DNA of 64,000 nucleotides from Eutreptiella sp. 'Long Island Sound 2002' (taxonomy: Eukaryota; Euglenozoa; Euglenophyceae; Eutreptiales; Eutreptiaceae): NCBI GenBank assembly GCA_964036045.1, contig OZ038383.1:115654431-115718430 (forward strand), written 5' to 3'. The notes under the pieces were generated by a model. That model worked only from the letters and a program-made list of their open reading frames with translations, was not told the origin of the DNA and ran no database searches. Position 1 is the stretch's first letter. Every line of letters starts with the position of its first letter. Positions 1-64,000 of this stretch are shown here, piece by piece. A program made the translations under genes and the position numbers.

Positions 1-2637
1 CACCCTCCCTGTCAGAGCCAATGGAACCAGCCAGCCCCCGCCCGGGAACAAACACAACCCACCCCCGAACACAAGCCACTGACCGCCCACACACGGACCC
101 ACACCAACCATCAGCAGCATCAGCAACATCACAGACGCCGTAAACCGTAGCAACGCCCGCAACGTTCTCGCCACCGGCATCACCGACAGCGCGACCTCAG
201 CAACAGCAACCCGGAGCGTCAAGGACAGCCACCACAGCGACACCACCCGGTACAACGCCTGCAACACCATTGGCATCAACGACAGCAAGGAGGGCCCCGA
301 CACCAGGCACGGCCAACACCGCCAGGGCCAACACACCGGCCAGCAATGCCCACGGGAACCTCCGCCAGGAGTGGCGAGGTCCCACCCCCACGGTAGTCAG
401 AACACCACCATCCACCACGGCATCACCTACAACGCCCTCGCCAGCGGCATAACCGGCGGCGCCAACACCCGGAGCTCTGCCGGCGGCGCCCTCACCAACA
501 ACGTCACCAGCACCACCGATACCGGCAACACATCAACACCACCACGCACCCACAGCATCGACAGCCTCGACCACAACCGGTGCAACACCTACAACTACAG
601 ACCCAAAGACAGCCGAAGGAACTACCCCAACACCAGAGACACCCGGCACCACCAAGACCGCAAGCCAACCGACCACTACCCAACCACTAGAGCACGCCGG
701 GCCCCCCGCCAGGACTCGCACGCCCGGAGCCGCCGACAACCCAAGTGCAGGCCGCGCCCAGCACCAACACCAACAACACCCACACCATCAGACCACCACG
801 AGACACGCCAACCACCAAGTATCACCTGTGACACCCTCACCGTCGGCAACACCAGCGACGCCAACACAGCACTATCCACACCACCACCGACCCCACCAAC
901 GACGTGCCAAGGTACGTCACCTAAAACACCCTTACCATCACCACCACAACCCCGGCACAGAATAACACCTACGGCGCCCCCACCGTCGGCGCCACCAAGG
1001 ACGCTAGCAGAATTGGCGAACAAACGCCACCAGCGCCACCCACCGGGCCCCCAGCCACGGGTAGCAACAGCACACACTAAGCCCACCATCATCAACGCCA
1101 GCGGCGCCACAGGGCGACACACCGCCTACCTACAACACCCTCACCATTCGCATCACTGCCCGCAGCATCGACATCAGCCGGAGCATCATCAACACCCACC
1201 CCGGGCAGCACCAACGACCACAACAACACCATCACATCCAAGACCCTCACCAGCAGAGACACCAGCGGCACCCTCCGCCAGGAGTGGCAAGGAGATGACC
1301 CGATAACGCGGAGCCGCACCCAGCGCCCCCGGCATCCTCACCATCGGAGCATGACCACCGGCACCAACCGCCAACACACCACCATCAACATCACCAACGC
1401 CATCGACGCCTGACACGACAACCACGCAGCCCGCACAAGCGGCATCAGCCGAACCGTCACCAACACGACCTGCACCAACCTCACCGGCGCCATAGCCCGG
1501 TTAACCACCTGCGACCGCGAACCGCACGCACCAACAACCAGGACATCGCCGACAACACCCGCACCGCCCTCAGCAACACCACCGAAAGCAGCACCATCGA
1601 CCGATGCCCAATTCACCCTCAAAAAACCGTGCCACCGGCAACGCCACCACCTGGATACAGGTCCCCCATCCCATCCCCCCTCCCACGAACAACACCGGCA
1701 TCGCCTACACCCCCCCCCATCTGCACAACGGGCGACACCATCACCAGCACCATCCGAAACACCGGCGTCGGCAGCCTCACCAACAACCGGCACCCCCAAT
1801 ACCACTGTCACCAGCACCACCACCACCAATCACACCACCCACCGTCGGCGCAAGCCACCAACGACGCCAACGCCGCACCCTAAACCACACCTACACCCAA
1901 AACCTGCAGCAACACGCGCGGTAACCCCACCAACGACATCACCCTCCACTAGGAACGGCCACCCAACACCGACAAGGCCAGAAGACGACGATCAGCACTA
2001 GCAGGAAAGCCACCCCTTAGCACCCACAACAGCCCAAAGACCTCCCGTACCCGGGCCCACACCCGGTAGCAGCACCTACGCCGACCCACCATCGGTGTCA
2101 CCGACACCCGGGAAGACACCAACAGCGCCCCCGCCGTCACCGCCACCAACCTCGACGAACTAACTTCCACATCACTGCCGCCACTGCACCCACGCCGTCG
2201 GCATCACTACCAGCACACCCGCCCGGACCGTCACTGGCACCGCCGCCTATGGCACCACCTGCACTCACCAGCGCCACCACCACCCCACGCAACGCCAGGA
2301 GCCTGGCATCACCAACGGCCTCAACGAATGTCGACACCACCAACACCACCACCACCGGACGGGGTGTACCCACAAAACAAGAACAGCTCCACCACCATCA
2401 ACCAGTACACCACCCGCGGCACCCCACCGTCGCGGACACCACCCTCACCACCAGAGCACCTAACACACCTCCACCGCCGGCGGCGACATCGGCCACACCA
2501 CCCGTCATCTACAGCACCATTGCCACCACCGCCATGTCCAGCCCACATACGTTACGCCCCCAAAGGCCAGAGACACCACCCTCACCATCGACGCCACCGG
2601 CAACACCACCGCCCCATACGTCACCCTCGCCATCACT
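1..2637 (+). repeat. C-rich degenerate Thr/Asn/Gly-type repeat region (decayed coding?)
   Basis: The plus strand is extremely C- and A-rich and poor in T, built from variations on ACC/AAC/GGC/ATC triplets. Short stretches translate as Thr/Asn/Gly/Ile-rich beta-strand-like repeats (for example around 420-520), but the frame drifts and no ORF spans the block. The pattern resembles a decayed gene for a large repetitive surface or secreted protein. The 311-codon ORF at 371-1306 is compositionally explained and I do not call it a gene. The same composition resumes at 32990, so this block was one unit before the 30-kb insertion. Function unknown. Confidence 0.5.
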
Positions 2638-2639
2638 TA

Positions 2640-2659
2640 GGCGGCTCAAGTTGCATGGT
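2640..2659. repeat. Left terminal inverted repeat
   Basis: Reads GGCGGCTCAAGTTGCATGGT and is the perfect reverse complement of 32968-32987. It is preceded by TA. Confidence 0.8.
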
Positions 2660-3253
2660 CAAAATCACACCAAATGCACCCAATTTGGACCATGCAAAAA
2701 AAAAGTTTTTCACAGGCTCTGTTTTTTGAAAAAACTAATATTAGTCCAAAGAAAGTATCTTTCTTACCATTTGTGCCATTTTGTGCCTTTTTTCGGACAG
2801 CCGAAAACAAAAAAAAATATAAAAGAATTAAAAAATCTTATGATTTCAGTGGAAAATGATGTCCTTTTAGCGGAAATTGGCCAATAAATACAATTTGCGT
2901 TCCCCTTGTTTTTTGGATGAACATGGTCTGCAGAAAAAATGATTGCAACATCATTTTCTGTTCTGCATGTTCATTGCATACCTGGAAAAATGATTTATTG
3001 ATCGAATTCTATGTGCGAGGCCTCGCGCAATCAGGACCAAGGATCATTAAAACAGAATCATGGCGGATTAAAGATCAATGCAAAGCATATGCAACATGTG
3101 GTTCAAGGGCTGCCCCATGCGCGAGGCCTCGCGCATAACTTACTAAACCAAAAACCTCACCCGATTCATTTTCCTTTGGAAAGACGGCTTCAGGGTCCAG
3201 TGGTCTTACTACCCACCCCACGGTTTGATTTTTGATTTGCACTGCCTGAAAGA
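2660..3253. other. Left arm of the TIR element, non-coding
   Basis: AT-rich and without a convincing ORF. It contains A/T homopolymers and two copies of a palindrome with core GCGAGGCCTCGC (3013-3028, one mismatch; 3117-3136, perfect). Matching palindromes occur in the right arm, which ties the two arms together as one original element. Confidence 0.5.
3117..3136. repeat. 20-bp perfect palindrome, GCGCGAGGCCTCGCGC family
   Basis: Perfect inverted repeat without a spacer. Relatives lie at 3013-3028, 31951-31970 and 32749-32804, all in the two arms of the TIR element and none elsewhere that I saw. Confidence 0.75.
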
Positions 3254-3258
3254 AGAGG

Positions 3259-3970
3259 AGTAAGAAAAAGTCACTGCCATGTCTTTCTTGGAGGGCTTGA
3301 TCCAGGCCAAGCCCCCCTTAAAACCCTTTTGTTGATGCTAAGACAAACTTAAGTGTTTTTATCTCTCTTTTGTTGCCTAAAGTACACTTTCTCAAAGTAA
3401 CTAGGGTTGTGACCCTAGCCCCCCCCATGAAGTTCACCCCTACCACTCAACTGAGCGGAGGTACCCTCCTTCATGGAGGACATACCAAAATAAAACAGGC
3501 ATTTCATGCTTGTTGGCCTTGGAGGTTAAGCCTAGTGGTCTCCCACCCCAAGACCCCTATACTCAATTGTTTCTACCACTTATTGTGGTCCTAGTTTGTA
3601 ACTGTTTCTGAATTCAGTTGCTTGGCCAAGTCATTTTCTGTGTGGTCCTAACATCTATGCCCCACATTCCTAACCAGCACCATTTCACCCAAAAGAGTGC
3701 ACATGAAGTGCCTAATGCAATCTCTGAGGCAAGAGTGAGACCAATTTTCATATAAAACCTTTTGTATTATCCATTTGTGATTGAATCTTTGTGTATCAAC
3801 CTGCTTTGTCTATCTGCAGCCCTTCTGTGTTACACTGGATTCCAAAACCAATCATTGATTCGATCCACATCCTGTCCTTGCTCTACTTGCTGCTTTGGTT
3901 CGGGTTTTCAACTACAAAACCTGCAGGAATACATCAAAATATCTAGGGCATAGTTCAAGGACATCTTTCT
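3259..3970 (+). repeat. 5' LTR of Ty3 copy 1 (712 bp)
   Basis: Colinear with 31189-31900 without net indels (constant offset 27930) and homologous to 60876-61581. The termini are AGTAAG...CTTTCT, not TG...CA. The start is fixed by the adjacent TSD, and all three copies begin matching at the same base. A conserved TATAAAA lies at 3751. Confidence 0.88.
3751..3757 (+). promoter_or_regulatory. LTR TATA box
   Basis: TATAAAA, about 220 bp from the LTR end, occurs at the equivalent place in the other two LTRs (31681 and 61361) despite divergence elsewhere. The expected transcription start is about 25-35 bp downstream (inference). Confidence 0.55.
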
Positions 3971-3980
3971 GGTAGCAGAG
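3970..3980 (+). other. Primer-binding site, initiator tRNA-Met type
   Basis: TGGTAGCAGAG lies at the 5' LTR/internal junction and matches the start of the complement to the 3' end of eukaryotic initiator tRNA-Met. It is also present after the LTR of copy 2 (61581-61591, first base changed to C) and absent after the 3' LTR, as expected for a PBS. The T may be shared with the LTR end. Confidence 0.72.
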
Positions 3981-4052
3981 ACAGTCCCTTGTGACCTTTT
4001 GAACCCACCCTGAGAAGAAGTGCAGCACAAAAAGCTCAACAACAAGTTCACC

Positions 4053-6246
4053 ATGTCCACGCCAAGTGTCAGGACCTGGCCCACTCGAACTGTCCAAGTG
4101 CAAATGGGCAGCATGGCCCACCCAATGAGTGAACCACCTTACCGAGCTCCACATCATCTCAGTGGCGCATCTGGGTCCCAAGGAGATCCAGAACGCAGAA
4201 GGGCGGAAGAGAATAAAGGCCTTACCATCGAGGCCTTAGCAGCACACGGTGGAGACAGCTTCAGTCACCTCCACAGACGTGTGGCTGCCTCAGTATCAAG
4301 ATCCAATTGTCCAGCTTCATCCTCAACTGCCATTGAAGGACCTGAGGAGTATGAGGAGCTGAGGAAGAAGATGGATGAGTACATCCTACATGAGGAGTAC
4401 TACAAATCCATCCGTGGGGAAGATTGAGAGGAGCCATTGGCCGTACATGGATCCAGACCACGAACAGACCTAGGGTCCTACGCGCACTCTGGTCCTCCAT
4501 CCACTGCATCCCTGCCAAGACGATTAAGACCTGAGTATCCAAGACCATGTTGTCCAACCCCAAGGGCTCCCGAAGTGGGCCCGACACGAGTCGAAGAACA
4601 ACATCATCCAAGGCCAACCTACGGTGCCCTGGATCATACGGCCCAGCTGTTGGCCAAACTCCTGTCTGGATCAGAAGATCCAGATGTGAAGGCCTTATCG
4701 GAGGCCATTAAGGCTAAACTGGGCATTGCAGAACCCTTACCCAAGCCAGAGTTGCCCTCTCTCTCTCCAGGACTGAGTACCCTGGCCGAAGATCTCAAGA
4801 GATCAAGGGTCTCAAGGCTGTTGCCTAAGGTCACCTGTCCCAGCCCCTTTCAGCCCCGTGCCAGGACTGTGCCTATGGCTGATCTACAGGACGTGCCTAT
4901 CACAGAGAGTGAGAGAAGAGGGCTGTGAGCCCTGGCCCCTCTTGCCGGCGTGTCGCCTTCAGGCCTAACTCCGGGGGGTGGGAAGACGGGCAGACCAATT
5001 GCCCAGGCGAACATCCAGCTGGAACTGCCGGAGTTCGACCCCCAAAATCTGCCTGAATGGGCAGAAGAATTTGCAGAGTTCCTTTTGTTGCCTGGCCAAT
5101 CCCATGTGGATGTGGCCACCAAATGTTCACTGCTAAAACGCTCATGCAAAAAGAAATTTTTGCAAAAACAGGTCAAACAGATTGTGAAAACCTGTTCTAC
5201 CTGGGCAGAGGTACTCCTGAGGTTAGAGAAAACATTCCCAGTCTATGAGACTGACCTCAGCGTACGCACACAGATCGAGGAACTACCTATGCTCCCGGAG
5301 TTTCCATCCGCTGCGCGGAATTTCTGAGTATGTGTGCGACTTGGAGTACTTTTTTTCGAGGATGAACGTGGGCTCCTACGGAGCCACTGAGCCCCACCTG
5401 TGGCTCATGAGTAAGATCCCCCAGCGTACGTGGGATGATTGCCGCTCCACCTCTGAGAGGAAGAGCAGGACCCACTCGTACGATGAACTGGTGGATCTCT
5501 TGATTGAGCTAGCTCTTGAGAGAGAGAATGACTCCCACATGGAGAAATTCCTCAAGAAGCATTTGGGACGAGGTGGTACCCCTACCCCCGAACGTGGCGA
5601 AGGGAAGGGGCATAAAAATCCCACTAACACCAACCAGGGAGGTGGTAAAGGGAGGGGCAACCTACGTGCCATGAACGAGGTTCAACCTGATGCAGGCACA
5701 CCCCCCCTGTTCTACTGCCGACCTGTCAATGACAAGGGGGGACCTTGTCATGCCTCTGACTGCAATCTCCGCAGTGGCTGTATGCTGCAGATGAAACGTC
5801 AGCAGCACACCAAAGATGGGAAACAGGTGACCCATCAGGACCATTTCAGGTGTACCATCACCTGTGGTTACTGTGGCAAACGTCGTCACTACGAGGACGA
5901 ATGCCACATCAAGAAACGCGAGAGTGACAAACTCAAGCGCCAGGAGGCGGAGCGCCAGAAGACCCAGACGCCCGCCAGAAATCCCCCGAACGGGGATAAA
6001 GGTGGTAAAGGAGGTGGCAAAGGGGGTGGCAAAACGGGACCCCCTAACCCCCAGAGGCGCTCATCAGCGCCCGTTGCAACACCCACTCCTGCTGCTACAC
6101 CCGCTCCCGCAGGCGACCCCAAGAAACGCCCCCAAGGGGATAACGCTACCCCTGAGGGGAATAATTCCAAGAAGAGGCGCTTGGCCTGGATGGCCAAGTC
6201 CCTCATGGCTGCAGGGGTGGATGTGAAATTCCCTGATGAGGAATAG
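4053..6246 (+). pseudogene. gag: Ty3 gag (matrix/capsid/zinc knuckle), interrupted
   Basis: Encodes the structural polyprotein of the virus-like particle. The start at 4053 (ACC ATG TCC) is the one shared with copy 2. In order: a charged N-terminal region; a capsid-like segment around 5000-5550 (Trp/Phe-rich, with a Cys-Lys-Lys-Lys-Phe stretch); a Cys/His-rich stretch; a CX2CX4HX4C zinc knuckle near 5860-5905 (C-GY-C-GKRR-H-YEDE-C); then a Gly/Lys- and Pro-rich tail. Compared with copy 2 it has in-frame TGA at 4425-4427 and 4926-4928 and a one-base insertion near 5318 that shifts the frame. Copy 2 lacks these lesions, so decay was independent. The terminal TAG (6244-6246) is conserved. Confidence 0.88.
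6244..6246 (+). promoter_or_regulatory. Conserved in-frame amber codon between gag and pol (possible readthrough)
   Basis: TAG followed by GGG GGC GGC TCC stands between the last gag codons and the protease in the same frame. The other Ty3 copy has the identical arrangement at 63856-63858 although its other lesions differ. This resembles the gag-UAG-pol design of gammaretroviruses, where a G-rich 3' context promotes suppression. That it is functional here is inference. Confidence 0.55.
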
Positions 6247-9200
6247 GGGGGCGGCTCCGAAGAGGAGGACTTGGTTTTCTGGATCCTCGTGAAAATCGGG
6301 GATCAGGTTTTTCGAGCGGTGCTTGATACCGGTGCAACACTTTCCATAGTGGCCCGGCGCGTGCTTAAAACTTTCTAGAAAACTAAGACCGTGGCCATAA
6401 GAGTAGGGGATGGGCGTACCATCCATTCCTTGGGGGGGGTCGATGTGACTATATGTCTGGGCGACGAAACCGTGACCCAACACTGCAGAGTGTTGGACAC
6501 TGACGCCTTTGACATCGTCATTGGCACCGACTTTCTACGAAGAAACCCCCAGGTAAAAATGCTGTCCCTACAGCGTCCCTATTCTTTGCACTGCGACTTT
6601 GGCAGTGGGCTATTCTCCGTTCCTTTGGAGCTGTCAGGACGAAAAGAGTCTGGGCTGCGCTACGCAGCCAAGACGAACTATCGTACTGAAAACTACCAGC
6701 TGGCCCGTCACGTTCTTGAAAATGGACTGGCGTCCCTTCAGGTAAACTTGGATGAGATCCAGGTGGAATTGTTTGCGAGCCAACAACAGCACATCATGCA
6801 GTTGTACTGCTCGAAACAACTGAACAATGCTTTCCGTTTCTTCTGGAAAGCAATGGGCCTAGCGTATGCTAACCCTCCCTTCTCCCTGCTCGCGAAGGTT
6901 CTAACCAAAATCGCTTATGAGGGAGGAAGGGTTGTTATGTGCACCCCTGACTGGGGTTGCTCTGGTGAACATGCTTACTTGCGCCGTATGCTAGATCGAA
7001 TGACCGTGCGAAGAGTGCAACTCCCCGACGGCCCCATCTATGTGCCTGAGGACTCAGACATAGCTATGCAGGCCCCTGAGTAGGCCAGTTTCCTGTCCAT
7101 CGTCGATGGATCTCTCAATCCTGTACCCCTGTGTGACCTAGACCAGGTGCTACTAAAAGACGTCATGGCCGAAAGTCGTGGCCTGACCCTTTATGATCTC
7201 AAAAATCGATCTCCTGAGCACCTATCTGCCACAGTTACAGGGTGTGAGTCTCCTGATGACTATCTGGAACCTGCAGCTGTAAAAGAGGATGCTGACGACC
7301 AACTGTCTGAGATCGCCAGCACTATTCCCTCTGTTGATCCCAGCTGTGTTGACCTAAAACATAGTGCTTTCCTAGCCCAGCTGTTGCTAGAGGAGGTAGA
7401 TCTAGAGTCAACCTCTGAACCCGCTTCCCCTGTTGGGAAACCAGTGCTACACATGCAGCCTGTGCACACAGGTGAACCCGTGGCCCGGAGTGCTGATGCT
7501 CTGGCGCGGCCTGCTGCTAATAACATGCCATTGTCTGAGCATGACACTCAAGAACTCCGGCGGCTGTTGTACCTGAAGGCTGAAGGTATTGAGCGGCAAG
7601 AGCGGCTGCAATACCTCAGACAGACCTGGAAATACTCCATCTGGTCTGAGGAGGACGATGAGTCCTATACGCTGCCTGATCCTGAGATACCTCTAGTGTA
7701 TTCTCTACACTATGGGCAGCAATGTCCCCCTGAGTGGGACGATGGTACTGTACCTGCCGAAACTGCTGATCGACATAAAAAGAAAGAACATGGAAAAAGC
7801 AACCTCCATGCTGAGGAGGATTTCCTTCAGAAACTCGAGAGTCTTAACCTTGACCCCCGCCTGAAGAAACTGCTGGTAACCTATGAGGAGGTATTCGGCG
7901 CCTTGCCGCCTCCCCTTTCTTGTAAAAAACTGGTCCAGATAGACCTGAAATTGAAACCAGAATTTGAAAAGACGCGAGTGAGGCGTCGTCCCTATCCCGC
8001 TCCACAGGAACAGGTCGAAGAAATCGAGCGCCAGATCCAAGAATGCATTGATGCTGGCCTCATTGAAGAGTATAAACACGGGGACTATCCCCATCACTGC
8101 AGTCCCTGTTCCCTTGTTGCTAAACCAGGGTCGACTGCCCTACGGCTTGTTGTAGACTATGGTGAGGTCAACAAGAAAACCCAGAACCACTCAGGGAGTA
8201 TTCCTAACATGGAAAACACCCTGGAGCGTATTGCCAAATGCAGGTACAAGACCAAAATGGAAAAACGCTCTGGTTTCTGGCAGGTGGACCTAACCGCCGC
8301 AGCTCAGGAGCTGTTGGCCTTTATAACCCCTAAGGGTCGTGTCTTCAAGTGGAAGGTTATGCCTTTCGGGGTGGCTAATGCCCCAGCGCTCTTCCAGGAG
8401 CTTATGAACAAAATTTTGTACATACTGAGGCGCAGGCCTCTAGTACAAGAGTTGATTTCTCGGGGTGCAGAAATGGAGGCTCACATCGACGACGTGAGTT
8501 TGGGTACTAATACCAAAGAGGACCATGTCCTTCTCCTCCGTGAATTTTTCATTGTCTGTCAAGAAAACCATCTCCGAATCAAACTCGAAAAATGTGAGTT
8601 TATGAAAGAGGAGATGGAGTATTTGGGTTTCGACGTGGGGTATGGCTGGTGGAAACTAGCCGCGTCTAAGATGCAGCCCCTACAGGACATGCAGATTCGC
8701 GATGACCCTAAGAAGGGTCTACACGATGTGAGGAGTCATGTGGGCGCCTGTAATTTCTATCGGCGTCACATCCACAATTTTACTTACTCCTCTGCACCCC
8801 TCACTGACCTGATCAAGAAAACTACCCCCTGGGGTGGACCGCCAGAGAGGAAGAGTGTTTCCAGGAGTTGAATAAGAAAATTGCCTCCTCCAACTGCCTG
8901 GGAGTGCCCCGCCCAGAGGGCGAGATAGTCCTGATCAATGATGCCAGTGATGTAGGGGGGGGAGGTACGATCTACCAATGGCAGGAGCTTAACCCCGCTG
9001 AACTAACCCACTGCCATTATCGTACTACTGGACTGAACCGTGATGGTTCGTTGAAACATGACTATCCTACCAGTGAGTGGCGACTGGTGCCACTGGGACA
9101 CTGGAATTGGAAATGGAACCAAGCGCGTTCCAACTACAGCACCTATGACCAGGAACTCCTGGCCGGTATGTTGGTGCTATCGTCACAATTCCGACTCCTG

Positions 9201-9562
9201 GGATCTAACCCTATTGTCTGGCTGTGTGACCAGGAGCCTGTGAAGTCTTTTCAGAAGGGCCCACCACCAGAAAAAGCAAAGCTAAAGCGGTGGTGGACTT
9301 ACCTGAGCCAGTTCAGGCTGACAGTGCATCATATTCCCGGGATTAAGAATGAACTGTCTGACTATATATCGCGCAACAACTTCGATGCGCTTATTGGTGA
9401 GAGCTCTGAGGCGCTCGCCAAAGAGGCTTTCCAGCGTATGGATGTCCAGCTTGACCTGTCCATGCGCACTGCTGGAATCCTGGAGGGTTGGAGTCTAACC
9501 GACTATCAGTCAGAGTATGAAGAAATTCTCCAAACCTGTGGAACTTCACCTACGGCTCAAAC
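6247..9562 (+). pseudogene. pol: Ty3 pol, part 1: protease, reverse transcriptase, RNase H
   Basis: In frame with gag after the amber codon. The aspartic protease has its D-T-G-A active site at 6325-6336, and an I-G-T-D-F motif follows near 6520. The RT spans about 7900-8650, with a VDY-type motif, an M-P-F-G-V-A-N-A-P signature and H-I-D-D (8482-8493) in place of the usual Y-x-D-D. RNase H follows (about 8920-9410), with acidic residues in N-D-A-S-D and D-Q-E-L-L-A and the H-I-P-G-I-K-N motif. Lesions: TAG at 6376-6378 (copy 2 has AAG there), TAG at 7081-7083, and a one-base deletion near 8849 joining two frames. The reading frame breaks at 9562, where the inner LTR element begins. It resumes at 23946. 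Confidence 0.9.
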
Positions 9563-12500
9563 TGCTCCGGGGCTACCATCCCCGGGTCGACCTTCTCCAA
9601 GCCCATGCGGCCTCCTCTCTTGCACGCGTAGCACAAGCAGAAGACCACTCACATCCACATTGAGTCCCTCAACTCAGTGAGCATCCATCGGGATTGCGAA
9701 ATCGAAGCACTCCCTTTGAGTTCTAAACAACAAAGGAAAGAAAGCATGTACAAATGGTCATAGGAACATGTAAATCCTCCAAACCATGTCCCGGTTAGGG
9801 TAAGGTGCAGTAATCAACATAAGTCACAAAGGAAAGGGCATCAAGGCAGGAGAGGGGGGGACGAAGGGAGCCCACTCTCCCACTCAGCACATCCTGGGTA
9901 GCCTGATTCAGGATCCCAAAGAAGGAAGAACAAAACATGCAAAAACAACAAGACATGGGTAAGGCCCATTGGCTGTCAAAGCCTACCCTAGTGGGGGGGT
10001 TGTCACTCTCCACTCCCGGCACTACAGGACCCCAGAAGCGGGGGTCTAGTGCCTACACAGTCACTCACCATCCTCCCCAAATATCCCAACTCAAGTCCCC
10101 TTGGGGCAGGAGATAGCCCCACCACACCACTGTAGGGGGGGTGGTGGTCCTGGGTGCCTATAAGACTTAGGCCCCAGAAATTCTGTGGAAAAGGGGGTAA
10201 AGTGGTAAATCGCCCATACCACCTCAGGATCCCACATCCCAAAAGGAAACAAGGGTAGTTGGGGGTAGCCAAGACCTTCACCCTGCCACACGTAGAGGGG
10301 CAGGACCCAACTCCACACGGGCTCTGAGGCATGCATACATTCCTGAGTCAGATTTGAAGTCCAAATTGAGGTGACATATGGGTTTGGTTCGATCCCATAA
10401 GGGTAGGCCATAACCCAAACTCCTCAAATATGGGGAATAGACACTGATGAGAGGCCATGGGTAAAATATTGGCCCAAATCGAGAAGATGGCCTAACTTTC
10501 CCATGGCCCAGAAGTGACCTCATGAAATTTGGAATTTTCAACAAAATTCCAGAGAAAATTCAAAACAGTGAACCTGTGTACCAGTAACCTTCCAACAAAT
10601 GCTCAATACAAAGTAGAGAGCACCATTGAAACATAGGAAAAGACCCCAAGGTCCAACTCCTCATGGGTTCTTTACTGTTTACCCGCCAAGTGACTACATG
10701 ACAGGGTGGTTTTCAGGGTCCATAATGTACATCTCTGGGACCATGTAAAACCACTATCCTATACACTTGGCAGACTTGGTTCCAATGGATTGGGTAAGTA
10801 ATAGAACATACCAAAACAAGTTCAGATACCCAAAGTAAAAACATTGGGGAGGTCTAGGGTCAAAGAACAAGGAGATTTGGCCCGAAGACCCCAATGAACC
10901 AAGTGAATGAAGTGAACACACAAAATTTGAAATCTCCAAAAGGTTTTAGAGATTGCAATGGTGTGCTAAGCCCAAGAGAAGTTTTAACCAAGCAAAAGCA
11001 TGCACGTAGACTGGAAAGCATGCTCTTTCATTGGAATCAACACTTTGGTTCGAACTCAACATGTACATGAAGATATGAGTTCAAAAAGTCAACCCATAAC
11101 TGAGTAAATTTGGGCAATGTTCACATGACCAAATTTACTACAAGCAAAAATTGACCAAAATGGCACATAGAAAATTAGTTGTAGCATAGAGACAAAAATC
11201 GACGACAACCTATAGTGACCATATATGGAGACTAGAGACTATGGAGACCACGAATGATCGAAAGTTCGACCAAAAACTCAATAGTAGTGGATCTCCATGG
11301 TCACCACAAGTGAACACATGAAAAATATAAAATTCAAGACACAATCACTAAAATTCATGTGAGGCCCTATGTACAATGAATCACGGCCGAGCAAAGTGCA
11401 TTAACGAAGAAGGACACATGCCACAACACGCACAAACAACACTTAGACTCAAACTCGACACGAGCTTGGAGATCCAAGCTCGAAAAGTAGGCCCATGACA
11501 GGCCAAAAATGAGTGATTTTTGGCATAAAATGAATATGCCAAAATGGGCTCAAAAAAGTTTAAAATTTCGAACCAAAAGATAGTGAAAGCGTTGAAACGC
11601 AACTAAAACTCGAACATATATTGTTCGTACTCACCAAGTACGAACAAAATGAGCTCTTACTTATTTTCCGTCGCCACTATATCTTGGAGATATAGTGGCG
11701 AACTTTGAGCACATGAAAACAAAGTGCTCAAAATGTCGAAACTAAAATTGACGCCAAAAATCACCAATGGCTCAAGTGGACTCGAACCAAAGTGATAATG
11801 AAAGTAGATACTGGTTGCTACGACACCAAAAAAAATTTACGAAAAAACTCGACAATGACGGGACACACAAACTCGACAAAGTGGCATCATGAACACAACA
11901 AAAATGCACTATTTATGCATGAAAGTGGGTCCCACCATGGAGTGTGGTGACCCACCACGACCATATCTCGACATTGCACAGGGAAGGAAAGGCAAACCAA
12001 AATGTATACCAATGTTGGCTTCACCCTGGAATCATCGAAATCAACTTGAGCTTGAGACTCACCATGGGTTGTTCACCACAACCAAAACTCAATTCAATCC
12101 TAATAATTTAGTCATATCTCCAAACTGACTTGCAACTCACACAAACAAATAACATACCATTGTAGAGGAGAGTCATGCCATTTCATTGCATCTCTCCTCA
12201 AGAGAAATGGATGGAAAATCTCAATTTACGGTTAGGTTGAAGTGACTACATGAAATGCATAAGATATGCATGCCATGCCTAATCTAACAATGGGGGGTAA
12301 AAGAAAAAGGCACCGTAAGGTGCCGGCAACGATGCCTAAGCTATCCCTATACTTTAAATGGCTGGGCATCATGACGTTAGGGGGTTTTTGAAAATAGTGG
12401 CACCGGAACCTGGACTTTTAATTCCCTATCATAAACTAAGTCTTGACTATTACAACCGTGCAGTCAGAATTAATTCAGGTCAACAGGATGGACTTTCCGT

Positions 12501-12936
12501 AAAGGCCAGTTCATGGTCTCGCGATTTGGGTCGCCAGATCCCAACTGGCAGTTCGCCCGCGAATTGGCGCGACGCCGGTTCACCACCAGGCCGCTGCCAA
12601 TATCTAACTTCTGTACCTATGCGAATTTAAGGCAAATTTGCATAGGTATCAACAGGGCAACGAATTCCCTAATGACTGATACGAAAGCGGCGGAAAAACA
12701 CGCCGAGTTCCATGATATCCCTCCTGCAGGCTCAAGTCAAAAGTACAATGAAAGGAAAGGTTAAGGGGGGATGAAGGCTAATGATATCCCCTATCAAATC
12801 TCATAGTGTGGACCTATAATAGCCTACACAAGGGGATGACGGGGGTCAGCACAAAGAGGAGTATGTGTCCCCATAACCGGGGATCAGGCCCCACAGGGGG
12901 GGGCCGGGGGGCGCAGGGCATGACGGAAACCAAACA
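9563..12936 (-). repeat. 3' LTR of the LARD-like element (3,374 bp)
   Basis: No coding content is supported. AT-rich stretches carry three consecutive hairpins: stems 11623-11631/11637-11645 (9 bp), 11671-11684/11688-11701 (14 bp, loop of 3) and 11704-11712/11724-11732 (9 bp). All three recur in the partner LTR. ORFs of 60-110 codons here are identical in both LTRs but show no protein-like features. Confidence 0.85.
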
Positions 12937-12947
12937 CTCCCCTCCCT
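12937..12947 (-). other. Polypurine tract of the LARD-like element
   Basis: On the minus strand it reads AGGGAGGGGAG immediately before the LTR's TG, the usual plus-strand primer site. A near copy occurs at about 13069-13079, just downstream of a small hairpin. Confidence 0.72.
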
Positions 12948-15018
12948 AGCTCAACGACACCGTTGAAGCGGAAAAAACAAAGGTGGTGACGTCGTGACCC
13001 AGAACCAGGAAAAAACAGGGATGGGTGGGTGGGTGTAAAACTTCACCTACGGCTCAAATAGTTTTACACTCCCCTCCCCAGCCCAGCAATCGTGCTGGCG
13101 AAAACTGACACGGAAAAACGATTTTAGCCATGTGGCCTCCCTCTGCCCATCAGTGCTTCTGTTGGTCTGAACCATCAGGTTAGCACAACAACCTAATGCG
13201 GTCTCTACACATTCAAATGAAAAACAAGCAACACAGAAAGTCAATCAGTTAAAACTCAAGGTATGCTGTGACAGGAGGAAATGGTTCAGGCATGCCATCA
13301 TTATCCTCCGTCCAGCACCTATCCAGATTGAAGACTGAATGTTCTATCAAGACACTGGCTGCCCACTTCCATGAAGGAAGGGCCCACGTGCCAACAGTGG
13401 GTGAAAAAATAGAAACAGATGACAGTCCATTCAGTGGGCTGGGACCCATACCTTCAGTGGGCGTTAGATCCCATCAACCCCAGCAATGCAGAGAAGAACA
13501 ATGTACAGATTGGTACTGATCATCCAGGATCAGTCAGGATTCAGGGTAGAGGTACTGCAGAGGCTATGCCAGCGCCTGCAGTGCCTGAATTCAGTCAGAC
13601 TACTTGCAGCATACATATTTCAGTCAGAATACTCAGCATATGATACTTCAGTTTCACTCAGGGACACCAAAAGTTCCTGTACTCATACCTCAAGCAGTGC
13701 TGTTTACAGCCACAGCCTCCACGAGAGCTTACATTAGGGGCAAGCTTTGAGGTGCCCCCTTAGCCATGGCTGCTCTGTGGACTATCTCAGGAAGTTGCTG
13801 CGACCTTTTATGCACCTCAGACCGGTCCAGTGTCAACCCCCTGCAGCTGCCAGGTTTCTGGCCGATACCTGGGTTCACATGGCCATTTCCCCTCGTGACC
13901 CTATCCCTGGTTACCCAGCCATGGGATTGTACAAGAACTGACCCGACTTGGTCATCAGTGGATCTTCTGGACCGGTCTGACTCAAAGACATTGAACTGCT
14001 GCAGTGCAGAACAGACTCTTGAGGGCCTCTGGGTGTTGGTGCTGCACCAGAAGGCCAGAAACGTCCTCTTAACAGCCCATGTGTTGGGGGTGTCCACAGC
14101 CCCAGTGGCTGCAACCTACGCACTGTACTGGGGTCTGGACCCCACTCCGACACTAAATGTGCTGCCAAAGTACACGTATATGGTGGGTGCTCCGCATATG
14201 GGGGCCTGCACTTGACTGCACTACCCAGCGGGTCCCGCTGTTTGCAGTCCAACAACCTGTTTCTTCTTTGATTGGCCCTTTTAGTTGTGTTTGGGTGTTG
14301 GCGACCCCAAACAAGGGGACTGCTGCAGTTTGGGAGCCAATTTCAGGCACACATAGGCTGGACACTACCCTGTGTTGCTGCCAGTCTGGGGCCTATCTGC
14401 CCAAGTTGGTGGCCTGGGCGTGTCAGCTCCATACGGACAGCAATTATGACTGTATATGTATCAGTGGGAGATGGGTTGAGTGCCCATCTCCTGTGGTAGA
14501 GGAAGAGAGATTAGTGTAGGCGTATGGACCCGGGATATGGAGGTCGTACCGCCTCAAGTCCGACCCTGATGGTCTGATGGACTACTTTGGCTTAACGGCT
14601 CCGCTGGGATCCTGAAATACATCCTGATGAATGTATTTACCATGGGTGTACCAACCTCTGCCTGCAGGACAGGGGGGTACAGAAGATATGACATACATAT
14701 GCACATATAAGGGAAAAGAGAAGACCTACACGTTCCCCAGAGCCCCAGAGACTTGCAGCTGGGCGGTCTGGTTCCCAGATCCCCAGAGACTTGCAACTGG
14801 GCGGTCTGGTTTGGTACTGTGGGTAGGCAGCGCCCACAGTGAGATGTCAGGACACCTCAGATCACAGTCAACACATCACTACTACACCCGAAAGCAGGTG
14901 AGGAAAAAGAATAGGTCTTGAGTGGGTTGGCATGTCGTGACATCCTGAAAGTCGGGGGTCTCGACAGAGCACCCCTTACCTTCTCATCCATGTCATCTCA
15001 TGCCCAATCAGTAGGTCC
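12948..15018 (-). other. Internal non-coding region of the LARD-like element
   Basis: Overlapping short ORFs on both strands without recognisable domains. Contains a small inverted-repeat unit at 13036-13070 (TGTAAAAC...GTTTTACA ends) whose loop repeats 20 nt of the host Ty3 sequence, and a 38-bp-period tandem duplication at 14743-14811. I see no gene here. Confidence 0.5.
14743..14811. repeat. Two-copy tandem duplication, 38-bp period
   Basis: 31-bp units at 14743-14773 and 14781-14811 differ at one position, with a 7-bp spacer. Confidence 0.75.
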
Positions 15019-15022
15019 ATGG

Positions 15023-15972
15023 TGAAGCATTTTCGGCGGGGGTGATGTCCGTGCGTCCACAGAAAAATCGAATTTAAATCGGCAAAATCGAAAATCCTTC
15101 AACCCATCACCCCAACCCCTCCAAGTACTACATGAAGTCTATTCCAAACATCGATTCCATTGGAGTTGCGTAAATGGTCTTGGAATCCTTGCTCACCCCA
15201 CGGGGAGCGTCCGCGGACACAATCTGGCGTCTATGGACATAGAGATGGTATATGTAACATAATAAATGCGTTGACATGTACAATGTATAAGTAACAATTC
15301 TATACTATAAAATAGCATAAAAAGGAAGACAAAATGAAGGCGACGGCGTCGCCGCCATCAGAAAATCTGACGGCTACGAGGCGTCGCCATCAGGATCTCC
15401 ACTGAGATCCTGCCCAAACTGGGCCAACCAGTGGTTTCTGGGCGAAAAACAACAAAATAAAGTGATTTTTGAGTCAAAAACACTCATTTTGCGCGTCTCC
15501 CCCCAACGTGTCGCGTAGCCGACACGACGCGTTTCTGTACCAATTCAACCTACATATGAAAAGGCCCACTGTTGGGCTACGCCATAGGCGTCTGAGCGAT
15601 TCCTGGAATCGCCTCAGCATTTTTTGAAAAATGCGTGAACGCGCCACTTTTCGCAAAAATGGACCTTCGCGGATCGCCGCGAAAAAGGTCACGCTACAAT
15701 CTTTTATTTCTAAAAACGATAAAACAATAATAAAATTGCCTAAAATCTTTAGAAATCGAGAGTTAAATTCTCGATCTGGGGCTGCGTCGCGCAGGCGACG
15801 ACTGTCGTCGCCAGCCCAAAAAAGACGTAAAATGACGATTTCTGGGGTATTTTACAGAAATCCCACAGAAATCAAGATGCCGTAACATCAACAGGAAAAT
15901 TCCTGATCTGGCCTGGCGAAGAGCGCCACAGGCTGGGCAGCGGGTATGGGTGAAGCACCCCATACCGCTTCA
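15023..15972 (-). repeat. 3' LTR of the TRIM-like element (950 bp)
   Basis: TG...CA termini. It contains at 15172-15231 the 60-nt segment that is also present inverted at 16965-17024. Confidence 0.85.
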
Positions 15973-15983
15973 CCCCCCTCCTT
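15973..15983 (-). other. Polypurine tract of the TRIM-like element
   Basis: The minus strand reads AAGGAGGGGGG directly before the LTR's TG. Confidence 0.68.
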
Positions 15984-16134
15984 AGAAGCCTTGCCTATAT
16001 CCAAAGGAAGGCAAGGCCAAGGAGGCGCTCTGACCCCTGCAGTGCCCTGGTTTCAACTCTGATTCAGCAGGACAGTGGGGGGGGGGGGCTTCGTGAGTAA
16101 TTTACATGGGGGGGAGCACCACACACATGTAAAA

Positions 16135-16156
16135 TTTTTTTTTTTTTTTTTTTTTG
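16135..16156 (+). repeat. Poly-T homopolymer
   Basis: A run of about 22 T inside the TRIM-like element (A-run on its coding strand), preceded by a G-run near 16078-16087. Length may be unreliable in assembly. Confidence 0.7.
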
Positions 16157-16500
16157 ATCTTGAAATATTCATAGGGCAATTGCCCCTCAGGCGACCACAC
16201 TGGTCCCTGGCACTCCTCGTAGCCTCTGGTGACCAAACCAGGGGCGCTGCAGGGCCTTCCGCCCTGACTGATGGCGCTTAGGCGCACATATGGGCCCTTT
16301 TTCTCCATGGGCATGGAAACATAATAATTCAATAAATTCGGAAAAAATTATTTAGGGTCAAACCCAAGGCAACGACTTCCTCGCGCCTGTATTTAGGGCC
16401 ATTTCCTGCCCAAGGCGACGAATTCCTCGTGCCTTTTAGCGTCGATTCCCAACCCAAGGTGACGAATGAACGCACCTGTTTTGGGGGATTTAGGGTCATT

Positions 16501-17022
16501 TCATACCCAAGGCGCCCCACGCCTATTTAGGAAGGGACCTCCCGGAGGGTCAACCAACCCAAGGCGACGAATTAACGCGCCTGATTTGGTTACTGGTGGA
16601 CGCGGGGCGCTCCCCGCGCGACCTGCTGTCGTTGCTCTTGGGATTTGCCATCCACACCACTTGTCAAGCTGCTGCAGGGTCCAGATTTCCTGAAGACCTC
16701 TGCTGGGATCGTCGTCGTTGTCGCAGGAGCTCCTGGAGCTGATCTCAGGGCTGTCGTCGTCGCTGCTGTTGCCTTGGGGGCCAGTCTTGGCCCAGGCGTC
16801 CCTTCTTGCACTGTGTTTCCACCAGTGCAATACCTTTGGCTGCAGTCTGTTGCGCTGCGGCGGTTGTCGAAAACCAGGCAGCAGGTAAGGACCTCGACGT
16901 TGTGGGAGCTCATCGACAGGTCCCCCAGTGAACCACGCGGACAGCGGCAAGACCATTTTCTTTCGACGCCAGATTGTGTCCGCGGACGCTCCCCGTGGGG
17001 TGAGCAAGGATTCCAAGACCAT
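16501..17022 (-). CDS. Hypothetical ORF of the TRIM-like element (173 aa)
   Basis: The only ORF of note in the interior. It opens at the primer-site candidate (ATG overlapping TGG at 17021) and is Arg/Pro/Ser-rich, with a Trp-Arg-Arg-Lys-Lys basic patch near the N-terminus. It has no zinc knuckle or enzymatic motif. It could be a vestigial gag leader or a chance ORF. I do not recognise a family. Confidence 0.25.
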   Translation of the reverse strand: MVLESLLTPRGASADTIWRRKKMVLPLSAWFTGGPVDELPQRRGPYLLPGFRQPPQRNRLQPKVLHWWKHSARRDAWAKTGPQGNSSDDDSPEISSRSSCDNDDDPSRGLQEIWTLQQLDKWCGWQIPRATTAGRAGSAPRPPVTKSGALIRRLGLVDPPGGPFLNRRGAPWV

Positions 17023-17024
17023 TT
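16965..17024 (-). repeat. 60-nt inverted copy of LTR sequence overlapping the primer site
   Basis: This segment is the reverse complement of 15172-15231 (and of 17174-17233 in the 5' LTR) over 60 nt with no mismatch I could see. The RNA of this element could therefore pair its leader with its own LTR. Confidence 0.8.
17004..17021 (-). other. Candidate primer-binding site of the TRIM-like element
   Basis: The minus strand reads TGGTCTTGGAATCCTTGC three bases after the 5' LTR end. The TGG start fits pairing to a tRNA CCA end, but I cannot assign the tRNA. The same segment is self-complementary to the LTR, so self-priming is an alternative. Confidence 0.4.
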
Positions 17025-17974
17025 TGAAGCATTTTCGGCGGGGATGATGTCCGTGCGTCCACAGAAAAATCGAATTTAAATCGGCAAAATCGAAAATCCT
17101 TCAACCCATCACCCCAACCCCTCCAAGTACTACATGAAGTCTATTCCAAACATCGATTCCATTGGAGTTGCGTAAATGGTCTTGGAATCCTTGCTCACCC
17201 CACGGGGAGCGTCCGCGGACACAATCTGGCGTCTATGGACATAGAGATGGTATATGTAACATAATAAATGCGTTGACATGTACAATGTATAAGTAACAAT
17301 TCTATACTATAAAATAGCATAAAAAGGAAGACGAAATGAAAGCAACGGCGTCACCGCCATCAGAAAATCTGACGGCTACGAGGCGTCGCCATCAGGATCT
17401 TCACTGAGATCCTGCCCAAACTGGGCCAACCAGTGGTTTCTGGGCGAAAAACAACAAAATAAAGTGATTTTTGAGTCAAAAACACTCATTTTGCGCGTCT
17501 CCCCCCAACGTGTCGCGTAGCCGACACGACGCGTTTCTGTACCAATTCAACCTACATATGAAAAGGCCCACTGTTGGGCTACGCCATAGGCGTCTGAGCG
17601 ATTCCTGGAATCGCCTCAGCATTTTTTGAAAAATGCGTGAACGCGCCACTTTTCGCAAAAATGGACCTTCGCGGATCGCCGCGAAAAAGGTCACGCTACA
17701 ATCTTTTATTTCTAAAAACGATAAAACAATAATAAAATTGCCTAAAATCTTTAGAAATCGAGAGTTAAATTCTCGATCTGGGGCTGCGTCGCGCAGGCGA
17801 CGACTGTCGTCGCCAGCCCAAAAAAGACGTAAAATGACGATTTCTGGGGTATTTTACAGAAATCCCACAGAAATCAAGATGCCGTAACATCAACAGGAAA
17901 ATTCCTGATCTGGCCTGGCGAAGAGCGCCACAGGCTGGGCAGCGGGTATGGGTGAAGCACCCCATACCGCTTCA
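17025..17974 (-). repeat. 5' LTR of the TRIM-like element (950 bp)
   Basis: Partner of 15023-15972 at a constant offset of 2002. Differences cluster around 17330-17365. Confidence 0.85.
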
Positions 17975-17978
17975 ATGG

Positions 17979-19456
17979 CACTCAGTCCATGGCACCCTGG
18001 GCATATTGTACCCAATCAGCAGGGCTAAGGCATAGGGTCCATGATCCCAGACCCCAGATCCAGCCATACCTCAGGGTAACGTCCCTCCGGTGTCCCAACA
18101 CCGCCTCCCTTATGGAGGGCTGGCATCCCGAAGGGTCCAACCTCCTGGCGCCGCCTTCATGCGGGGTATATCCCGCCGTACCCACCTGTATTCCTCCGGC
18201 GCGACTCGTAGGTCGCTGCCTGGGTACTGTCCTTGCGGGGGGTCCAAAATTGGTATTAAAAAAACCTGAAAAACTGGTCCCCTCGCTGGGCGCGCCATGC
18301 TCTGCCTTCCTCAGGGTCAGTCACCCACTGTCCTTCAGGATATTGGTGGGGCTGCCCTGGTCAAGGCTTTCCCCCTCCCTTTGTGGTCACTCACCCCTTG
18401 AGGTTACCACCAGTCATCCAGTCATCTGCATACTTACCCCTCCCACTCCCCTCCCCAAGGGTTTCTAGCGCTTCGCGCCACTCCAACCCCTCCTTGGCAC
18501 TGTGCCTTGCCGTGGTGCTCACGGTTTACCTTGTCCCTTCGTTTCTGGTTGCCCCACTTGCGCAGATATGCGCTCCGGTCGCCCTTAGCCCACTACTCCC
18601 ATCATCGGCCACATCCTGTGCAGCCTCCGGGCTGGGAAGTGCCATGTGGATACCCACACAGCACCCGGCTCAGTGTGACAGTAATGTCCCACTGGTGATA
18701 GGATGTGGGGCTCCCTTTCACTCTGTGACCTGGCACTCCCATGGCACCATAGCTGGCACATGCGCTGGGGAAGGGGTCCCCACAGGGTCAGGGCGTCCTG
18801 GTCTACCCCTCACTACTGCAGGTCCATGGCAATCAGTCCATGGCACCAATGAGGCATTGAAGAATGAGGTACAGGTCCCATACCAACCTGGGTTTTCGCC
18901 TGCGGCACTTAACCTTAAAGGGGGGGCAAGGTTCTGATGCTGAAACTGGTGACCTATCTTGACGACGAGCTGCCCCGGTCGCGGTCCACCCCGAAAGGGC
19001 ATTTCTATCCACCCACGGACTGAGAAAGGAAGTGAAAGAAACTGGACACAGGCCGATTGCAACGGCTCAGGCCCCACATCACCACAGCTGCACTGGGGCT
19101 CTGGCCATCATAGGCTGACATACCCCTATAGACACTCAGAATCGGCCATTGCACTGATTCCTATTTACAACAGTGGCATAGACCGGTTGCGACGGCCCGA
19201 GCCCAACATGGATCAATCCTGCTGACAAACACAAAAAGTAACACCCTGCAGGTCTGCTAGTTTCTGCTCCCGTCTGGTGGATCCCTGTTACCCACAGGCA
19301 CCCCTATAAACATCCAGACTGGGCTGAAAACCAGAAACCAGATCTGCGTATAACTTAATGCTCGTCTTGGCAGGGTAGTGCCACTCCCCGTAGGTCATCC
19401 GGTTGCACCTGAGTACAACCACAGGCACGTCCCCCGCATGGCGGATCCCAAGGGCT
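17979..19456 (-). other. Internal non-coding region of the LARD-like element
   Basis: Continues 12948-15018 once the TRIM-like element is removed. It contains short overlapping ORFs without domains and recurrent TCCATGGCA-type words (17988, 18822, 18836). No gene supported. Confidence 0.45.
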
Positions 19457-20653
19457 TCAGATCAGGTCGTAGCACTCGGGAGCGATGAATCCCCATAATT
19501 GTTGGAGGCGATTGAGCGAGCGTGGTGGCGCGGGCTGTGGAGCCTCCACAGGGCTGGGGTTGATCGCCAGCATGTCCTGCATGGTCTTGGGGACCTCCTC
19601 AGGGCAGGGGCAGGTTGCCACTGTGCCCTGCTCGTTCGTGGTCGCCTCCTCGGCCTGCTCAGCGCCTGAGGGGGCGCATTGGGCATCCTTCTCGGCCTCC
19701 TTGACCCCTGAGCGGACATCCCTGAAGTTCAAGGGGTCATTCACGGGGCTCTGCGGTTCGGCCGCGGTGGTCAACTCCATGAGCTCCTCTGGGGGGGCTG
19801 AAGGGAGATGATTTGGCCCCATCTCAACCCCGGCGGCGCACGGAGGGTCATTCAGGACCTCGGGGGCGTCGCTCAGGACTGTGGAGTCATCGGGGGCCGG
19901 CGACGGGGCCCTTGGGGCTGGTTCAGGCCCTTCACGTTGTCGTCGGCTCTTCACTTGTCGGCCTGCTCGACATCCTCTTCGGCGACGTCGGCGTGGTGTG
20001 CTCGTCCCCGTTGTTGGTGTCCGCGGTTCCCATGATCTCTTTGATGAACTCGAAGGCGCCGGCCATTGTTGAGTTGGCGGCGACCATTGGGGCTGCCCTT
20101 CAACTGATGGGCGCCTCCAGGGCTGCGCGGGGGCGGCCACTGAGATAGGGGCCTCCCCTTGGGGGGATTGAGGCGCCTGGCTCAGGGGGTGGTCCTGAGC
20201 TGGGGCTGCCGGGTTCGGTGGACTCGAGGAGGTCGGTAGGGGGGCGCTGACGGCCTCCTCCATCACTGAGATCCTCTTCTCCATGGACTCCAAGCGCTCC
20301 TCGATGGCCAGGGCTGGCCTGCATACCCGCAGGGCAGGACCCAAGTCAATGACGAAGTCCTCCAAGATAGGGAGGCGCGCCATGCCGCATTGGATGGTGA
20401 GGCGCTCTCTCCCGGACTCTTCCAACTCCATGAGGGCCTTGGTGAGGGCATCCATGGTCTCTTTGAAGTCCATCTCCGAGGGATTGACACTTTCCGAGGA
20501 TAAGGGGCTTGATTTGCGCCTTACCGATGGCACTCGGGATGTGGGGCTGGTCGATGCTTCGATTTGCTGCTCCGGGGCTACCATCCCCGGGTCGACCTTC
20601 TCCAAGCCCATGCGGCCTCCTCTCTTGCACGCGTACCACAAGCAGAAGACCAC
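19457..20653 (-). CDS. Gag-like ORF of the LARD-like element (398 aa)
   Basis: The only long coherent ORF of this element. It starts at 20653 inside the 5' LTR and reads across the LTR/internal boundary at 20568. The N-terminal third has an amphipathic Glu/Leu/Met-rich stretch likely to form a coiled coil (about residues 60-140). The middle is Pro/Ser/Gln-rich, followed by an Arg-rich patch (six consecutive Arg near residue 220) and an acidic, Pro-rich C-terminus. Basic and coiled-coil content and position suggest a gag-type structural or RNA-binding protein, but there is no zinc knuckle. The family is not recognised. The ORF is uninterrupted although the element lacks pol. Confidence 0.5.
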   Translation of the reverse strand: MVFCLWYACKRGGRMGLEKVDPGMVAPEQQIEASTSPTSRVPSVRRKSSPLSSESVNPSEMDFKETMDALTKALMELEESGRERLTIQCGMARLPILEDFVIDLGPALRVCRPALAIEERLESMEKRISVMEEAVSAPLPTSSSPPNPAAPAQDHPLSQAPQSPQGEAPISVAAPAQPWRRPSVEGQPQWSPPTQQWPAPSSSSKRSWEPRTPTTGTSTPRRRRRRGCRAGRQVKSRRQREGPEPAPRAPSPAPDDSTVLSDAPEVLNDPPCAAGVEMGPNHLPSAPPEELMELTTAAEPQSPVNDPLNFRDVRSGVKEAEKDAQCAPSGAEQAEEATTNEQGTVATCPCPEEVPKTMQDMLAINPSPVEAPQPAPPRSLNRLQQLWGFIAPECYDLI

Positions 20654-23600
20654 TCACATCCACATTGAGTCCCTCAACTCAGTGAGCATCCATCGGGATT
20701 GCGAAATCGAAGCACTCCCTTTGAGGTCTAAACAACAAAGGAAAGAAAGCATGTACAAATGGTCATAGGAACATGTAAATCCTCCAAACCATGTCCCGGT
20801 TAGGGTAAGGTGCAGTAATCAACATAAGTCACAAAGGAAAGGGCATCAAGGCAGGAGAGGGGGGGACGAAGGGAGCCCACTCTCCCACTCAGCACATCCT
20901 GGGTAGCCTGATTCAGGATCCCCAAGAAGGAAGAACAAAACATGCAAAAACAACAAGACATGGGTAAGGCCCATTGGCTGTCAAAGCCTACCCTAGTGGG
21001 GGGGTTGTCACTCTCCACTCCCGGCACTACAGGACCCCAGAAGCGGGGGTCTAGTGCCTACACACTCACTCACCATCCTCCCCAAATATCCCAACTCAAG
21101 TCCCCTTGGGGCAGGAGATAGCCCCACCACACCACTGTAGGGGGGGTGGTGGTCCTGGGTGCCTATAAGACTTAGGCCCCAGAAATTCTGTGGAAAAGGG
21201 GGTAAAGTGGTAAATCGCCCATACCACCTCAGGATCCCACATCCCAAAAGGAAACAAGGGTAGTTGGGGGTAGCCAAGACCTTCACCCTGACACACGTAG
21301 AGGGGCAGGACCCAACTCCACACGGGCTCTGAGGCATGCATACATTCCTGAGTCAGATTTGAAGTCCAAATTGAGGTGACATATGGGTTTGGTCCGATCC
21401 CATAAGGGTAGGCCATAACCCAAACTCCTCAAATATGGGGAATAGACACTGATGAGAGGCCATGGGTAAAATATTGGCCCAAATCGAGAAGATGGCCTAA
21501 CTTTCCCATGGCCCAGAAGTGACCTCATGAAATTTGGAATTTTCAACAAAATTCCAGAGAAAATTCAAAACAGTGAACCTGTGTACCAGTAACCTTCCAA
21601 CAAATGCTCAATACAAAGTAGAGAGCACCATTGAAACATAGGAAAAGACCCCAAGGTCCAACTCCTCATGGGTTCTTTACTGTTTACCCGCCAAGTGACT
21701 ACATGACAGGGTGGTTTTCAGGGTCCATAATGTACATCTCTGGGACTATGTAAAACCACTATCCTATACACTTGGCAGACTTGGTTCCAATGGATTGGGT
21801 AAGTAATAGAACATACCAAAACAAGTTCAGATACCCAAAGTAGAAACATTGGGGAGGTCTAGGGTCAAAGAACAAGGAGATTTGGCCCGAAGACCCCAAT
21901 GAACCAAGTGAATGAAGTGAACACACAAAATTTGAAATCTCCAAAAGGTTTTAGAGATTGCAATGGTGTGCTAAGCCCAAGAGGAGTTATAACCAAGTAA
22001 AAGCATGCACGTAGACTGGAAAGCATGCTCTTTCATTGGAATCAACACTTTGGTTCGAACTCAACATGTACATGAAGATATGAGTTCAAAAAGTCAACCC
22101 ATAACTGAGTAAATTTGGGCAATGTTCACATGACCAAATTTACTACAAGCAAAAATTGACCAAAATGGCACATAGAAAATTAGTCGTAGCGTAAAGACAA
22201 AAATCGACGACAACCTATAGTGACCATGTATGGATAGTAGGGGCTATGGAGACCACGAATGATCGAGAGTTCGATCAAAAACTCAATAGTAGTGGATCTC
22301 CATGGTCACCACAAGTGAACACATGAAAAATATAAAATTCAAGACACAATCACTAAAATTCATGTGTGGCCCTATGTACAATGAATAACGGCCGAACAAA
22401 GTGCATTAACGAAGAAGGACACATGCCACAACACGCACAAACAATACTTAGACTCAAACTCGACACGAGCGTGGAGATCCAAGCTCGAAAAGTAGGCCCA
22501 TGACAGGCCAAAAATGAGTGATTTTTGGCATAAAATGAATATGCCAAAATGGGCTCAAAAAAGTTTAAAATTTCGAACCAAAAGATAGTGAAAGCGTCGA
22601 AACGCAACTAAAACTCGAACAAATATTGTTCGTACTCACCAAGTACGAACAAAATGAGCTCTTACTTATTTTCCGTCGCCACTATATCTTGGAGATATAG
22701 TGGCGAACTTTGAGCACATAAAAACAAAGTGCTCAAAATGTCGAAACTAAAATTGACGCCAAAAATCACCAATGGCTCAAATGGACTCGAACCAAAGTGA
22801 TAATGAAAGTAGATACTGGTTGCTACGACACCAAAAAGAATTTACGAAAAAACTCGACAATGACGGGACACACAAACTCGACAAAGTGGCATCATGAACA
22901 CAACAAAAATGCACTATTTATGCATGAAAGTGGGTCCCACCATGGAGTGTGGTGACCCACCACGACCATATCCCGACATTGCACAGGGAAGGAAAGGCAA
23001 ACCAAAATGTATACCAATGTTGGCTTCACCCTGGAATCATCGAAATCAACTTGAGCTTGAGACTCACCATGGGTTGTTCACCACACCCAAAACTCAATTC
23101 AATCCTAATAATTTAGTCATATCTCCAAACTGACTTGCAACTCACACAAACAAATAACATACCATTGTAGAGGAGAGTCATGCCATTCCATTGCATCTCT
23201 CCTCAAGAGAAATGGATGGAAAATCTCAATTTACGGTTAGGTTGAAGTGACTACATGAAATGCATAAGATATGCATGCCATGCCTAATCTAACAATGGGG
23301 GGTAAAAGAAAAAGGCACCGTAAGGTGCCGGCAACGATGCCTAAGCTATCCCTCTACTTTAAATGGCTGGGCATCATGACGTTAGGGGGTTTTTGAAAAT
23401 AGTGGCACCCGAACCTGAACTTTTAATTCCCTATCATAAACTAAGTCTTGACTATTACAGCCGTGCAGTCAGAATTAATTCAGGTCAACAGGATGGACTT
23501 TCCGTAAAGGCCAGTTCATGGTCTCGCGATTTGGGTCGCCAGATCCCAACTGGCAGTTCGCCCGCGAATTGGCGCGACGCCGGTTCACCACCAGGCCGCT

Positions 23601-23941
23601 GCCAATATCTAACTTCTGTACCTATGCGAATTTAAGGCAAATTCGCATAGGTATCAACAGGGCAACGAATTCCCTAATGACTGATACGAAAGCGGCGGAA
23701 AAACACGCCGAGTTCCATGATATCCCTCCTGCAGGCTCAAGTCAAAAGTACAATGAAAGGAAAGGTTAAGGGGGGATGAAGGCTAATGATATCCCCTATC
23801 AAATCTCATAGTGTGGGCCTATAATAGCCTACACAAGGGGATGACGGGGGTCAGCACAAAGAGGAGTATGTGTCCCCATAACCGGGGATCAGGCCCCACA
23901 GGGGGGGGCCGGGGGGTGCAGGGCATGACGGAAACCAAACA
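20568..23941 (-). repeat. 5' LTR of the LARD-like element (3,374 bp)
   Basis: Partner of 9563-12936. The first codons of the gag-like ORF lie within its last 86 bp. No tRNA-type primer site follows on the minus strand. Instead the leader (20567 to 20555) is nearly complementary to 20701-20714 within this LTR. Confidence 0.85.
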
Positions 23942-23945
23942 AAAC

Positions 23946-25458
23946 CCTCAGCACTGGTCTCGAACCCCGTGTCATTGACGGGCACCAGTGGTATTAAAAC
24001 AATCAGTACCTCTTCTACGAGGACCGAATTGTTGTGCCTGAGGCACGACTGGATGGGTGCCTACAGTGGTCCCATCTCAGTTCTGGTCACACTGGCGCTA
24101 ATCGCTCAGTGGACTTCTTCCGTGAGTGTTTCTACTCTAGTCTAACCCTGACTGAACTGAGGTCGCGTATGCAGACCATTGTGGATGCTTGTGGCTGTCA
24201 TGCCAGCAAGCAGAGCGACAGTAGGGATAGGGGCCTGATCTCCAGCTTACCCATACCCTATTGTGCTAACTCTCTTCTCTACGTGGATTTCATCCACGGC
24301 CTACCACGCTTCGGCGGCTATGATAGTTGCCTCGCGGTCACCTGTGGTCCCTCTCGCTTCACCCGTTTGTTCCCATGCAATAAGAAAATCACAGGTGAGC
24401 AGACTGTGAAAATGTTGGTCCAACAATGGTTCGAACCCTATGGTGCACCTAAACAGGTGCACTCTGATGAGGATGTACGCATCCGCAGTGACACTGGGTG
24501 GTACAAACGAGTGCCAAATGCCCTCAACGTGGAGGTAACCACAGGTGTGCCCTATACCCACACGTCTAACCCTCTCTGTGAGAGACAGAATCGTGTGGTG
24601 GAGCAAAACTTAAGAATCCTGATGAAACAGGAGCGCACCAAGGACTGGGTACGCCTAGTGCCCTGGGCAGTGCTGTCCATGAACTCACAGCGGAGCTCTT
24701 CTACGGGTTTCACTCCCCACGAACTGTTCCATGGAGGACGACCTGCTTGGTTCTTCAAAACCCCCTTTCCTGAGGACTTCAAGAGCCCTGTGGGAGATTG
24801 GCTGGAACACAAGCAGTCTCTGGCTAACCAGGCTGGTACTAACCTGAGGCACATACGTGACCGTGAACAGAGCCGACGGAACCGCCTACGGCGACCTGCC
24901 AGCTTCAAGGTTGGTGACCTTGTTTTGGTACACCATTCACGCCTACCCTCCTGGCCACGTAACTGCCTACAGGACCCTTACTTTGGACCCTATCGTATCA
25001 TCAGGATAGATGGATCCAGGATCCATGTCAGGTGCAGTCCACGTCTAGGTGGTGAACTGCTGTGTGCACCTAAGCAGTTGAGGCACTATCACTCCCTTGA
25101 CGACTTGTCTTGGGATGAGTGGCGCCTCAGCGACAGTGAGATTGAATGTATAGACCTAGAGAACGCTGCCAGTCCAGAGGAGGCAGACAAACTCGAAGAG
25201 ATGACTGCCGATGAGATGGCAGTCGATGGTTACTACGTGGTTGCAGGTATTGCTCGCCACGAGTATAAACAGGGCTGGAAATTCCTTACCCTGTGGGATG
25301 GCTATGGGTTGTCTGACGCGACCTGGGAACCTATGTCAGCCTTCATACAACCAGATGGGAGTATCAACCCCATCTTCCGCACTTACCTCGTTGAGAACAA
25401 CGAGGGGCAGCTCCTGACCCGTGCTGAGACTATGTCCCAGCGTAAGAAGAGAAACTAA
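23946..25458 (+). pseudogene. pol: Ty3 pol, part 2: integrase and chromodomain
   Basis: Resumes the RNase H frame after the insertion. A TAA occurs at 23994-23996 just before the integrase N-terminus, and from 24034 the frame is open to the TAA at 25456-25458. A zinc-binding H-H-C-C-like region lies at about 24085-24205 (the Cys pair is C-x-C rather than C-x2-C). The catalytic triad is D (24286-24288), D (24466-24468) and E (24580-24582), spaced 60 and 38 codons. A G-P-Y motif lies near 24985. A C-terminal chromodomain (about 25228-25395) has the Trp-Asp-Gly-Tyr and Thr-Trp-Glu-Pro signatures and would target insertion to modified histones in related elements. A basic Lys/Arg tail ends the protein. 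Confidence 0.92.
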
Positions 25459-26754
25459 TCTCCCTGTGTCAGTCTGTGCCCTGCAGACCCATGCCTATGG
25501 TTTCCAGCGTGAGCCAGGTGGCCGCTTATCATGATTGCAACCACCCAGCGAGTGTGTGCCTTGTTGACCATGTGTTGCATGGGTACTGCCCTAATGTAAT
25601 GACCTTGGAGAGCCAACGAAGAACGGTGGCTTACTACACCAGGGGGGAATGACAAGCAAGGTGTTATGAGGCAAGGAGTGTCTTCCCTCCTTGGGGACAA
25701 GCGAGCCCACAGTTAGGACCCCTGAATGGTCCAGACCCATGGGGTTCTACCCTTCCTTACAGGGTTTACCATACCCCTAAGTGTGCTACGTATGTCTGTA
25801 TGTGTCTCACTTCTCTCCCCAGCGTGGCTCCCGGAGACCGGGCTTCGCTGACGTCGGACCGAAGGTCCTAATCAGGTACTATTACCACTCCTATGGCGCC
25901 CAATTTCTGTGCTGGCGCCTATCCTTGGGGTAGGACGGCAAAAGCCCTACCTACTAGAGGGGAGGGGTGGCCAAGTGTGCTAAGGGCATACAAAACGCCC
26001 ATTTTTGCTACAGGCCAAAAGCTAACGCACTCCCCTGCCCACGAGGAAAAGCACGCTGGACAGGAGACACCACTACACTACACTCACTAACGCCAGCACC
26101 GGCCTTCGAAGGCAGGGTGAGCACTCATCACTTGCACTCAACACCTGCGAGGCCTGCTGACCCTAACCCCTACACACGCTACTGGGTGCTGCTGTCGAAG
26201 AACACTCAGGCCCTAGTGGCCCTCCTGTGAAGAGGACAAGAGAACACAGCGCTCCTAAGCAGCTGTGGCCTAACAGGGGACGCCACAACGCGTTTTCCCT
26301 GCTAGGGCTTGGAGGGAAGGGGTGCTCTCGTTGCGTGCACAGCGCAGATGTCGTTGAAGTCGAACTGCCCTCGCCAGTCCTGGCTGAGGTACAGTCATTT
26401 GATTTGTGATCAGCGCCCCTGTTTTGCTGGGGCAGAAAAATGGATAGCCGCCGAAGGCAGCTGCTGCGTGCACCAATCACCCTTAACCTCTCCCACCTGT
26501 ACAACAGAGGCAAATGAAGGGGTGTTTGCGACGGAGGAACCAAGCCACACACCAGGTATTATACCCTTCTCAGTGTGACCTATAATACGCTGTTCGCAAA
26601 CACGCTGACGGATCAGCTCCCCTGTCAAGCAAGCAAGCTTACAATATATTTTCAGGAAAAACCGTCGCCCGTTCCGAGAAATTTAAAGACATAAAAGAGA
26701 AAACTTTCACCAGAAACGACTAACGGTAACAGGAAATCAGATTTCCCTGTTCAA
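25459..26754 (+). other. Ty3 3' region downstream of integrase, non-coding
   Basis: Homologous, with divergence, to 55126-55900, which confirms that it belongs to the Ty3 family. Holds a purine run at 25956-25967 followed by TGGCC, which mimics a PPT/LTR junction and is also present at 55705-55715. It may be a central or internal PPT. No ORF with protein features. Confidence 0.5.
25956..25967 (+). other. Internal polypurine tract (possible second PPT)
   Basis: AGAGGGGAGGGG followed by TGGCC. The same arrangement occurs in the Ty3 fragment at 55705-55715. The true 3' LTR starts 5.2 kb further on, so this is not the LTR boundary. Confidence 0.45.
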
Positions 26755-28989
26755 ATGAATACAGATAAAACTGTACGCATTGACAGAAGTTCTGATGACC
26801 CATTGTCACGATCTCTATCAATTTTCGAAAACATCGCACTTTCCAACCTCCAGATGACTTCTACTATCAAAGAACTTCTTAGAATCCGCGCCATAACCGA
26901 GACCTCTCCTTCGCCGGCAGATGTTTCAAGTTTTTTGTCACCATCAGCTCTCTACCATAAAAAGTTAACGCCGCAGCAAAGTTCTGAAACATCCCACGTC
27001 CCTAAGCACGCCCCGCCGTCTTTCAGTACTACTCAAACGACAAACGCTCTGTTAACCAGCCCAGCTGAAAATCTGGGCTTTCCTTTACAAAACCTTTCTC
27101 CTCCACAGGCCGCAACCGGTGACGGCGAAGACCCACACCGTGTGGCGTCCCCGCACCAGCGGGCAACAACCTCCGCGGACCAAGCTGACCCTTCGCTTGC
27201 AGCAAAGAGGTCCTGGTCAACCCGGTCAAAACAATTCAATCAGGTCTCATCACCGCCCTTTCATCCAGCTTGTTTGAAAACAGAAGCCCCAGACTACACT
27301 GAGTACAGAGCAGTTGACTGTTCTCCTGTTCATCGTGATAAGAACAACGACCATGAATGTGTGGTGCCTACTTCCACTGAAGCAGCAACGCCGCCAGCGA
27401 ACAGGCTAAAGGACTACACGCCGGGCGCGGCTACCTCGCACCAACCCCCGTCCCAGTTACCAAGTTTGAAATCAGAAGCCCCAAACTACACCGAGTGCAT
27501 AGCAGTTGGCCGTTCTCCTGTCCATCTTGATAAAAACAACGACCATGAATTCTTGGCGCCGACTTCCACCGAAACGGCAACGCCGCCAGTGAACAGGCTA
27601 CAGGACCACACGCCGGTGGCGGCTTCCTCGCACCAGCGCCCGTCCCAGTCGCCAACACGAGTGTCTGATTCGTCTGAAACAATGCCGCTCCTGCAAAGCA
27701 GCTCCAGCGATGATCACACGCCGGTCGGCTCCGAAGATAAAGACAAGTTGAAGAAAAAACCCAAAAATTCTCCGGTCACAGCATCCGCTAACGCAAGTCA
27801 GCCCTGCTAACAAACAAGTTCAGATACGGAGCCCTCCGAAACCGTCCTGCCCAACGACAACGTCTTCCGTTTCCTGCCCGCCAACCCCAACTCCCAACCC
27901 AAACGTCGACGCCGAAGAACGCGCTCAAAAGCAGCACGCTCCATCAGTTTCAATGACGTCCAGGACACGGATCAATCAAATGAAACCAATCAGTCCGTTG
28001 CCCTTCACTTCAACACCAAAGAAACCAATAAATCTCTCGCCCAGCAAATGAATCTAACAATGACAAACGAACAAGCCGATCGTGATTCCATGGCCAGAAA
28101 TTACGACACCACGACCCGTCAAAAAATTGCTGCCTTCTGCCTACACCAGCACTCTTTGTGCGCAGTTCACAATTTCAACTGTGACCAATCTTTATTGGGC
28201 TTGGACTATGGTTCCTTCTTGCGGTTAACAGATACCCTTCAACAGGCCTCCACCCAGATGGCAGGCCAGTATAAACAAGCCAGGCAGGATCTTTTCTGCT
28301 CATTTCTGCATTCCTTAGCTCCTCTCCTTGCTGAAGCAGAGAAGACTTCCCGTGCTGCTATTGTATCTGAGTTTAACACCCGCTCCTACAAACTTCTAGG
28401 TCCTGATCACATCTCAACTAACAGAAAAGTCCTAGCTTGGATCATCAAGTCACATAGTCGCGACCTACCATTCCGCCTCCGTTGGCAAGAAATGGCACGA
28501 CTCAATGGCGACCTGGTGGACCCCTTTAAACAAAACGATGCTGTTTTGGTAAACTTTCTCCGCATTCAAGGCCTGCTAAAAGGACCAGTCATTTCACAAC
28601 ACCCAGCCAAGCTCCACCACAAGAGATGGGCTGACATCGACACCGAAAGCGATATCCAAGAACCACAAGTCAATGAAGCAACAATCACCACCTCTCTGTG
28701 CAATCAGCTCATGACCGCGACACAGGACTTAGTGTGCGAATCAACCGAGGTGCCTGAGACCCTTTTTGTCACTGGTCCGCTCCCTTTCGATATACACTTT
28801 CATACTGTTGCACTCTCCAGTGCTCAGGCTATCACGCGCTCCATCATCCTCACCAGCTGCCTGAAAGAAAGAGCACAGATCACAGGCTCCATGCCACTGA
28901 TTCACTTCCTATCCCACTTTTTGAAGATCCTGGATATCTATTATGAGTGCTGTAAAAAGCGCCACATGATGGTCTTCGGCCTGTCCTAG
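26755..28989 (+). pseudogene. Unidentified long ORF between integrase and 3' LTR (745 codons, one stop)
   Basis: A single frame from ATG 26755 to TAG 28987-28989, broken only by TAA at 27808-27810. The N-terminal half is Ser/Thr/Pro/His-rich and holds two tandem repeats of about 66 residues (roughly 27277-27480 and 27460-27660). An Arg-rich, nuclear-localisation-like patch follows at about 27904-27935. The C-terminal 300 residues look globular, with Leu/His/Gln-rich helices and a Cys-containing end. I see no signal peptide, clear membrane anchor, zinc knuckle or polymerase motif, so neither env nor gag is supported. The position matches the additional ORF of some Ty3 elements. It could instead belong to a further nested element whose ends I did not find. 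Confidence 0.5.
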
Positions 28990-31181
28990 GTCCCTCCCTT
29001 CCACACATCTATGATATATTCTTTCCTACTTCTTCAATTCCCCTTTTCTGTTTCTTATGCTCTCAGATGAAAACTGTGGTCACTTATATATACGCCCAAC
29101 AGTGCATACACATTATGCATCAGACCTCCAAGTGAGCAGTGACTAAAACACAGCAGTCCTGAGCCTAACAAACTCACTGTGACTTAGTGTTTTGTGTCCT
29201 GATGCATGCAGTGCCAACTGGGTCTATTATAGAAAACAAGTTCTCATTTTGGTTTTTCTTTTTTCTTTCCTTTGAGTAGCCATCGCCATTAAAATCCGCC
29301 CACAAAACATTCACACTCCTCACACAAAATGACTTAACCCAGCAGGGTCCTGAGGCAACTCACGAGACCGGCAGGGAGAAGATCCAGCTTGATTTGAAGC
29401 ACTACAATACACACCTTCGACAGCGCCCAGATCTAAAACAGGAAGACCGGATGAAACTCTGGACAGTATATCCCACAGTAGGCACAAAAACACAAATGCA
29501 ATATATGAATATTGCACTTCCCCTCCAATTTTGGAAAAAACATGGAAAACACCACATGACGAATTTTCACCTCTCAACCCAATGAGCCAGGAAATTCAGT
29601 GCTGCTGTACCACAGCCCCCCCGCCTACAATAAGCAAATGTGCATTCATTGCCTACAATAAGACTCTGTGCATTCAACGTACCCAACAATCCGTTCATCG
29701 TGATTATTTTACTATTTTTTCTTCACCTATTGTACATTCTTTCTGGTTGTACATACTTGAGATGTGACGTTCCCCGAAGCACGTCAACGCTTACGTGACC
29801 CGGGAGGCCCCACCCGGATAGCTGGGAGCCACAGAGCAAAAAAAAGCAAGCAAGCTTTAAGAGACTCCTCAGGTTCTCTTAAAGAACGTACCGAGGAGCC
29901 TCTGGGTAACCTAACAAGGTTTACCGTGCGCAATTCGCGTGGCCTACCCTTGAATGCATCATGTGCACGCAGGGAAGGGAGGCTGAACCACTGACTCAAC
30001 CAGGAGGTGAGCTCCTCCTGGGCTAACGTACCTTACTCACCATGCATCGTGTGAATGCCGAATTCAAACGAACACAAAACAAGCCTAAGCGTTTTAAGCA
30101 ACCCTACTTTAACGCCACGGCCACACACGAACAAACGCTTTCTTTACTTACCTGTGAAGAAGAAAAGAAGGGTGAATTTGGGGTCAGGGAAAGCGTCACA
30201 GCCTGTGAATGCCTCGATTAGGCACATGCATCGCGAGCACAGCGCATATTCTAACCCTACGTGCGCGCTGCGCGCTCCATTCGCATCGCATACCTTTCAT
30301 TCCTGTTTTTACCTGTGCAGAGCACGAGAGAAGAACACCCGACCCCCCAACGAGCACAGCGTTGACAACCGTAACGTTTTGACGAAACAACCAACACGAA
30401 CGCAATGCGTGAGTGTGAGGTGACACCGACATACCTGAGAGATGGGTTGTTGACCTGCTCTGTGGTGTCAGCTGAATTTGAATACTTGACTCTGAAGTTT
30501 ATAAAAATTTTGATGCAACTGTACAAAAATTTCCTTTAAAACTTTAAAAACTACGGCTCATACCTTCTTTTCCAAAAGCCGTTTACGCTTGCGCAACCCT
30601 TTTCTTGGAGTCCGCTTCCTTTGCGCTTGTCTGCGACTTTGAGTTATGTGTAAAATGGACGATTTCCCGCGTGGTTTCGTCGATTTTTAACGATTTCACT
30701 TGCTAAATCGCAACCCCTTCCGCTAAACCGCAGGAATCACTCCCTGCTGGTTATATTTTCTATTTTTTCCAGCTCCTGGGGGTTTGTGTCCTCCATTGGG
30801 AGTATTGCTCCGCCCTGGCCCTTGGTCAGGACGTATACTAAAACGCTGTTTATACAGCGATAGCCGTCCGCATTAGAGCGTTCGACTGTACCCTAGTGGA
30901 CAAGCATATGTGCTCTAGGGAGGGAGTCCTGGGTTCAATTCCCACTACTCCCAAACTTTTTCCAAAAGTTTTCGTCGCACGCCGGCGACTTTTGAGGAAT
31001 GCCCCTTCGAAGGGACATCATTCACGGTACATTACACTGTTTTTCAAGGGTACCTACAGTGTGATAGGCTTCTATGAAGTGATGAGGATGTTTTTGGTAA
31101 GTTTAATGCATTTTCTGAGGTAATTTTGGGAATATTTCAGCCTTTTTCCTTGGTCCTACTAGCTTGATCAACTAGTACTCC
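28990..31181 (+). other. Ty3 3' untranslated-type region
   Basis: About 2.2 kb without a supported ORF, becoming AT-rich toward the end. A tRNA-like unit lies at 30855-30954. Nothing else recognised. Confidence 0.45.
30855..30954 (+). ncRNA. tRNA-like sequence with Pol III B box
   Basis: The B-box consensus GTTCAATTC lies at 30933-30941, within a near-complete T arm (four of five pairs), preceded by an imperfect A-box/D-arm-like stretch near 30862-30882. A T-run follows at 30956-30961, a possible Pol III terminator. The acceptor and anticodon arms do not fold convincingly, so I read it as a tRNA-derived SINE head or pseudogene. Confidence 0.35.
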
Positions 31182-31188
31182 AGGGGGG
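31182..31188 (+). other. Polypurine tract before the Ty3 3' LTR
   Basis: AGGGGGG directly abuts the 3' LTR, which itself begins AG. It is absent before the 5' LTR. Confidence 0.6.
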
Positions 31189-31900
31189 AGTAAGAAAAAG
31201 TCACTGCCATGTCTTTCTTGGAGGGCTTGATCCAGGCCAAGCCCCCCTTAAAACCCTTTTGTTGATGCTAAGACGGACTTAAGTGTTTTTATCTCTCTTT
31301 TGTTGCCTAAAGTACACTTTCTCAAAGTAACTAGGGTTGTGACCCTAGCCCCCCCCATGAAGTTCACCCCTACCACTCAACTGAGCGGAGGTACCCTCCT
31401 TCATGGAGGACATACCAAAATGAAACAGGCATTTCATGCTTGTTGGCCTTGGAGGTTAAGCCTAGTGGTCTCCCACCCCAAGCCCCCTATACTCAATTGT
31501 TTCTACCACTTATTGTGGTCCTAGTTTGTAACTGTTTCTGAATTCAGTTGCTTGGCCAAGTCATTTTCAGTGTGGTCCTGACATCTATGCCCCACATTCC
31601 TAACCAGCACCATTTCACCCAAAAGAGTGCACATGAAGTGCCTAATGCAATCTCTGAGGCAAGAGTCAGACCAATTTTCATATAAAACCTTTTGTATTAT
31701 CCATTTGTGATTGAAACTTTGTGTATAAACCTGCTTTGTCTATCTGCAGCCCTTCTGTGTTACACTGGATTCCAAAACCAATCATTGATTCGATCCACAT
31801 CCTGTCCTTGCTCTACTTGCTGCTTTGGTTTGGGTTTTCAACTACAAAACCTGCAGGAATACATCAAAATATCTAGGGCATAATTCAAGGACATCTTTCT
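31189..31900 (+). repeat. 3' LTR of Ty3 copy 1 (712 bp)
   Basis: Partner of 3259-3970, followed by the TSD AGAGG at 31901-31905. TATA box at 31681. Confidence 0.88.
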
Positions 31901-31950
31901 AGAGGTATAGGTTGTGACTTTCAAGTTCTGGGACTGCATTGCAGTCCTCA

Positions 31951-31970
31951 TTGCGCGAGGCCTCGCGCAA
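31951..31970. repeat. 20-bp perfect palindrome, GCGCGAGGCCTCGCGC family
   Basis: Perfect inverted repeat. See also 3117-3136. Confidence 0.75.
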
Positions 31971-32748
31971 AAAAAGGCCCAGAAAATATATTCTTTGCAC
32001 CATTGTGAGGGGTTCTCATCTGATAGCGCTTGTGCACAACGTTCACTGAAGCAACGAGTACCTAAATTGTCGTTGAGTCATTGAAATTTACCTGAAGCTT
32101 GCCCCCCCCAGAGGCGGAAAAACCCTCTTTGGACTTGGTCAGCCCCTGCACTTGGCAGACTGCTTCCCCCAGGGCACCTTCTTTCTCGACGTATCGAACA
32201 TCATCTTAATAATTGGTGTCGTTTGCACTACATTGCATTTTACTCTCCAAAAAATCAGTTTTTTTTTGGCCAAAACAAACGCTCAAAAAAGTGCCACGCA
32301 TGGCAAATTCATATTTTCTTTGCACATTTTACTTTGATCTATAGTCAACAACGGAAGGATCAATTTTTCTTCAGCCAAAGCTACAAGGGGGGTCCCTCTC
32401 CAGCTCAGCGTCATCTGTTGAGTGAACATGCTTCATGTGTTACCAATGATACTCTTTTTTTTGCTTGACACTCCCCATGACTTGTGGCAGGTGTGCATCA
32501 TGAGCAATGCTGAAGAATGCACCCTGTGCAACACCTCCAACGTATGTGCTCCTTTTGTTAGGAAAGCAACAACATTAGAAATGATTTCTTCAGTCATCAA
32601 TTAGATTTGCAAGGCTTGTTTAGAGCGGTGAATGTCCGCCTGCGTAAACATATTGTACAATGTGATCAAGTCAAGGGTGCCTGTAATGTCACTCCAGTGT
32701 AGTCGCCTGCTTGATTCCTCAATTCTACCATCATTACCTGACTTTGGA

Positions 32749-32804
32749 GGGGCAATGGACTTCTCCTTGCGCGAGGCCTCGCGCAAGGAGCAGTCCATTG
32801 CCCC
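32749..32804. repeat. 56-bp near-perfect palindrome
   Basis: The halves 32749-32776 and 32777-32804 are reverse complements with one mismatch and no spacer, centred on the GCGCGAGGCCTCGCGC core. As RNA it would form a 28-bp hairpin, and as DNA a cruciform. Confidence 0.85.
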
Positions 32805-32967
32805 AAAAAAGCATTTTTTGGACCCATCAGGACCAGAAAAAGGCCAAAATTCCTTACATAAGAGTTCTTTTGGTGTATCAAAAACGGCCTGATTTTTTGC
32901 AAGCCGAAGAATGGTTCTTTTCATGTTTTTTGAGGCCCTGTATTTTGGGCGCTTTCTGTCGTTTTAT

Positions 32968-32987
32968 ACCATGCAACTTGAGCCGCC
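32968..32987. repeat. Right terminal inverted repeat
   Basis: Exact reverse complement of 2640-2659, followed by TA (32988-32989). Confidence 0.8.
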
Positions 32988-32989
32988 TA

Positions 32990-33372
32990 AGCATCACCGA
33001 CCGAACCACCACCTTCACCATCAGCGTCCACGACACCACCAGAGGCACCAACACCATCGGCGACAGCGACAGTGACAGCAGTGACTGGCTGACCCACAAA
33101 CCTCACCATCAACTAACGCGATCCCTGCACCAACCTCACCTACACTAACGCCTATACCGCCCTCACCAAGGGCACCGCCAGCGGCACCATCATCCACTAC
33201 AACACCCGCACCACCCTCACCACCAACATCACCACCACCCCCCAAGGCTCAGGGCTCACGGGGAACGGAACAGCAGAGCGAGCACGCCACCAGCCGCACG
33301 CGTCACCCACCCTATCGTACACCGCTCCGCAACAGGGCAGCCACACCGCCCCCCCGCTTCCCCCGACAGGAA
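32990..33372 (+). repeat. Continuation of the C-rich Thr/Asn/Gly repeat region
   Basis: Same composition and repeat style as 1-2637. Stretches near 33000-33060 and 33120-33230 read as Thr/Asn-rich strand-turn repeats like those of large extracellular proteins. The frame is interrupted. Confidence 0.5.
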
Positions 33373-34929
33373 GTGCGCTGCAGCCCACTGCTGGAACGAC
33401 GACTACGACGTCCTCCCGGCCATCCGACACCTACTAGCAGACACGGCGCCGCGCCCACAAGCCCACCAGCAACCCACGGAACGGCAGGATCCCGACAGCC
33501 CCATGCCACCACACTCCATATCCCCCGCGTCCACCGCAGACCAGAACGCAGAACACCAGCGACAGGAGCCCGACCAAGCCGCCACGCCCCCCCCCCCCCA
33601 AAGGACATCTACGCCACACTGGCCGGCACCCTAGCCCCCATGGACGCCGAGCAGTACTACCAGTCCATCCAACGAGACCTCCCAGCGGACCACGCGACCC
33701 TCCAGGGGTGGAAGCAGGAGAATAGGAACGACAACGAGTGGGGCACGGAGGAAGACCTTCTCTGGAAAGACACCTGGAAAGGCACCATGAACGCCTTCCT
33801 GGAAGCGGCAGCCGAGACCTACCCCCACCCGCCCGGGGACACCAGGCACGGCCTCCACGCCCTGGTAGCATTCCACAGCTGGAAACACTGCCACACCATC
33901 ACCCTCCAACCCCTGGACCACAATCCACACCGATGAACACCTGAAGACGACGCGACCGCCGCCATCACCATACAGCAAAACCTCGAGAACCCAGAGGAGT
34001 ACCACATCACCTCGAACGATCCGGCACCCAACCCCCCCGCCGCCCCCACCCTCCCAGACTTCTTCGCCACCATCAGCGCAGAACTGCAGGAAGCGAAAGC
34101 CCCACAACAAACGGACGAAGAGATGCCGCAGGCACCATCCCCACCAACCACACAGGAAAGCCCCCGCACAGAGCCCCTCACCGACCCCATCACCACAATG
34201 GAGCTCCCCCCACAGCACCGCACCACCCCGGACCGCAACGGCCTTCGGAACCTGCCACGGGAATGGGCGGTCCACAACGGCACACTCCGATGGGACCAAA
34301 TCACTCCGGGGCTCCAGGCCATCCGCCTCCACTCGATCACCGAACCCACCACCACCTGGACACTACCAACGGACCGCCACCACCTTCTCCTCACCATCCA
34401 AGGGGATGCCACCATCGCACCAACGGAGGGAGACCCCATAACAGCAGCCCCCACCCACGCCGTCCACATGGCCCCCCAACCATCGTCGGCACCTACGACG
34501 GTACATCCGGGCCCCACCCCATGGCAAGCCATCGTCATCACCTACCCCACCCCCAACGACCACACACACACCTGGCAGCAACTGTGGGAGGACATCCCGG
34601 GGGACCTCCTCCAGGAACACCTAGGGCTCACGCGCACCCACCACACCCTCCACCCGGTACGAGGAGTAGGCCAAGCACCACACGGCATACACACCCCGGG
34701 GTTATGTACTTACGCCACACCCATAAACCCACAAGCAGCGGAGGACATCAAGACCGCGCTATCCATCCAGCAAGCCCAGACCCGGACCCCGCACCGCAAC
34801 ACCCAACGATGCTACACCATTTGGTGGGCATACCAAGATCACGACACCCTCACCCCCCAACCAGGGCCCCCTCCCCTAGACACCAACACAACCGCCCTCC
34901 TCCAGGCCGCAGCAGCGGCAGCCACCTAA
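33373..34929 (+). pseudogene. GC-rich unidentified coding region, part A
   Basis: One frame from 33373 to TAA 34927-34929, interrupted only by TGA at 33934-33936. A plausible start is ATG 33640. Codons end overwhelmingly in C. The first segment is acidic and Trp-containing, with a His-rich end. After the stop comes an Ala/Pro/Gln linker and then a globular-looking segment (about 34200-34900) rich in Thr, Trp and His, ending in a poly-Ala stretch. No motif recognised. It could be ORF1 of a GC-rich retroelement or a host gene in decay. Confidence 0.42.
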
Positions 34930-35361
34930 GTAGGGGCCCCGGAAACCTGGAGCCCGCAATACCTGGTCGAAACCAAAGTGGGGCCCCACGCGAAAGCCCA
35001 AGAAAAGCCCCCATGGCCGAAGCCACTCCACCCCCCACTCAAGCTGGACACGATGGAGCACACCCAGCATGACGAATGGGCGACCCACTACATCATCTCC
35101 CACACCACCACCCGCAAGAACGACGCCGCCAAGATCACCATCACCCGCCACCTCCCCCACACCGCACAGGTGTATGAGCTGACGGCCCCCAACGTGCTCG
35201 TCACCCATCGCCGACACGACGAGCGATACACCATACAGGCGGAGGGGGCCGCCGAGACCACCCTGTACACATGGACAACACGGGCGGACCTCCCACACCC
35301 CACCCTCCATGACACCCCCTCCTGGCCCGGCCCCTTCCACACGGCAGACCGCCCAAAATAG
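34930..35361 (+). pseudogene. GC-rich unidentified coding region, part B
   Basis: Continues the same frame as part A after its TAA, with an internal ATG at 35053, to TAG 35359-35361. His/Thr-rich with alternating hydrophobic residues (beta-like). Probably once continuous with part A. Function unknown. Confidence 0.35.
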
Positions 35362-35429
35362 GAAGCCCAAACACACAGGCGTACACACCCCCACCCAGGA
35401 GGCCCAGCACTGACACGATGCAAGGCGCA

Positions 35430-37135
35430 CGGCCCGCACCCTCCAAGACGACCACACCATCCCCCGCATCAGCGCCCCCCCCGCCAGAGTGTCTGATGCC
35501 ACCCACAACCGCACCATCACAGGCATCATCACGGACTGCCTGAACCCAGCGGCGTCACGGGCAGACGCCGTTTGGATCAGTGAAGGGCGCTCCCACACAC
35601 GGGCGGTGGCGCGCCTCAACAACATCCAACCCCACAAACTCCAGTGCGCCGTCGGACCCTTCGCCGTGCACATCACCCCGTACGGCATCAACCAGGCCCG
35701 GTGTGAGCACCATGACCCGCCCTGCTCCACCCCATGCACCTCGCCCCTGCGCCAACCGCTCCCGGCCCCCACCATCACGGGCAACATGTACCTGGGCACC
35801 ATACCGGGGGACCCGGGCATATACATCCTGCCCAACAGGTCCAGGGAACACGCCATCCCCCTCCACGGAGTAGAGTCCCTCGCCATGGGACCGCCCCCAC
35901 CAAAACACCAACACCAGCACATCCCGGGGGACAAACGGACGCAGGCGCCAGACGGGGGAAAAAAGGCCCACCAACGCGCCTGGCCCACATCACCCTCCAG
36001 CCCACAGCCCACCTACCAAAGGACTTCGGCGGGGAGCGCCACATCGTCCTGGAGGGGCAAGCCCACCACATCATCACCGCCGCTCTATACACCCTTGCCG
36101 CCCACGAACACCACTGGGACCCCACAGCCATCCCAGCGGTGCCCCCACCACCGCAAGGCCCAAACGATCCCGTCAGCCCCCTCCACATCCATCAACTCCT
36201 AAGCCGCAGGGCCACCCCACACCTCCATCCCTCCAGGATAGAACTAGCCATCGCATCGTGGGACACCCTGGACACCACCCCCCCAACAACCCGCTATCCA
36301 CATCCTCAAAGCGGACGCCCAGTGGTGGGTCCTCCGATGGGCACACGGAGTCCTCATGGCGGCCCAGGCCTACACTCCGGAGATAGACCCGGAAGACCCC
36401 CCACGAGGCCGGCAGCGACTCCTCCAGGCCACCATCCTCACAGGCCGCAAAGGCGCCCCGTGGGAAGCCCTCCACACAGCACTCTACTGGGCTCAAGTGT
36501 CCCCCAACGGCCCAGACACACCGGAACCTACGGAGGCCTGGGTCAAACAGGCCAAGGCCATGAGGAACTACCACCTCCACCACCCTTTCGACAACAGCCC
36601 AGCCGCACTGACATGGCCAACCGACCCCCCGGAGACCGTGCGCAAGCTCGCCGACCTCACGCACAGCCATGCGAAAGCGACCATGCAAAAGCCGGCAGAA
36701 CCCCCGCTAAGGGATCCGGGCCAGCAGGCTACGCACCCCTTCTTCCAACCCCAGGCCCCCCCAGCCCCACCACCTGCGGTCCCAGCCAAGCGAGGGAAAC
36801 GGAAAAGGGGCGCACCCGCCCCCAACCAGGCCAGGGAAGCAGCAACCTCCCAACCCCCCGCACCCCCCCCGGCCCACCCGGCAAATGCGGACCAAGCATC
36901 CTCGTCATCCTCCCTCCCATCATTACCACCACCCAACCCGGACCAGGCATCCTCATCATCCTCCCAACCAAGCATCCACAGTGCCACACACAACCAGCAC
37001 ACCCTCAACACCACCACCACGCGGTCCAGCACCACCCGCCGCCCCCACTACACGACCCCACGGCACACGAGCCACGATACACCCCCATGGACCCGCGGGG
37101 AGCCGCGCACGCACACCAACAACACCGGGGCCTAG
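35430..37135 (+). pseudogene. GC-rich unidentified coding region, part C (frameshifted)
   Basis: Protein-like composition switches frame near 35970 and 36290, which points to two indels in one original ORF ending at TAG 37133-37135. Segments look globular with conserved-looking Trp/His/Pro. The last 150 codons are Pro/Ala/Ser-rich with a Lys-Arg-Gly-Lys-Arg-Lys-Arg basic cluster (36787-36810) and two Ser-rich repeats. No recognised domain. Reading continues from parts A and B, so a single protein of over 1,000 residues is possible. Confidence 0.38.
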
Positions 37136-37638
37136 TAGGAGCACCCCACCACCACCAGCAGCCCCCCCACCCACACCCCATACCAGCGAGCACCATCCAC
37201 CAGCAGCCACCCATTACATACGGACCACAGCCCCACCCGGACGCCCATGCGGCCGCCTCCCACCTACACCTCGACACCACGACCAGCCAGGGGCCGCAAG
37301 GACCGCACGGCGCGCACAGGCAACACCCACACAACCCACAGGGACGCCCAGACCCCAAGCCAGCACAACAACCAACCCCGCCCCCCCCAGCACCAACAGT
37401 GCCAACCCCACACCACCCCCCCCCCCGCCCCCCCCCGGGACCAGGCCACAGACGCAACACGCGGCAGCCTCCACCAACCGATTGATGTCGATGCCCCCGC
37501 CGACACACGCCACCGCGAGTCCCCTCTCCCGAGACCGCCACAAAAAACCCCATCAACGGACCCCCCACGCGACAATGACGACCACCCCCCCCAGTGTAAA
37601 ATTGTCCTAAACGGCCAAATGTTTTTTACAGTTAACCC

Positions 37639-38814
37639 GTGGAGCAATTCAGTTGCGTGGTTAACACCCAGCCCACACCATCCCCCCCATCACACCCCGC
37701 ACCACCAGCCGCCGCACCGGCCGAACCCTTAGCCCTGCACAACCCCGCAGCGGTACGGCAGCACCTCCGGGGACTCGGGGACCAGGAAGTGCTGCGCCTC
37801 CACACCTCCGGCACCACCCAGCGCATCCGGGCGATCACCCTGGTCCAGGCGGCCACCCTGGGGGAAGGCGTCCGAGACTTCCTTCTCGACGCCTTCCTCC
37901 ACGTCGCCCGACACGACCGCCCCCCACGCGCCACCCGAGACGGCGAGAGCCCGCCCCCCACGGGGGACCGAATCTGGGTGCCCCCCATCGACTGGGGGCG
38001 ACACCTAGTGGGACAGCCTGTGCCGGAGCGGGAGAACACCCAGGGCCGCACCCGCTACCGCGAGCCCAACATGGCCCACCTCCCACCCAGCGCCACCCCC
38101 AGCAACACCAAAGAGTGGGAGCGGGGAACATGGGTAGCCCGGATGGCCTCCCTGAGCAACTTCCGGCACCACGTCCCGGGGGACATCCCCACCCCCGACG
38201 ACCGGCAGCCAGCCCCCTCCACGTACATGAGTCTCATGTACAATCGGCACTACACCCTCTCCACCATCCACTACCACGCACCAACTGACCACTGGGTTGT
38301 GCACGGCACCGACTCCCTCCTCCCCGCTGACTACGCCCCCCTCCCACACAACCCAGGCTTCGACACGTACAACAGGGGGGACGAGCCGGACGCCCCCCAC
38401 ATCTGGGGCACGTGGGAACGCAAATCCCTGGACACGCTGCTCTCCATCAGCAGCGGCAGCCAGGGCCTTGGTAGGGCGATGTATTGCCTTGCCAAGTGGA
38501 CCCAACAGACCTGGGGGATCCCTACGGACCGGTGGCTGTGGAGGGTCACGCTGCGCCCCCAGCAGAGGGAAGCCCCCCCAAACAGCAGGGGACCCACCCC
38601 CCCACGCCCCACCACCCTACAGCTCTGCCCATACATGGTGACAGCCCGCCTCATGGCGCTGCTGTGGCCGGGCCCCCACACCCCCACCCAAAACTACCCC
38701 CACCTCACGGAGGAGGACATGCCCGGCATCCAGCGGTGCTTCTTCTGCACCCTCGACTACCTCCAGCAAACGCACCCAGAAGTCCTGGAGCAGATATGGA
38801 CACCCCCCGGATAA
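37639..38814 (+). CDS. Hypothetical protein (391 aa), GC-rich
   Basis: An intact ORF to TAA 38812-38814. After a Pro-rich N-terminus (about 25 residues) it looks globular: Leu/Arg helices to residue 100, a Trp-Val-Pro-Pro-Ile-Asp-Trp motif, Tyr/Thr-rich strands around 180-240, and a Cys-containing C-terminal helix. It begins just after part C and shares its codon bias, so it may be the next ORF of the same unit. I do not recognise a family. The frames opposite it are shadows. Confidence 0.45.
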   Translation: MEQFSCVVNTQPTPSPPSHPAPPAAAPAEPLALHNPAAVRQHLRGLGDQEVLRLHTSGTTQRIRAITLVQAATLGEGVRDFLLDAFLHVARHDRPPRATRDGESPPPTGDRIWVPPIDWGRHLVGQPVPERENTQGRTRYREPNMAHLPPSATPSNTKEWERGTWVARMASLSNFRHHVPGDIPTPDDRQPAPSTYMSLMYNRHYTLSTIHYHAPTDHWVVHGTDSLLPADYAPLPHNPGFDTYNRGDEPDAPHIWGTWERKSLDTLLSISSGSQGLGRAMYCLAKWTQQTWGIPTDRWLWRVTLRPQQREAPPNSRGPTPPRPTTLQLCPYMVTARLMALLWPGPHTPTQNYPHLTEEDMPGIQRCFFCTLDYLQQTHPEVLEQIWTPPG

Positions 38815-39180
38815 CCCACGTGCCCGCACAGCCGAGACAACGCCACCACACGGCCACATACACCTACACCGGCACCAGCACGCACATGTCAACAGGGAAA
38901 GCGCCCACACACGCCCGGTGCCCGAACCCGCACCCTCGTTCTCGCTACTCGCATGACCCAGCATGCTACGCCCGCCCCCGCAGCCCAGGACCCTCCGCCG
39001 TCCCCCAGGGCCCTCTCCTCCGCCTCCGGCTCCACAACCTCCACCACCGCAACCACCTCATCCACCACCACCAACAGGTTCATCCGGGAGCCGGTACAGC
39101 TCGCCATGCGGTGACAAATCGAGCAGGACCCCACCGTGTGGCCAGGGGGGGGGGTCGAGGATATACTCTTGGGGGTGGAG
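38815..39180. other. Junction region with G/C homopolymers
   Basis: His/Pro-codon-rich remnants continue to about 39110, followed by G-runs at 39147-39155 and 39184-39191. The boundary with minus-strand LINE A lies here, but I could not define a target duplication. Confidence 0.35.
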
Positions 39181-39199
39181 AAGGGGGGGGGTAAGCAGT

Positions 39200-40300
39200 T
39201 CGTGGTGCCCCGCTAGTTGGGGGCGAACAGAAATGGCTGGGTTTTGAAAGGTGTACTCTTTTTTCGTTGCGGCGGAGACCGGGGTCTTTGATGGTGTGCG
39301 TCGTGCAGTCCGAAAACTGGAGTGTGGCCGATTCTGTGTGCACCTCCGTGACTGTTCCTAGGTGGAACCCTAGGTCTTGGGGTGTTCGCTTCAACCTGTT
39401 GCCGAACTTGCTGTATTGTGGTGCTGGTTTGGTGGCTAGGAACCGGACTTGGACTTTCTCTTTTGGGAGGAAGAGGGAGGGGGAGCAGGAGCCCCAGAGG
39501 CCGGTGCTGTGGTATCAGAGGCCTATGGTGTGGCACGCGTCCATGACGGTGTCTTGGATTGGATTGCGTGTGGTGGAGACCATCGCTTTGGAATAGGATT
39601 CGTTTGTGGAGGCTGGGCCGTCTCCGTTGAGGTATCTGATTGCGGTGTTCACCAGGGCCATGCAAATGGAAAAAGTGAAGTGGCGGAGTCCTAAGCCTCC
39701 CTGGTGGCGGGGGGTATAGCGGGCTTTAGTAGAGACGAGGCGGGAAATCCTGTTGGCCTTGTCCGGGGAGGGGTCATGTGCAATATTTTGCCAGATCATG
39801 GCCTGGAGGGCGCCCAACTCGTTCAGGGCTAGGGGGTGTGCCATGAGGCGGTAGGAATGAATAGGGATGAGTTGGACGTTTACTAAGAGAATGTATTCCA
39901 AAAGGGTGAGCCGGAGGGGTTGGAGGGTTGTGAAAAAGGAGCGTATTTCCGACTTGGCCAATGCCAGCGTTTGTGCCTCGTGGTTGGGGGTGAAGATGTA
40001 CACCCCTAGGTATTTGTAGCAGTTGTGCGGTTGCCCCGTCTTCTGGTTGGTCGTTGACAGGGGGGTGCCCGTGGGGGAGGTGAAAGTTCTGGGTGGGCTG
40101 TTCCCATAGCATGGATCTCGGTTTTGCTGAGGTTTAAGTCTAGACCCCACTCCCTGGCGACCGTGTCGAAGAAATTCAAAATTTGTTGTAGCGGTCCCCA
40201 TCCTCTGATCGATAGAGGAGGTCGTCAACGAAGGCGTGCCCCGACTCGTGTGGGGAGGGGGGTGCCGTGATGTGAGACGGTAGGGCGAAGAGGAGAACAT
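39200..40300 (-). pseudogene. LINE A post-RT C-terminal region
   Basis: ORF 39515-40300 overlaps the RT ORF by 125 bp in another frame and carries the thumb-type continuation (a Tyr-Lys-Tyr-Leu-Gly-Val motif near 40000, typical after LINE RT domains). A second frame at 39213-39514 carries what looks like the true C-terminus. At least two frameshifts. No RNase H visible. Confidence 0.6.
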
Positions 40301-41279
40301 TCAGGTAAAGGCAAAAAAGGATGGCTGACATGGGGCATCCCTGCCGAACACCTCTGGTTTGCAGGTGGGAGGATTGGGTGTGCCCTGACACCACCGGGAA
40401 GTCACGGGGGGCACGGTACAAGGATTGAGTGAGGTTTACTAGGGGCGTGGGAAAGTTCAGGCGGGACAGCACCGTGAAGAGGGTGGTGTGGGGGACGGAG
40501 TTGAAAGCCTTATTGAAATCAATGTAGAGGCTGTAGCTACCGACTGATTCCCGAAACGTGTATAAAGGGTTGAAAATGTGGTCTTGGCACCTGCGGTTGG
40601 GAAGCCCGCCGACCTGGGTGGGGTGTATGATGAAGTGCTCGATGGCCGCTGTCAGTAGCTCACGGTTGGCGTGCGTTGCAATTATTTTGTAAACGCTGTT
40701 CAGCAAGGCTATAGGCCTGTAATTTACAGGGTTCGTCACGTCACCCTTCTTAAAAAGCAAGATAATGTTGGCTTCGAGCCATTTCTCGGGCAACGGCTGG
40801 TGGAGGTAGTGGTTACATACCCTCCAAATGAATTGTTGGATAGGGGGAGGGGAGATGTGCAAGCTGTAGTTGTTTGTGAAGTCCCGCCCACCTGCCTTGT
40901 TGGGCGTTGACCTCTTGAGCGTGTTGCGGAATGATTCCCAGGTAATGTCAGGGAGAGGGCTGTGTTTTGTGGGTTCAGGGCAGGTGGGGGAGTGTCTGAG
41001 CAGGCGATCAGCGAGTGTGCTCGGCGGTGCGTACTCAAGGCTGCCCCCCAGGGTGAGGAGTGTGGAAGCAAAAATGGAGCTCACTTCTTTAGGGGTGGAG
41101 ACGAGCTGTGTGGCGCCCGGGCGCTTCAGCGTTATTTCACCGCGTTCCACAGGGTTGAGCGCCTCGTTGATGGTGCGCTTGATCCTAGTTTTCCTCACAA
41201 GGCACCGATGGATTTCGGTGGTTGCGGCCTTGTTCACTTTGGTTTCCCACTCCTTGACGAGTTTGTTTAGCGTGTCCAT
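40176..41279 (-). pseudogene. LINE A reverse transcriptase domain
   Basis: RNA-dependent DNA polymerase for target-primed reverse transcription. In order from the N-terminus: a Lys/Arg-rich leader, the L-F-K-K-G-D and N-Y-R-P-I-A-L-L-N motif (about 40700-40770), L-Y-I-D-F-N-K-A-F (about 40510-40540), R-Q-G-C-P-M-S (about 40335-40355), and catalytic F-V-D-D (about 40216-40230). This order is that of non-LTR RTs (RVT_1). The upstream part of ORF2 lies in other frames at 41280-41534. Confidence 0.88.
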
Positions 41280-41534
41280 GGAAGCGGGGTAGTTGGGATG
41301 GGTCCGCGGGGGGTAGGGTTTGCAGGGACGCTTTGATTTTCTTAACCAGTGCCGAGGAGGTGGGGTGTGACGGTGTGGTGATGCTGTGGTAGCTGGTCGC
41401 TACTTCCTCCAGTACCACATCTGTGAATAGCTCTATGTCTGCCGAGGCTAAGGACTCAAAGCGGGGGAGGATGGACTCGCACCATTGCGCCAGGGGGGCA
41501 AGGGAGTCGTGGTGCTTGGAGCGCTCTCGCTCCG

Positions 41535-42467
41535 TCAGTTTGCGGGTGTTTCGGAGAAGGGGTGGGGGGGGACTTGAGAGGTGTATGTGACTGGGTGGTG
41601 GTCTGACGTTTTGTCATCGGTTTGGATGGTGGCAGAGGTTGGGGCAAAAAACTCCGAGGCCGCTGGGGAGAGCAAAATATGGTCGAGTCGGCTGCTGCTT
41701 GCCCTGTACGGGGTGTTGTATCGGGAGAAAGACCGCTCGGTCGGGTGAAAGTGCCGGAAGGTATCGATGAGGCGTGGCTGGTCGCTTGTGACCTGCCTGC
41801 GGAGCCATGGCCACTCGTTGTCCGTTTGGAGGTTCGCTCCGTCCAGTTCAGGGCACATTATGTAGTTGGTGTCGCCGCCGAGGACGTGGTTGGGATATTG
41901 ATACATGAGTGGCCGCAGGATGTTTTCAATTTTTGAGCGGTGGACGTCCGCGCTCGGGGCGTATACCGAGACCAACAAGGTGAGCGGGGCCCCCGGGAGG
42001 GTGAGAACGGCTGCCGCCAGCAGCCCTTCCGTATCGAGTCGGGGGAGGCGGGTAACGAGCCGGGCGAGCCGGGGGGAGCAAACCAAAACGGACCCGTGCT
42101 CGCCTCTGGAGTGTTTGTCCTGGCTGATGTTCGAAACAATGCCGGCTTTAGTGCCCGAACCGTAGGCGTATTCGTGGGGGAGGATGGGGGCGTGATTGAT
42201 TTCTTGGAGAAAGAGGATGTTGAAGTCCTTATTGAGGTGTCGGAGGATTGGGCTGCTCACTATAGGTTTCTTCTGCAAGTTGTGGGACAGAAAATGCAGT
42301 TCTGAAGGGAGGGGTAGGGGGGGTTGGCGAGGCCGTTGGTATCCCTTCCGTAGGCGCGTACCGGATTTTGGGGGGGGCGGGATAGGGGGGGGCTGGGGGG
42401 GTGCTGAGGGGTCGGGCTGGCTGGGCTGGCTAAGGCAACGGAAGTGCTGAATTTGGTCGGCCGGCAC
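41535..42467 (-). pseudogene. LINE A apurinic-like endonuclease domain (ORF2 start)
   Basis: A likely ORF2 start at 42467, with a Pro-rich N-terminus of about 45 residues. An exonuclease-endonuclease-phosphatase fold follows: an F-L-Q-E motif early, a G-G-D-T-N motif at mid-length (usually G-D-F-N), S-S-R-L-D-H-I-L toward the end, and the catalytic D-H-H-P-V. This nicks target DNA in APE-type LINEs. The frame is lost at 41535, and the linker to the RT continues in a different frame, a probable one-base indel. Confidence 0.85.
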
Positions 42468-42490
42468 TACGGCCCAGGGGAGCTCTTCGT

Positions 42491-42621
42491 CTAGCCCCTT
42501 GCCGGTGACGGAGGAAGCCGTGACTGGGCCGGTGTTTCACCGAATCTTGACTCTTGTGTTTTCAGGCAGAGGGGGCTGGAGAGTGCAGGAGGCGGGTATC
42601 CGGCCCTCTGGCTTTTGTGGG
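42491..42621 (-). other. LINE A inter-ORF spacer
   Basis: About 150 bp between the ORF1 stop (42622) and the first ORF2 codons. Pro/Ser codon-rich, with no structure noted. Confidence 0.3.
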
Positions 42622-43160
42622 TTAGCTTGCCTGTGGGATGTGGCGGAGGATTAGAGCGAGCCGAGGGATGGTACGCGGGACAGTGAGCCCAAACACTTTG
42701 TCTTCCCTGCGTTGGGGTATCCCGTGGTGCCACTCATGGCGTGCTGCCTCTGTGAGGACCAGGAGAGAGTGGGCAAAGAGGCGGATGCGGAAACAGTCCC
42801 CGTTGGAGGGGTTTTCAAAGAACATTGTGGTGTCCCACTGGGAACCAAAAATGGACACCGGGTCGCCTAGCAAGGGGTCGTCCCTGTGGTAGCCGATGCC
42901 CTCTCCCGGGAGATACATTGTGCCTGTGATTTGGTTTGGGGGGGGGTGCGAGAGGCCTAGTCGCTCGAGCGCGGCCTTGTAGGGTTGGATGATAGAGGAA
43001 AACTCTTCCGGGATGTGGGACGTGGCGGTGACTTTGCTCCGGCTGAGGTATGCGTGGCCGAAGTGTTGGACTGAGCGCCCGTGGTATTTCTCCCACTTGT
43101 TGTCGTGGAGAACCTTTTTTACCGTTTCCTCTTGGCTCTCGGAAAATACGTCGCGGACGT
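42622..43160 (-). CDS. AlkB-like 2-oxoglutarate/Fe(II) dioxygenase domain, C-terminus of LINE A ORF1
   Basis: AlkB enzymes oxidatively remove methyl groups from nucleic acids. This segment has a Tyr-Leu-Pro-Gly-Glu-Gly-Ile-Gly-Tyr motif running into H-R-D (Fe ligands His and Asp, about 42880-42895), a Gly-Asp-Pro-Val-Ser-Ile-Phe strand, and then R-H-E-W-H-H-G-I followed by P-Q-R-R (the distal Fe-ligand His and 2OG-binding Arg, about 42700-42740). The order and spacing fit ALKBH-type domains. The first codons after the LINE B break (43160) continue ORF1 from 52611 in the same frame, so the domain belongs to the LINE and is not an independent gene. All key residues look intact. Residues predicted upstream of 43160 are antisense LINE B sequence. 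Confidence 0.8.
43128..43160. repeat. Left copy of 33-bp target duplication of LINE B
   Basis: Matches 52611-52643 with one mismatch (T at 43151, C at 52634). Both copies encode the same LINE A codons around Phe-Ser-Glu-Ser-Gln-Glu. Confidence 0.88.
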
Positions 43161-46100
43161 CCCGAGGTGCACTACCCCGTCCCGGAGTTCGCAACTCTAG
43201 CGGGGGGCGACTGGGTCCACCGCATACCCCGGGCCCTGGCCGCCCTGGGAGTGGGGCTGTACAACCCCATCGCGTGCCCCAGTGCAACCCATGTCCAACT
43301 ACAGTCCCCGGCGGGCAACATCGTCACGCTGCGCACCGCCAAGCTGCAACACCGCGACACGTGCCGCCTGACGGTGCCACACACAACGCCGTGGCATGGG
43401 CACCACCGGCCACGCCACCCCTTCCCCGACAACGACGATCCGTGGCCGACGGCGGTGCGGGAGTGCCTCAACCAATGCGCCGATGAACACCTCCACTATT
43501 GCCGCCGTGAGCAGGAGCCCACCAACAACCCCGGGTGGCGCGACACCTTGGTCCACCTCTTCCACACCACCGGCACGCGGCACCCCCGCCTGAGACTCGT
43601 CCACCCCACGAGGGCTAAGCAGGACGCCCACACCGGCCCACGGGTGACCCTGGATGGCCTGCACCTCCACGTCGGGGGCTACCGCCGCCGGGACTGCCTG
43701 TCCCCCCCCACGCGGGGGGCGGCGTACCACCCGCCGGCAGCCCTCATGTACATCCTCCACGACGTGCTCGCAGAAAGCGAGCACCAAGAGCCTAACGCGG
43801 ACGTGGCATGGCCCGAGCCCCTGCGCCCCCGGCCCCACGCGCGGACGCCGTTGTGGTTGGTGACCACGGACGACCAATGCACCCAAGCGACGGGGCAAGC
43901 GCAGCTCCGGCCGAGTGGGTAATAGTGCAGGTTGGGGCGGGCCAGCCCGAACCCCGTGGGCTCCCCCGTGGCACCGCCCTGCTGGTAGCCACGGGCATGC
44001 CGCACGACCCACACATGGCGGTGCACGCGTTGGAGGACCAGCCGGAGGACACGGGACACCTGGTGGTGCACCAGCGCGGGGGCCCGGCGTGGCTCAAGGA
44101 ACATGTGACGGCACTTCGGTCCTGGGCAAGCACGATCACCGGAGCGGAGATCCGGCTGCACGACCACCCGGCGATCAGCCCAGGCGACACCAGAGCGCTG
44201 AGCCTGGACCAACTGACCCCCAGCCACCCCGACGTCCGATGGCACTCCGCCGACCTCAACGCGGGGTGGCTCAGCCCCACCGGATACTACTGGATCCCGG
44301 AGGCCTGGGGCCACACCTCTTCCGACGCGTCCGGGGGCGGACCCTGCAAGCACGCCACCAGCGTCGCTCTCGCCGCCGACCTCACCCGCACGTGGGCGGT
44401 GGCCATCTCGGGCACGGTGCCCGACGGGGAGGGGGTGGCCGCCTCCCTCCCCCTACAATACGGTGCCCACCGACCATTGGTCCACACGGCGGACGCCGAA
44501 GTCATCCTCCACCTCCTGCGGCACGCAGATCGCGAGCGGACCACGGTGGTCCGCGCAGGCGCAGCGAAAGTGGTCAACCAGATGCCCCTGAGGTGGCTCC
44601 GGGACAGCCTGTGCGCGCGAGGGCAACACGCCGGGCACCCGTTCTGGTACGTCCGAGCCACCTCGCACCACAGTGACGCCCTACTGCACAAGGCGGACTG
44701 GGCGGCGTCCCAGGACACCGTCCTGCAGAACACGCCCCCGGACCCTGGCCACGCCCAGCTCATTGTCGCCGGCCGTGACGGCCATCTTGATCTACGGCCC
44801 CCCACGATGCGGGTGCTCGGCGAGGTCGCGCAGCGGGCGCAGACGGACCATGCGCTGACGCAGCGGGGACACATACCTTTTGGCGCGGCCCACGCCACGG
44901 CCTATGTCCACGCCCGGGACCTCACCGCGACGGCCACCAACCGCCGGGCGCTGCGGGCCCGAGACGGCCACACGCCGGTGCAGCGCAGGCTCCGCGTTCG
45001 TAAGGAGCGGCTCTCCGGCGTCGCCATCGTCCCACAACCGTGCCTTTTATGCGGCGGCCCGGAGGAGACCCCGGTGCACATGCACGTGGGATGCGCCCAC
45101 TCACAGCTCCTCTGGCCCCACTACCGCCAGGCGGTACACGAGGCGGCCCGCCAGCTCCCACCCGGGGACAAAGCCCTGTGAGTGGCCTCCTGGCGCTCTG
45201 CAGGCGCCACATGGACGGAGGTATTCTGCTCCGGACTGGTGCCCGAGGACGCGGAGGCGCAGCTCCGCGCCATAGCCCGAAACGACCCGCCGGGAGGGAC
45301 CTGTGTGGACGATTTCCTCCACCACATGCTCCGGCTGGGGGACTTCGCATGGGAGCTTCGCCACCACCGGGTGGAGCAACTCCTCCGCGAGCCCCAGAGC
45401 GCGGCGGCCCGGGCACACCGGTGGCTCACTGCGGCGGAGGGCGAACACCCTCCCCCTCCCCCGCGCCCTGACAAGGACTTCGTAGCCTCCCTCCGTGTCG
45501 TGAATGGCACTCTGGAGTGCCCGCCCCAAGAGGGCCCCCACCCGTACCAGGACCTGCCGGGGGGGTTCTCGAGGCACCTACAAGACGCCCTCTTCCCACC
45601 GTGGATCATCGGGCGCGGTTCCATGACCGCGTGGGAGGCGCGCATCGTGGGTGAGGAATGGGCGCGCGAGTGAAGCTGGTGGTGTGCCGCCACGCGCGCC
45701 CCGGAGACCCCTGCGCAGCGATACGCCGCCGTCCCCCTCAAGGGATGGGGGCCGGACACCCGGCCGAGACTCACCGCGATCCGCGGGGCGGGACCTGACC
45801 ACCCGTGGGACGCGGCGACGGGGGAATGGCTGCAGGCGGCCCTGGGGCCGCAAACGGGATGGACTGGGGACGTGTCCTCACTCGTCAGGACACCAGTCCC
45901 GCCCTGCATCGTCCTTCACGCCGCCAACGTACTCCGGGCTACGGAGATAAGCACGTGGGGACACGCCGCGGCCATTGTCCGGTGGCACCCCCCAGAGGAC
46001 GGGGCCGCCCAGCTCGCCGTGGCGCACTTCAAAGCTGGGGGGCCGGTATACGACGACGCCCTGTCCCGGCTGGGCGACACCCAGGAGCCCTTGCTCCTCA

Positions 46101-46801
46101 TGCTCCCCACCGGCATTGCAGCCGCGCTGCGCCAGGAGCTAGACGGCTGCGAAGGGCTGCGAGTGGGATGGGAGGCAGTCGCGGACGGCACCCTGCTGGC
46201 CCTCCTCCACCGAGACACCGCGAACGGGTGCCGATGGGATGCGCTGACGCCCCACCTCACCGGGCGCCACGTGTACATGGCAAGCCCCCCCCAGGGGCAC
46301 CCCCGCCCGGCGTGGGACGACCTCATCGCCGCCTTCCACGACCACGGGATCCTCCCCAACGACACGTGGCAGGAGGTCCAGCGGAAGACGCTCGGCAAGG
46401 ACTACCGGCGCCGCGTCCGCGCCCGCCTGCTGGAGATCTGGGACCCCCTCCGACAGAGGTGGGACGACCTCTGGCTCCGCCATCTCGACCCTTGGTCGCC
46501 GCCCTCCCACCTCCCACACACCTGCCGACTCTGCGGGGAATGTGACACGGTGTCCTCCGCAGCGTCGACAGGCGCCAACAGGTGCGCGCGGTGCGCCCGG
46601 GTGGCCGCGTGCCCCTGGCCTGAAGCTCCCGCAGGCCCGCGGAGGCGCACAGAGGAGGAGGCCCTGCACCGGCGCATCGAGGGGGCACACACCCCCTCAC
46701 ACGAACGAGCGGGCCCCGCGGGCGCTGCCCTTCTGTGGATCCACGTGCACCTGCCGGACCCCACATCCGTTGCGCACGTGTCGCACGTGTTCGCGCCCTA
46801 A
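43161..46801 (+). pseudogene. LINE B pol C-terminal region: RNase H and zf-RVT zinc finger
   Basis: The frame starting at 43161 runs to about 43920, then a one-base shift leads into a frame open to TAA 46799-46801 except for TGA at 45179-45181 and 45671-45673. RNase H (about 44310-44720): Asp in S-D-A-S-G-G (44324-44326), Glu in G-E-G-V-A-A, Asp in H-T-A-D-A-E, and a terminal H-S-D...K-A-D-W-A-A. This region degrades RNA in RNA:DNA hybrids. At about 45040-45120 C-L-L-C-G-G...E-T-P-V-H-M-H...C...W is the zf-RVT signature found after LINE RTs. About 540 further codons follow, with a second Cys cluster (C-x2-C...C-x2-C, about 46527-46605). No RT remains, which is consistent with 5' truncation. 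Confidence 0.75.
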
Positions 46802-46840
46802 CCCCCACCCGCCGCCGCCCTTTGCAGAGCCCGCAGCACC

Positions 46841-48074
46841 ATGCCGGGCCTACGGGGGGATGGGCCGGGACTCACCAAGGCCCGCCGCAAAGCGCAGGAG
46901 GCGGCCGTCCGTGGCCTGGTGGCGGACGCGGTGGCGGAGGCACACGAAGCGCACGCTGCCGCACGGTGTGACCTGACGGGCAGTGCGAGGGCTTTCCTCA
47001 ACGAGACCGCCCTCCCGGCCGTCCGCGCCCTGAACGGAGCGGGGGACCCTACGCTGCTCCCAGCAATGCACCGGATCGTGAACGCCGTCCAGCCGGGGCT
47101 CATCAGCCCGGAGGCGGCCCTCTACGGGCACTGGATGGAGTGGCGCGAGTCCAATCGGTCGGGCCGGCCCCTGTCCGTGGGGGACACCCTGCGGCTGACG
47201 GGAGCAGGGTCTGCCATGTCCCTCCGCAGCAGCGCCCCAGCCCTGCTGCACGCCCTGAGGACGCGCTACCCCGGGGACGCGGCCCCGTACCTGAACCAGG
47301 CGCGGGCCACGTACCCGGGGGGAGTGTCCGAGCTGGATGCAGCGCTCCACCTTCTACACCCACCGGAAGAGGACCTGGAGGTGGGCGAGATCACGGTGTT
47401 CGTGGAAGGCGCGGACAAGGCGTCCGCCCGCCCCCGGCCGACAAACCCGGTGTACGACGGCGCCAGGCCTACCCCCCCGTACGCCATCGTACGCGAGGCG
47501 TTCTTCAGGGAGCCCACTTGGTGCCCCGCCCTCCCGCCGGCGACGCACGCGCCCCGCGGCTGGGCTAACCCAGACCTGTCCCCCCCCCCTCTCCAGAACC
47601 AGGGGTGCCCACCACAGGGGGCAGGTCCTCTGGCAAGAGTGCCCTGGCACCCCCCTGCTCCTCCTTGTCGTCGCGACCCGCGGGGACCCGGGGCGGATCC
47701 TGGGGATCACCCCCACCCACCTGTATGGGGCAACACCCGTACCCCGCCCCCCCCTCCCGGCGCCCGCGGCGCGCCACGGAGTACACACCTTCCTGCGAAC
47801 ACAGGAGGTCACCGCCGTTACGGGGGTCCACCTGCTGCGGCTCCCCCCGACACCACTCGACGACCCCCGGGGACCCAGGGCCCTGGGCCCCGCCCCAGAC
47901 TGGGAGCTATGGCGCGACGCGTGGGCCGCGCGGCTCCCCCGCCCCCCCTCCCAATGCCGGTGGATGGCCGCCGGCCCCCGGCCGTGCGGGGCTGACGCCA
48001 CAGCCGGCCCCCCACCCCCTCCCCCCCTCCCCCCCGCAGAGCACCACACGGCACTGCCCACGGCACGGCACTGA
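46841..48074 (+). pseudogene. LINE B downstream ORF, unidentified
   Basis: Starts at ATG 46841, 40 bp after the pol stop. The coherent frame runs to about 47590 and then shifts within a C-run (47580-47589) to the frame ending at TGA 48072-48074, about 410 codons in all. The first part is Ala/Arg/Leu-rich and helical. Around 47370-47420 it is acidic. After the shift a Leu/Val-rich segment with a Trp-Glu-Leu-Trp motif looks globular, ending in poly-Pro. No recognised domain. The minus-strand ORFs of about 600 codons opposite are antisense products of GC richness. Confidence 0.4.
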
Positions 48075-48136
48075 TGCACCAGGAGGTAGTGGGAAGGACG
48101 CGCCTGCCACCACGCATGCCTACCAGGAGAACAGTG

Positions 48137-50244
48137 ATGGCAGACTCCGATGGCTCCCCCCAGCGGGACGACCGCCACCACCGCCGGTCCCGCTCCCGCT
48201 CCCCCGCCTCCCCGGAGTGGACGGGGGAGACCCTCGCGGAGCGCGAGGAGCGGAGGCTGGCGGAGGCGGCGGTGCTGGTCGGGCCGCCGCCGCCGACCCG
48301 GGAGCCTGAGCCAGCCGAGATGACCGCCCCCGCCGCCCAAGCAGCAAGCCCCGCCGCCCCGCCCCGGGAGGGGGCCCCAGACGCGCATGAAGCGGAGACC
48401 GCAGCCCCAGCGAGCCACGCGGCGGCCCCGACCGCGGCCCCCGGCACGCCACCAACACGGGGGGTAGCCCCGGCGCAGGAACCGGGCGCATCGCCGAGGG
48501 CTGCCGCAGCCGCAGAGGAGAGCGGGAAGGGCGCGCGAGGGGTTGCGACCGCGGCCCCGGCGGGCCGCGCCACCGCCTCGGCCGACCACGCCGCGACCCC
48601 CAGCACGCCGCGAAAGCGGGGGGCGGACTCCGCACGGGCCACGGGCGCCTCGCCGGCGGCCGCCACAGCAGCGAAGGAGAGCGAGGAGGGCGCGCGAGGG
48701 GCTGCGGCCGCGACCCCGGCGGGCCGCGCCAGCGCCTCGGCCGGCCCCGCCGCGACCCCCAGCACGCCGCGAACGCGAGGGGCGGACCCCGCACGGGCCA
48801 CGGGCGCCTCGCCGGCGGCCGCCACAGCAGTAGAGGAGAGCGAGGAGGGCGCGTGAGGAGTTGCGGCCGCGACCCCGGCGGGCCGCGCCACCGCCTCGGC
48901 CGGCCACGCCGCGACCCCCAGCACTCCGGGCAAGCGAGGGAAGAACCCCGCACGGGCCACGGGCGCCTCGCCGGCGGCCGCCGCAGCAGCGGCAGTGGGC
49001 AGGGAGAGCGCAAAGTACTGCGCCCACGCCAGCCCCACCCACACCCACACCAGCCCCCCCAAGCAGTTCCCCCCCAAGCCCTTCCCCCCGGGGCGGGAGC
49101 GGCACGTCCGCCCCCCGGCGCCCGAGCGCTCGCCGCCGGGCGTCACGCTGCCGCAGCTGCAAAGACAGCGGGACGCCCGGCGCGTTGTCCAGGAAGGGCG
49201 CAGCAGCGGGGGGGAGCAGAGTGCAGGCAGCGGACGGCGCGACTCAGGGCAGGGGGCCGGGAAGGGGCCAGGGCACGGGAAGGGCGCGCAGGGGCACGGG
49301 CAAGGAGACCAGATGCAGGGGGCAGGGCGAGAGGAGGTGGGTGAGCGGGCGGGCCAGGGCGTGGGGGACGGGAGGCGGGAGCCGCGACACGGGCGGGGGG
49401 CTGCAAAGGGGCCCAAGGGCAAGGGCAAGGGCGCCGCGGGCCCCAAGGGACAGGCAGGACGGGGCATGGGAGCCCAGGGGGGAGGGCGGGACGAAGGGAG
49501 GGGGGCGGAGGGCGGGGTGCCCCCGCAGCCGGACGTGCAGCCGGTGAGGGGCATCCCCCCCGGCATCCAACAGATGCCGGCGCACCACACCCACCACGAC
49601 CACCACCACCACCACAACCACCTCTACAACATCGATCCTGATGCCGGCGAGCTCGTCCCCCCCCAACCCCCACGACCCCGGCACCAGCCAGCCCCCCCCT
49701 CGCCGAGGGCGGAGCCGGCGCGGATGGCCTCGGCTGAGGGGGGGCGGGGCGCGGCATCGGAGCCGCAGGCACAGGGGCAGCGAGGGGGGCCGGCGCGGGG
49801 GGCAGAGGGGGGCGGGCCATGGGACCGGGACTGGGGCGCGGTCCCAGACCCTCTGGGGGAGGAGATCCTCCCCCTGGTGGGGGAGGTGTACGGATGGTTG
49901 TGCTGGGCCAACCAGGAGACCTCCAGGGGGTCGAGGAACCGGCCCTTCGATGCCGTGCTCCTCCGGAGAGACGGAGGAAACTGAGAGGTACCCCCGAGGG
50001 GGGGGGGGCAGCCCCAAAGGACCATGAGAGGGTCCTCAGGTCAGTGATCTGGGCGGCGTGGCCCGACAGGCAGCCGACGTGGCTGGCCTTCCTGGAAGGG
50101 GGAGCGGTGCTCCGCATCACGGATGCGGACGCCAACAACTGGCTCCCCCGGGCTTTGGGCAGCGCCCTCGCCCACTGGCGCTACCGCCGGCACAACCCGC
50201 CGCCGCCACAGCCCCAGCCCCCACACAAGCGGCGGCGCAGGTGA
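48137..50244 (+). pseudogene. LINE B Arg/Ser-, Ala- and His-rich ORF (about 700 codons)
   Basis: Starts at ATG 48137 with a good purine/G context. Order: an Arg/Ser/His-rich segment (S-R-S-R-S-type, about residues 10-30), an acidic helix, Ala/Pro-rich low complexity with three 53-residue repeats (48536-49012), a Gly/Lys/Gln-rich stretch, an almost pure His/Asp stretch (about 49580-49625), and a Trp-containing globular C-terminus ending in Lys-Arg-Arg-Arg-Arg (50244). TGA at 48854-48856 replaces the CGA seen at the same place in the sister repeats. TGA at 49982-49984 and a G-run indel near 50000 interrupt the end. An RNA-binding or chaperone-like ORF1 role is possible but unproven. Confidence 0.45.
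48536..49012 (+). repeat. Three tandem 159-bp coding repeats
   Basis: Units 48536-48694, 48695-48853 and 48854-49012 encode related 53-residue Ala/Pro/Thr/Glu-rich segments. A looser fourth unit precedes them. Confidence 0.78.
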
Positions 50245-52610
50245 TGGCCCAGACGGCGGATGCGAGAGAGTGGGGGGGGGAGCTGGGCCCCCGGACCCAC
50301 GCCCCCCCCAAGGTATGGCACGACGCATGAGAGCGTGCCACCTCCCGCGGGAGGGAGGGCGGAGACAACGAGCGCGGGGGGGAACCTGCTGCCCCGCAGC
50401 CCGCTCACCACTGACCGCTAACCCTCACGGCCGCCCCCGACCGGCCAGCACCGCGCGACAGCGGCCGGGGGGATGAGGGGCCCCAGCGAGGGCCTGCACA
50501 AGGGTCCGGCTCTAGGTAGAGGGGGGCGGGGGAAGGGCGCGACCCCCCAGCAGATGGCTGGCCCCCGGGGCCGGGACTGCCATGCCGCCCCCCCCCCCCC
50601 CGGCCGTCAGGAGGCGTCGCCAGGGGCCCAGAGGGCCCCCCCCACTCCCCCCCCCCTCCCACTCAGGCTGGAGAGCGGGCGGGGGGGCGGCCCCCCCACC
50701 CCCCCCCCCCCGCAGCCCCCCCAGCTGGGGAGCCACAGGCGCGGCCCTCCGCCCCCCCGGAGCCGGGGGGGCGACGCGGTGGGGGGAGCGGCGGCTGGAC
50801 CTGCTCCCGCGAGCCCACACTGGTGTGCCGGAGCAACGCGCACAACGGAACAGTATGGAGGCCGCGCCCCACATGACCCTCCCGTGACCACAGCCCACTC
50901 AGGAAGGGCAGAGGGGGGGTTCAGGTCTGCAAGGGCCCCCGGGGGAGCGGTCCACGGGCCGCCCCTCACCCCCCCCCAACCCGGGGCGGCACTTCGGCCC
51001 CGACCGCACGCGCACGCCGGAAGGGAGCGCGCCGGCGACACGAAGGGGGCCAGGATTGAGTACCGCAGGCCGCCGCCCAGAAGGGGAGCAGGGAGGCCGC
51101 GGCGCGACACCCCCCCCCCCCGCCCCCCCACCAGCCCGCAGGCCGCGGGGGCCCCGGCCCTCACCCCCCGAGGCAGGGGGGATGGCCCCCCCCCCGCCCG
51201 AGAGAGGAGCCGGAGCGCGACCCGCTTCCGCGCCCCAGCCGCCGGCTCCCATGGGGGCCGCGAAGAACAAGCGAGCCCGCGCCTACGCGCCAGGACGCCG
51301 CACAGATCGTACCCAGAGAAGCCTGGTGAGCACGAACCGGAGTGGTATGGGGTGCCACGCCCCCCATGGACAGCACAACGCCAGTGGCACCCGCTTTGCT
51401 GCCTGCCCAGGGAAGGCCCAGGGACGGAATGAGGCAGAGCGACCCCCCGCCCTACAGGCCCCCCCCCGGCCGCACAACCGGGGGGTACGGCGCACGCCCC
51501 CCCCCCCCCAGCCCGCCCCCCAGCACATGAACGCCACGGACCCGCCCCGCAGCGCGCAGCCCCCACAGGGCGTGCCGGCCAAGGGGACAGAGCAGGGCCC
51601 CCACACCCGCATGCCCGCGCCCACAACACGTGGATCGCGGACCCCGACAGCCCGCCCAGTGGGCGGGCAGTCGGGGGAGGGGGAGCGCATGACCCCAGAC
51701 GCCCCTCGCAACGGTAGAAGGCACCCCCCCCGGGGACGCCCTGCCGCCACCCCCACAACCTCAAGCCAAGTAGGGGGGAACCGGGACCGGACGGCCCCCC
51801 CCAAAGCACGCCAGACGGAGCAAGGGACCGGGGCAGGACACGCGGAGGGGCACGGACCACGTGCAACGGCCCTACCAGCGCCCAGTGCCGGGCCCACGCG
51901 AGGTGCGCACGCCACACCACCCAGGGGAGGGGGGAGCGGACACCGCGAGAGCGCCAGCGCACACACACGAAAGGGACACGGGGGGACTACCAGAAGGGGA
52001 ACCGGACCGAGCGCGCGGAACGCACAGACCGCGTGGAATGGCGTACCAGCGAGCGAGGGTAAGGGACGACCGGAAAGGACGGCCCGCCACACGCAGCGCG
52101 GAACACGCGGGGCGGGGAGGGGGAAACGAGAGGGACACAACACCAGGTACCGGCACGAACCCCCCGAACCAGCCGCGAGCGCCGCGCACACACGGACGGG
52201 GCACTGCACCCGCCAAGCCAGTAGTGGCGCACAGCGCCACGCCCCAACCCCTAGGCTAGGCAGCCTCCGCGCCAGCCCAAGGGGGTCCCACTGGCGACAA
52301 GCCAGTAGCACGGGCCCGGCGGCTCGGGCGCCCCGGGCGACCACGCATTAGGGGGGCGACGCAGTGGGTAAGCGCCCGCAGCCACGGCTGCGAATTGATG
52401 CACTGACCGGGGAGTGGCGAAACGGGGAAGCCGGGGAAGGACGGGGCTCCGAGCTCTGTGAACCCGGGGGACTCCGCCACCAGGCAGGAGGTGCGTCTTG
52501 GAGGGCCCCCCACTAGGACCCGGTGGGGAGGATATCACCTGGCCCGACCTGGTGGCCCCCCGGGGCCAAAAGGCGTCTAGTACCCGCAAAATCAAACCTC
52601 CAACCTCAAA
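50245..52610 (+). other. LINE B 3' region, non-coding, GC-rich
   Basis: About 2.4 kb with many G and C homopolymers. Long ORFs occur in nearly every frame on both strands (for example 51056-52351 plus and 50607-51968 minus), which is a composition effect. A hairpin-bearing stretch with an A-box-like sequence (52352-52400) near the 3' end may be a structured tail. It ends with CAAACCTC-type repeats next to the target duplication. Confidence 0.4.
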
Positions 52611-52643
52611 CCTCTTGGCTCTCGGAAAATACGCCGCGGACGT
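52611..52643. repeat. Right copy of 33-bp target duplication of LINE B
   Basis: See 43128-43160. Confidence 0.88.
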
Positions 52644-55014
52644 AATAAAAATCAGTAGGGAGGCGGGGGTCGATTTGTATCTCCGAGGCGGGCGTGGGGG
52701 CATCGTGGTAGGGGGGTAGGAGGGTGGTCGCCTCGCCTCCCAGCGGAGCAAGCAGCGGGACGCTGGTTTCGGACATCTCTTCGATGTGGTTTGGTCCCGG
52801 CGATGGCGTGGCGGCGTCGGCGTCGTCCGGTGACGCGTTCCACTCGCTGATGCGCTTAGTCAGCCCCGTCGCGGGCTTATCACGAAGGGCGGAGACACGT
52901 TGGGACACGAAGGCCGTGGACCCCAAGGCGGCGCCCGCTTGGAGGCGTTGCACGATGGGTTGCCCGTGCTCGGCCACATCCGGGTCTTGAGCAGGGAGTA
53001 TCTTCTCGAGGGCGAGGAGGTTGCGGTGTAGTGGGGCAAAGGCAGCGTCTCCATATTTGAAATCGTGCGCTAGCAGCGCGGATTCCTCCTTTTCGTAGAC
53101 CACGAGGTGGGCTTGTTGGTGCTCGTAGGGAGGTCGCGTGGGTTCGAACAACACATATGGGCCAAGGAACCCCGCTTGGACGCGCAAGTCGAGAGCATGC
53201 GCCGACCTTGGGGCCACTAGGAGCACGGCGGTCCTCGGGGCCTTAGACGAGTCGTATGAGGGCGGGGCCGGCGTTGCGTGGGCTCGCTCGGGGGCGCCCG
53301 AAGGCGCGGACCTCGTATTGCCGTCGGATCTTGACGAAAACCGCACCAATTGCCCATCTATGCCATGAAAGAGAACAATACCGCATGAGTGGAAGAAGCG
53401 GATAGCTAGCGTTGGGACCCCAGTTTTCATGACGTCGCACGGCGCGTGTGTGGTGTCAATCGCCACGACCAAGGAGTCTTTCGACCGGAACATTGCTCCT
53501 AAGGGCGGTGAGGCGCCCCGTCCTCCGGGCAGGTTGGCGATCATCATGGTGAGTATTTCTGGGGCTTGTAGGTCTTTATTTCTTTCCTTCCGGTCCCTAG
53601 CGATAACGGCTAGATACACTTCGGTAGTCGGCAAAGCGTGCATGTCCATTGCAGAGAGTTCTCCGGTGAGGAATTGGGCGCACTTGCGGACTTTAAACAT
53701 GAGCTCGTCGGCAAAGCGGGATGGGAGTTCCCAATCAAACCGGTAGTAGGCCCAATGCGGGCTCTCGGAAGGAACTATGTGGCCAAACGGGTAGTAAGCA
53801 TTCTTGGTGTTCACCGATACGTTTGCTAGCGCGGGGACAAACATTTCGTTCATTAACTTCATGAATGCACGGGCGTCTCCAATTTTGCGTTGTTTTGGTT
53901 GAGACTTGTCTCTCTCCTCCGGCGGCGAAGGCTCAATGTGATCAAGGAACTCTATGCTCACCTCAAAACGTAGTGTTTTGTGCAACCGGAGGTCACGCAC
54001 CGCTGGATGGGCGTGCTTGGCGGCGAAGCGGAAAGATTCAAACTTAAAATTGATGTCTTCATATCGGCAGGCGTCAAAGGAAGAGGTGTTTAGGAGTAAG
54101 GCAACATACGGCATCGTTTGATGGCCGCTTGTGCGGAACTCGTAGGACTCTTTGCCGTCCTTTTTGACCTTGTAGGCGTCCCGAAGTTGTGCTCCATGCA
54201 TACATATCACGCTAGAAATGTAAGGAAGGAGAGGAAAAAGGGCGGAAGTTGAGCCTAGCATGCGAAAGGTGGCGGGAACCACTTGAGCGTCCCACGCCGG
54301 AATAACGAACCATCCTTTGAGGTCTTTGTTCTCCTCTTTGGCTTTATCTAGCACGGTTCGTAATTGTTTAGCCCACGGGGTGGCGGTAGGCGGAGACTTC
54401 TTGGCTTCGGTTTGAGAATAGTCCAACTCATACGGCTTTAGATAGAAACGCTTGTGCTTGAACAAAAGCTTTTCAAGCTCGTTGTAGTTATTGTGCGCAA
54501 CGGAAGAGACCCTGCCTCGGTCTAGAATTTCCGTGGAGTTGCTCCCAACAAAGGCGGATTGAATATCGGTGCCTTCCACATCCGGGTAGAACTCGGAGTA
54601 GTCTTGTAGACGGTGGTAAACTTCGGGAACGAAGATGCGTTGGCGTGTGTCAAATATTTTGCCTTCAACGGCTTCAAATTGGCGTGACGGAAAGCGTGTT
54701 TGTAGCGGCGAACTTGAGGCTTGGTGTTTTTGAAAGAGGTGTGACGGGGAATAGTTAAATAGCATTGAAAGGCCATCATCGGCGGCTTTGGAGCTTCCAA
54801 ATAGAGTGAAATTCATGGTGTTCTCGGGATGAACGAAAAGGCGACTTGGCGTCAAATGAAAGGTTGCGAGCGTGGATTTGGACTCGGGAATGGAGGTGAT
54901 GATTTGAAAACTGCGGGAAAGGCTCCAGAACTTGAACTGCCCAGGATTTTCACCAATCACCGAATAGCCTGGACTACTGGTGCATCCATCAACAAAATGC
55001 TGAGGGTCAATCAA
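52611..55014 (-). CDS. LINE A ORF1, N-terminal part (about 800 aa, open)
   Basis: An uninterrupted minus-strand frame entering from the junction near 55014 (no credible ATG at the edge, so the 5' end is probably truncated) and running to the LINE B insertion at 52611. Only the last two codons are LINE B sequence. The composition is mixed and globular, much less GC-biased than LINE B: aromatic-rich N-terminal 350 residues, a Lys/Glu/Gln-rich linker (about residues 365-385), a further globular segment, and an acidic/Pro-rich end leading into the AlkB domain at 43160. No CCHC knuckle, RRM or coiled coil recognised. Its intactness over 800 codons contrasts with the broken ORF2. Confidence 0.72.
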
Positions 55015-55900
55015 AAAAAAATAGACACTCAGAAAGTGATCTTTCGTTCCTACCTCGTTGAGAACAACGAGGGGCAGTTGCTAACCCGTGCTGAGACCCT
55101 GTCCCAGCGTAAGAAGAGGAACTAACCTCCCAGGGTCGGTGAGCACTCTGAGCACTGCACCAACCGTGGCTGTGCCCTGCAGTCCCATGCCTATGGTTAC
55201 CAGCGTGAGCCAGATGGCCGCTTATCAGGTTTGCAGCCAACCAGCGAGTGTTTGCCTTGTTGACCATGTGTGCCATGGGACCTGCCCTGATGTTATGACC
55301 TTGGGGAGCCAACGATGAACGGTGGCTAGCTATTCTAATGACCAGGGGCGAATGACAAGCAAGGTGTGTTCACCCTCCTTGGGGACAAGCGTGCCCACAG
55401 TTAGGACCCCTAACTGGTCCAGACCCATGGGGTTCTACCCTTCCTAACCTGGTCGCTATACATGTCTGCCTAGGTATGTGTGAGTGTGCTATGCCTGAGG
55501 TCCTAAGAGCGAGTTGCAGAAGTGGTGTCCTAATTATACCAAGGTCTGCACGCTTGCTAAACCTGGAGGGTTGTCTTATTGATGCCACGGGGTACGCCCC
55601 GGGTCTCCCCTCCCTATGCGCCCAATTTCTGTGCTTGCGCAAAACCTTTGGGGCATACCCAGCGTACTATTCCAGGTATTGTTTTTCCTACCTACCGGAC
55701 TACTAAAGGGAGGGGTGGCCAAAAGCTATGAAGGCATGAAAATGCCATTTTGCTAAGTGGCCAAAACGCTGACCTAACCACTGCCACAGCCCACTGAAGC
55801 CGGTTAGGACCCCAGTGGCCATCTTTGGGTCACTTGGGGTGTGTATCTATTTGCCGGCAAGCCGCCATTGGCTGATATCATACTCTCCCATCCACCTGAC
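55015..55900 (+). mobile_element. Ty3 3' fragment (end of chromodomain plus 3' region)
   Basis: From about 55021 to TAA 55123-55125 the sequence encodes the last 30 or so codons of the Ty3 integrase/chromodomain protein, closely matching 25380-25458. The following 3' region aligns with 25459-26200 to about 55900, including the internal polypurine tract (55705-55715). No LTR follows. An A-run (55012-55020) marks the border with LINE A. Confidence 0.75.
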
Positions 55901-56369
55901 CTAACCTGATGTGATTGTGTGATAGGTTTGGCCATTCCAGCTATGAGCGGCCATATTCGCTACCGAGGCGCCGCCGGCTGAGATTTATATATTGGAATAT
56001 CAGGAAGCAACAGGGTTTTTTTATCATAATGTTTCCGTAATTTTTCCGCCTTTTGTTCTGATGGTCAATATATCGGCGACTGTCAGTTGGCTTGCGATTT
56101 TGCGGTAACCGATTGGTGAACTGTTATTTGCAGATATTTTGGCGGAAACCCCGATGAAGGGGAAGATTTCATCAGTAAAGGGTTCGTTGCTTCCGCAATT
56201 TTCAGGTTATACACTCGCAAAATTAATCCGATTTTTTCAGACTTTCAGAATCGGATCTTCGACTTCGACATCGCCGCACTTGATATGATGAATCTCGAGT
56301 GGCCCTACATTTTTCCCCCATCACGAATCAACCTTCCTTTGGTTATGCCCTTCGCTTTTCTTGGAGATA
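55901..56369. other. Intergenic, nothing recognised
   Basis: AT-rich with a TATA-like stretch near 55984-55992. No ORF or repeat supported. Confidence 0.4.
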
Positions 56370-57295
56370 TAGGTAGTGCTTGGAACGAGACTTTTTTTTG
56401 CCCAAATGAGATGAGCGATTTTTTTTTTCGTTTTAATGAACGATTTTTTTTTCGTTTCATATGAAATGAGCGACTTTTGTTTCTCGTTTCATTTTTTTTC
56501 GATGTGTCTTGACATATTTGATGTGACCAAAAAACAACGAGGTATTGTTGATGTTATCTCCAGGCGGCAATGAGTGCACTTCCTACGATGAATGGTACCC
56601 ATTGAATAAACATTTTGGCCAAGACCTCCTTCAAAGAACCTTATCACGTACAACAAACCATTGTTAACACCATTTGTATCATGGTTTGCTTTAGTATTCA
56701 TTATATGATATGCAGTCCGAGGCTTCCACATTTTTAAAAGCCAATGCTACTCATTGGTGAAATGCTTTTGCCACTATGGCATTCAACAAACCTTATCGTC
56801 AATAACAACCCTTTTGCTCAATGCTTTGCTTTACTCTTTCCGATGTTGTATCAAGCCGGAGCCTTGTGCTTTTTTTAAAACCTATGTTACCCACCGATAA
56901 TGTGTTTTTGCAAAACAAGCTCTTCAAGAAATGTTTTGAAATACACCATGCCACACTATGTGAAACAAACCATGGTTTCCATGCTATGTCATCGCTAGTC
57001 CTAACCCTAATATCATGCACAAAAACAATGTTTTCACACATTGACCATGTGCCTATTTGTCTTTGTTACTCTCGTGGCCTTGTGACCGTTTGAAAACCTA
57101 TGCTTGCCATTGAAATTGTGTTTTCTTAATTATGTCTTTTAACAAACATTTTCCAATTCAACAAACCGTTCCTCCAATGCTTTGCCTTGGAATCGACAAT
57201 GTTGCCTTTCACACAATGTACCCTAAGCCATTGCTAACCTTAACCCTAATATCATGCACAAAAAACAAGGCTTTCGTACATTGACAATGTACCCA

Positions 57296-57577
57296 CTAGT
57301 CCTCTCCACTCTCCTCATCGGAGGCCTCTTCCTCTTCCTCCGTGCTCTTTTTCTTATTATGCAACTTATAATATTGGTCCTCTAGTGGACCAAAATCGGG
57401 AAAATATTGCATGTTGCTTCTTACAAAAATGAGAAGCTCAACGTTCTCCGGGGTTCGACTTGCGCGTCTTCTTGCGACGAGGTGAGAACATCCACTAAAT
57501 GTCCTTTCTGACGATGCGGACGTTGCCGCCGGCGCAAACCATTGCCCGGCCATTACATAGAGGTAGTTTTGCCGCAA
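57296..57577 (-). pseudogene. hAT transposase C-terminal dimerisation domain fragment
   Basis: 93 codons. An Ala-Thr-Ser-Ala-Ser-Ser-Glu-Arg-Thr-Phe-Ser motif, then Arg-Arg-x-x-x-x-x-Pro-Glu-Asn-Val-Glu-Leu-Leu and an Arg-Ser-Asn end, is the hallmark of the hAT dimerisation region (in related proteins it mediates multimerisation of the transposase). It ends in a poly-Glu acidic tail. The catalytic core is absent upstream. Confidence 0.78.
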
Positions 57578-57863
57578 AAAAAAAATGTCCCTTTTGTTAC
57601 AATATCATTCAGCAGGCAATAACAACAACCATCCAAAAGCCTCTAGGAAATGCAAGAATGCAAATACCCAAACACCATAATGTCAAAAACAAGGAGTGCT
57701 AGTGGTGGCTGTTCTGCAATGGTTAGCGTAGTTTTGCCGCAAAAAAAATGTCGCTTTTGTCACAATATCATTCAGCAGGCAATAACAACAACCATCCAAA
57801 AGCCTCTAGGAAATACAAGAATGCAAATACCCCAACACCACGATGTCAAAAACAAGGATTGCT
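57563..57863. repeat. Two-copy direct repeat (about 137 bp) inside the hAT element
   Basis: 57563-57700 and 57728-57863 are about 93% alike by eye, separated by 27 bp. The copies include the start of the transposase fragment's upstream sequence. Confidence 0.75.
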
Positions 57864-58067
57864 TGAGGGAGCGGTTTGTTGAGCCTGAAGCATCGCAGTG
57901 TCATTGATTTGGATGCCAGTTTCTCATTTTCTCGAAAAACAGGGTGTTTTCCATGAGATGAGCGATTTTTTGTTCTCGTTTCATATGAAATGAGCGATTA
58001 TTTTGTCTCGTTTCACTTTTTTCGAGAATATTTTTTCTCATCTCAAGCACTACCTATGACAGAAAGA

Positions 58068-58140
58068 TGGGCGAGCTGGGCATCGACCCCAGGCCCTCTC
58101 GCATGCTGAGCGAGCGCTCTTACCACTGACCTATGATGCA
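58068..58140 (-). ncRNA. tRNA-Ala(AGC)-like sequence
   Basis: On the minus strand it has a D arm (GGTC...GAGC), an anticodon arm CTCGC/GCGAG with loop TCAGCAT giving anticodon AGC, and a perfect T stem CTGGG/CCCAG. The acceptor strands (58134-58140 and 58069-58075) do not pair and the T loop starts with G, so it is a pseudogene or SINE head rather than a working tRNA. Confidence 0.5.
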
Positions 58141-58518
58141 CGTTGGAGGATACGGCCAGCCACCCAGCCTCTCAACGACCGCGCTCGGCTCGATTGCAGA
58201 GCACACCTCACAGGGTGCTGTGTCTCCGCCCGCCTGTGTGTCCATGCCGCCCATATGAACTCAACAGGTGTCAGACATAAAAACAGGCGACAATCTGAGA
58301 CCGTTTCCGTCCTTATTGCACCTTTCGGGTGGAATTGAGAAAAACTGTGATTCGGGAGGGGAGAGGTTTGGAACGCTCAGGTAGTTCAAATATCAGGTGT
58401 GGGGTGCGTGGAGAACTTCTCGCCAGTCGCAATTGTGTACCTGGTGGCGCGCACCTCAACCTGGGGGGTTCTTATGCGTAGTGCCGGCCCTCGTCCGTTC
58501 ACTCACTGCAAAAAAATT
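58141..58518. other. Intergenic, nothing recognised
   Basis: No ORF or repeat supported. Confidence 0.4.
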
Positions 58519-58611
58519 GTGGCGGCGACTCGGATTCGAACCCGCGACCAGGCCGCAGGAGCGTCTTTTTCTGCTCATTCGCTAGCAACCACACTACCTA
58601 CTGACCACGCG
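58519..58611 (-). ncRNA. tRNA-like Pol III unit with long variable region
   Basis: The minus strand has a perfect B box GGTTCGAATCC (58532-58542), an A-box-like GGTCAGTAGGTAGTG (58591-58605) and a long variable-arm-like region, as in Ser/Leu tRNAs. A run of seven T follows (minus strand, 58510-58516), like a Pol III terminator. T and acceptor stems pair poorly, so a SINE is likelier than a tRNA gene. Confidence 0.42.
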
Positions 58612-59322
58612 TCAGTGTTGGATGTCACGGGTATTTCAACAAAGGTTAGTGAACGTCCGACGCCCTAAGGACTTACGCGGTGCCGAACCATGCACACTCG
58701 ACCAGGGAAGTTCACCGCTAACCTGCCCTCGTGGGAAATTCCCGAATTCACTCATATCCCGAACTTACTGATATGAAGTTTTCCATTGGACACTTGCAAT
58801 TTTCGAACGCGGTTTGTGTGGCGTGTATTTGTCCTGGGTGATCCCTGGACGTGTTGTCCGTTACAGGTTCTGTTCCAACTGATTTTGGCGCAAATGCCTT
58901 CTGCTGGCACATTCGTCCCGAACATTGGTTGCCAATTCAACCGCAACTTATGCCTGCTTGATCATGATTCAAACAGCATGAGGTGCAGCTTTCAGGACAA
59001 AGGGACCCGTGGCTGCCAGTGGTAGAAACCAGCGGACTTTGCGCACCCGCGTGCACAGCGTACGGTGCGCCCCCCCCCAGCCAATCTCCCCAGGCGACTC
59101 CTACCTCCAACCACATACTGGTGGGTTGGAGTGCAACATACCGAATTTCAGGGGAGGAGGGGTTGTGCATTTTTTCGTTTTCCGTGGAATCCACGGATTG
59201 CTAAACGTGCGGCTTGATATAACTCCATCGTCTTTGTCTTGAGTTTCAGTTGTAGGGTGTAGCTTGTTCAAAGAGCAACACAAGGCGGCAAAAATTCCAA
59301 AACAAGGTGCAACATTCCAAAC
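58612..59322. other. Intergenic or intron-like, nothing recognised
   Basis: Lies downstream (minus strand) of the pyrophosphatase exons. No further exon of that gene could be read here in any frame. Confidence 0.4.
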
Positions 59323-59652
59323 CTCCAGTCAATGCGTAGTTCGACAAAATCAATACGTCCATCGGGTCTCCGTCACCGCACAACGTGTTGGGCACAAATC
59401 CGTAGTCTCCGGGATACAAGACGGAGCTATGAAGGACACGATCCAGTGCCAGCAGACCCCAATCCTTTTCGAGCTCGTACTTATTGGGTGTTCCACGAGG
59501 GACCTCGACGAGGACCGGCACGACGTCCTCCTTCGTGCCCTTGGAGTGAGTCGCACACGCCGACTCACACGGCGATAGATGTCCATAGGTACCTTGTTGA
59601 AGCTGGTAGCTGCGCTTTGACCGCGAGAAAAGGAGTCACCCAAGTCGGCCAT
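59323..59652 (-). pseudogene. Soluble inorganic pyrophosphatase (family I), exons 1-2 only
   Basis: Family I PPases hydrolyse pyrophosphate to phosphate. Exon 1 (59652-59593, 20 codons from ATG 59650-59652) is followed by a putative 53-nt intron (59592-59540, GT...AG, phase 0). Exon 2 (59539 to a GT donor at 59322-59321) then carries V-E-V-P-R-G, the substrate-site N-K-Y-E-L-E-K, the L-D-R-V-L motif, Y-P-G-D-Y-G-F-V-P, and metal-binding D-G-D-P-M-D-V-L, the conserved first half of the enzyme. The second metal-site motif and C-terminal half are not found downstream. It is either a truncated copy or a gene with a long following intron. This is the only host-metabolism gene in the window. Confidence 0.75.
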
Positions 59653-60875
59653 AATAGACGATAGATGAATCCTGTGCGGTGCAGACCACGCTCGATATCC
59701 CGGACATGGAGATACAGTGCCGAGGTTCAGTGAAAGCTGCTGCGTACGCAGGCAGGAATTATACCGCGCTTGTGCGTTGGTTGGAGTCCCTGGGTGACAC
59801 TGCGCCATACGGGCTCACAGATTTACATAGATTCCACAGGCCCAGCCAGCCAATGAGAACAGTTCGCTACAGCAGCAATTTCGTCCTGCCATTCACTTAT
59901 CAAGAAGCACTAATCAGAGGCATCGCATAATTTTCAGACGTCATGTCGTCCGGAGTCGGGCCAAACTCGGAACACGCCTCGGAGATTATTTCACGGCAAA
60001 AAATCGCAAGACGACCCTGTAGCAAGAACAAGAAAGAGTGTTGGGTGATGGTTCCAACAGCCCTAGTGTTATCGGCCGCAGTGAGATGGCTCTTGGCATT
60101 GCCGATGAGTGGGCACGGTAGTGCAAGCGGTGTTGGTTGTGCTCATGAGAGACCTTTAAGAAGTGGAAGTCACAGCTTTGGTCTTATGTTGTGTGCTCTT
60201 TGGGAACGGTTTGGTGTTGATTTTGGTCCCCTTGGCTGGCTTCTCTAGGGTAGGGCAAAGCTGGGGCTACAATCGGGAGAAGCTGAGTGCAAACACCGAA
60301 CTAGTTTTCGGGTAGGGAGAGCATAGGGTGTAAGTTCAAAGGCAATATCCATGTGAATCGGTTACTTCATGCTCCACACAAACCAAACGCAAAGCAATGT
60401 ACATCATGGCAGCCCCCCATTGTACAAAGGCGCACAATCACTTAGTCTCTCAACATGCACATATGTGGTTCCCTTACTACACATTTGCAAAAAACAAAAA
60501 CCAAAGGCGAAGGTAGGCCTCATTCAGTTACAACAAAGCGCCGGGCTCCCTCATCGGCTCCCCCGGCGGATAGGTGCCTCGGCAAATGTTAGGGATTCGG
60601 CGTGCAATGGAGGGAAATAGGGAGAATCGGCAAAAGGGCGAGCAATAGCGGATGATGAGACGAAGCTATCGCCCCCAAGGCAGTTCCGCGTGGAGGGTGA
60701 GGCCTAGGGGTTTTTGCCCCGACTAGCCCAACGTCCCTCGGGAGCACAAGGACATCATCACTCCTATCTCGAAATTGCAAAACCACTCAAGACATCTTGC
60801 GTAACTATGTCCCCCTCATCTAATGAGCAATTGCTATTGACGAGTTCAAGATTGAGGCAATGAAGAGATTTGGCC
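59653..60875. other. Intergenic, nothing recognised
   Basis: Upstream of the pyrophosphatase exons and before the Ty3 LTR. Only short ORFs without protein features. Its minus strand near 59653-59750 would hold the pyrophosphatase promoter, where I see no clear motif. Confidence 0.4.
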
Positions 60876-61581
60876 AGTAAGAAAAAGTAACTGCCTTGTC
60901 TTTCTTGGAGGGCTTGATGCAGGCCAAGCCCCCTTTGAAACCCTCTTGTTGATGCTAGGACTAACTTAAGTATTTTTGTCACTCTTTTGAAGCCTATACT
61001 TTCTCAATGTAACTAGGGTTATAACCGTGGTCCCCCATGAAGTTCACCCCTACCACTCAACTGAGCGGAGGTATCTTCCTTCATGGAGGATATACCAAAA
61101 TAAAATAGGCATTTCATGCTTTAGGCCTTGGAGGTTAAGCCTAGTGGTCTCCCACCCCAAGACCCCTATACTCAATTGTTTCTCCCACTTTTTGTGGTTC
61201 TACTTTTTAACTGTTTCTCAATTCAGTTGCTTGGCCAAGTCATATTCTGTGTCTAGCCTGACACCTATGCCCCATATTCCTAACCAGCACCATTTCTCCG
61301 TAAAGAGTGCACATGAAGTGCTTGATGCTATCTTTGAGGGTATAGTCAGTCCAGTTTTCATATAAAATCTTTTGTATTATCCATAGGTGATTGAATCTTT
61401 GTGTTTATACCTGCTTTGTCTATCTGCAGCCTTTCTGTGTTACACTGGATTTCAAACTCCTCATTGATTCGATCCACATCCTGCTCTTGTTCTACTTGCT
61501 CCTTTGGTTTTGGGATTTCACCATCAAAAACCTGCAGGATTTCATCAAAATCCATAGGGCACTAATCAAGGACATCTTTCC
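60876..61581 (+). repeat. 5' LTR of Ty3 copy 2 (about 706 bp)
   Basis: Starts AGTAAG like the other two LTRs and ends CTTTCC. TATAAAA at 61361. It is followed by GGTAGCAGAGG, the initiator tRNA-Met-type primer site. Confidence 0.82.
61361..61367 (+). promoter_or_regulatory. LTR TATA box
   Basis: TATAAAA at the same LTR position as 3751 and 31681. Confidence 0.5.
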
Positions 61582-61664
61582 GGTAGCAGAGGCAAACCCT
61601 GAGAACCTATCGAACCGACTCTGAGCAGAAGCACAAGAAAAGCACACTGAAAAGCACATTGAAC

Positions 61665-63858
61665 ATGTCCACTCAACTGTCCTCCCGAACCTTGCTGATC
61701 AGAAGTGTACAAGTGCAACATGGCAGTGTAGCCCACCCAAAGAGTGAACCGCCACTCAGAGCAGCATCTGGGTCTCAGGAAGATCCAGACCACAGAAGGG
61801 CGGAACTAAATCCGCCCAGAACAATCCCATTAACCATGGAAACCTTAGCGGCCCATGGTGAAGACAGCTTGCAAAGGCTCCACAGGTGTGTCGAAGCTTC
61901 CATCGCCCGGTCGGCCTGTCCGGCCTCGTCTTCTACCGTACTTGGAGTTGGTCTTGAAGAACAAGAGGACCTACGAAGGAGGATGGACGAGTTCATGCTC
62001 CACGAAGAGTACCACAAGTCCACCGTAGGAGAAGATGGAGAAATACCCCTTGATACTCTCGGGTCGCCGCCCCAAACTGAAATGGGATCCTTCCTCCATT
62101 CTGGGCCATCTACAGACATGGCGGACACAGTATCACTACCGAGACGACCGAGAGTACACACACACCCGAGAGCAAGGCATCCAGACCTGCCGATAATGGA
62201 TCCTCTTCACCCAGAGCCCACCCATGGGGCTCTGGATCGTACGGCCGAACTTTTGGCCAAACTTCTATCCGGATCGGAAGACCCGGATGTGACAGCTCTG
62301 TCAGAGGCTGTCAAGGCAAAATCCGGTATCACTGAACCCTTACCCAAGCCAGCGCTACTCTCACCTTCACCAGGATTGAGCACGTTGCCTGATGATCTCA
62401 AAAGATCAAGGGTGTCCAGGTTGCTACCGGAGGTTACTTGCCCCAGCACTTTTCATCCTCGCGCCAGGACAGTCCCTATTGCTGAACTACAGGACGTGCC
62501 GGTGACGGAGACTGAGAAAAGAGGGCTGTCAGCCCTGGCACCTCTTGCCGGTGTAACTCCTCCTCTTTCTGGCCTAACCCTGGGGGGTTGGGAAGATGGG
62601 CAGACCCATTGCCCAGGCGAACATCCAGCTAGAACTGACGGAGTACGACCCGAAAAATTTGCCTGAATGGGCAGAAGAATTTGCTGAGTTTCTTTTGCTC
62701 ACTGGCCAATCCCATGTCGATGTGGCCACCAAATGTTCCTTGCTGAAACGCTCCTGCAAAAAGAAATTTTTGCAAAAACAGGTGAAACAGATTGTGAAAA
62801 CCTGTTCAACCTGGGTAGAGGTACTCCAAAGGTTGAAGAAAACATTCCCAGTCTATGAGACTGACCTCAGTGTGCGCACACAGATAGAGGAGCTACCTAT
62901 GCTCCCTGACTTTCCTTCCGCTGCGCGAATCTCTGAATACATGTGCGCCCTGGAGTATCTGTTTTCACGGATGAACGTGGGCTTCTACGGAGCCACTGAG
63001 CCCCACCTGTGGCTCATGAGTAAGATCCCCCAACGTACGTGGGATGACTGTCGCGCTACCTCTGAGAGGAAAAGCCGGACCCACTCGTACGACGAACTGG
63101 TGGACGTGCTGATTAAGCTAGCTCTTGAGAGGCAGAATGACTCCCACATAGAGAAATTCCTCAAGAAGCACTTGGGTCGGGCTGGTAGCCCTACCCCCAA
63201 ACGTGATGAAGGGAAAGGGCCTAAAAATCCCACTGACACCAACCAGGGAAGTGGTAAAGGGAAGGTTAACCTACGTGCCATGAATGAGGTTAAACCTAAT
63301 GCAGGTACACCCCCTTTGTTCTACTGCAAACCTGTCAATGACAAGGGGGGGCCTTGTCATGCCCCTGACTGCGATCAACGCAGTAGCTGTATGCTGCAGA
63401 TGAAACGACAGCAGCATACCAAGGATGGGAAACCTGTGACCCATCAGGATCATTTCAGGTGTACCATCACCTGTGGCTATTGTGGCAAACGTCGTCACTA
63501 CGAAGACGAATGTCACATAAAGAAACGGGAGAGTGATAAACTGAAGCGGCAGGAGGCTGAATGCCAGAAGACCCAAACACCCACCAAAAACCCTCAGAAT
63601 GGGGATAAAGGTGGTAAAGGAGGTGGCAAGGGGGGTGGCAAAGGTGGACCCCCTAACCCCCAGAGGCGGTCATCAGCGCCCGTTGCTACATCCCCTCCTA
63701 CTGCTACACCCCCTCCTGCCGCAGGTGATCCCAAGAAGCGCCCACAGGGGGGTAACGCTACCCCTGAGGGGAATAACTCCAAGAAGAGGCGATTGGCCTA
63801 GATGGCCAGGTCCCTCATAGCTGCAGGGGTGGATGTCAATTTCCCTGATGAGGAGTAG
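61665..63858 (+). pseudogene. gag: Ty3 gag of copy 2, interrupted
   Basis: The start at 61665 matches copy 1's start at 4053. The N-terminal frame (to about 62585) is joined to the capsid frame (62596 onward) by an apparent one-base insertion in a G/T run near 62588; copy 1 is in frame there. It carries the capsid-like region and a CX2CX4HX4C zinc knuckle (about 63475-63515). TAG at 63799-63801 replaces a TGG codon of copy 1. The natural terminator TAG at 63856-63858 is shared with copy 1. Confidence 0.86.
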
Positions 63859-64000
63859 GGGGGCGGCTCCGAAGAGGAGGACTTGGTTTTCTGGATCCTT
63901 GGGAAAATCGGGGATCAAGTTTTTCGAGCGGTGCTTGACACCGGTGTAACACTTTCCATAGTGGCCCGGCGCCTGCTAAAGACTTTCAAGAAAACTAAGA
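63859..64000 (+). CDS. pol: Ty3 protease start (partial, copy 2)
   Basis: In frame after the amber codon. Includes the protease active site with D-T-G-V (about 63940-63951), where copy 1 has D-T-G-A. Runs off the window end. Confidence 0.75.

Follow-up and report, generated by a model that had tools for sequence, protein, structure and literature searches.

Does the AlkB-like dioxygenase domain encoded in the window (the whole 64,000-nucleotide stretch of Eutreptiella sp. 'Long Island Sound 2002' DNA that was analysed) belong to the LINE whose parts lie around it, and, if so, what would a retrotransposon do with such an enzyme? A sequence-only reading had described the domain, at 42622-43160, as being in frame with an 800-residue ORF1 and followed by the APE-type endonuclease and the reverse transcriptase (RT) of the same element. 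Every coding part of the AlkB-bearing LINE (AlkB-LINE) in the window lies on the minus strand; read from the 5' end of the element, the features are as follows.

55012..55038, minus: 5' end of the AlkB-LINE, with an extra C at 55038 and a spliced leader (SL) at 55037-55012
54817..55011, minus: 5' UTR of the AlkB-LINE
52611..54816, minus: N-terminal part of ORF1, likely ATG at 54816, without known domain
52611..52643, no strand: target-site duplication of the nested insertion, copy 1, a 33-nt direct repeat (32/33 identical to copy 2)
43161..52610, no strand: nested insertion of 9,450 bp, GC-rich, splitting ORF1 and foreign to the AlkB-LINE
43128..43160, no strand: target-site duplication of the nested insertion, copy 2, direct repeat
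42622..43160, minus: AlkB (2OG-FeII_Oxy_2) domain, the C-terminus of ORF1
42886-42888, 42880-42882 and 42724-42726, minus: codons of the AlkB Fe ligands H, D and H
42661-42663 and 42643-42645, minus: codons of the AlkB Arg pair
41535..42467, minus: ORF2 piece with APE-type endonuclease (Pfam; LINE-1 endonuclease match, E 2e-4)
40176..41279, minus: ORF2 piece with RT (Pfam; LINE-1 ORF2p match, E 5e-13)
39076..40300, minus: post-RT remainder of ORF2, broken; the alignment to a complete copy ends at 39076

In the ORF list, the 802-aa ORF of ORF1 runs from 55014 to 52606 on the minus strand, in agreement with the size first reported, and the AlkB-bearing ORF from 43287 to 42622 on the same strand; a plus-strand reading of 42622-43160 contains stops and was rejected. 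The nested insertion, flanked by its direct repeats, separates ...VFSESQE from ETVKKVL..., and reconstruction of the empty site restores a single open frame of 991 codons that runs unbroken through the duplication. The claim of an in-frame fusion therefore holds for the empty site, but not for the window as it stands, where the insertion keeps the two parts from being contiguous. On its plus strand the insertion gives a weak zf-RVT match (E 0.0063, below the Pfam cut-off). Downstream of AlkB, Pfam recognises the expected endonuclease (Exo_endo_phos, 41538-42467, minus, E 1.9e-7) and RT (RVT_1, 40179-41279, minus, E 1.6e-20), the latter matching LINE-1 ahead of R2 in sequence searches. The window copy is 93.9% identical to the complete copy L007 up to the insertion and 90.3% identical beyond it; homology is lost at 39076, ahead of the RNase H region, so that the window copy is without RNase H and 3' end. 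With its ORF1 split, its ORF2 in separate open pieces and its homology ending early, it is thus an old, damaged and interrupted copy of a euglenid LINE of the APE type with RNase H. A target-site duplication (TSD) of this copy itself was looked for and not found.

The identity of the C-terminal domain is supported by both profile and structure-database searches. The minus-strand translation of 42622-43160 matches the Pfam family 2OG-FeII_Oxy_2 (PF13532) with E 1.8e-6 and 28.7 bits, slightly below the gathering score of 31.2 bits; among four relatives scanned, P0004 (38.0 bits) and P0001 (31.8 bits) pass this cut-off, and P0002 (31.0 bits) and P0024 (29.8 bits) fall narrowly under it. Pfam shows PF13532 only in these four proteins, with no DNMT domain, and in the rest of ORF1 neither a Pfam family above the cut-off nor a recognised RNA-binding domain was found. 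Against PDB sequences, the window AlkB matches P8A3.02c of fission yeast (E 2e-11), ALKBH8 (3e-8) and ALKBH6 (5e-6), and a profile built from six copies matches P8A3.02c (E 3e-13) and ALKBH8 (E 9e-10); weaker, non-significant matches are to DNA N6-methyl adenine demethylase (E 0.02-0.4), ALKBH7, ALKBH2 and ALKBH3. These comparisons place the family AlkB nearest to P8A3.02c, ALKBH8 and ALKBH6. The iron ligands and 2-oxoglutarate (2OG) arginine, described as intact from the letters alone, are indeed present in the window (H92, D94, H146 and the R167/R173 pair), and the H-x-D...H ligands and R-x5-R pair are found in all nine complete AlkB rows compared, window included; in the cut copy P0012, N replaces the Fe-ligand D. 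Predicted structures of ORF1 and of AlkB reached mean pLDDT values of 26 and 38, too poor to use, and the fold assignment hence rests on sequence.

The window copy has many relatives in better condition. Querying 5.8 billion proteins with the 802-aa part yielded 26 relatives, which include proteins of 984 aa (163 cluster members) and 824 aa (121 members), both with PF13532. Sixteen of the 26 extend to ORF1 residue 782 or further; AlkB is present in 14 of these, in several of them truncated or shifted out of frame, and the other two end just before it, apparently by frameshift. A query with AlkB alone, limited to long proteins, retrieved nine proteins, all already in the ORF1-AlkB family, and neither P0001 nor the AlkB alignment had relatives among viral contigs. 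In the host genome (2.28 Gb searched), 46 copies were scored with the 984-aa query, the top of 3,668 first-look candidates; all 46 are 99-100% identical and extend to the final AlkB residue, and 43 of them are stop-free. The 824-aa query gave 55 scored copies, the best out of 3,093 candidates, every one of which continues to the AlkB end without a stop. The two sets overlap and hold the best candidates only, so that they overstate the intact share of the family, and truncations and frameshifts are frequent among database copies. Intact family members, which the sequence-only reading had proposed to look for, thus exist, and all scored genome copies (best candidates only) carry AlkB; an intact copy without it was found neither among the 16 long protein relatives that extend to residue 782 or further (0/16) nor among these scored copies.

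The linkage to ORF2, broken into pieces in the window, is seen in complete copies. The APE endonuclease of ORF2 lies directly downstream of ORF1-AlkB in 30 of 30 fetched loci, and ORF2 is open over at least 1,470 codons in all eight copies extended downstream and measures 1,634 or 1,681 codons in five copies extended further. In the complete copy L002/L031, Pfam identifies APE and RT as well as an RNase H just under its cut-off (E 5e-5, 23.8 bits against 25.8). Four of the five fully extended copies converge on one 3' end, marked by a short A tail about 8,456 bp from the 5' end, are 99.6-99.8% identical to each other and are flanked by TSDs of 16, 20, 18 and 16 nt; eight extra bases stand between TSD and SL in L002, and the fifth copy, L016, departs from the shared sequence about 340 bp before that end. 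The complete element, of about 8.46 kb, therefore reads SL, ORF1-AlkB, and ORF2 with APE, RT and RNase H; APE and RT in ORF2, TSDs, an A-rich 3' end and no LTRs mark it as a LINE. The ORF1-AlkB element is thus a young, abundant and apparently complete LINE.

AlkB is also found in other LINE families of this genome. In the P0050 family, whose RT is about 50% identical (81 scored candidates, the best of 40,040), AlkB precedes APE in all four fetched upstream stretches, with 28-30% identity and E values of 1e-11 to 1e-17; three of the four also hold the remaining ORF1 (25-31% identical) and an inexact 5' SL. The Fe triad is intact in three of these stretches and the complete set including both Arg in two: in L057, Q replaces the first H and stops occur in frame, and in L056, Q replaces the first Arg. 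The copy L059 of this family scores 45.1 bits for 2OG-FeII_Oxy_2, above the cut-off. In the P0074 family, the single copy read has all ligands (H-V-D, W-K-H and R-V-S-L-V-F-R) and one stop codon within AlkB, and its 130-aa piece scores 18.7 bits. Genome-wide, PF13532 gave 1,107 first-look candidates, of which 150 were scored; in 15 of the 95 scored P0074-family RT copies such a listed match lies on the RT strand, 1.2-1.8 kb upstream, and in none of the 95 does one lie within 5 kb downstream of RT. For the more distant P0130 RT family, none of 73 copies has any of the 150 listed matches within 8 kb upstream, which is not proof of absence since 150 of 1107 candidates were scored; given this result, AlkB may perhaps be dispensable for some LINEs of this genome. 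P0070 was considered as an extra family and rejected, as it matches many P0074 places. The location of AlkB at a matching place in three families is most simply explained by an ORF1-AlkB fusion that predates the split of at least these three.

The sequence-only reading had also proposed a Ka/Ks analysis of the AlkB part, and this gives purifying selection. Comparing one copy of subfamily A (P0001 type) with five copies of subfamily B (P0004 type), at an AlkB dS of 0.21-0.28, gave AlkB dN/dS values of 0.076-0.152, with bootstrap upper 95% limits of 0.16-0.28; the five comparisons have one branch in common and are non-independent. Values for the N-terminal part of ORF1 are alike (0.06-0.10, three B copies), and the linker preceding AlkB has higher ones (0.19-0.32). 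Within subfamily B, AlkB dN/dS ranges from 0.08 to 1.2 on few changes, with some post-insertion decay in B copies, and the between-subfamily values are conservative because they include this decay. The APE segment pattern was matched in three subfamily A copies only; dN/dS values are confined to AlkB, the N-terminal part of ORF1 and the linker. The AlkB part of this family is thus under purifying selection and appears to have been kept in working order, and the LINE clade has long retained an active-looking enzyme.

As to what this enzyme acts on, its nearest solved relatives, ALKBH8 and P8A3.02c among them, leave RNA repair as one option among others. We consider it rather probable that ORF1p-AlkB acts in cis on the RNA of the element, removing methyl groups or damage that block reverse transcription. 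ORF1p would package the element RNA and thereby bring AlkB to it; AlkB would then oxidatively strip methyl groups from its bases, the likeliest target being those of the Watson-Crick face, an obstacle to reverse transcription (most likely marks of the m1A/m3C type, or damage); and target-primed reverse transcription could then yield a full-length copy of the demethylated RNA of about 8.5 kb. At the bench, AlkB enzymes serve just this purpose, clearing RT-blocking methylation before tRNA sequencing by reverse transcription. The original suggestion of RNA self-repair or escape from methylation-based silencing stays plausible, its m6A version being the less supported one by the matches found.

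That m6A version belongs to a second reading, in which AlkB erases a host silencing mark, either m6A or m1A on RNA or DNA 6mA near the insertion. Precedents speak for it: an orchid Ty3/Gypsy element encodes an AlkB with demonstrated m6A demethylase activity, as described in the available text of PMC9289625, and another LINE, SymbioLINE-Dnmt, carries a base-modifying enzyme in its ORF1, according to the corresponding part of PMC5890265; the non-significant matches to DNA N6-methyl adenine demethylase chains point the same way. However, the significant AlkB matches are to P8A3.02c, ALKBH8 and ALKBH6, and the PDB sequence searches with the family AlkB returned no ALKBH5 or FTO chain even at E 1; this lack of any ALKBH5-like match counts against m6A erasure, and we regard erasure of a host mark as unlikely overall.

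Still less likely, in our view, is that AlkB is kept for a role other than demethylation, whether binding (to nucleic acid or protein) or hydroxylating a protein (histone or ORF1p) or tRNA. ALKBH8 is a tRNA wobble-uridine enzyme that hydroxylates tRNA, and the nearest solved relative, P8A3.02c, is deposited in the PDB as uncharacterised; the ligands lost in P0012, L057 and L056 would also suit a binding role, though this is possibly mere decay. A domain used only for binding would, however, be expected to lose its Fe and 2OG ligands, and these are intact in the nine complete rows as well as in copies from two further families, one of them about 28-30% identical. Finally, the idea that AlkB is there by chance, as a neighbouring host gene or pseudogene accidentally joined to ORF1, draws on the state of the window, where the two lie 9.45 kb apart and ORF2 is broken, but it is hardly credible and was rejected in view of the in-frame empty site, the dozens of dispersed near-identical genome copies with the fusion, the linkage to APE, the two other LINE families with AlkB at the matching place and the purifying selection on the domain.

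The AlkB-LINE has parallels in other genetic parasites. Some plant RNA viruses encode AlkB as part of their replicase; as in the AlkB-LINE, a parasite with an RNA genome brings its own enzyme, the AlkB-LINE being a retrotransposon instead. The Phalaenopsis Ty3/Gypsy elements are alike in having a retrotransposon-encoded 2-oxoglutarate dioxygenase of the AlkB family; as far as the available text of PMC9289625 describes it, this is an LTR element with the enzyme in a separate ORF, of ALKBH5 type and an m6A eraser in vitro, whereas the AlkB-LINE is a LINE with an ORF1 fusion that is ALKBH8/P8A3.02c-like as judged by sequence comparison. Closest among published kinds, next to the orchid element, are the SymbioLINE-Dnmt elements, dinoflagellate LINEs that, within the portion of PMC5890265 available, likewise have two ORFs, the first of them encoding a nucleic-acid modifying enzyme, an endonuclease and RT, as well as TSDs and purifying selection on the captured domain. 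They differ in that the enzyme is a cytosine methyltransferase, a writer, in contrast to the AlkB dioxygenase, an eraser; the host lineage is also different, and the 5' spliced leader is a feature of the AlkB-LINE (compared with the same portion of PMC5890265). The AlkB-LINE is thus a further case of a retrotransposon capturing a nucleic-acid modifying enzyme, and it extends the recruitment and retention of AlkB to LINEs, beyond plant viruses and the orchid LTR element. An AlkB-bearing LINE was not found among the open-access literature matches listed, judged by titles and the starts of abstracts; Repbase and most subscription papers and preprints lay outside the scope of this search. The element raises a testable question, namely whether methylation of retrotransposon RNA limits reverse transcription and whether elements counter it, and its many young near-identical copies, in a host organism that can be grown, are natural material for addressing it.

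The 5' end of the element is unusual in another respect. The SL of Euglena gracilis, exactly as printed in the available part of PMC6242988, opens all 30 fetched loci and is followed by ATTGACCC; the window copy has one base off this SL. Judged by the SL, the host is a euglenid, probably E. gracilis or something close to it; an initial reading of the host as a dinoflagellate, prompted by a gypsy motif, was dropped, the dinoflagellate spliced leader having been looked for in the window and not found. The upstream flanks of these 30 loci include 29 different ones, and an extra C precedes the SL in every locus, the base before it being A in 23 and T in seven; in L007 and L015 this C lies outside the duplication and so is not target sequence. 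The junction between SL and ATTGACCC is common to subfamily A, subfamily B and the P0050 family. Over the approximately 102 nt 3' of the SL, A and P0050-type copies share 80-85% identity; this falls to 42-44% in the remaining 5' UTR and the beginning of ORF1, and the ORF1 protein of the P0050 family is only about 27% identical despite this conserved 5' stretch. A comparison of the 5' end with known RNA families and ribozymes gave a single sub-threshold snoRNA match, and its fold is no better than that of shuffles (z -0.35 to -0.73).

A 5' stretch of this kind recalls the trypanosomatid ingi/L1Tc elements, euglenozoan APE-type LINEs with the shared 5' hallmark Pr77. They are alike in that the first 100 nt or so are common to otherwise divergent families; in the AlkB-LINE, by contrast, the shared stretch begins with the SL and matches no ribozyme family. 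To our knowledge, no AlkB is known from ingi/L1Tc elements. The genomic SL junction reads CG followed directly by ATTG, without AG, which suggests that the SL is passed on as part of the element, either as a leader that the genome now encodes or because all copies stem from a few masters that are trans-spliced. With the host SL at its 5' end, the element RNA could receive a cap and be translated as host mRNAs are. We tentatively suggest, as a possibility that falls short of an even chance, that this LINE clade combines an ORF1 serving as a self-service eraser with a fixed genome-encoded SL 5' end that mimics trans-spliced host mRNA; if true, this would be a retrotransposon organised around the repair and disguise of its own RNA. 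The SL 5' end in any case offers a handle on retrotransposon life in genomes that trans-splice their mRNAs. In one protein, P0008, SL-coding sequence is fused to an internal point of ORF1, as would be expected if an internal acceptor, too, can serve trans-splicing.

The copy of the AlkB-LINE in the window, an old and damaged minus-strand element whose ORF1 ends in an AlkB domain (PF13532), starts with the host spliced leader (SL), as do the 30 loci fetched from the host genome (L001-L030), and the junction between SL and element is identical in two LINE families.

55012-55038, minus strand: host SL as start of the LINE copy
about 54911-55011, minus strand: conserved stretch of ~102 nt located 3' of the SL (element nt 27-128)

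No splice acceptor remains at the SL junction of the LINE copies; their SL is possibly a genome-encoded leader. In 30/30 copies (L001-L030) one additional C stands in front of the SL, itself preceded by A in 23 and by T in 7; in L007 and L015 it falls outside the target-site duplication (TSD), and it is perhaps an untemplated or cap-derived base. The ~102-nt stretch is 80-85% identical between LINE families, their ORF1 proteins being only ~27% identical; it may act as an internal promoter or as an RNA signal. Its folding energy is ordinary, and comparison with Rfam found no ribozyme.

At its 5' end the AlkB-LINE borders on the 3'-terminal part of a gypsy integrase ORF, present here as a second copy. 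No left flank to match it turned up at the opposite end of the LINE, which suggests a later deletion or rearrangement.

55039-55448 and 25372-25760: copies of the integrase ORF 3' end
3257-31900: Gypsy-like element (gag-like ORF, RT, RNase H, integrase)
3257-3970 and 31187-31900: its bounding repeats of ~714 bp (98.5%)
9562-12936 and 20567-23941: 3,375-bp direct repeats (98.8%) of an element inside it
43161-52610: GC-rich nested insertion of 9,450 bp, 33-nt TSD at its ends
48483-48990: 159-bp tandem repeat within this insertion

The Gypsy-like element, whose integrase has a weak chromodomain match, is apparently interrupted by the element with 3,375-bp repeats. The 9,450-bp insertion carries a weak zf-RVT match on the plus strand.

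In the database protein P0008 (913 aa), a relative of ORF1, an internal point of ORF1 is joined to SL-coding sequence, within a GC-rich element resembling the nested one of the window; the join may be an internal trans-splice acceptor, and P0008 may reflect reciprocal nesting of two element families. P0025 is an ORF1 copy with its AlkB interrupted, in the tail of the protein, by a sequence that looks on visual comparison like the window's ORF at 2249-2887 and is putatively another nested element.

Across the host genome, PF13532 gave 1,107 first-look AlkB candidates; the best 15 matches, at 60-106 bits, may represent genes of the host and a source of the LINE AlkB domain.
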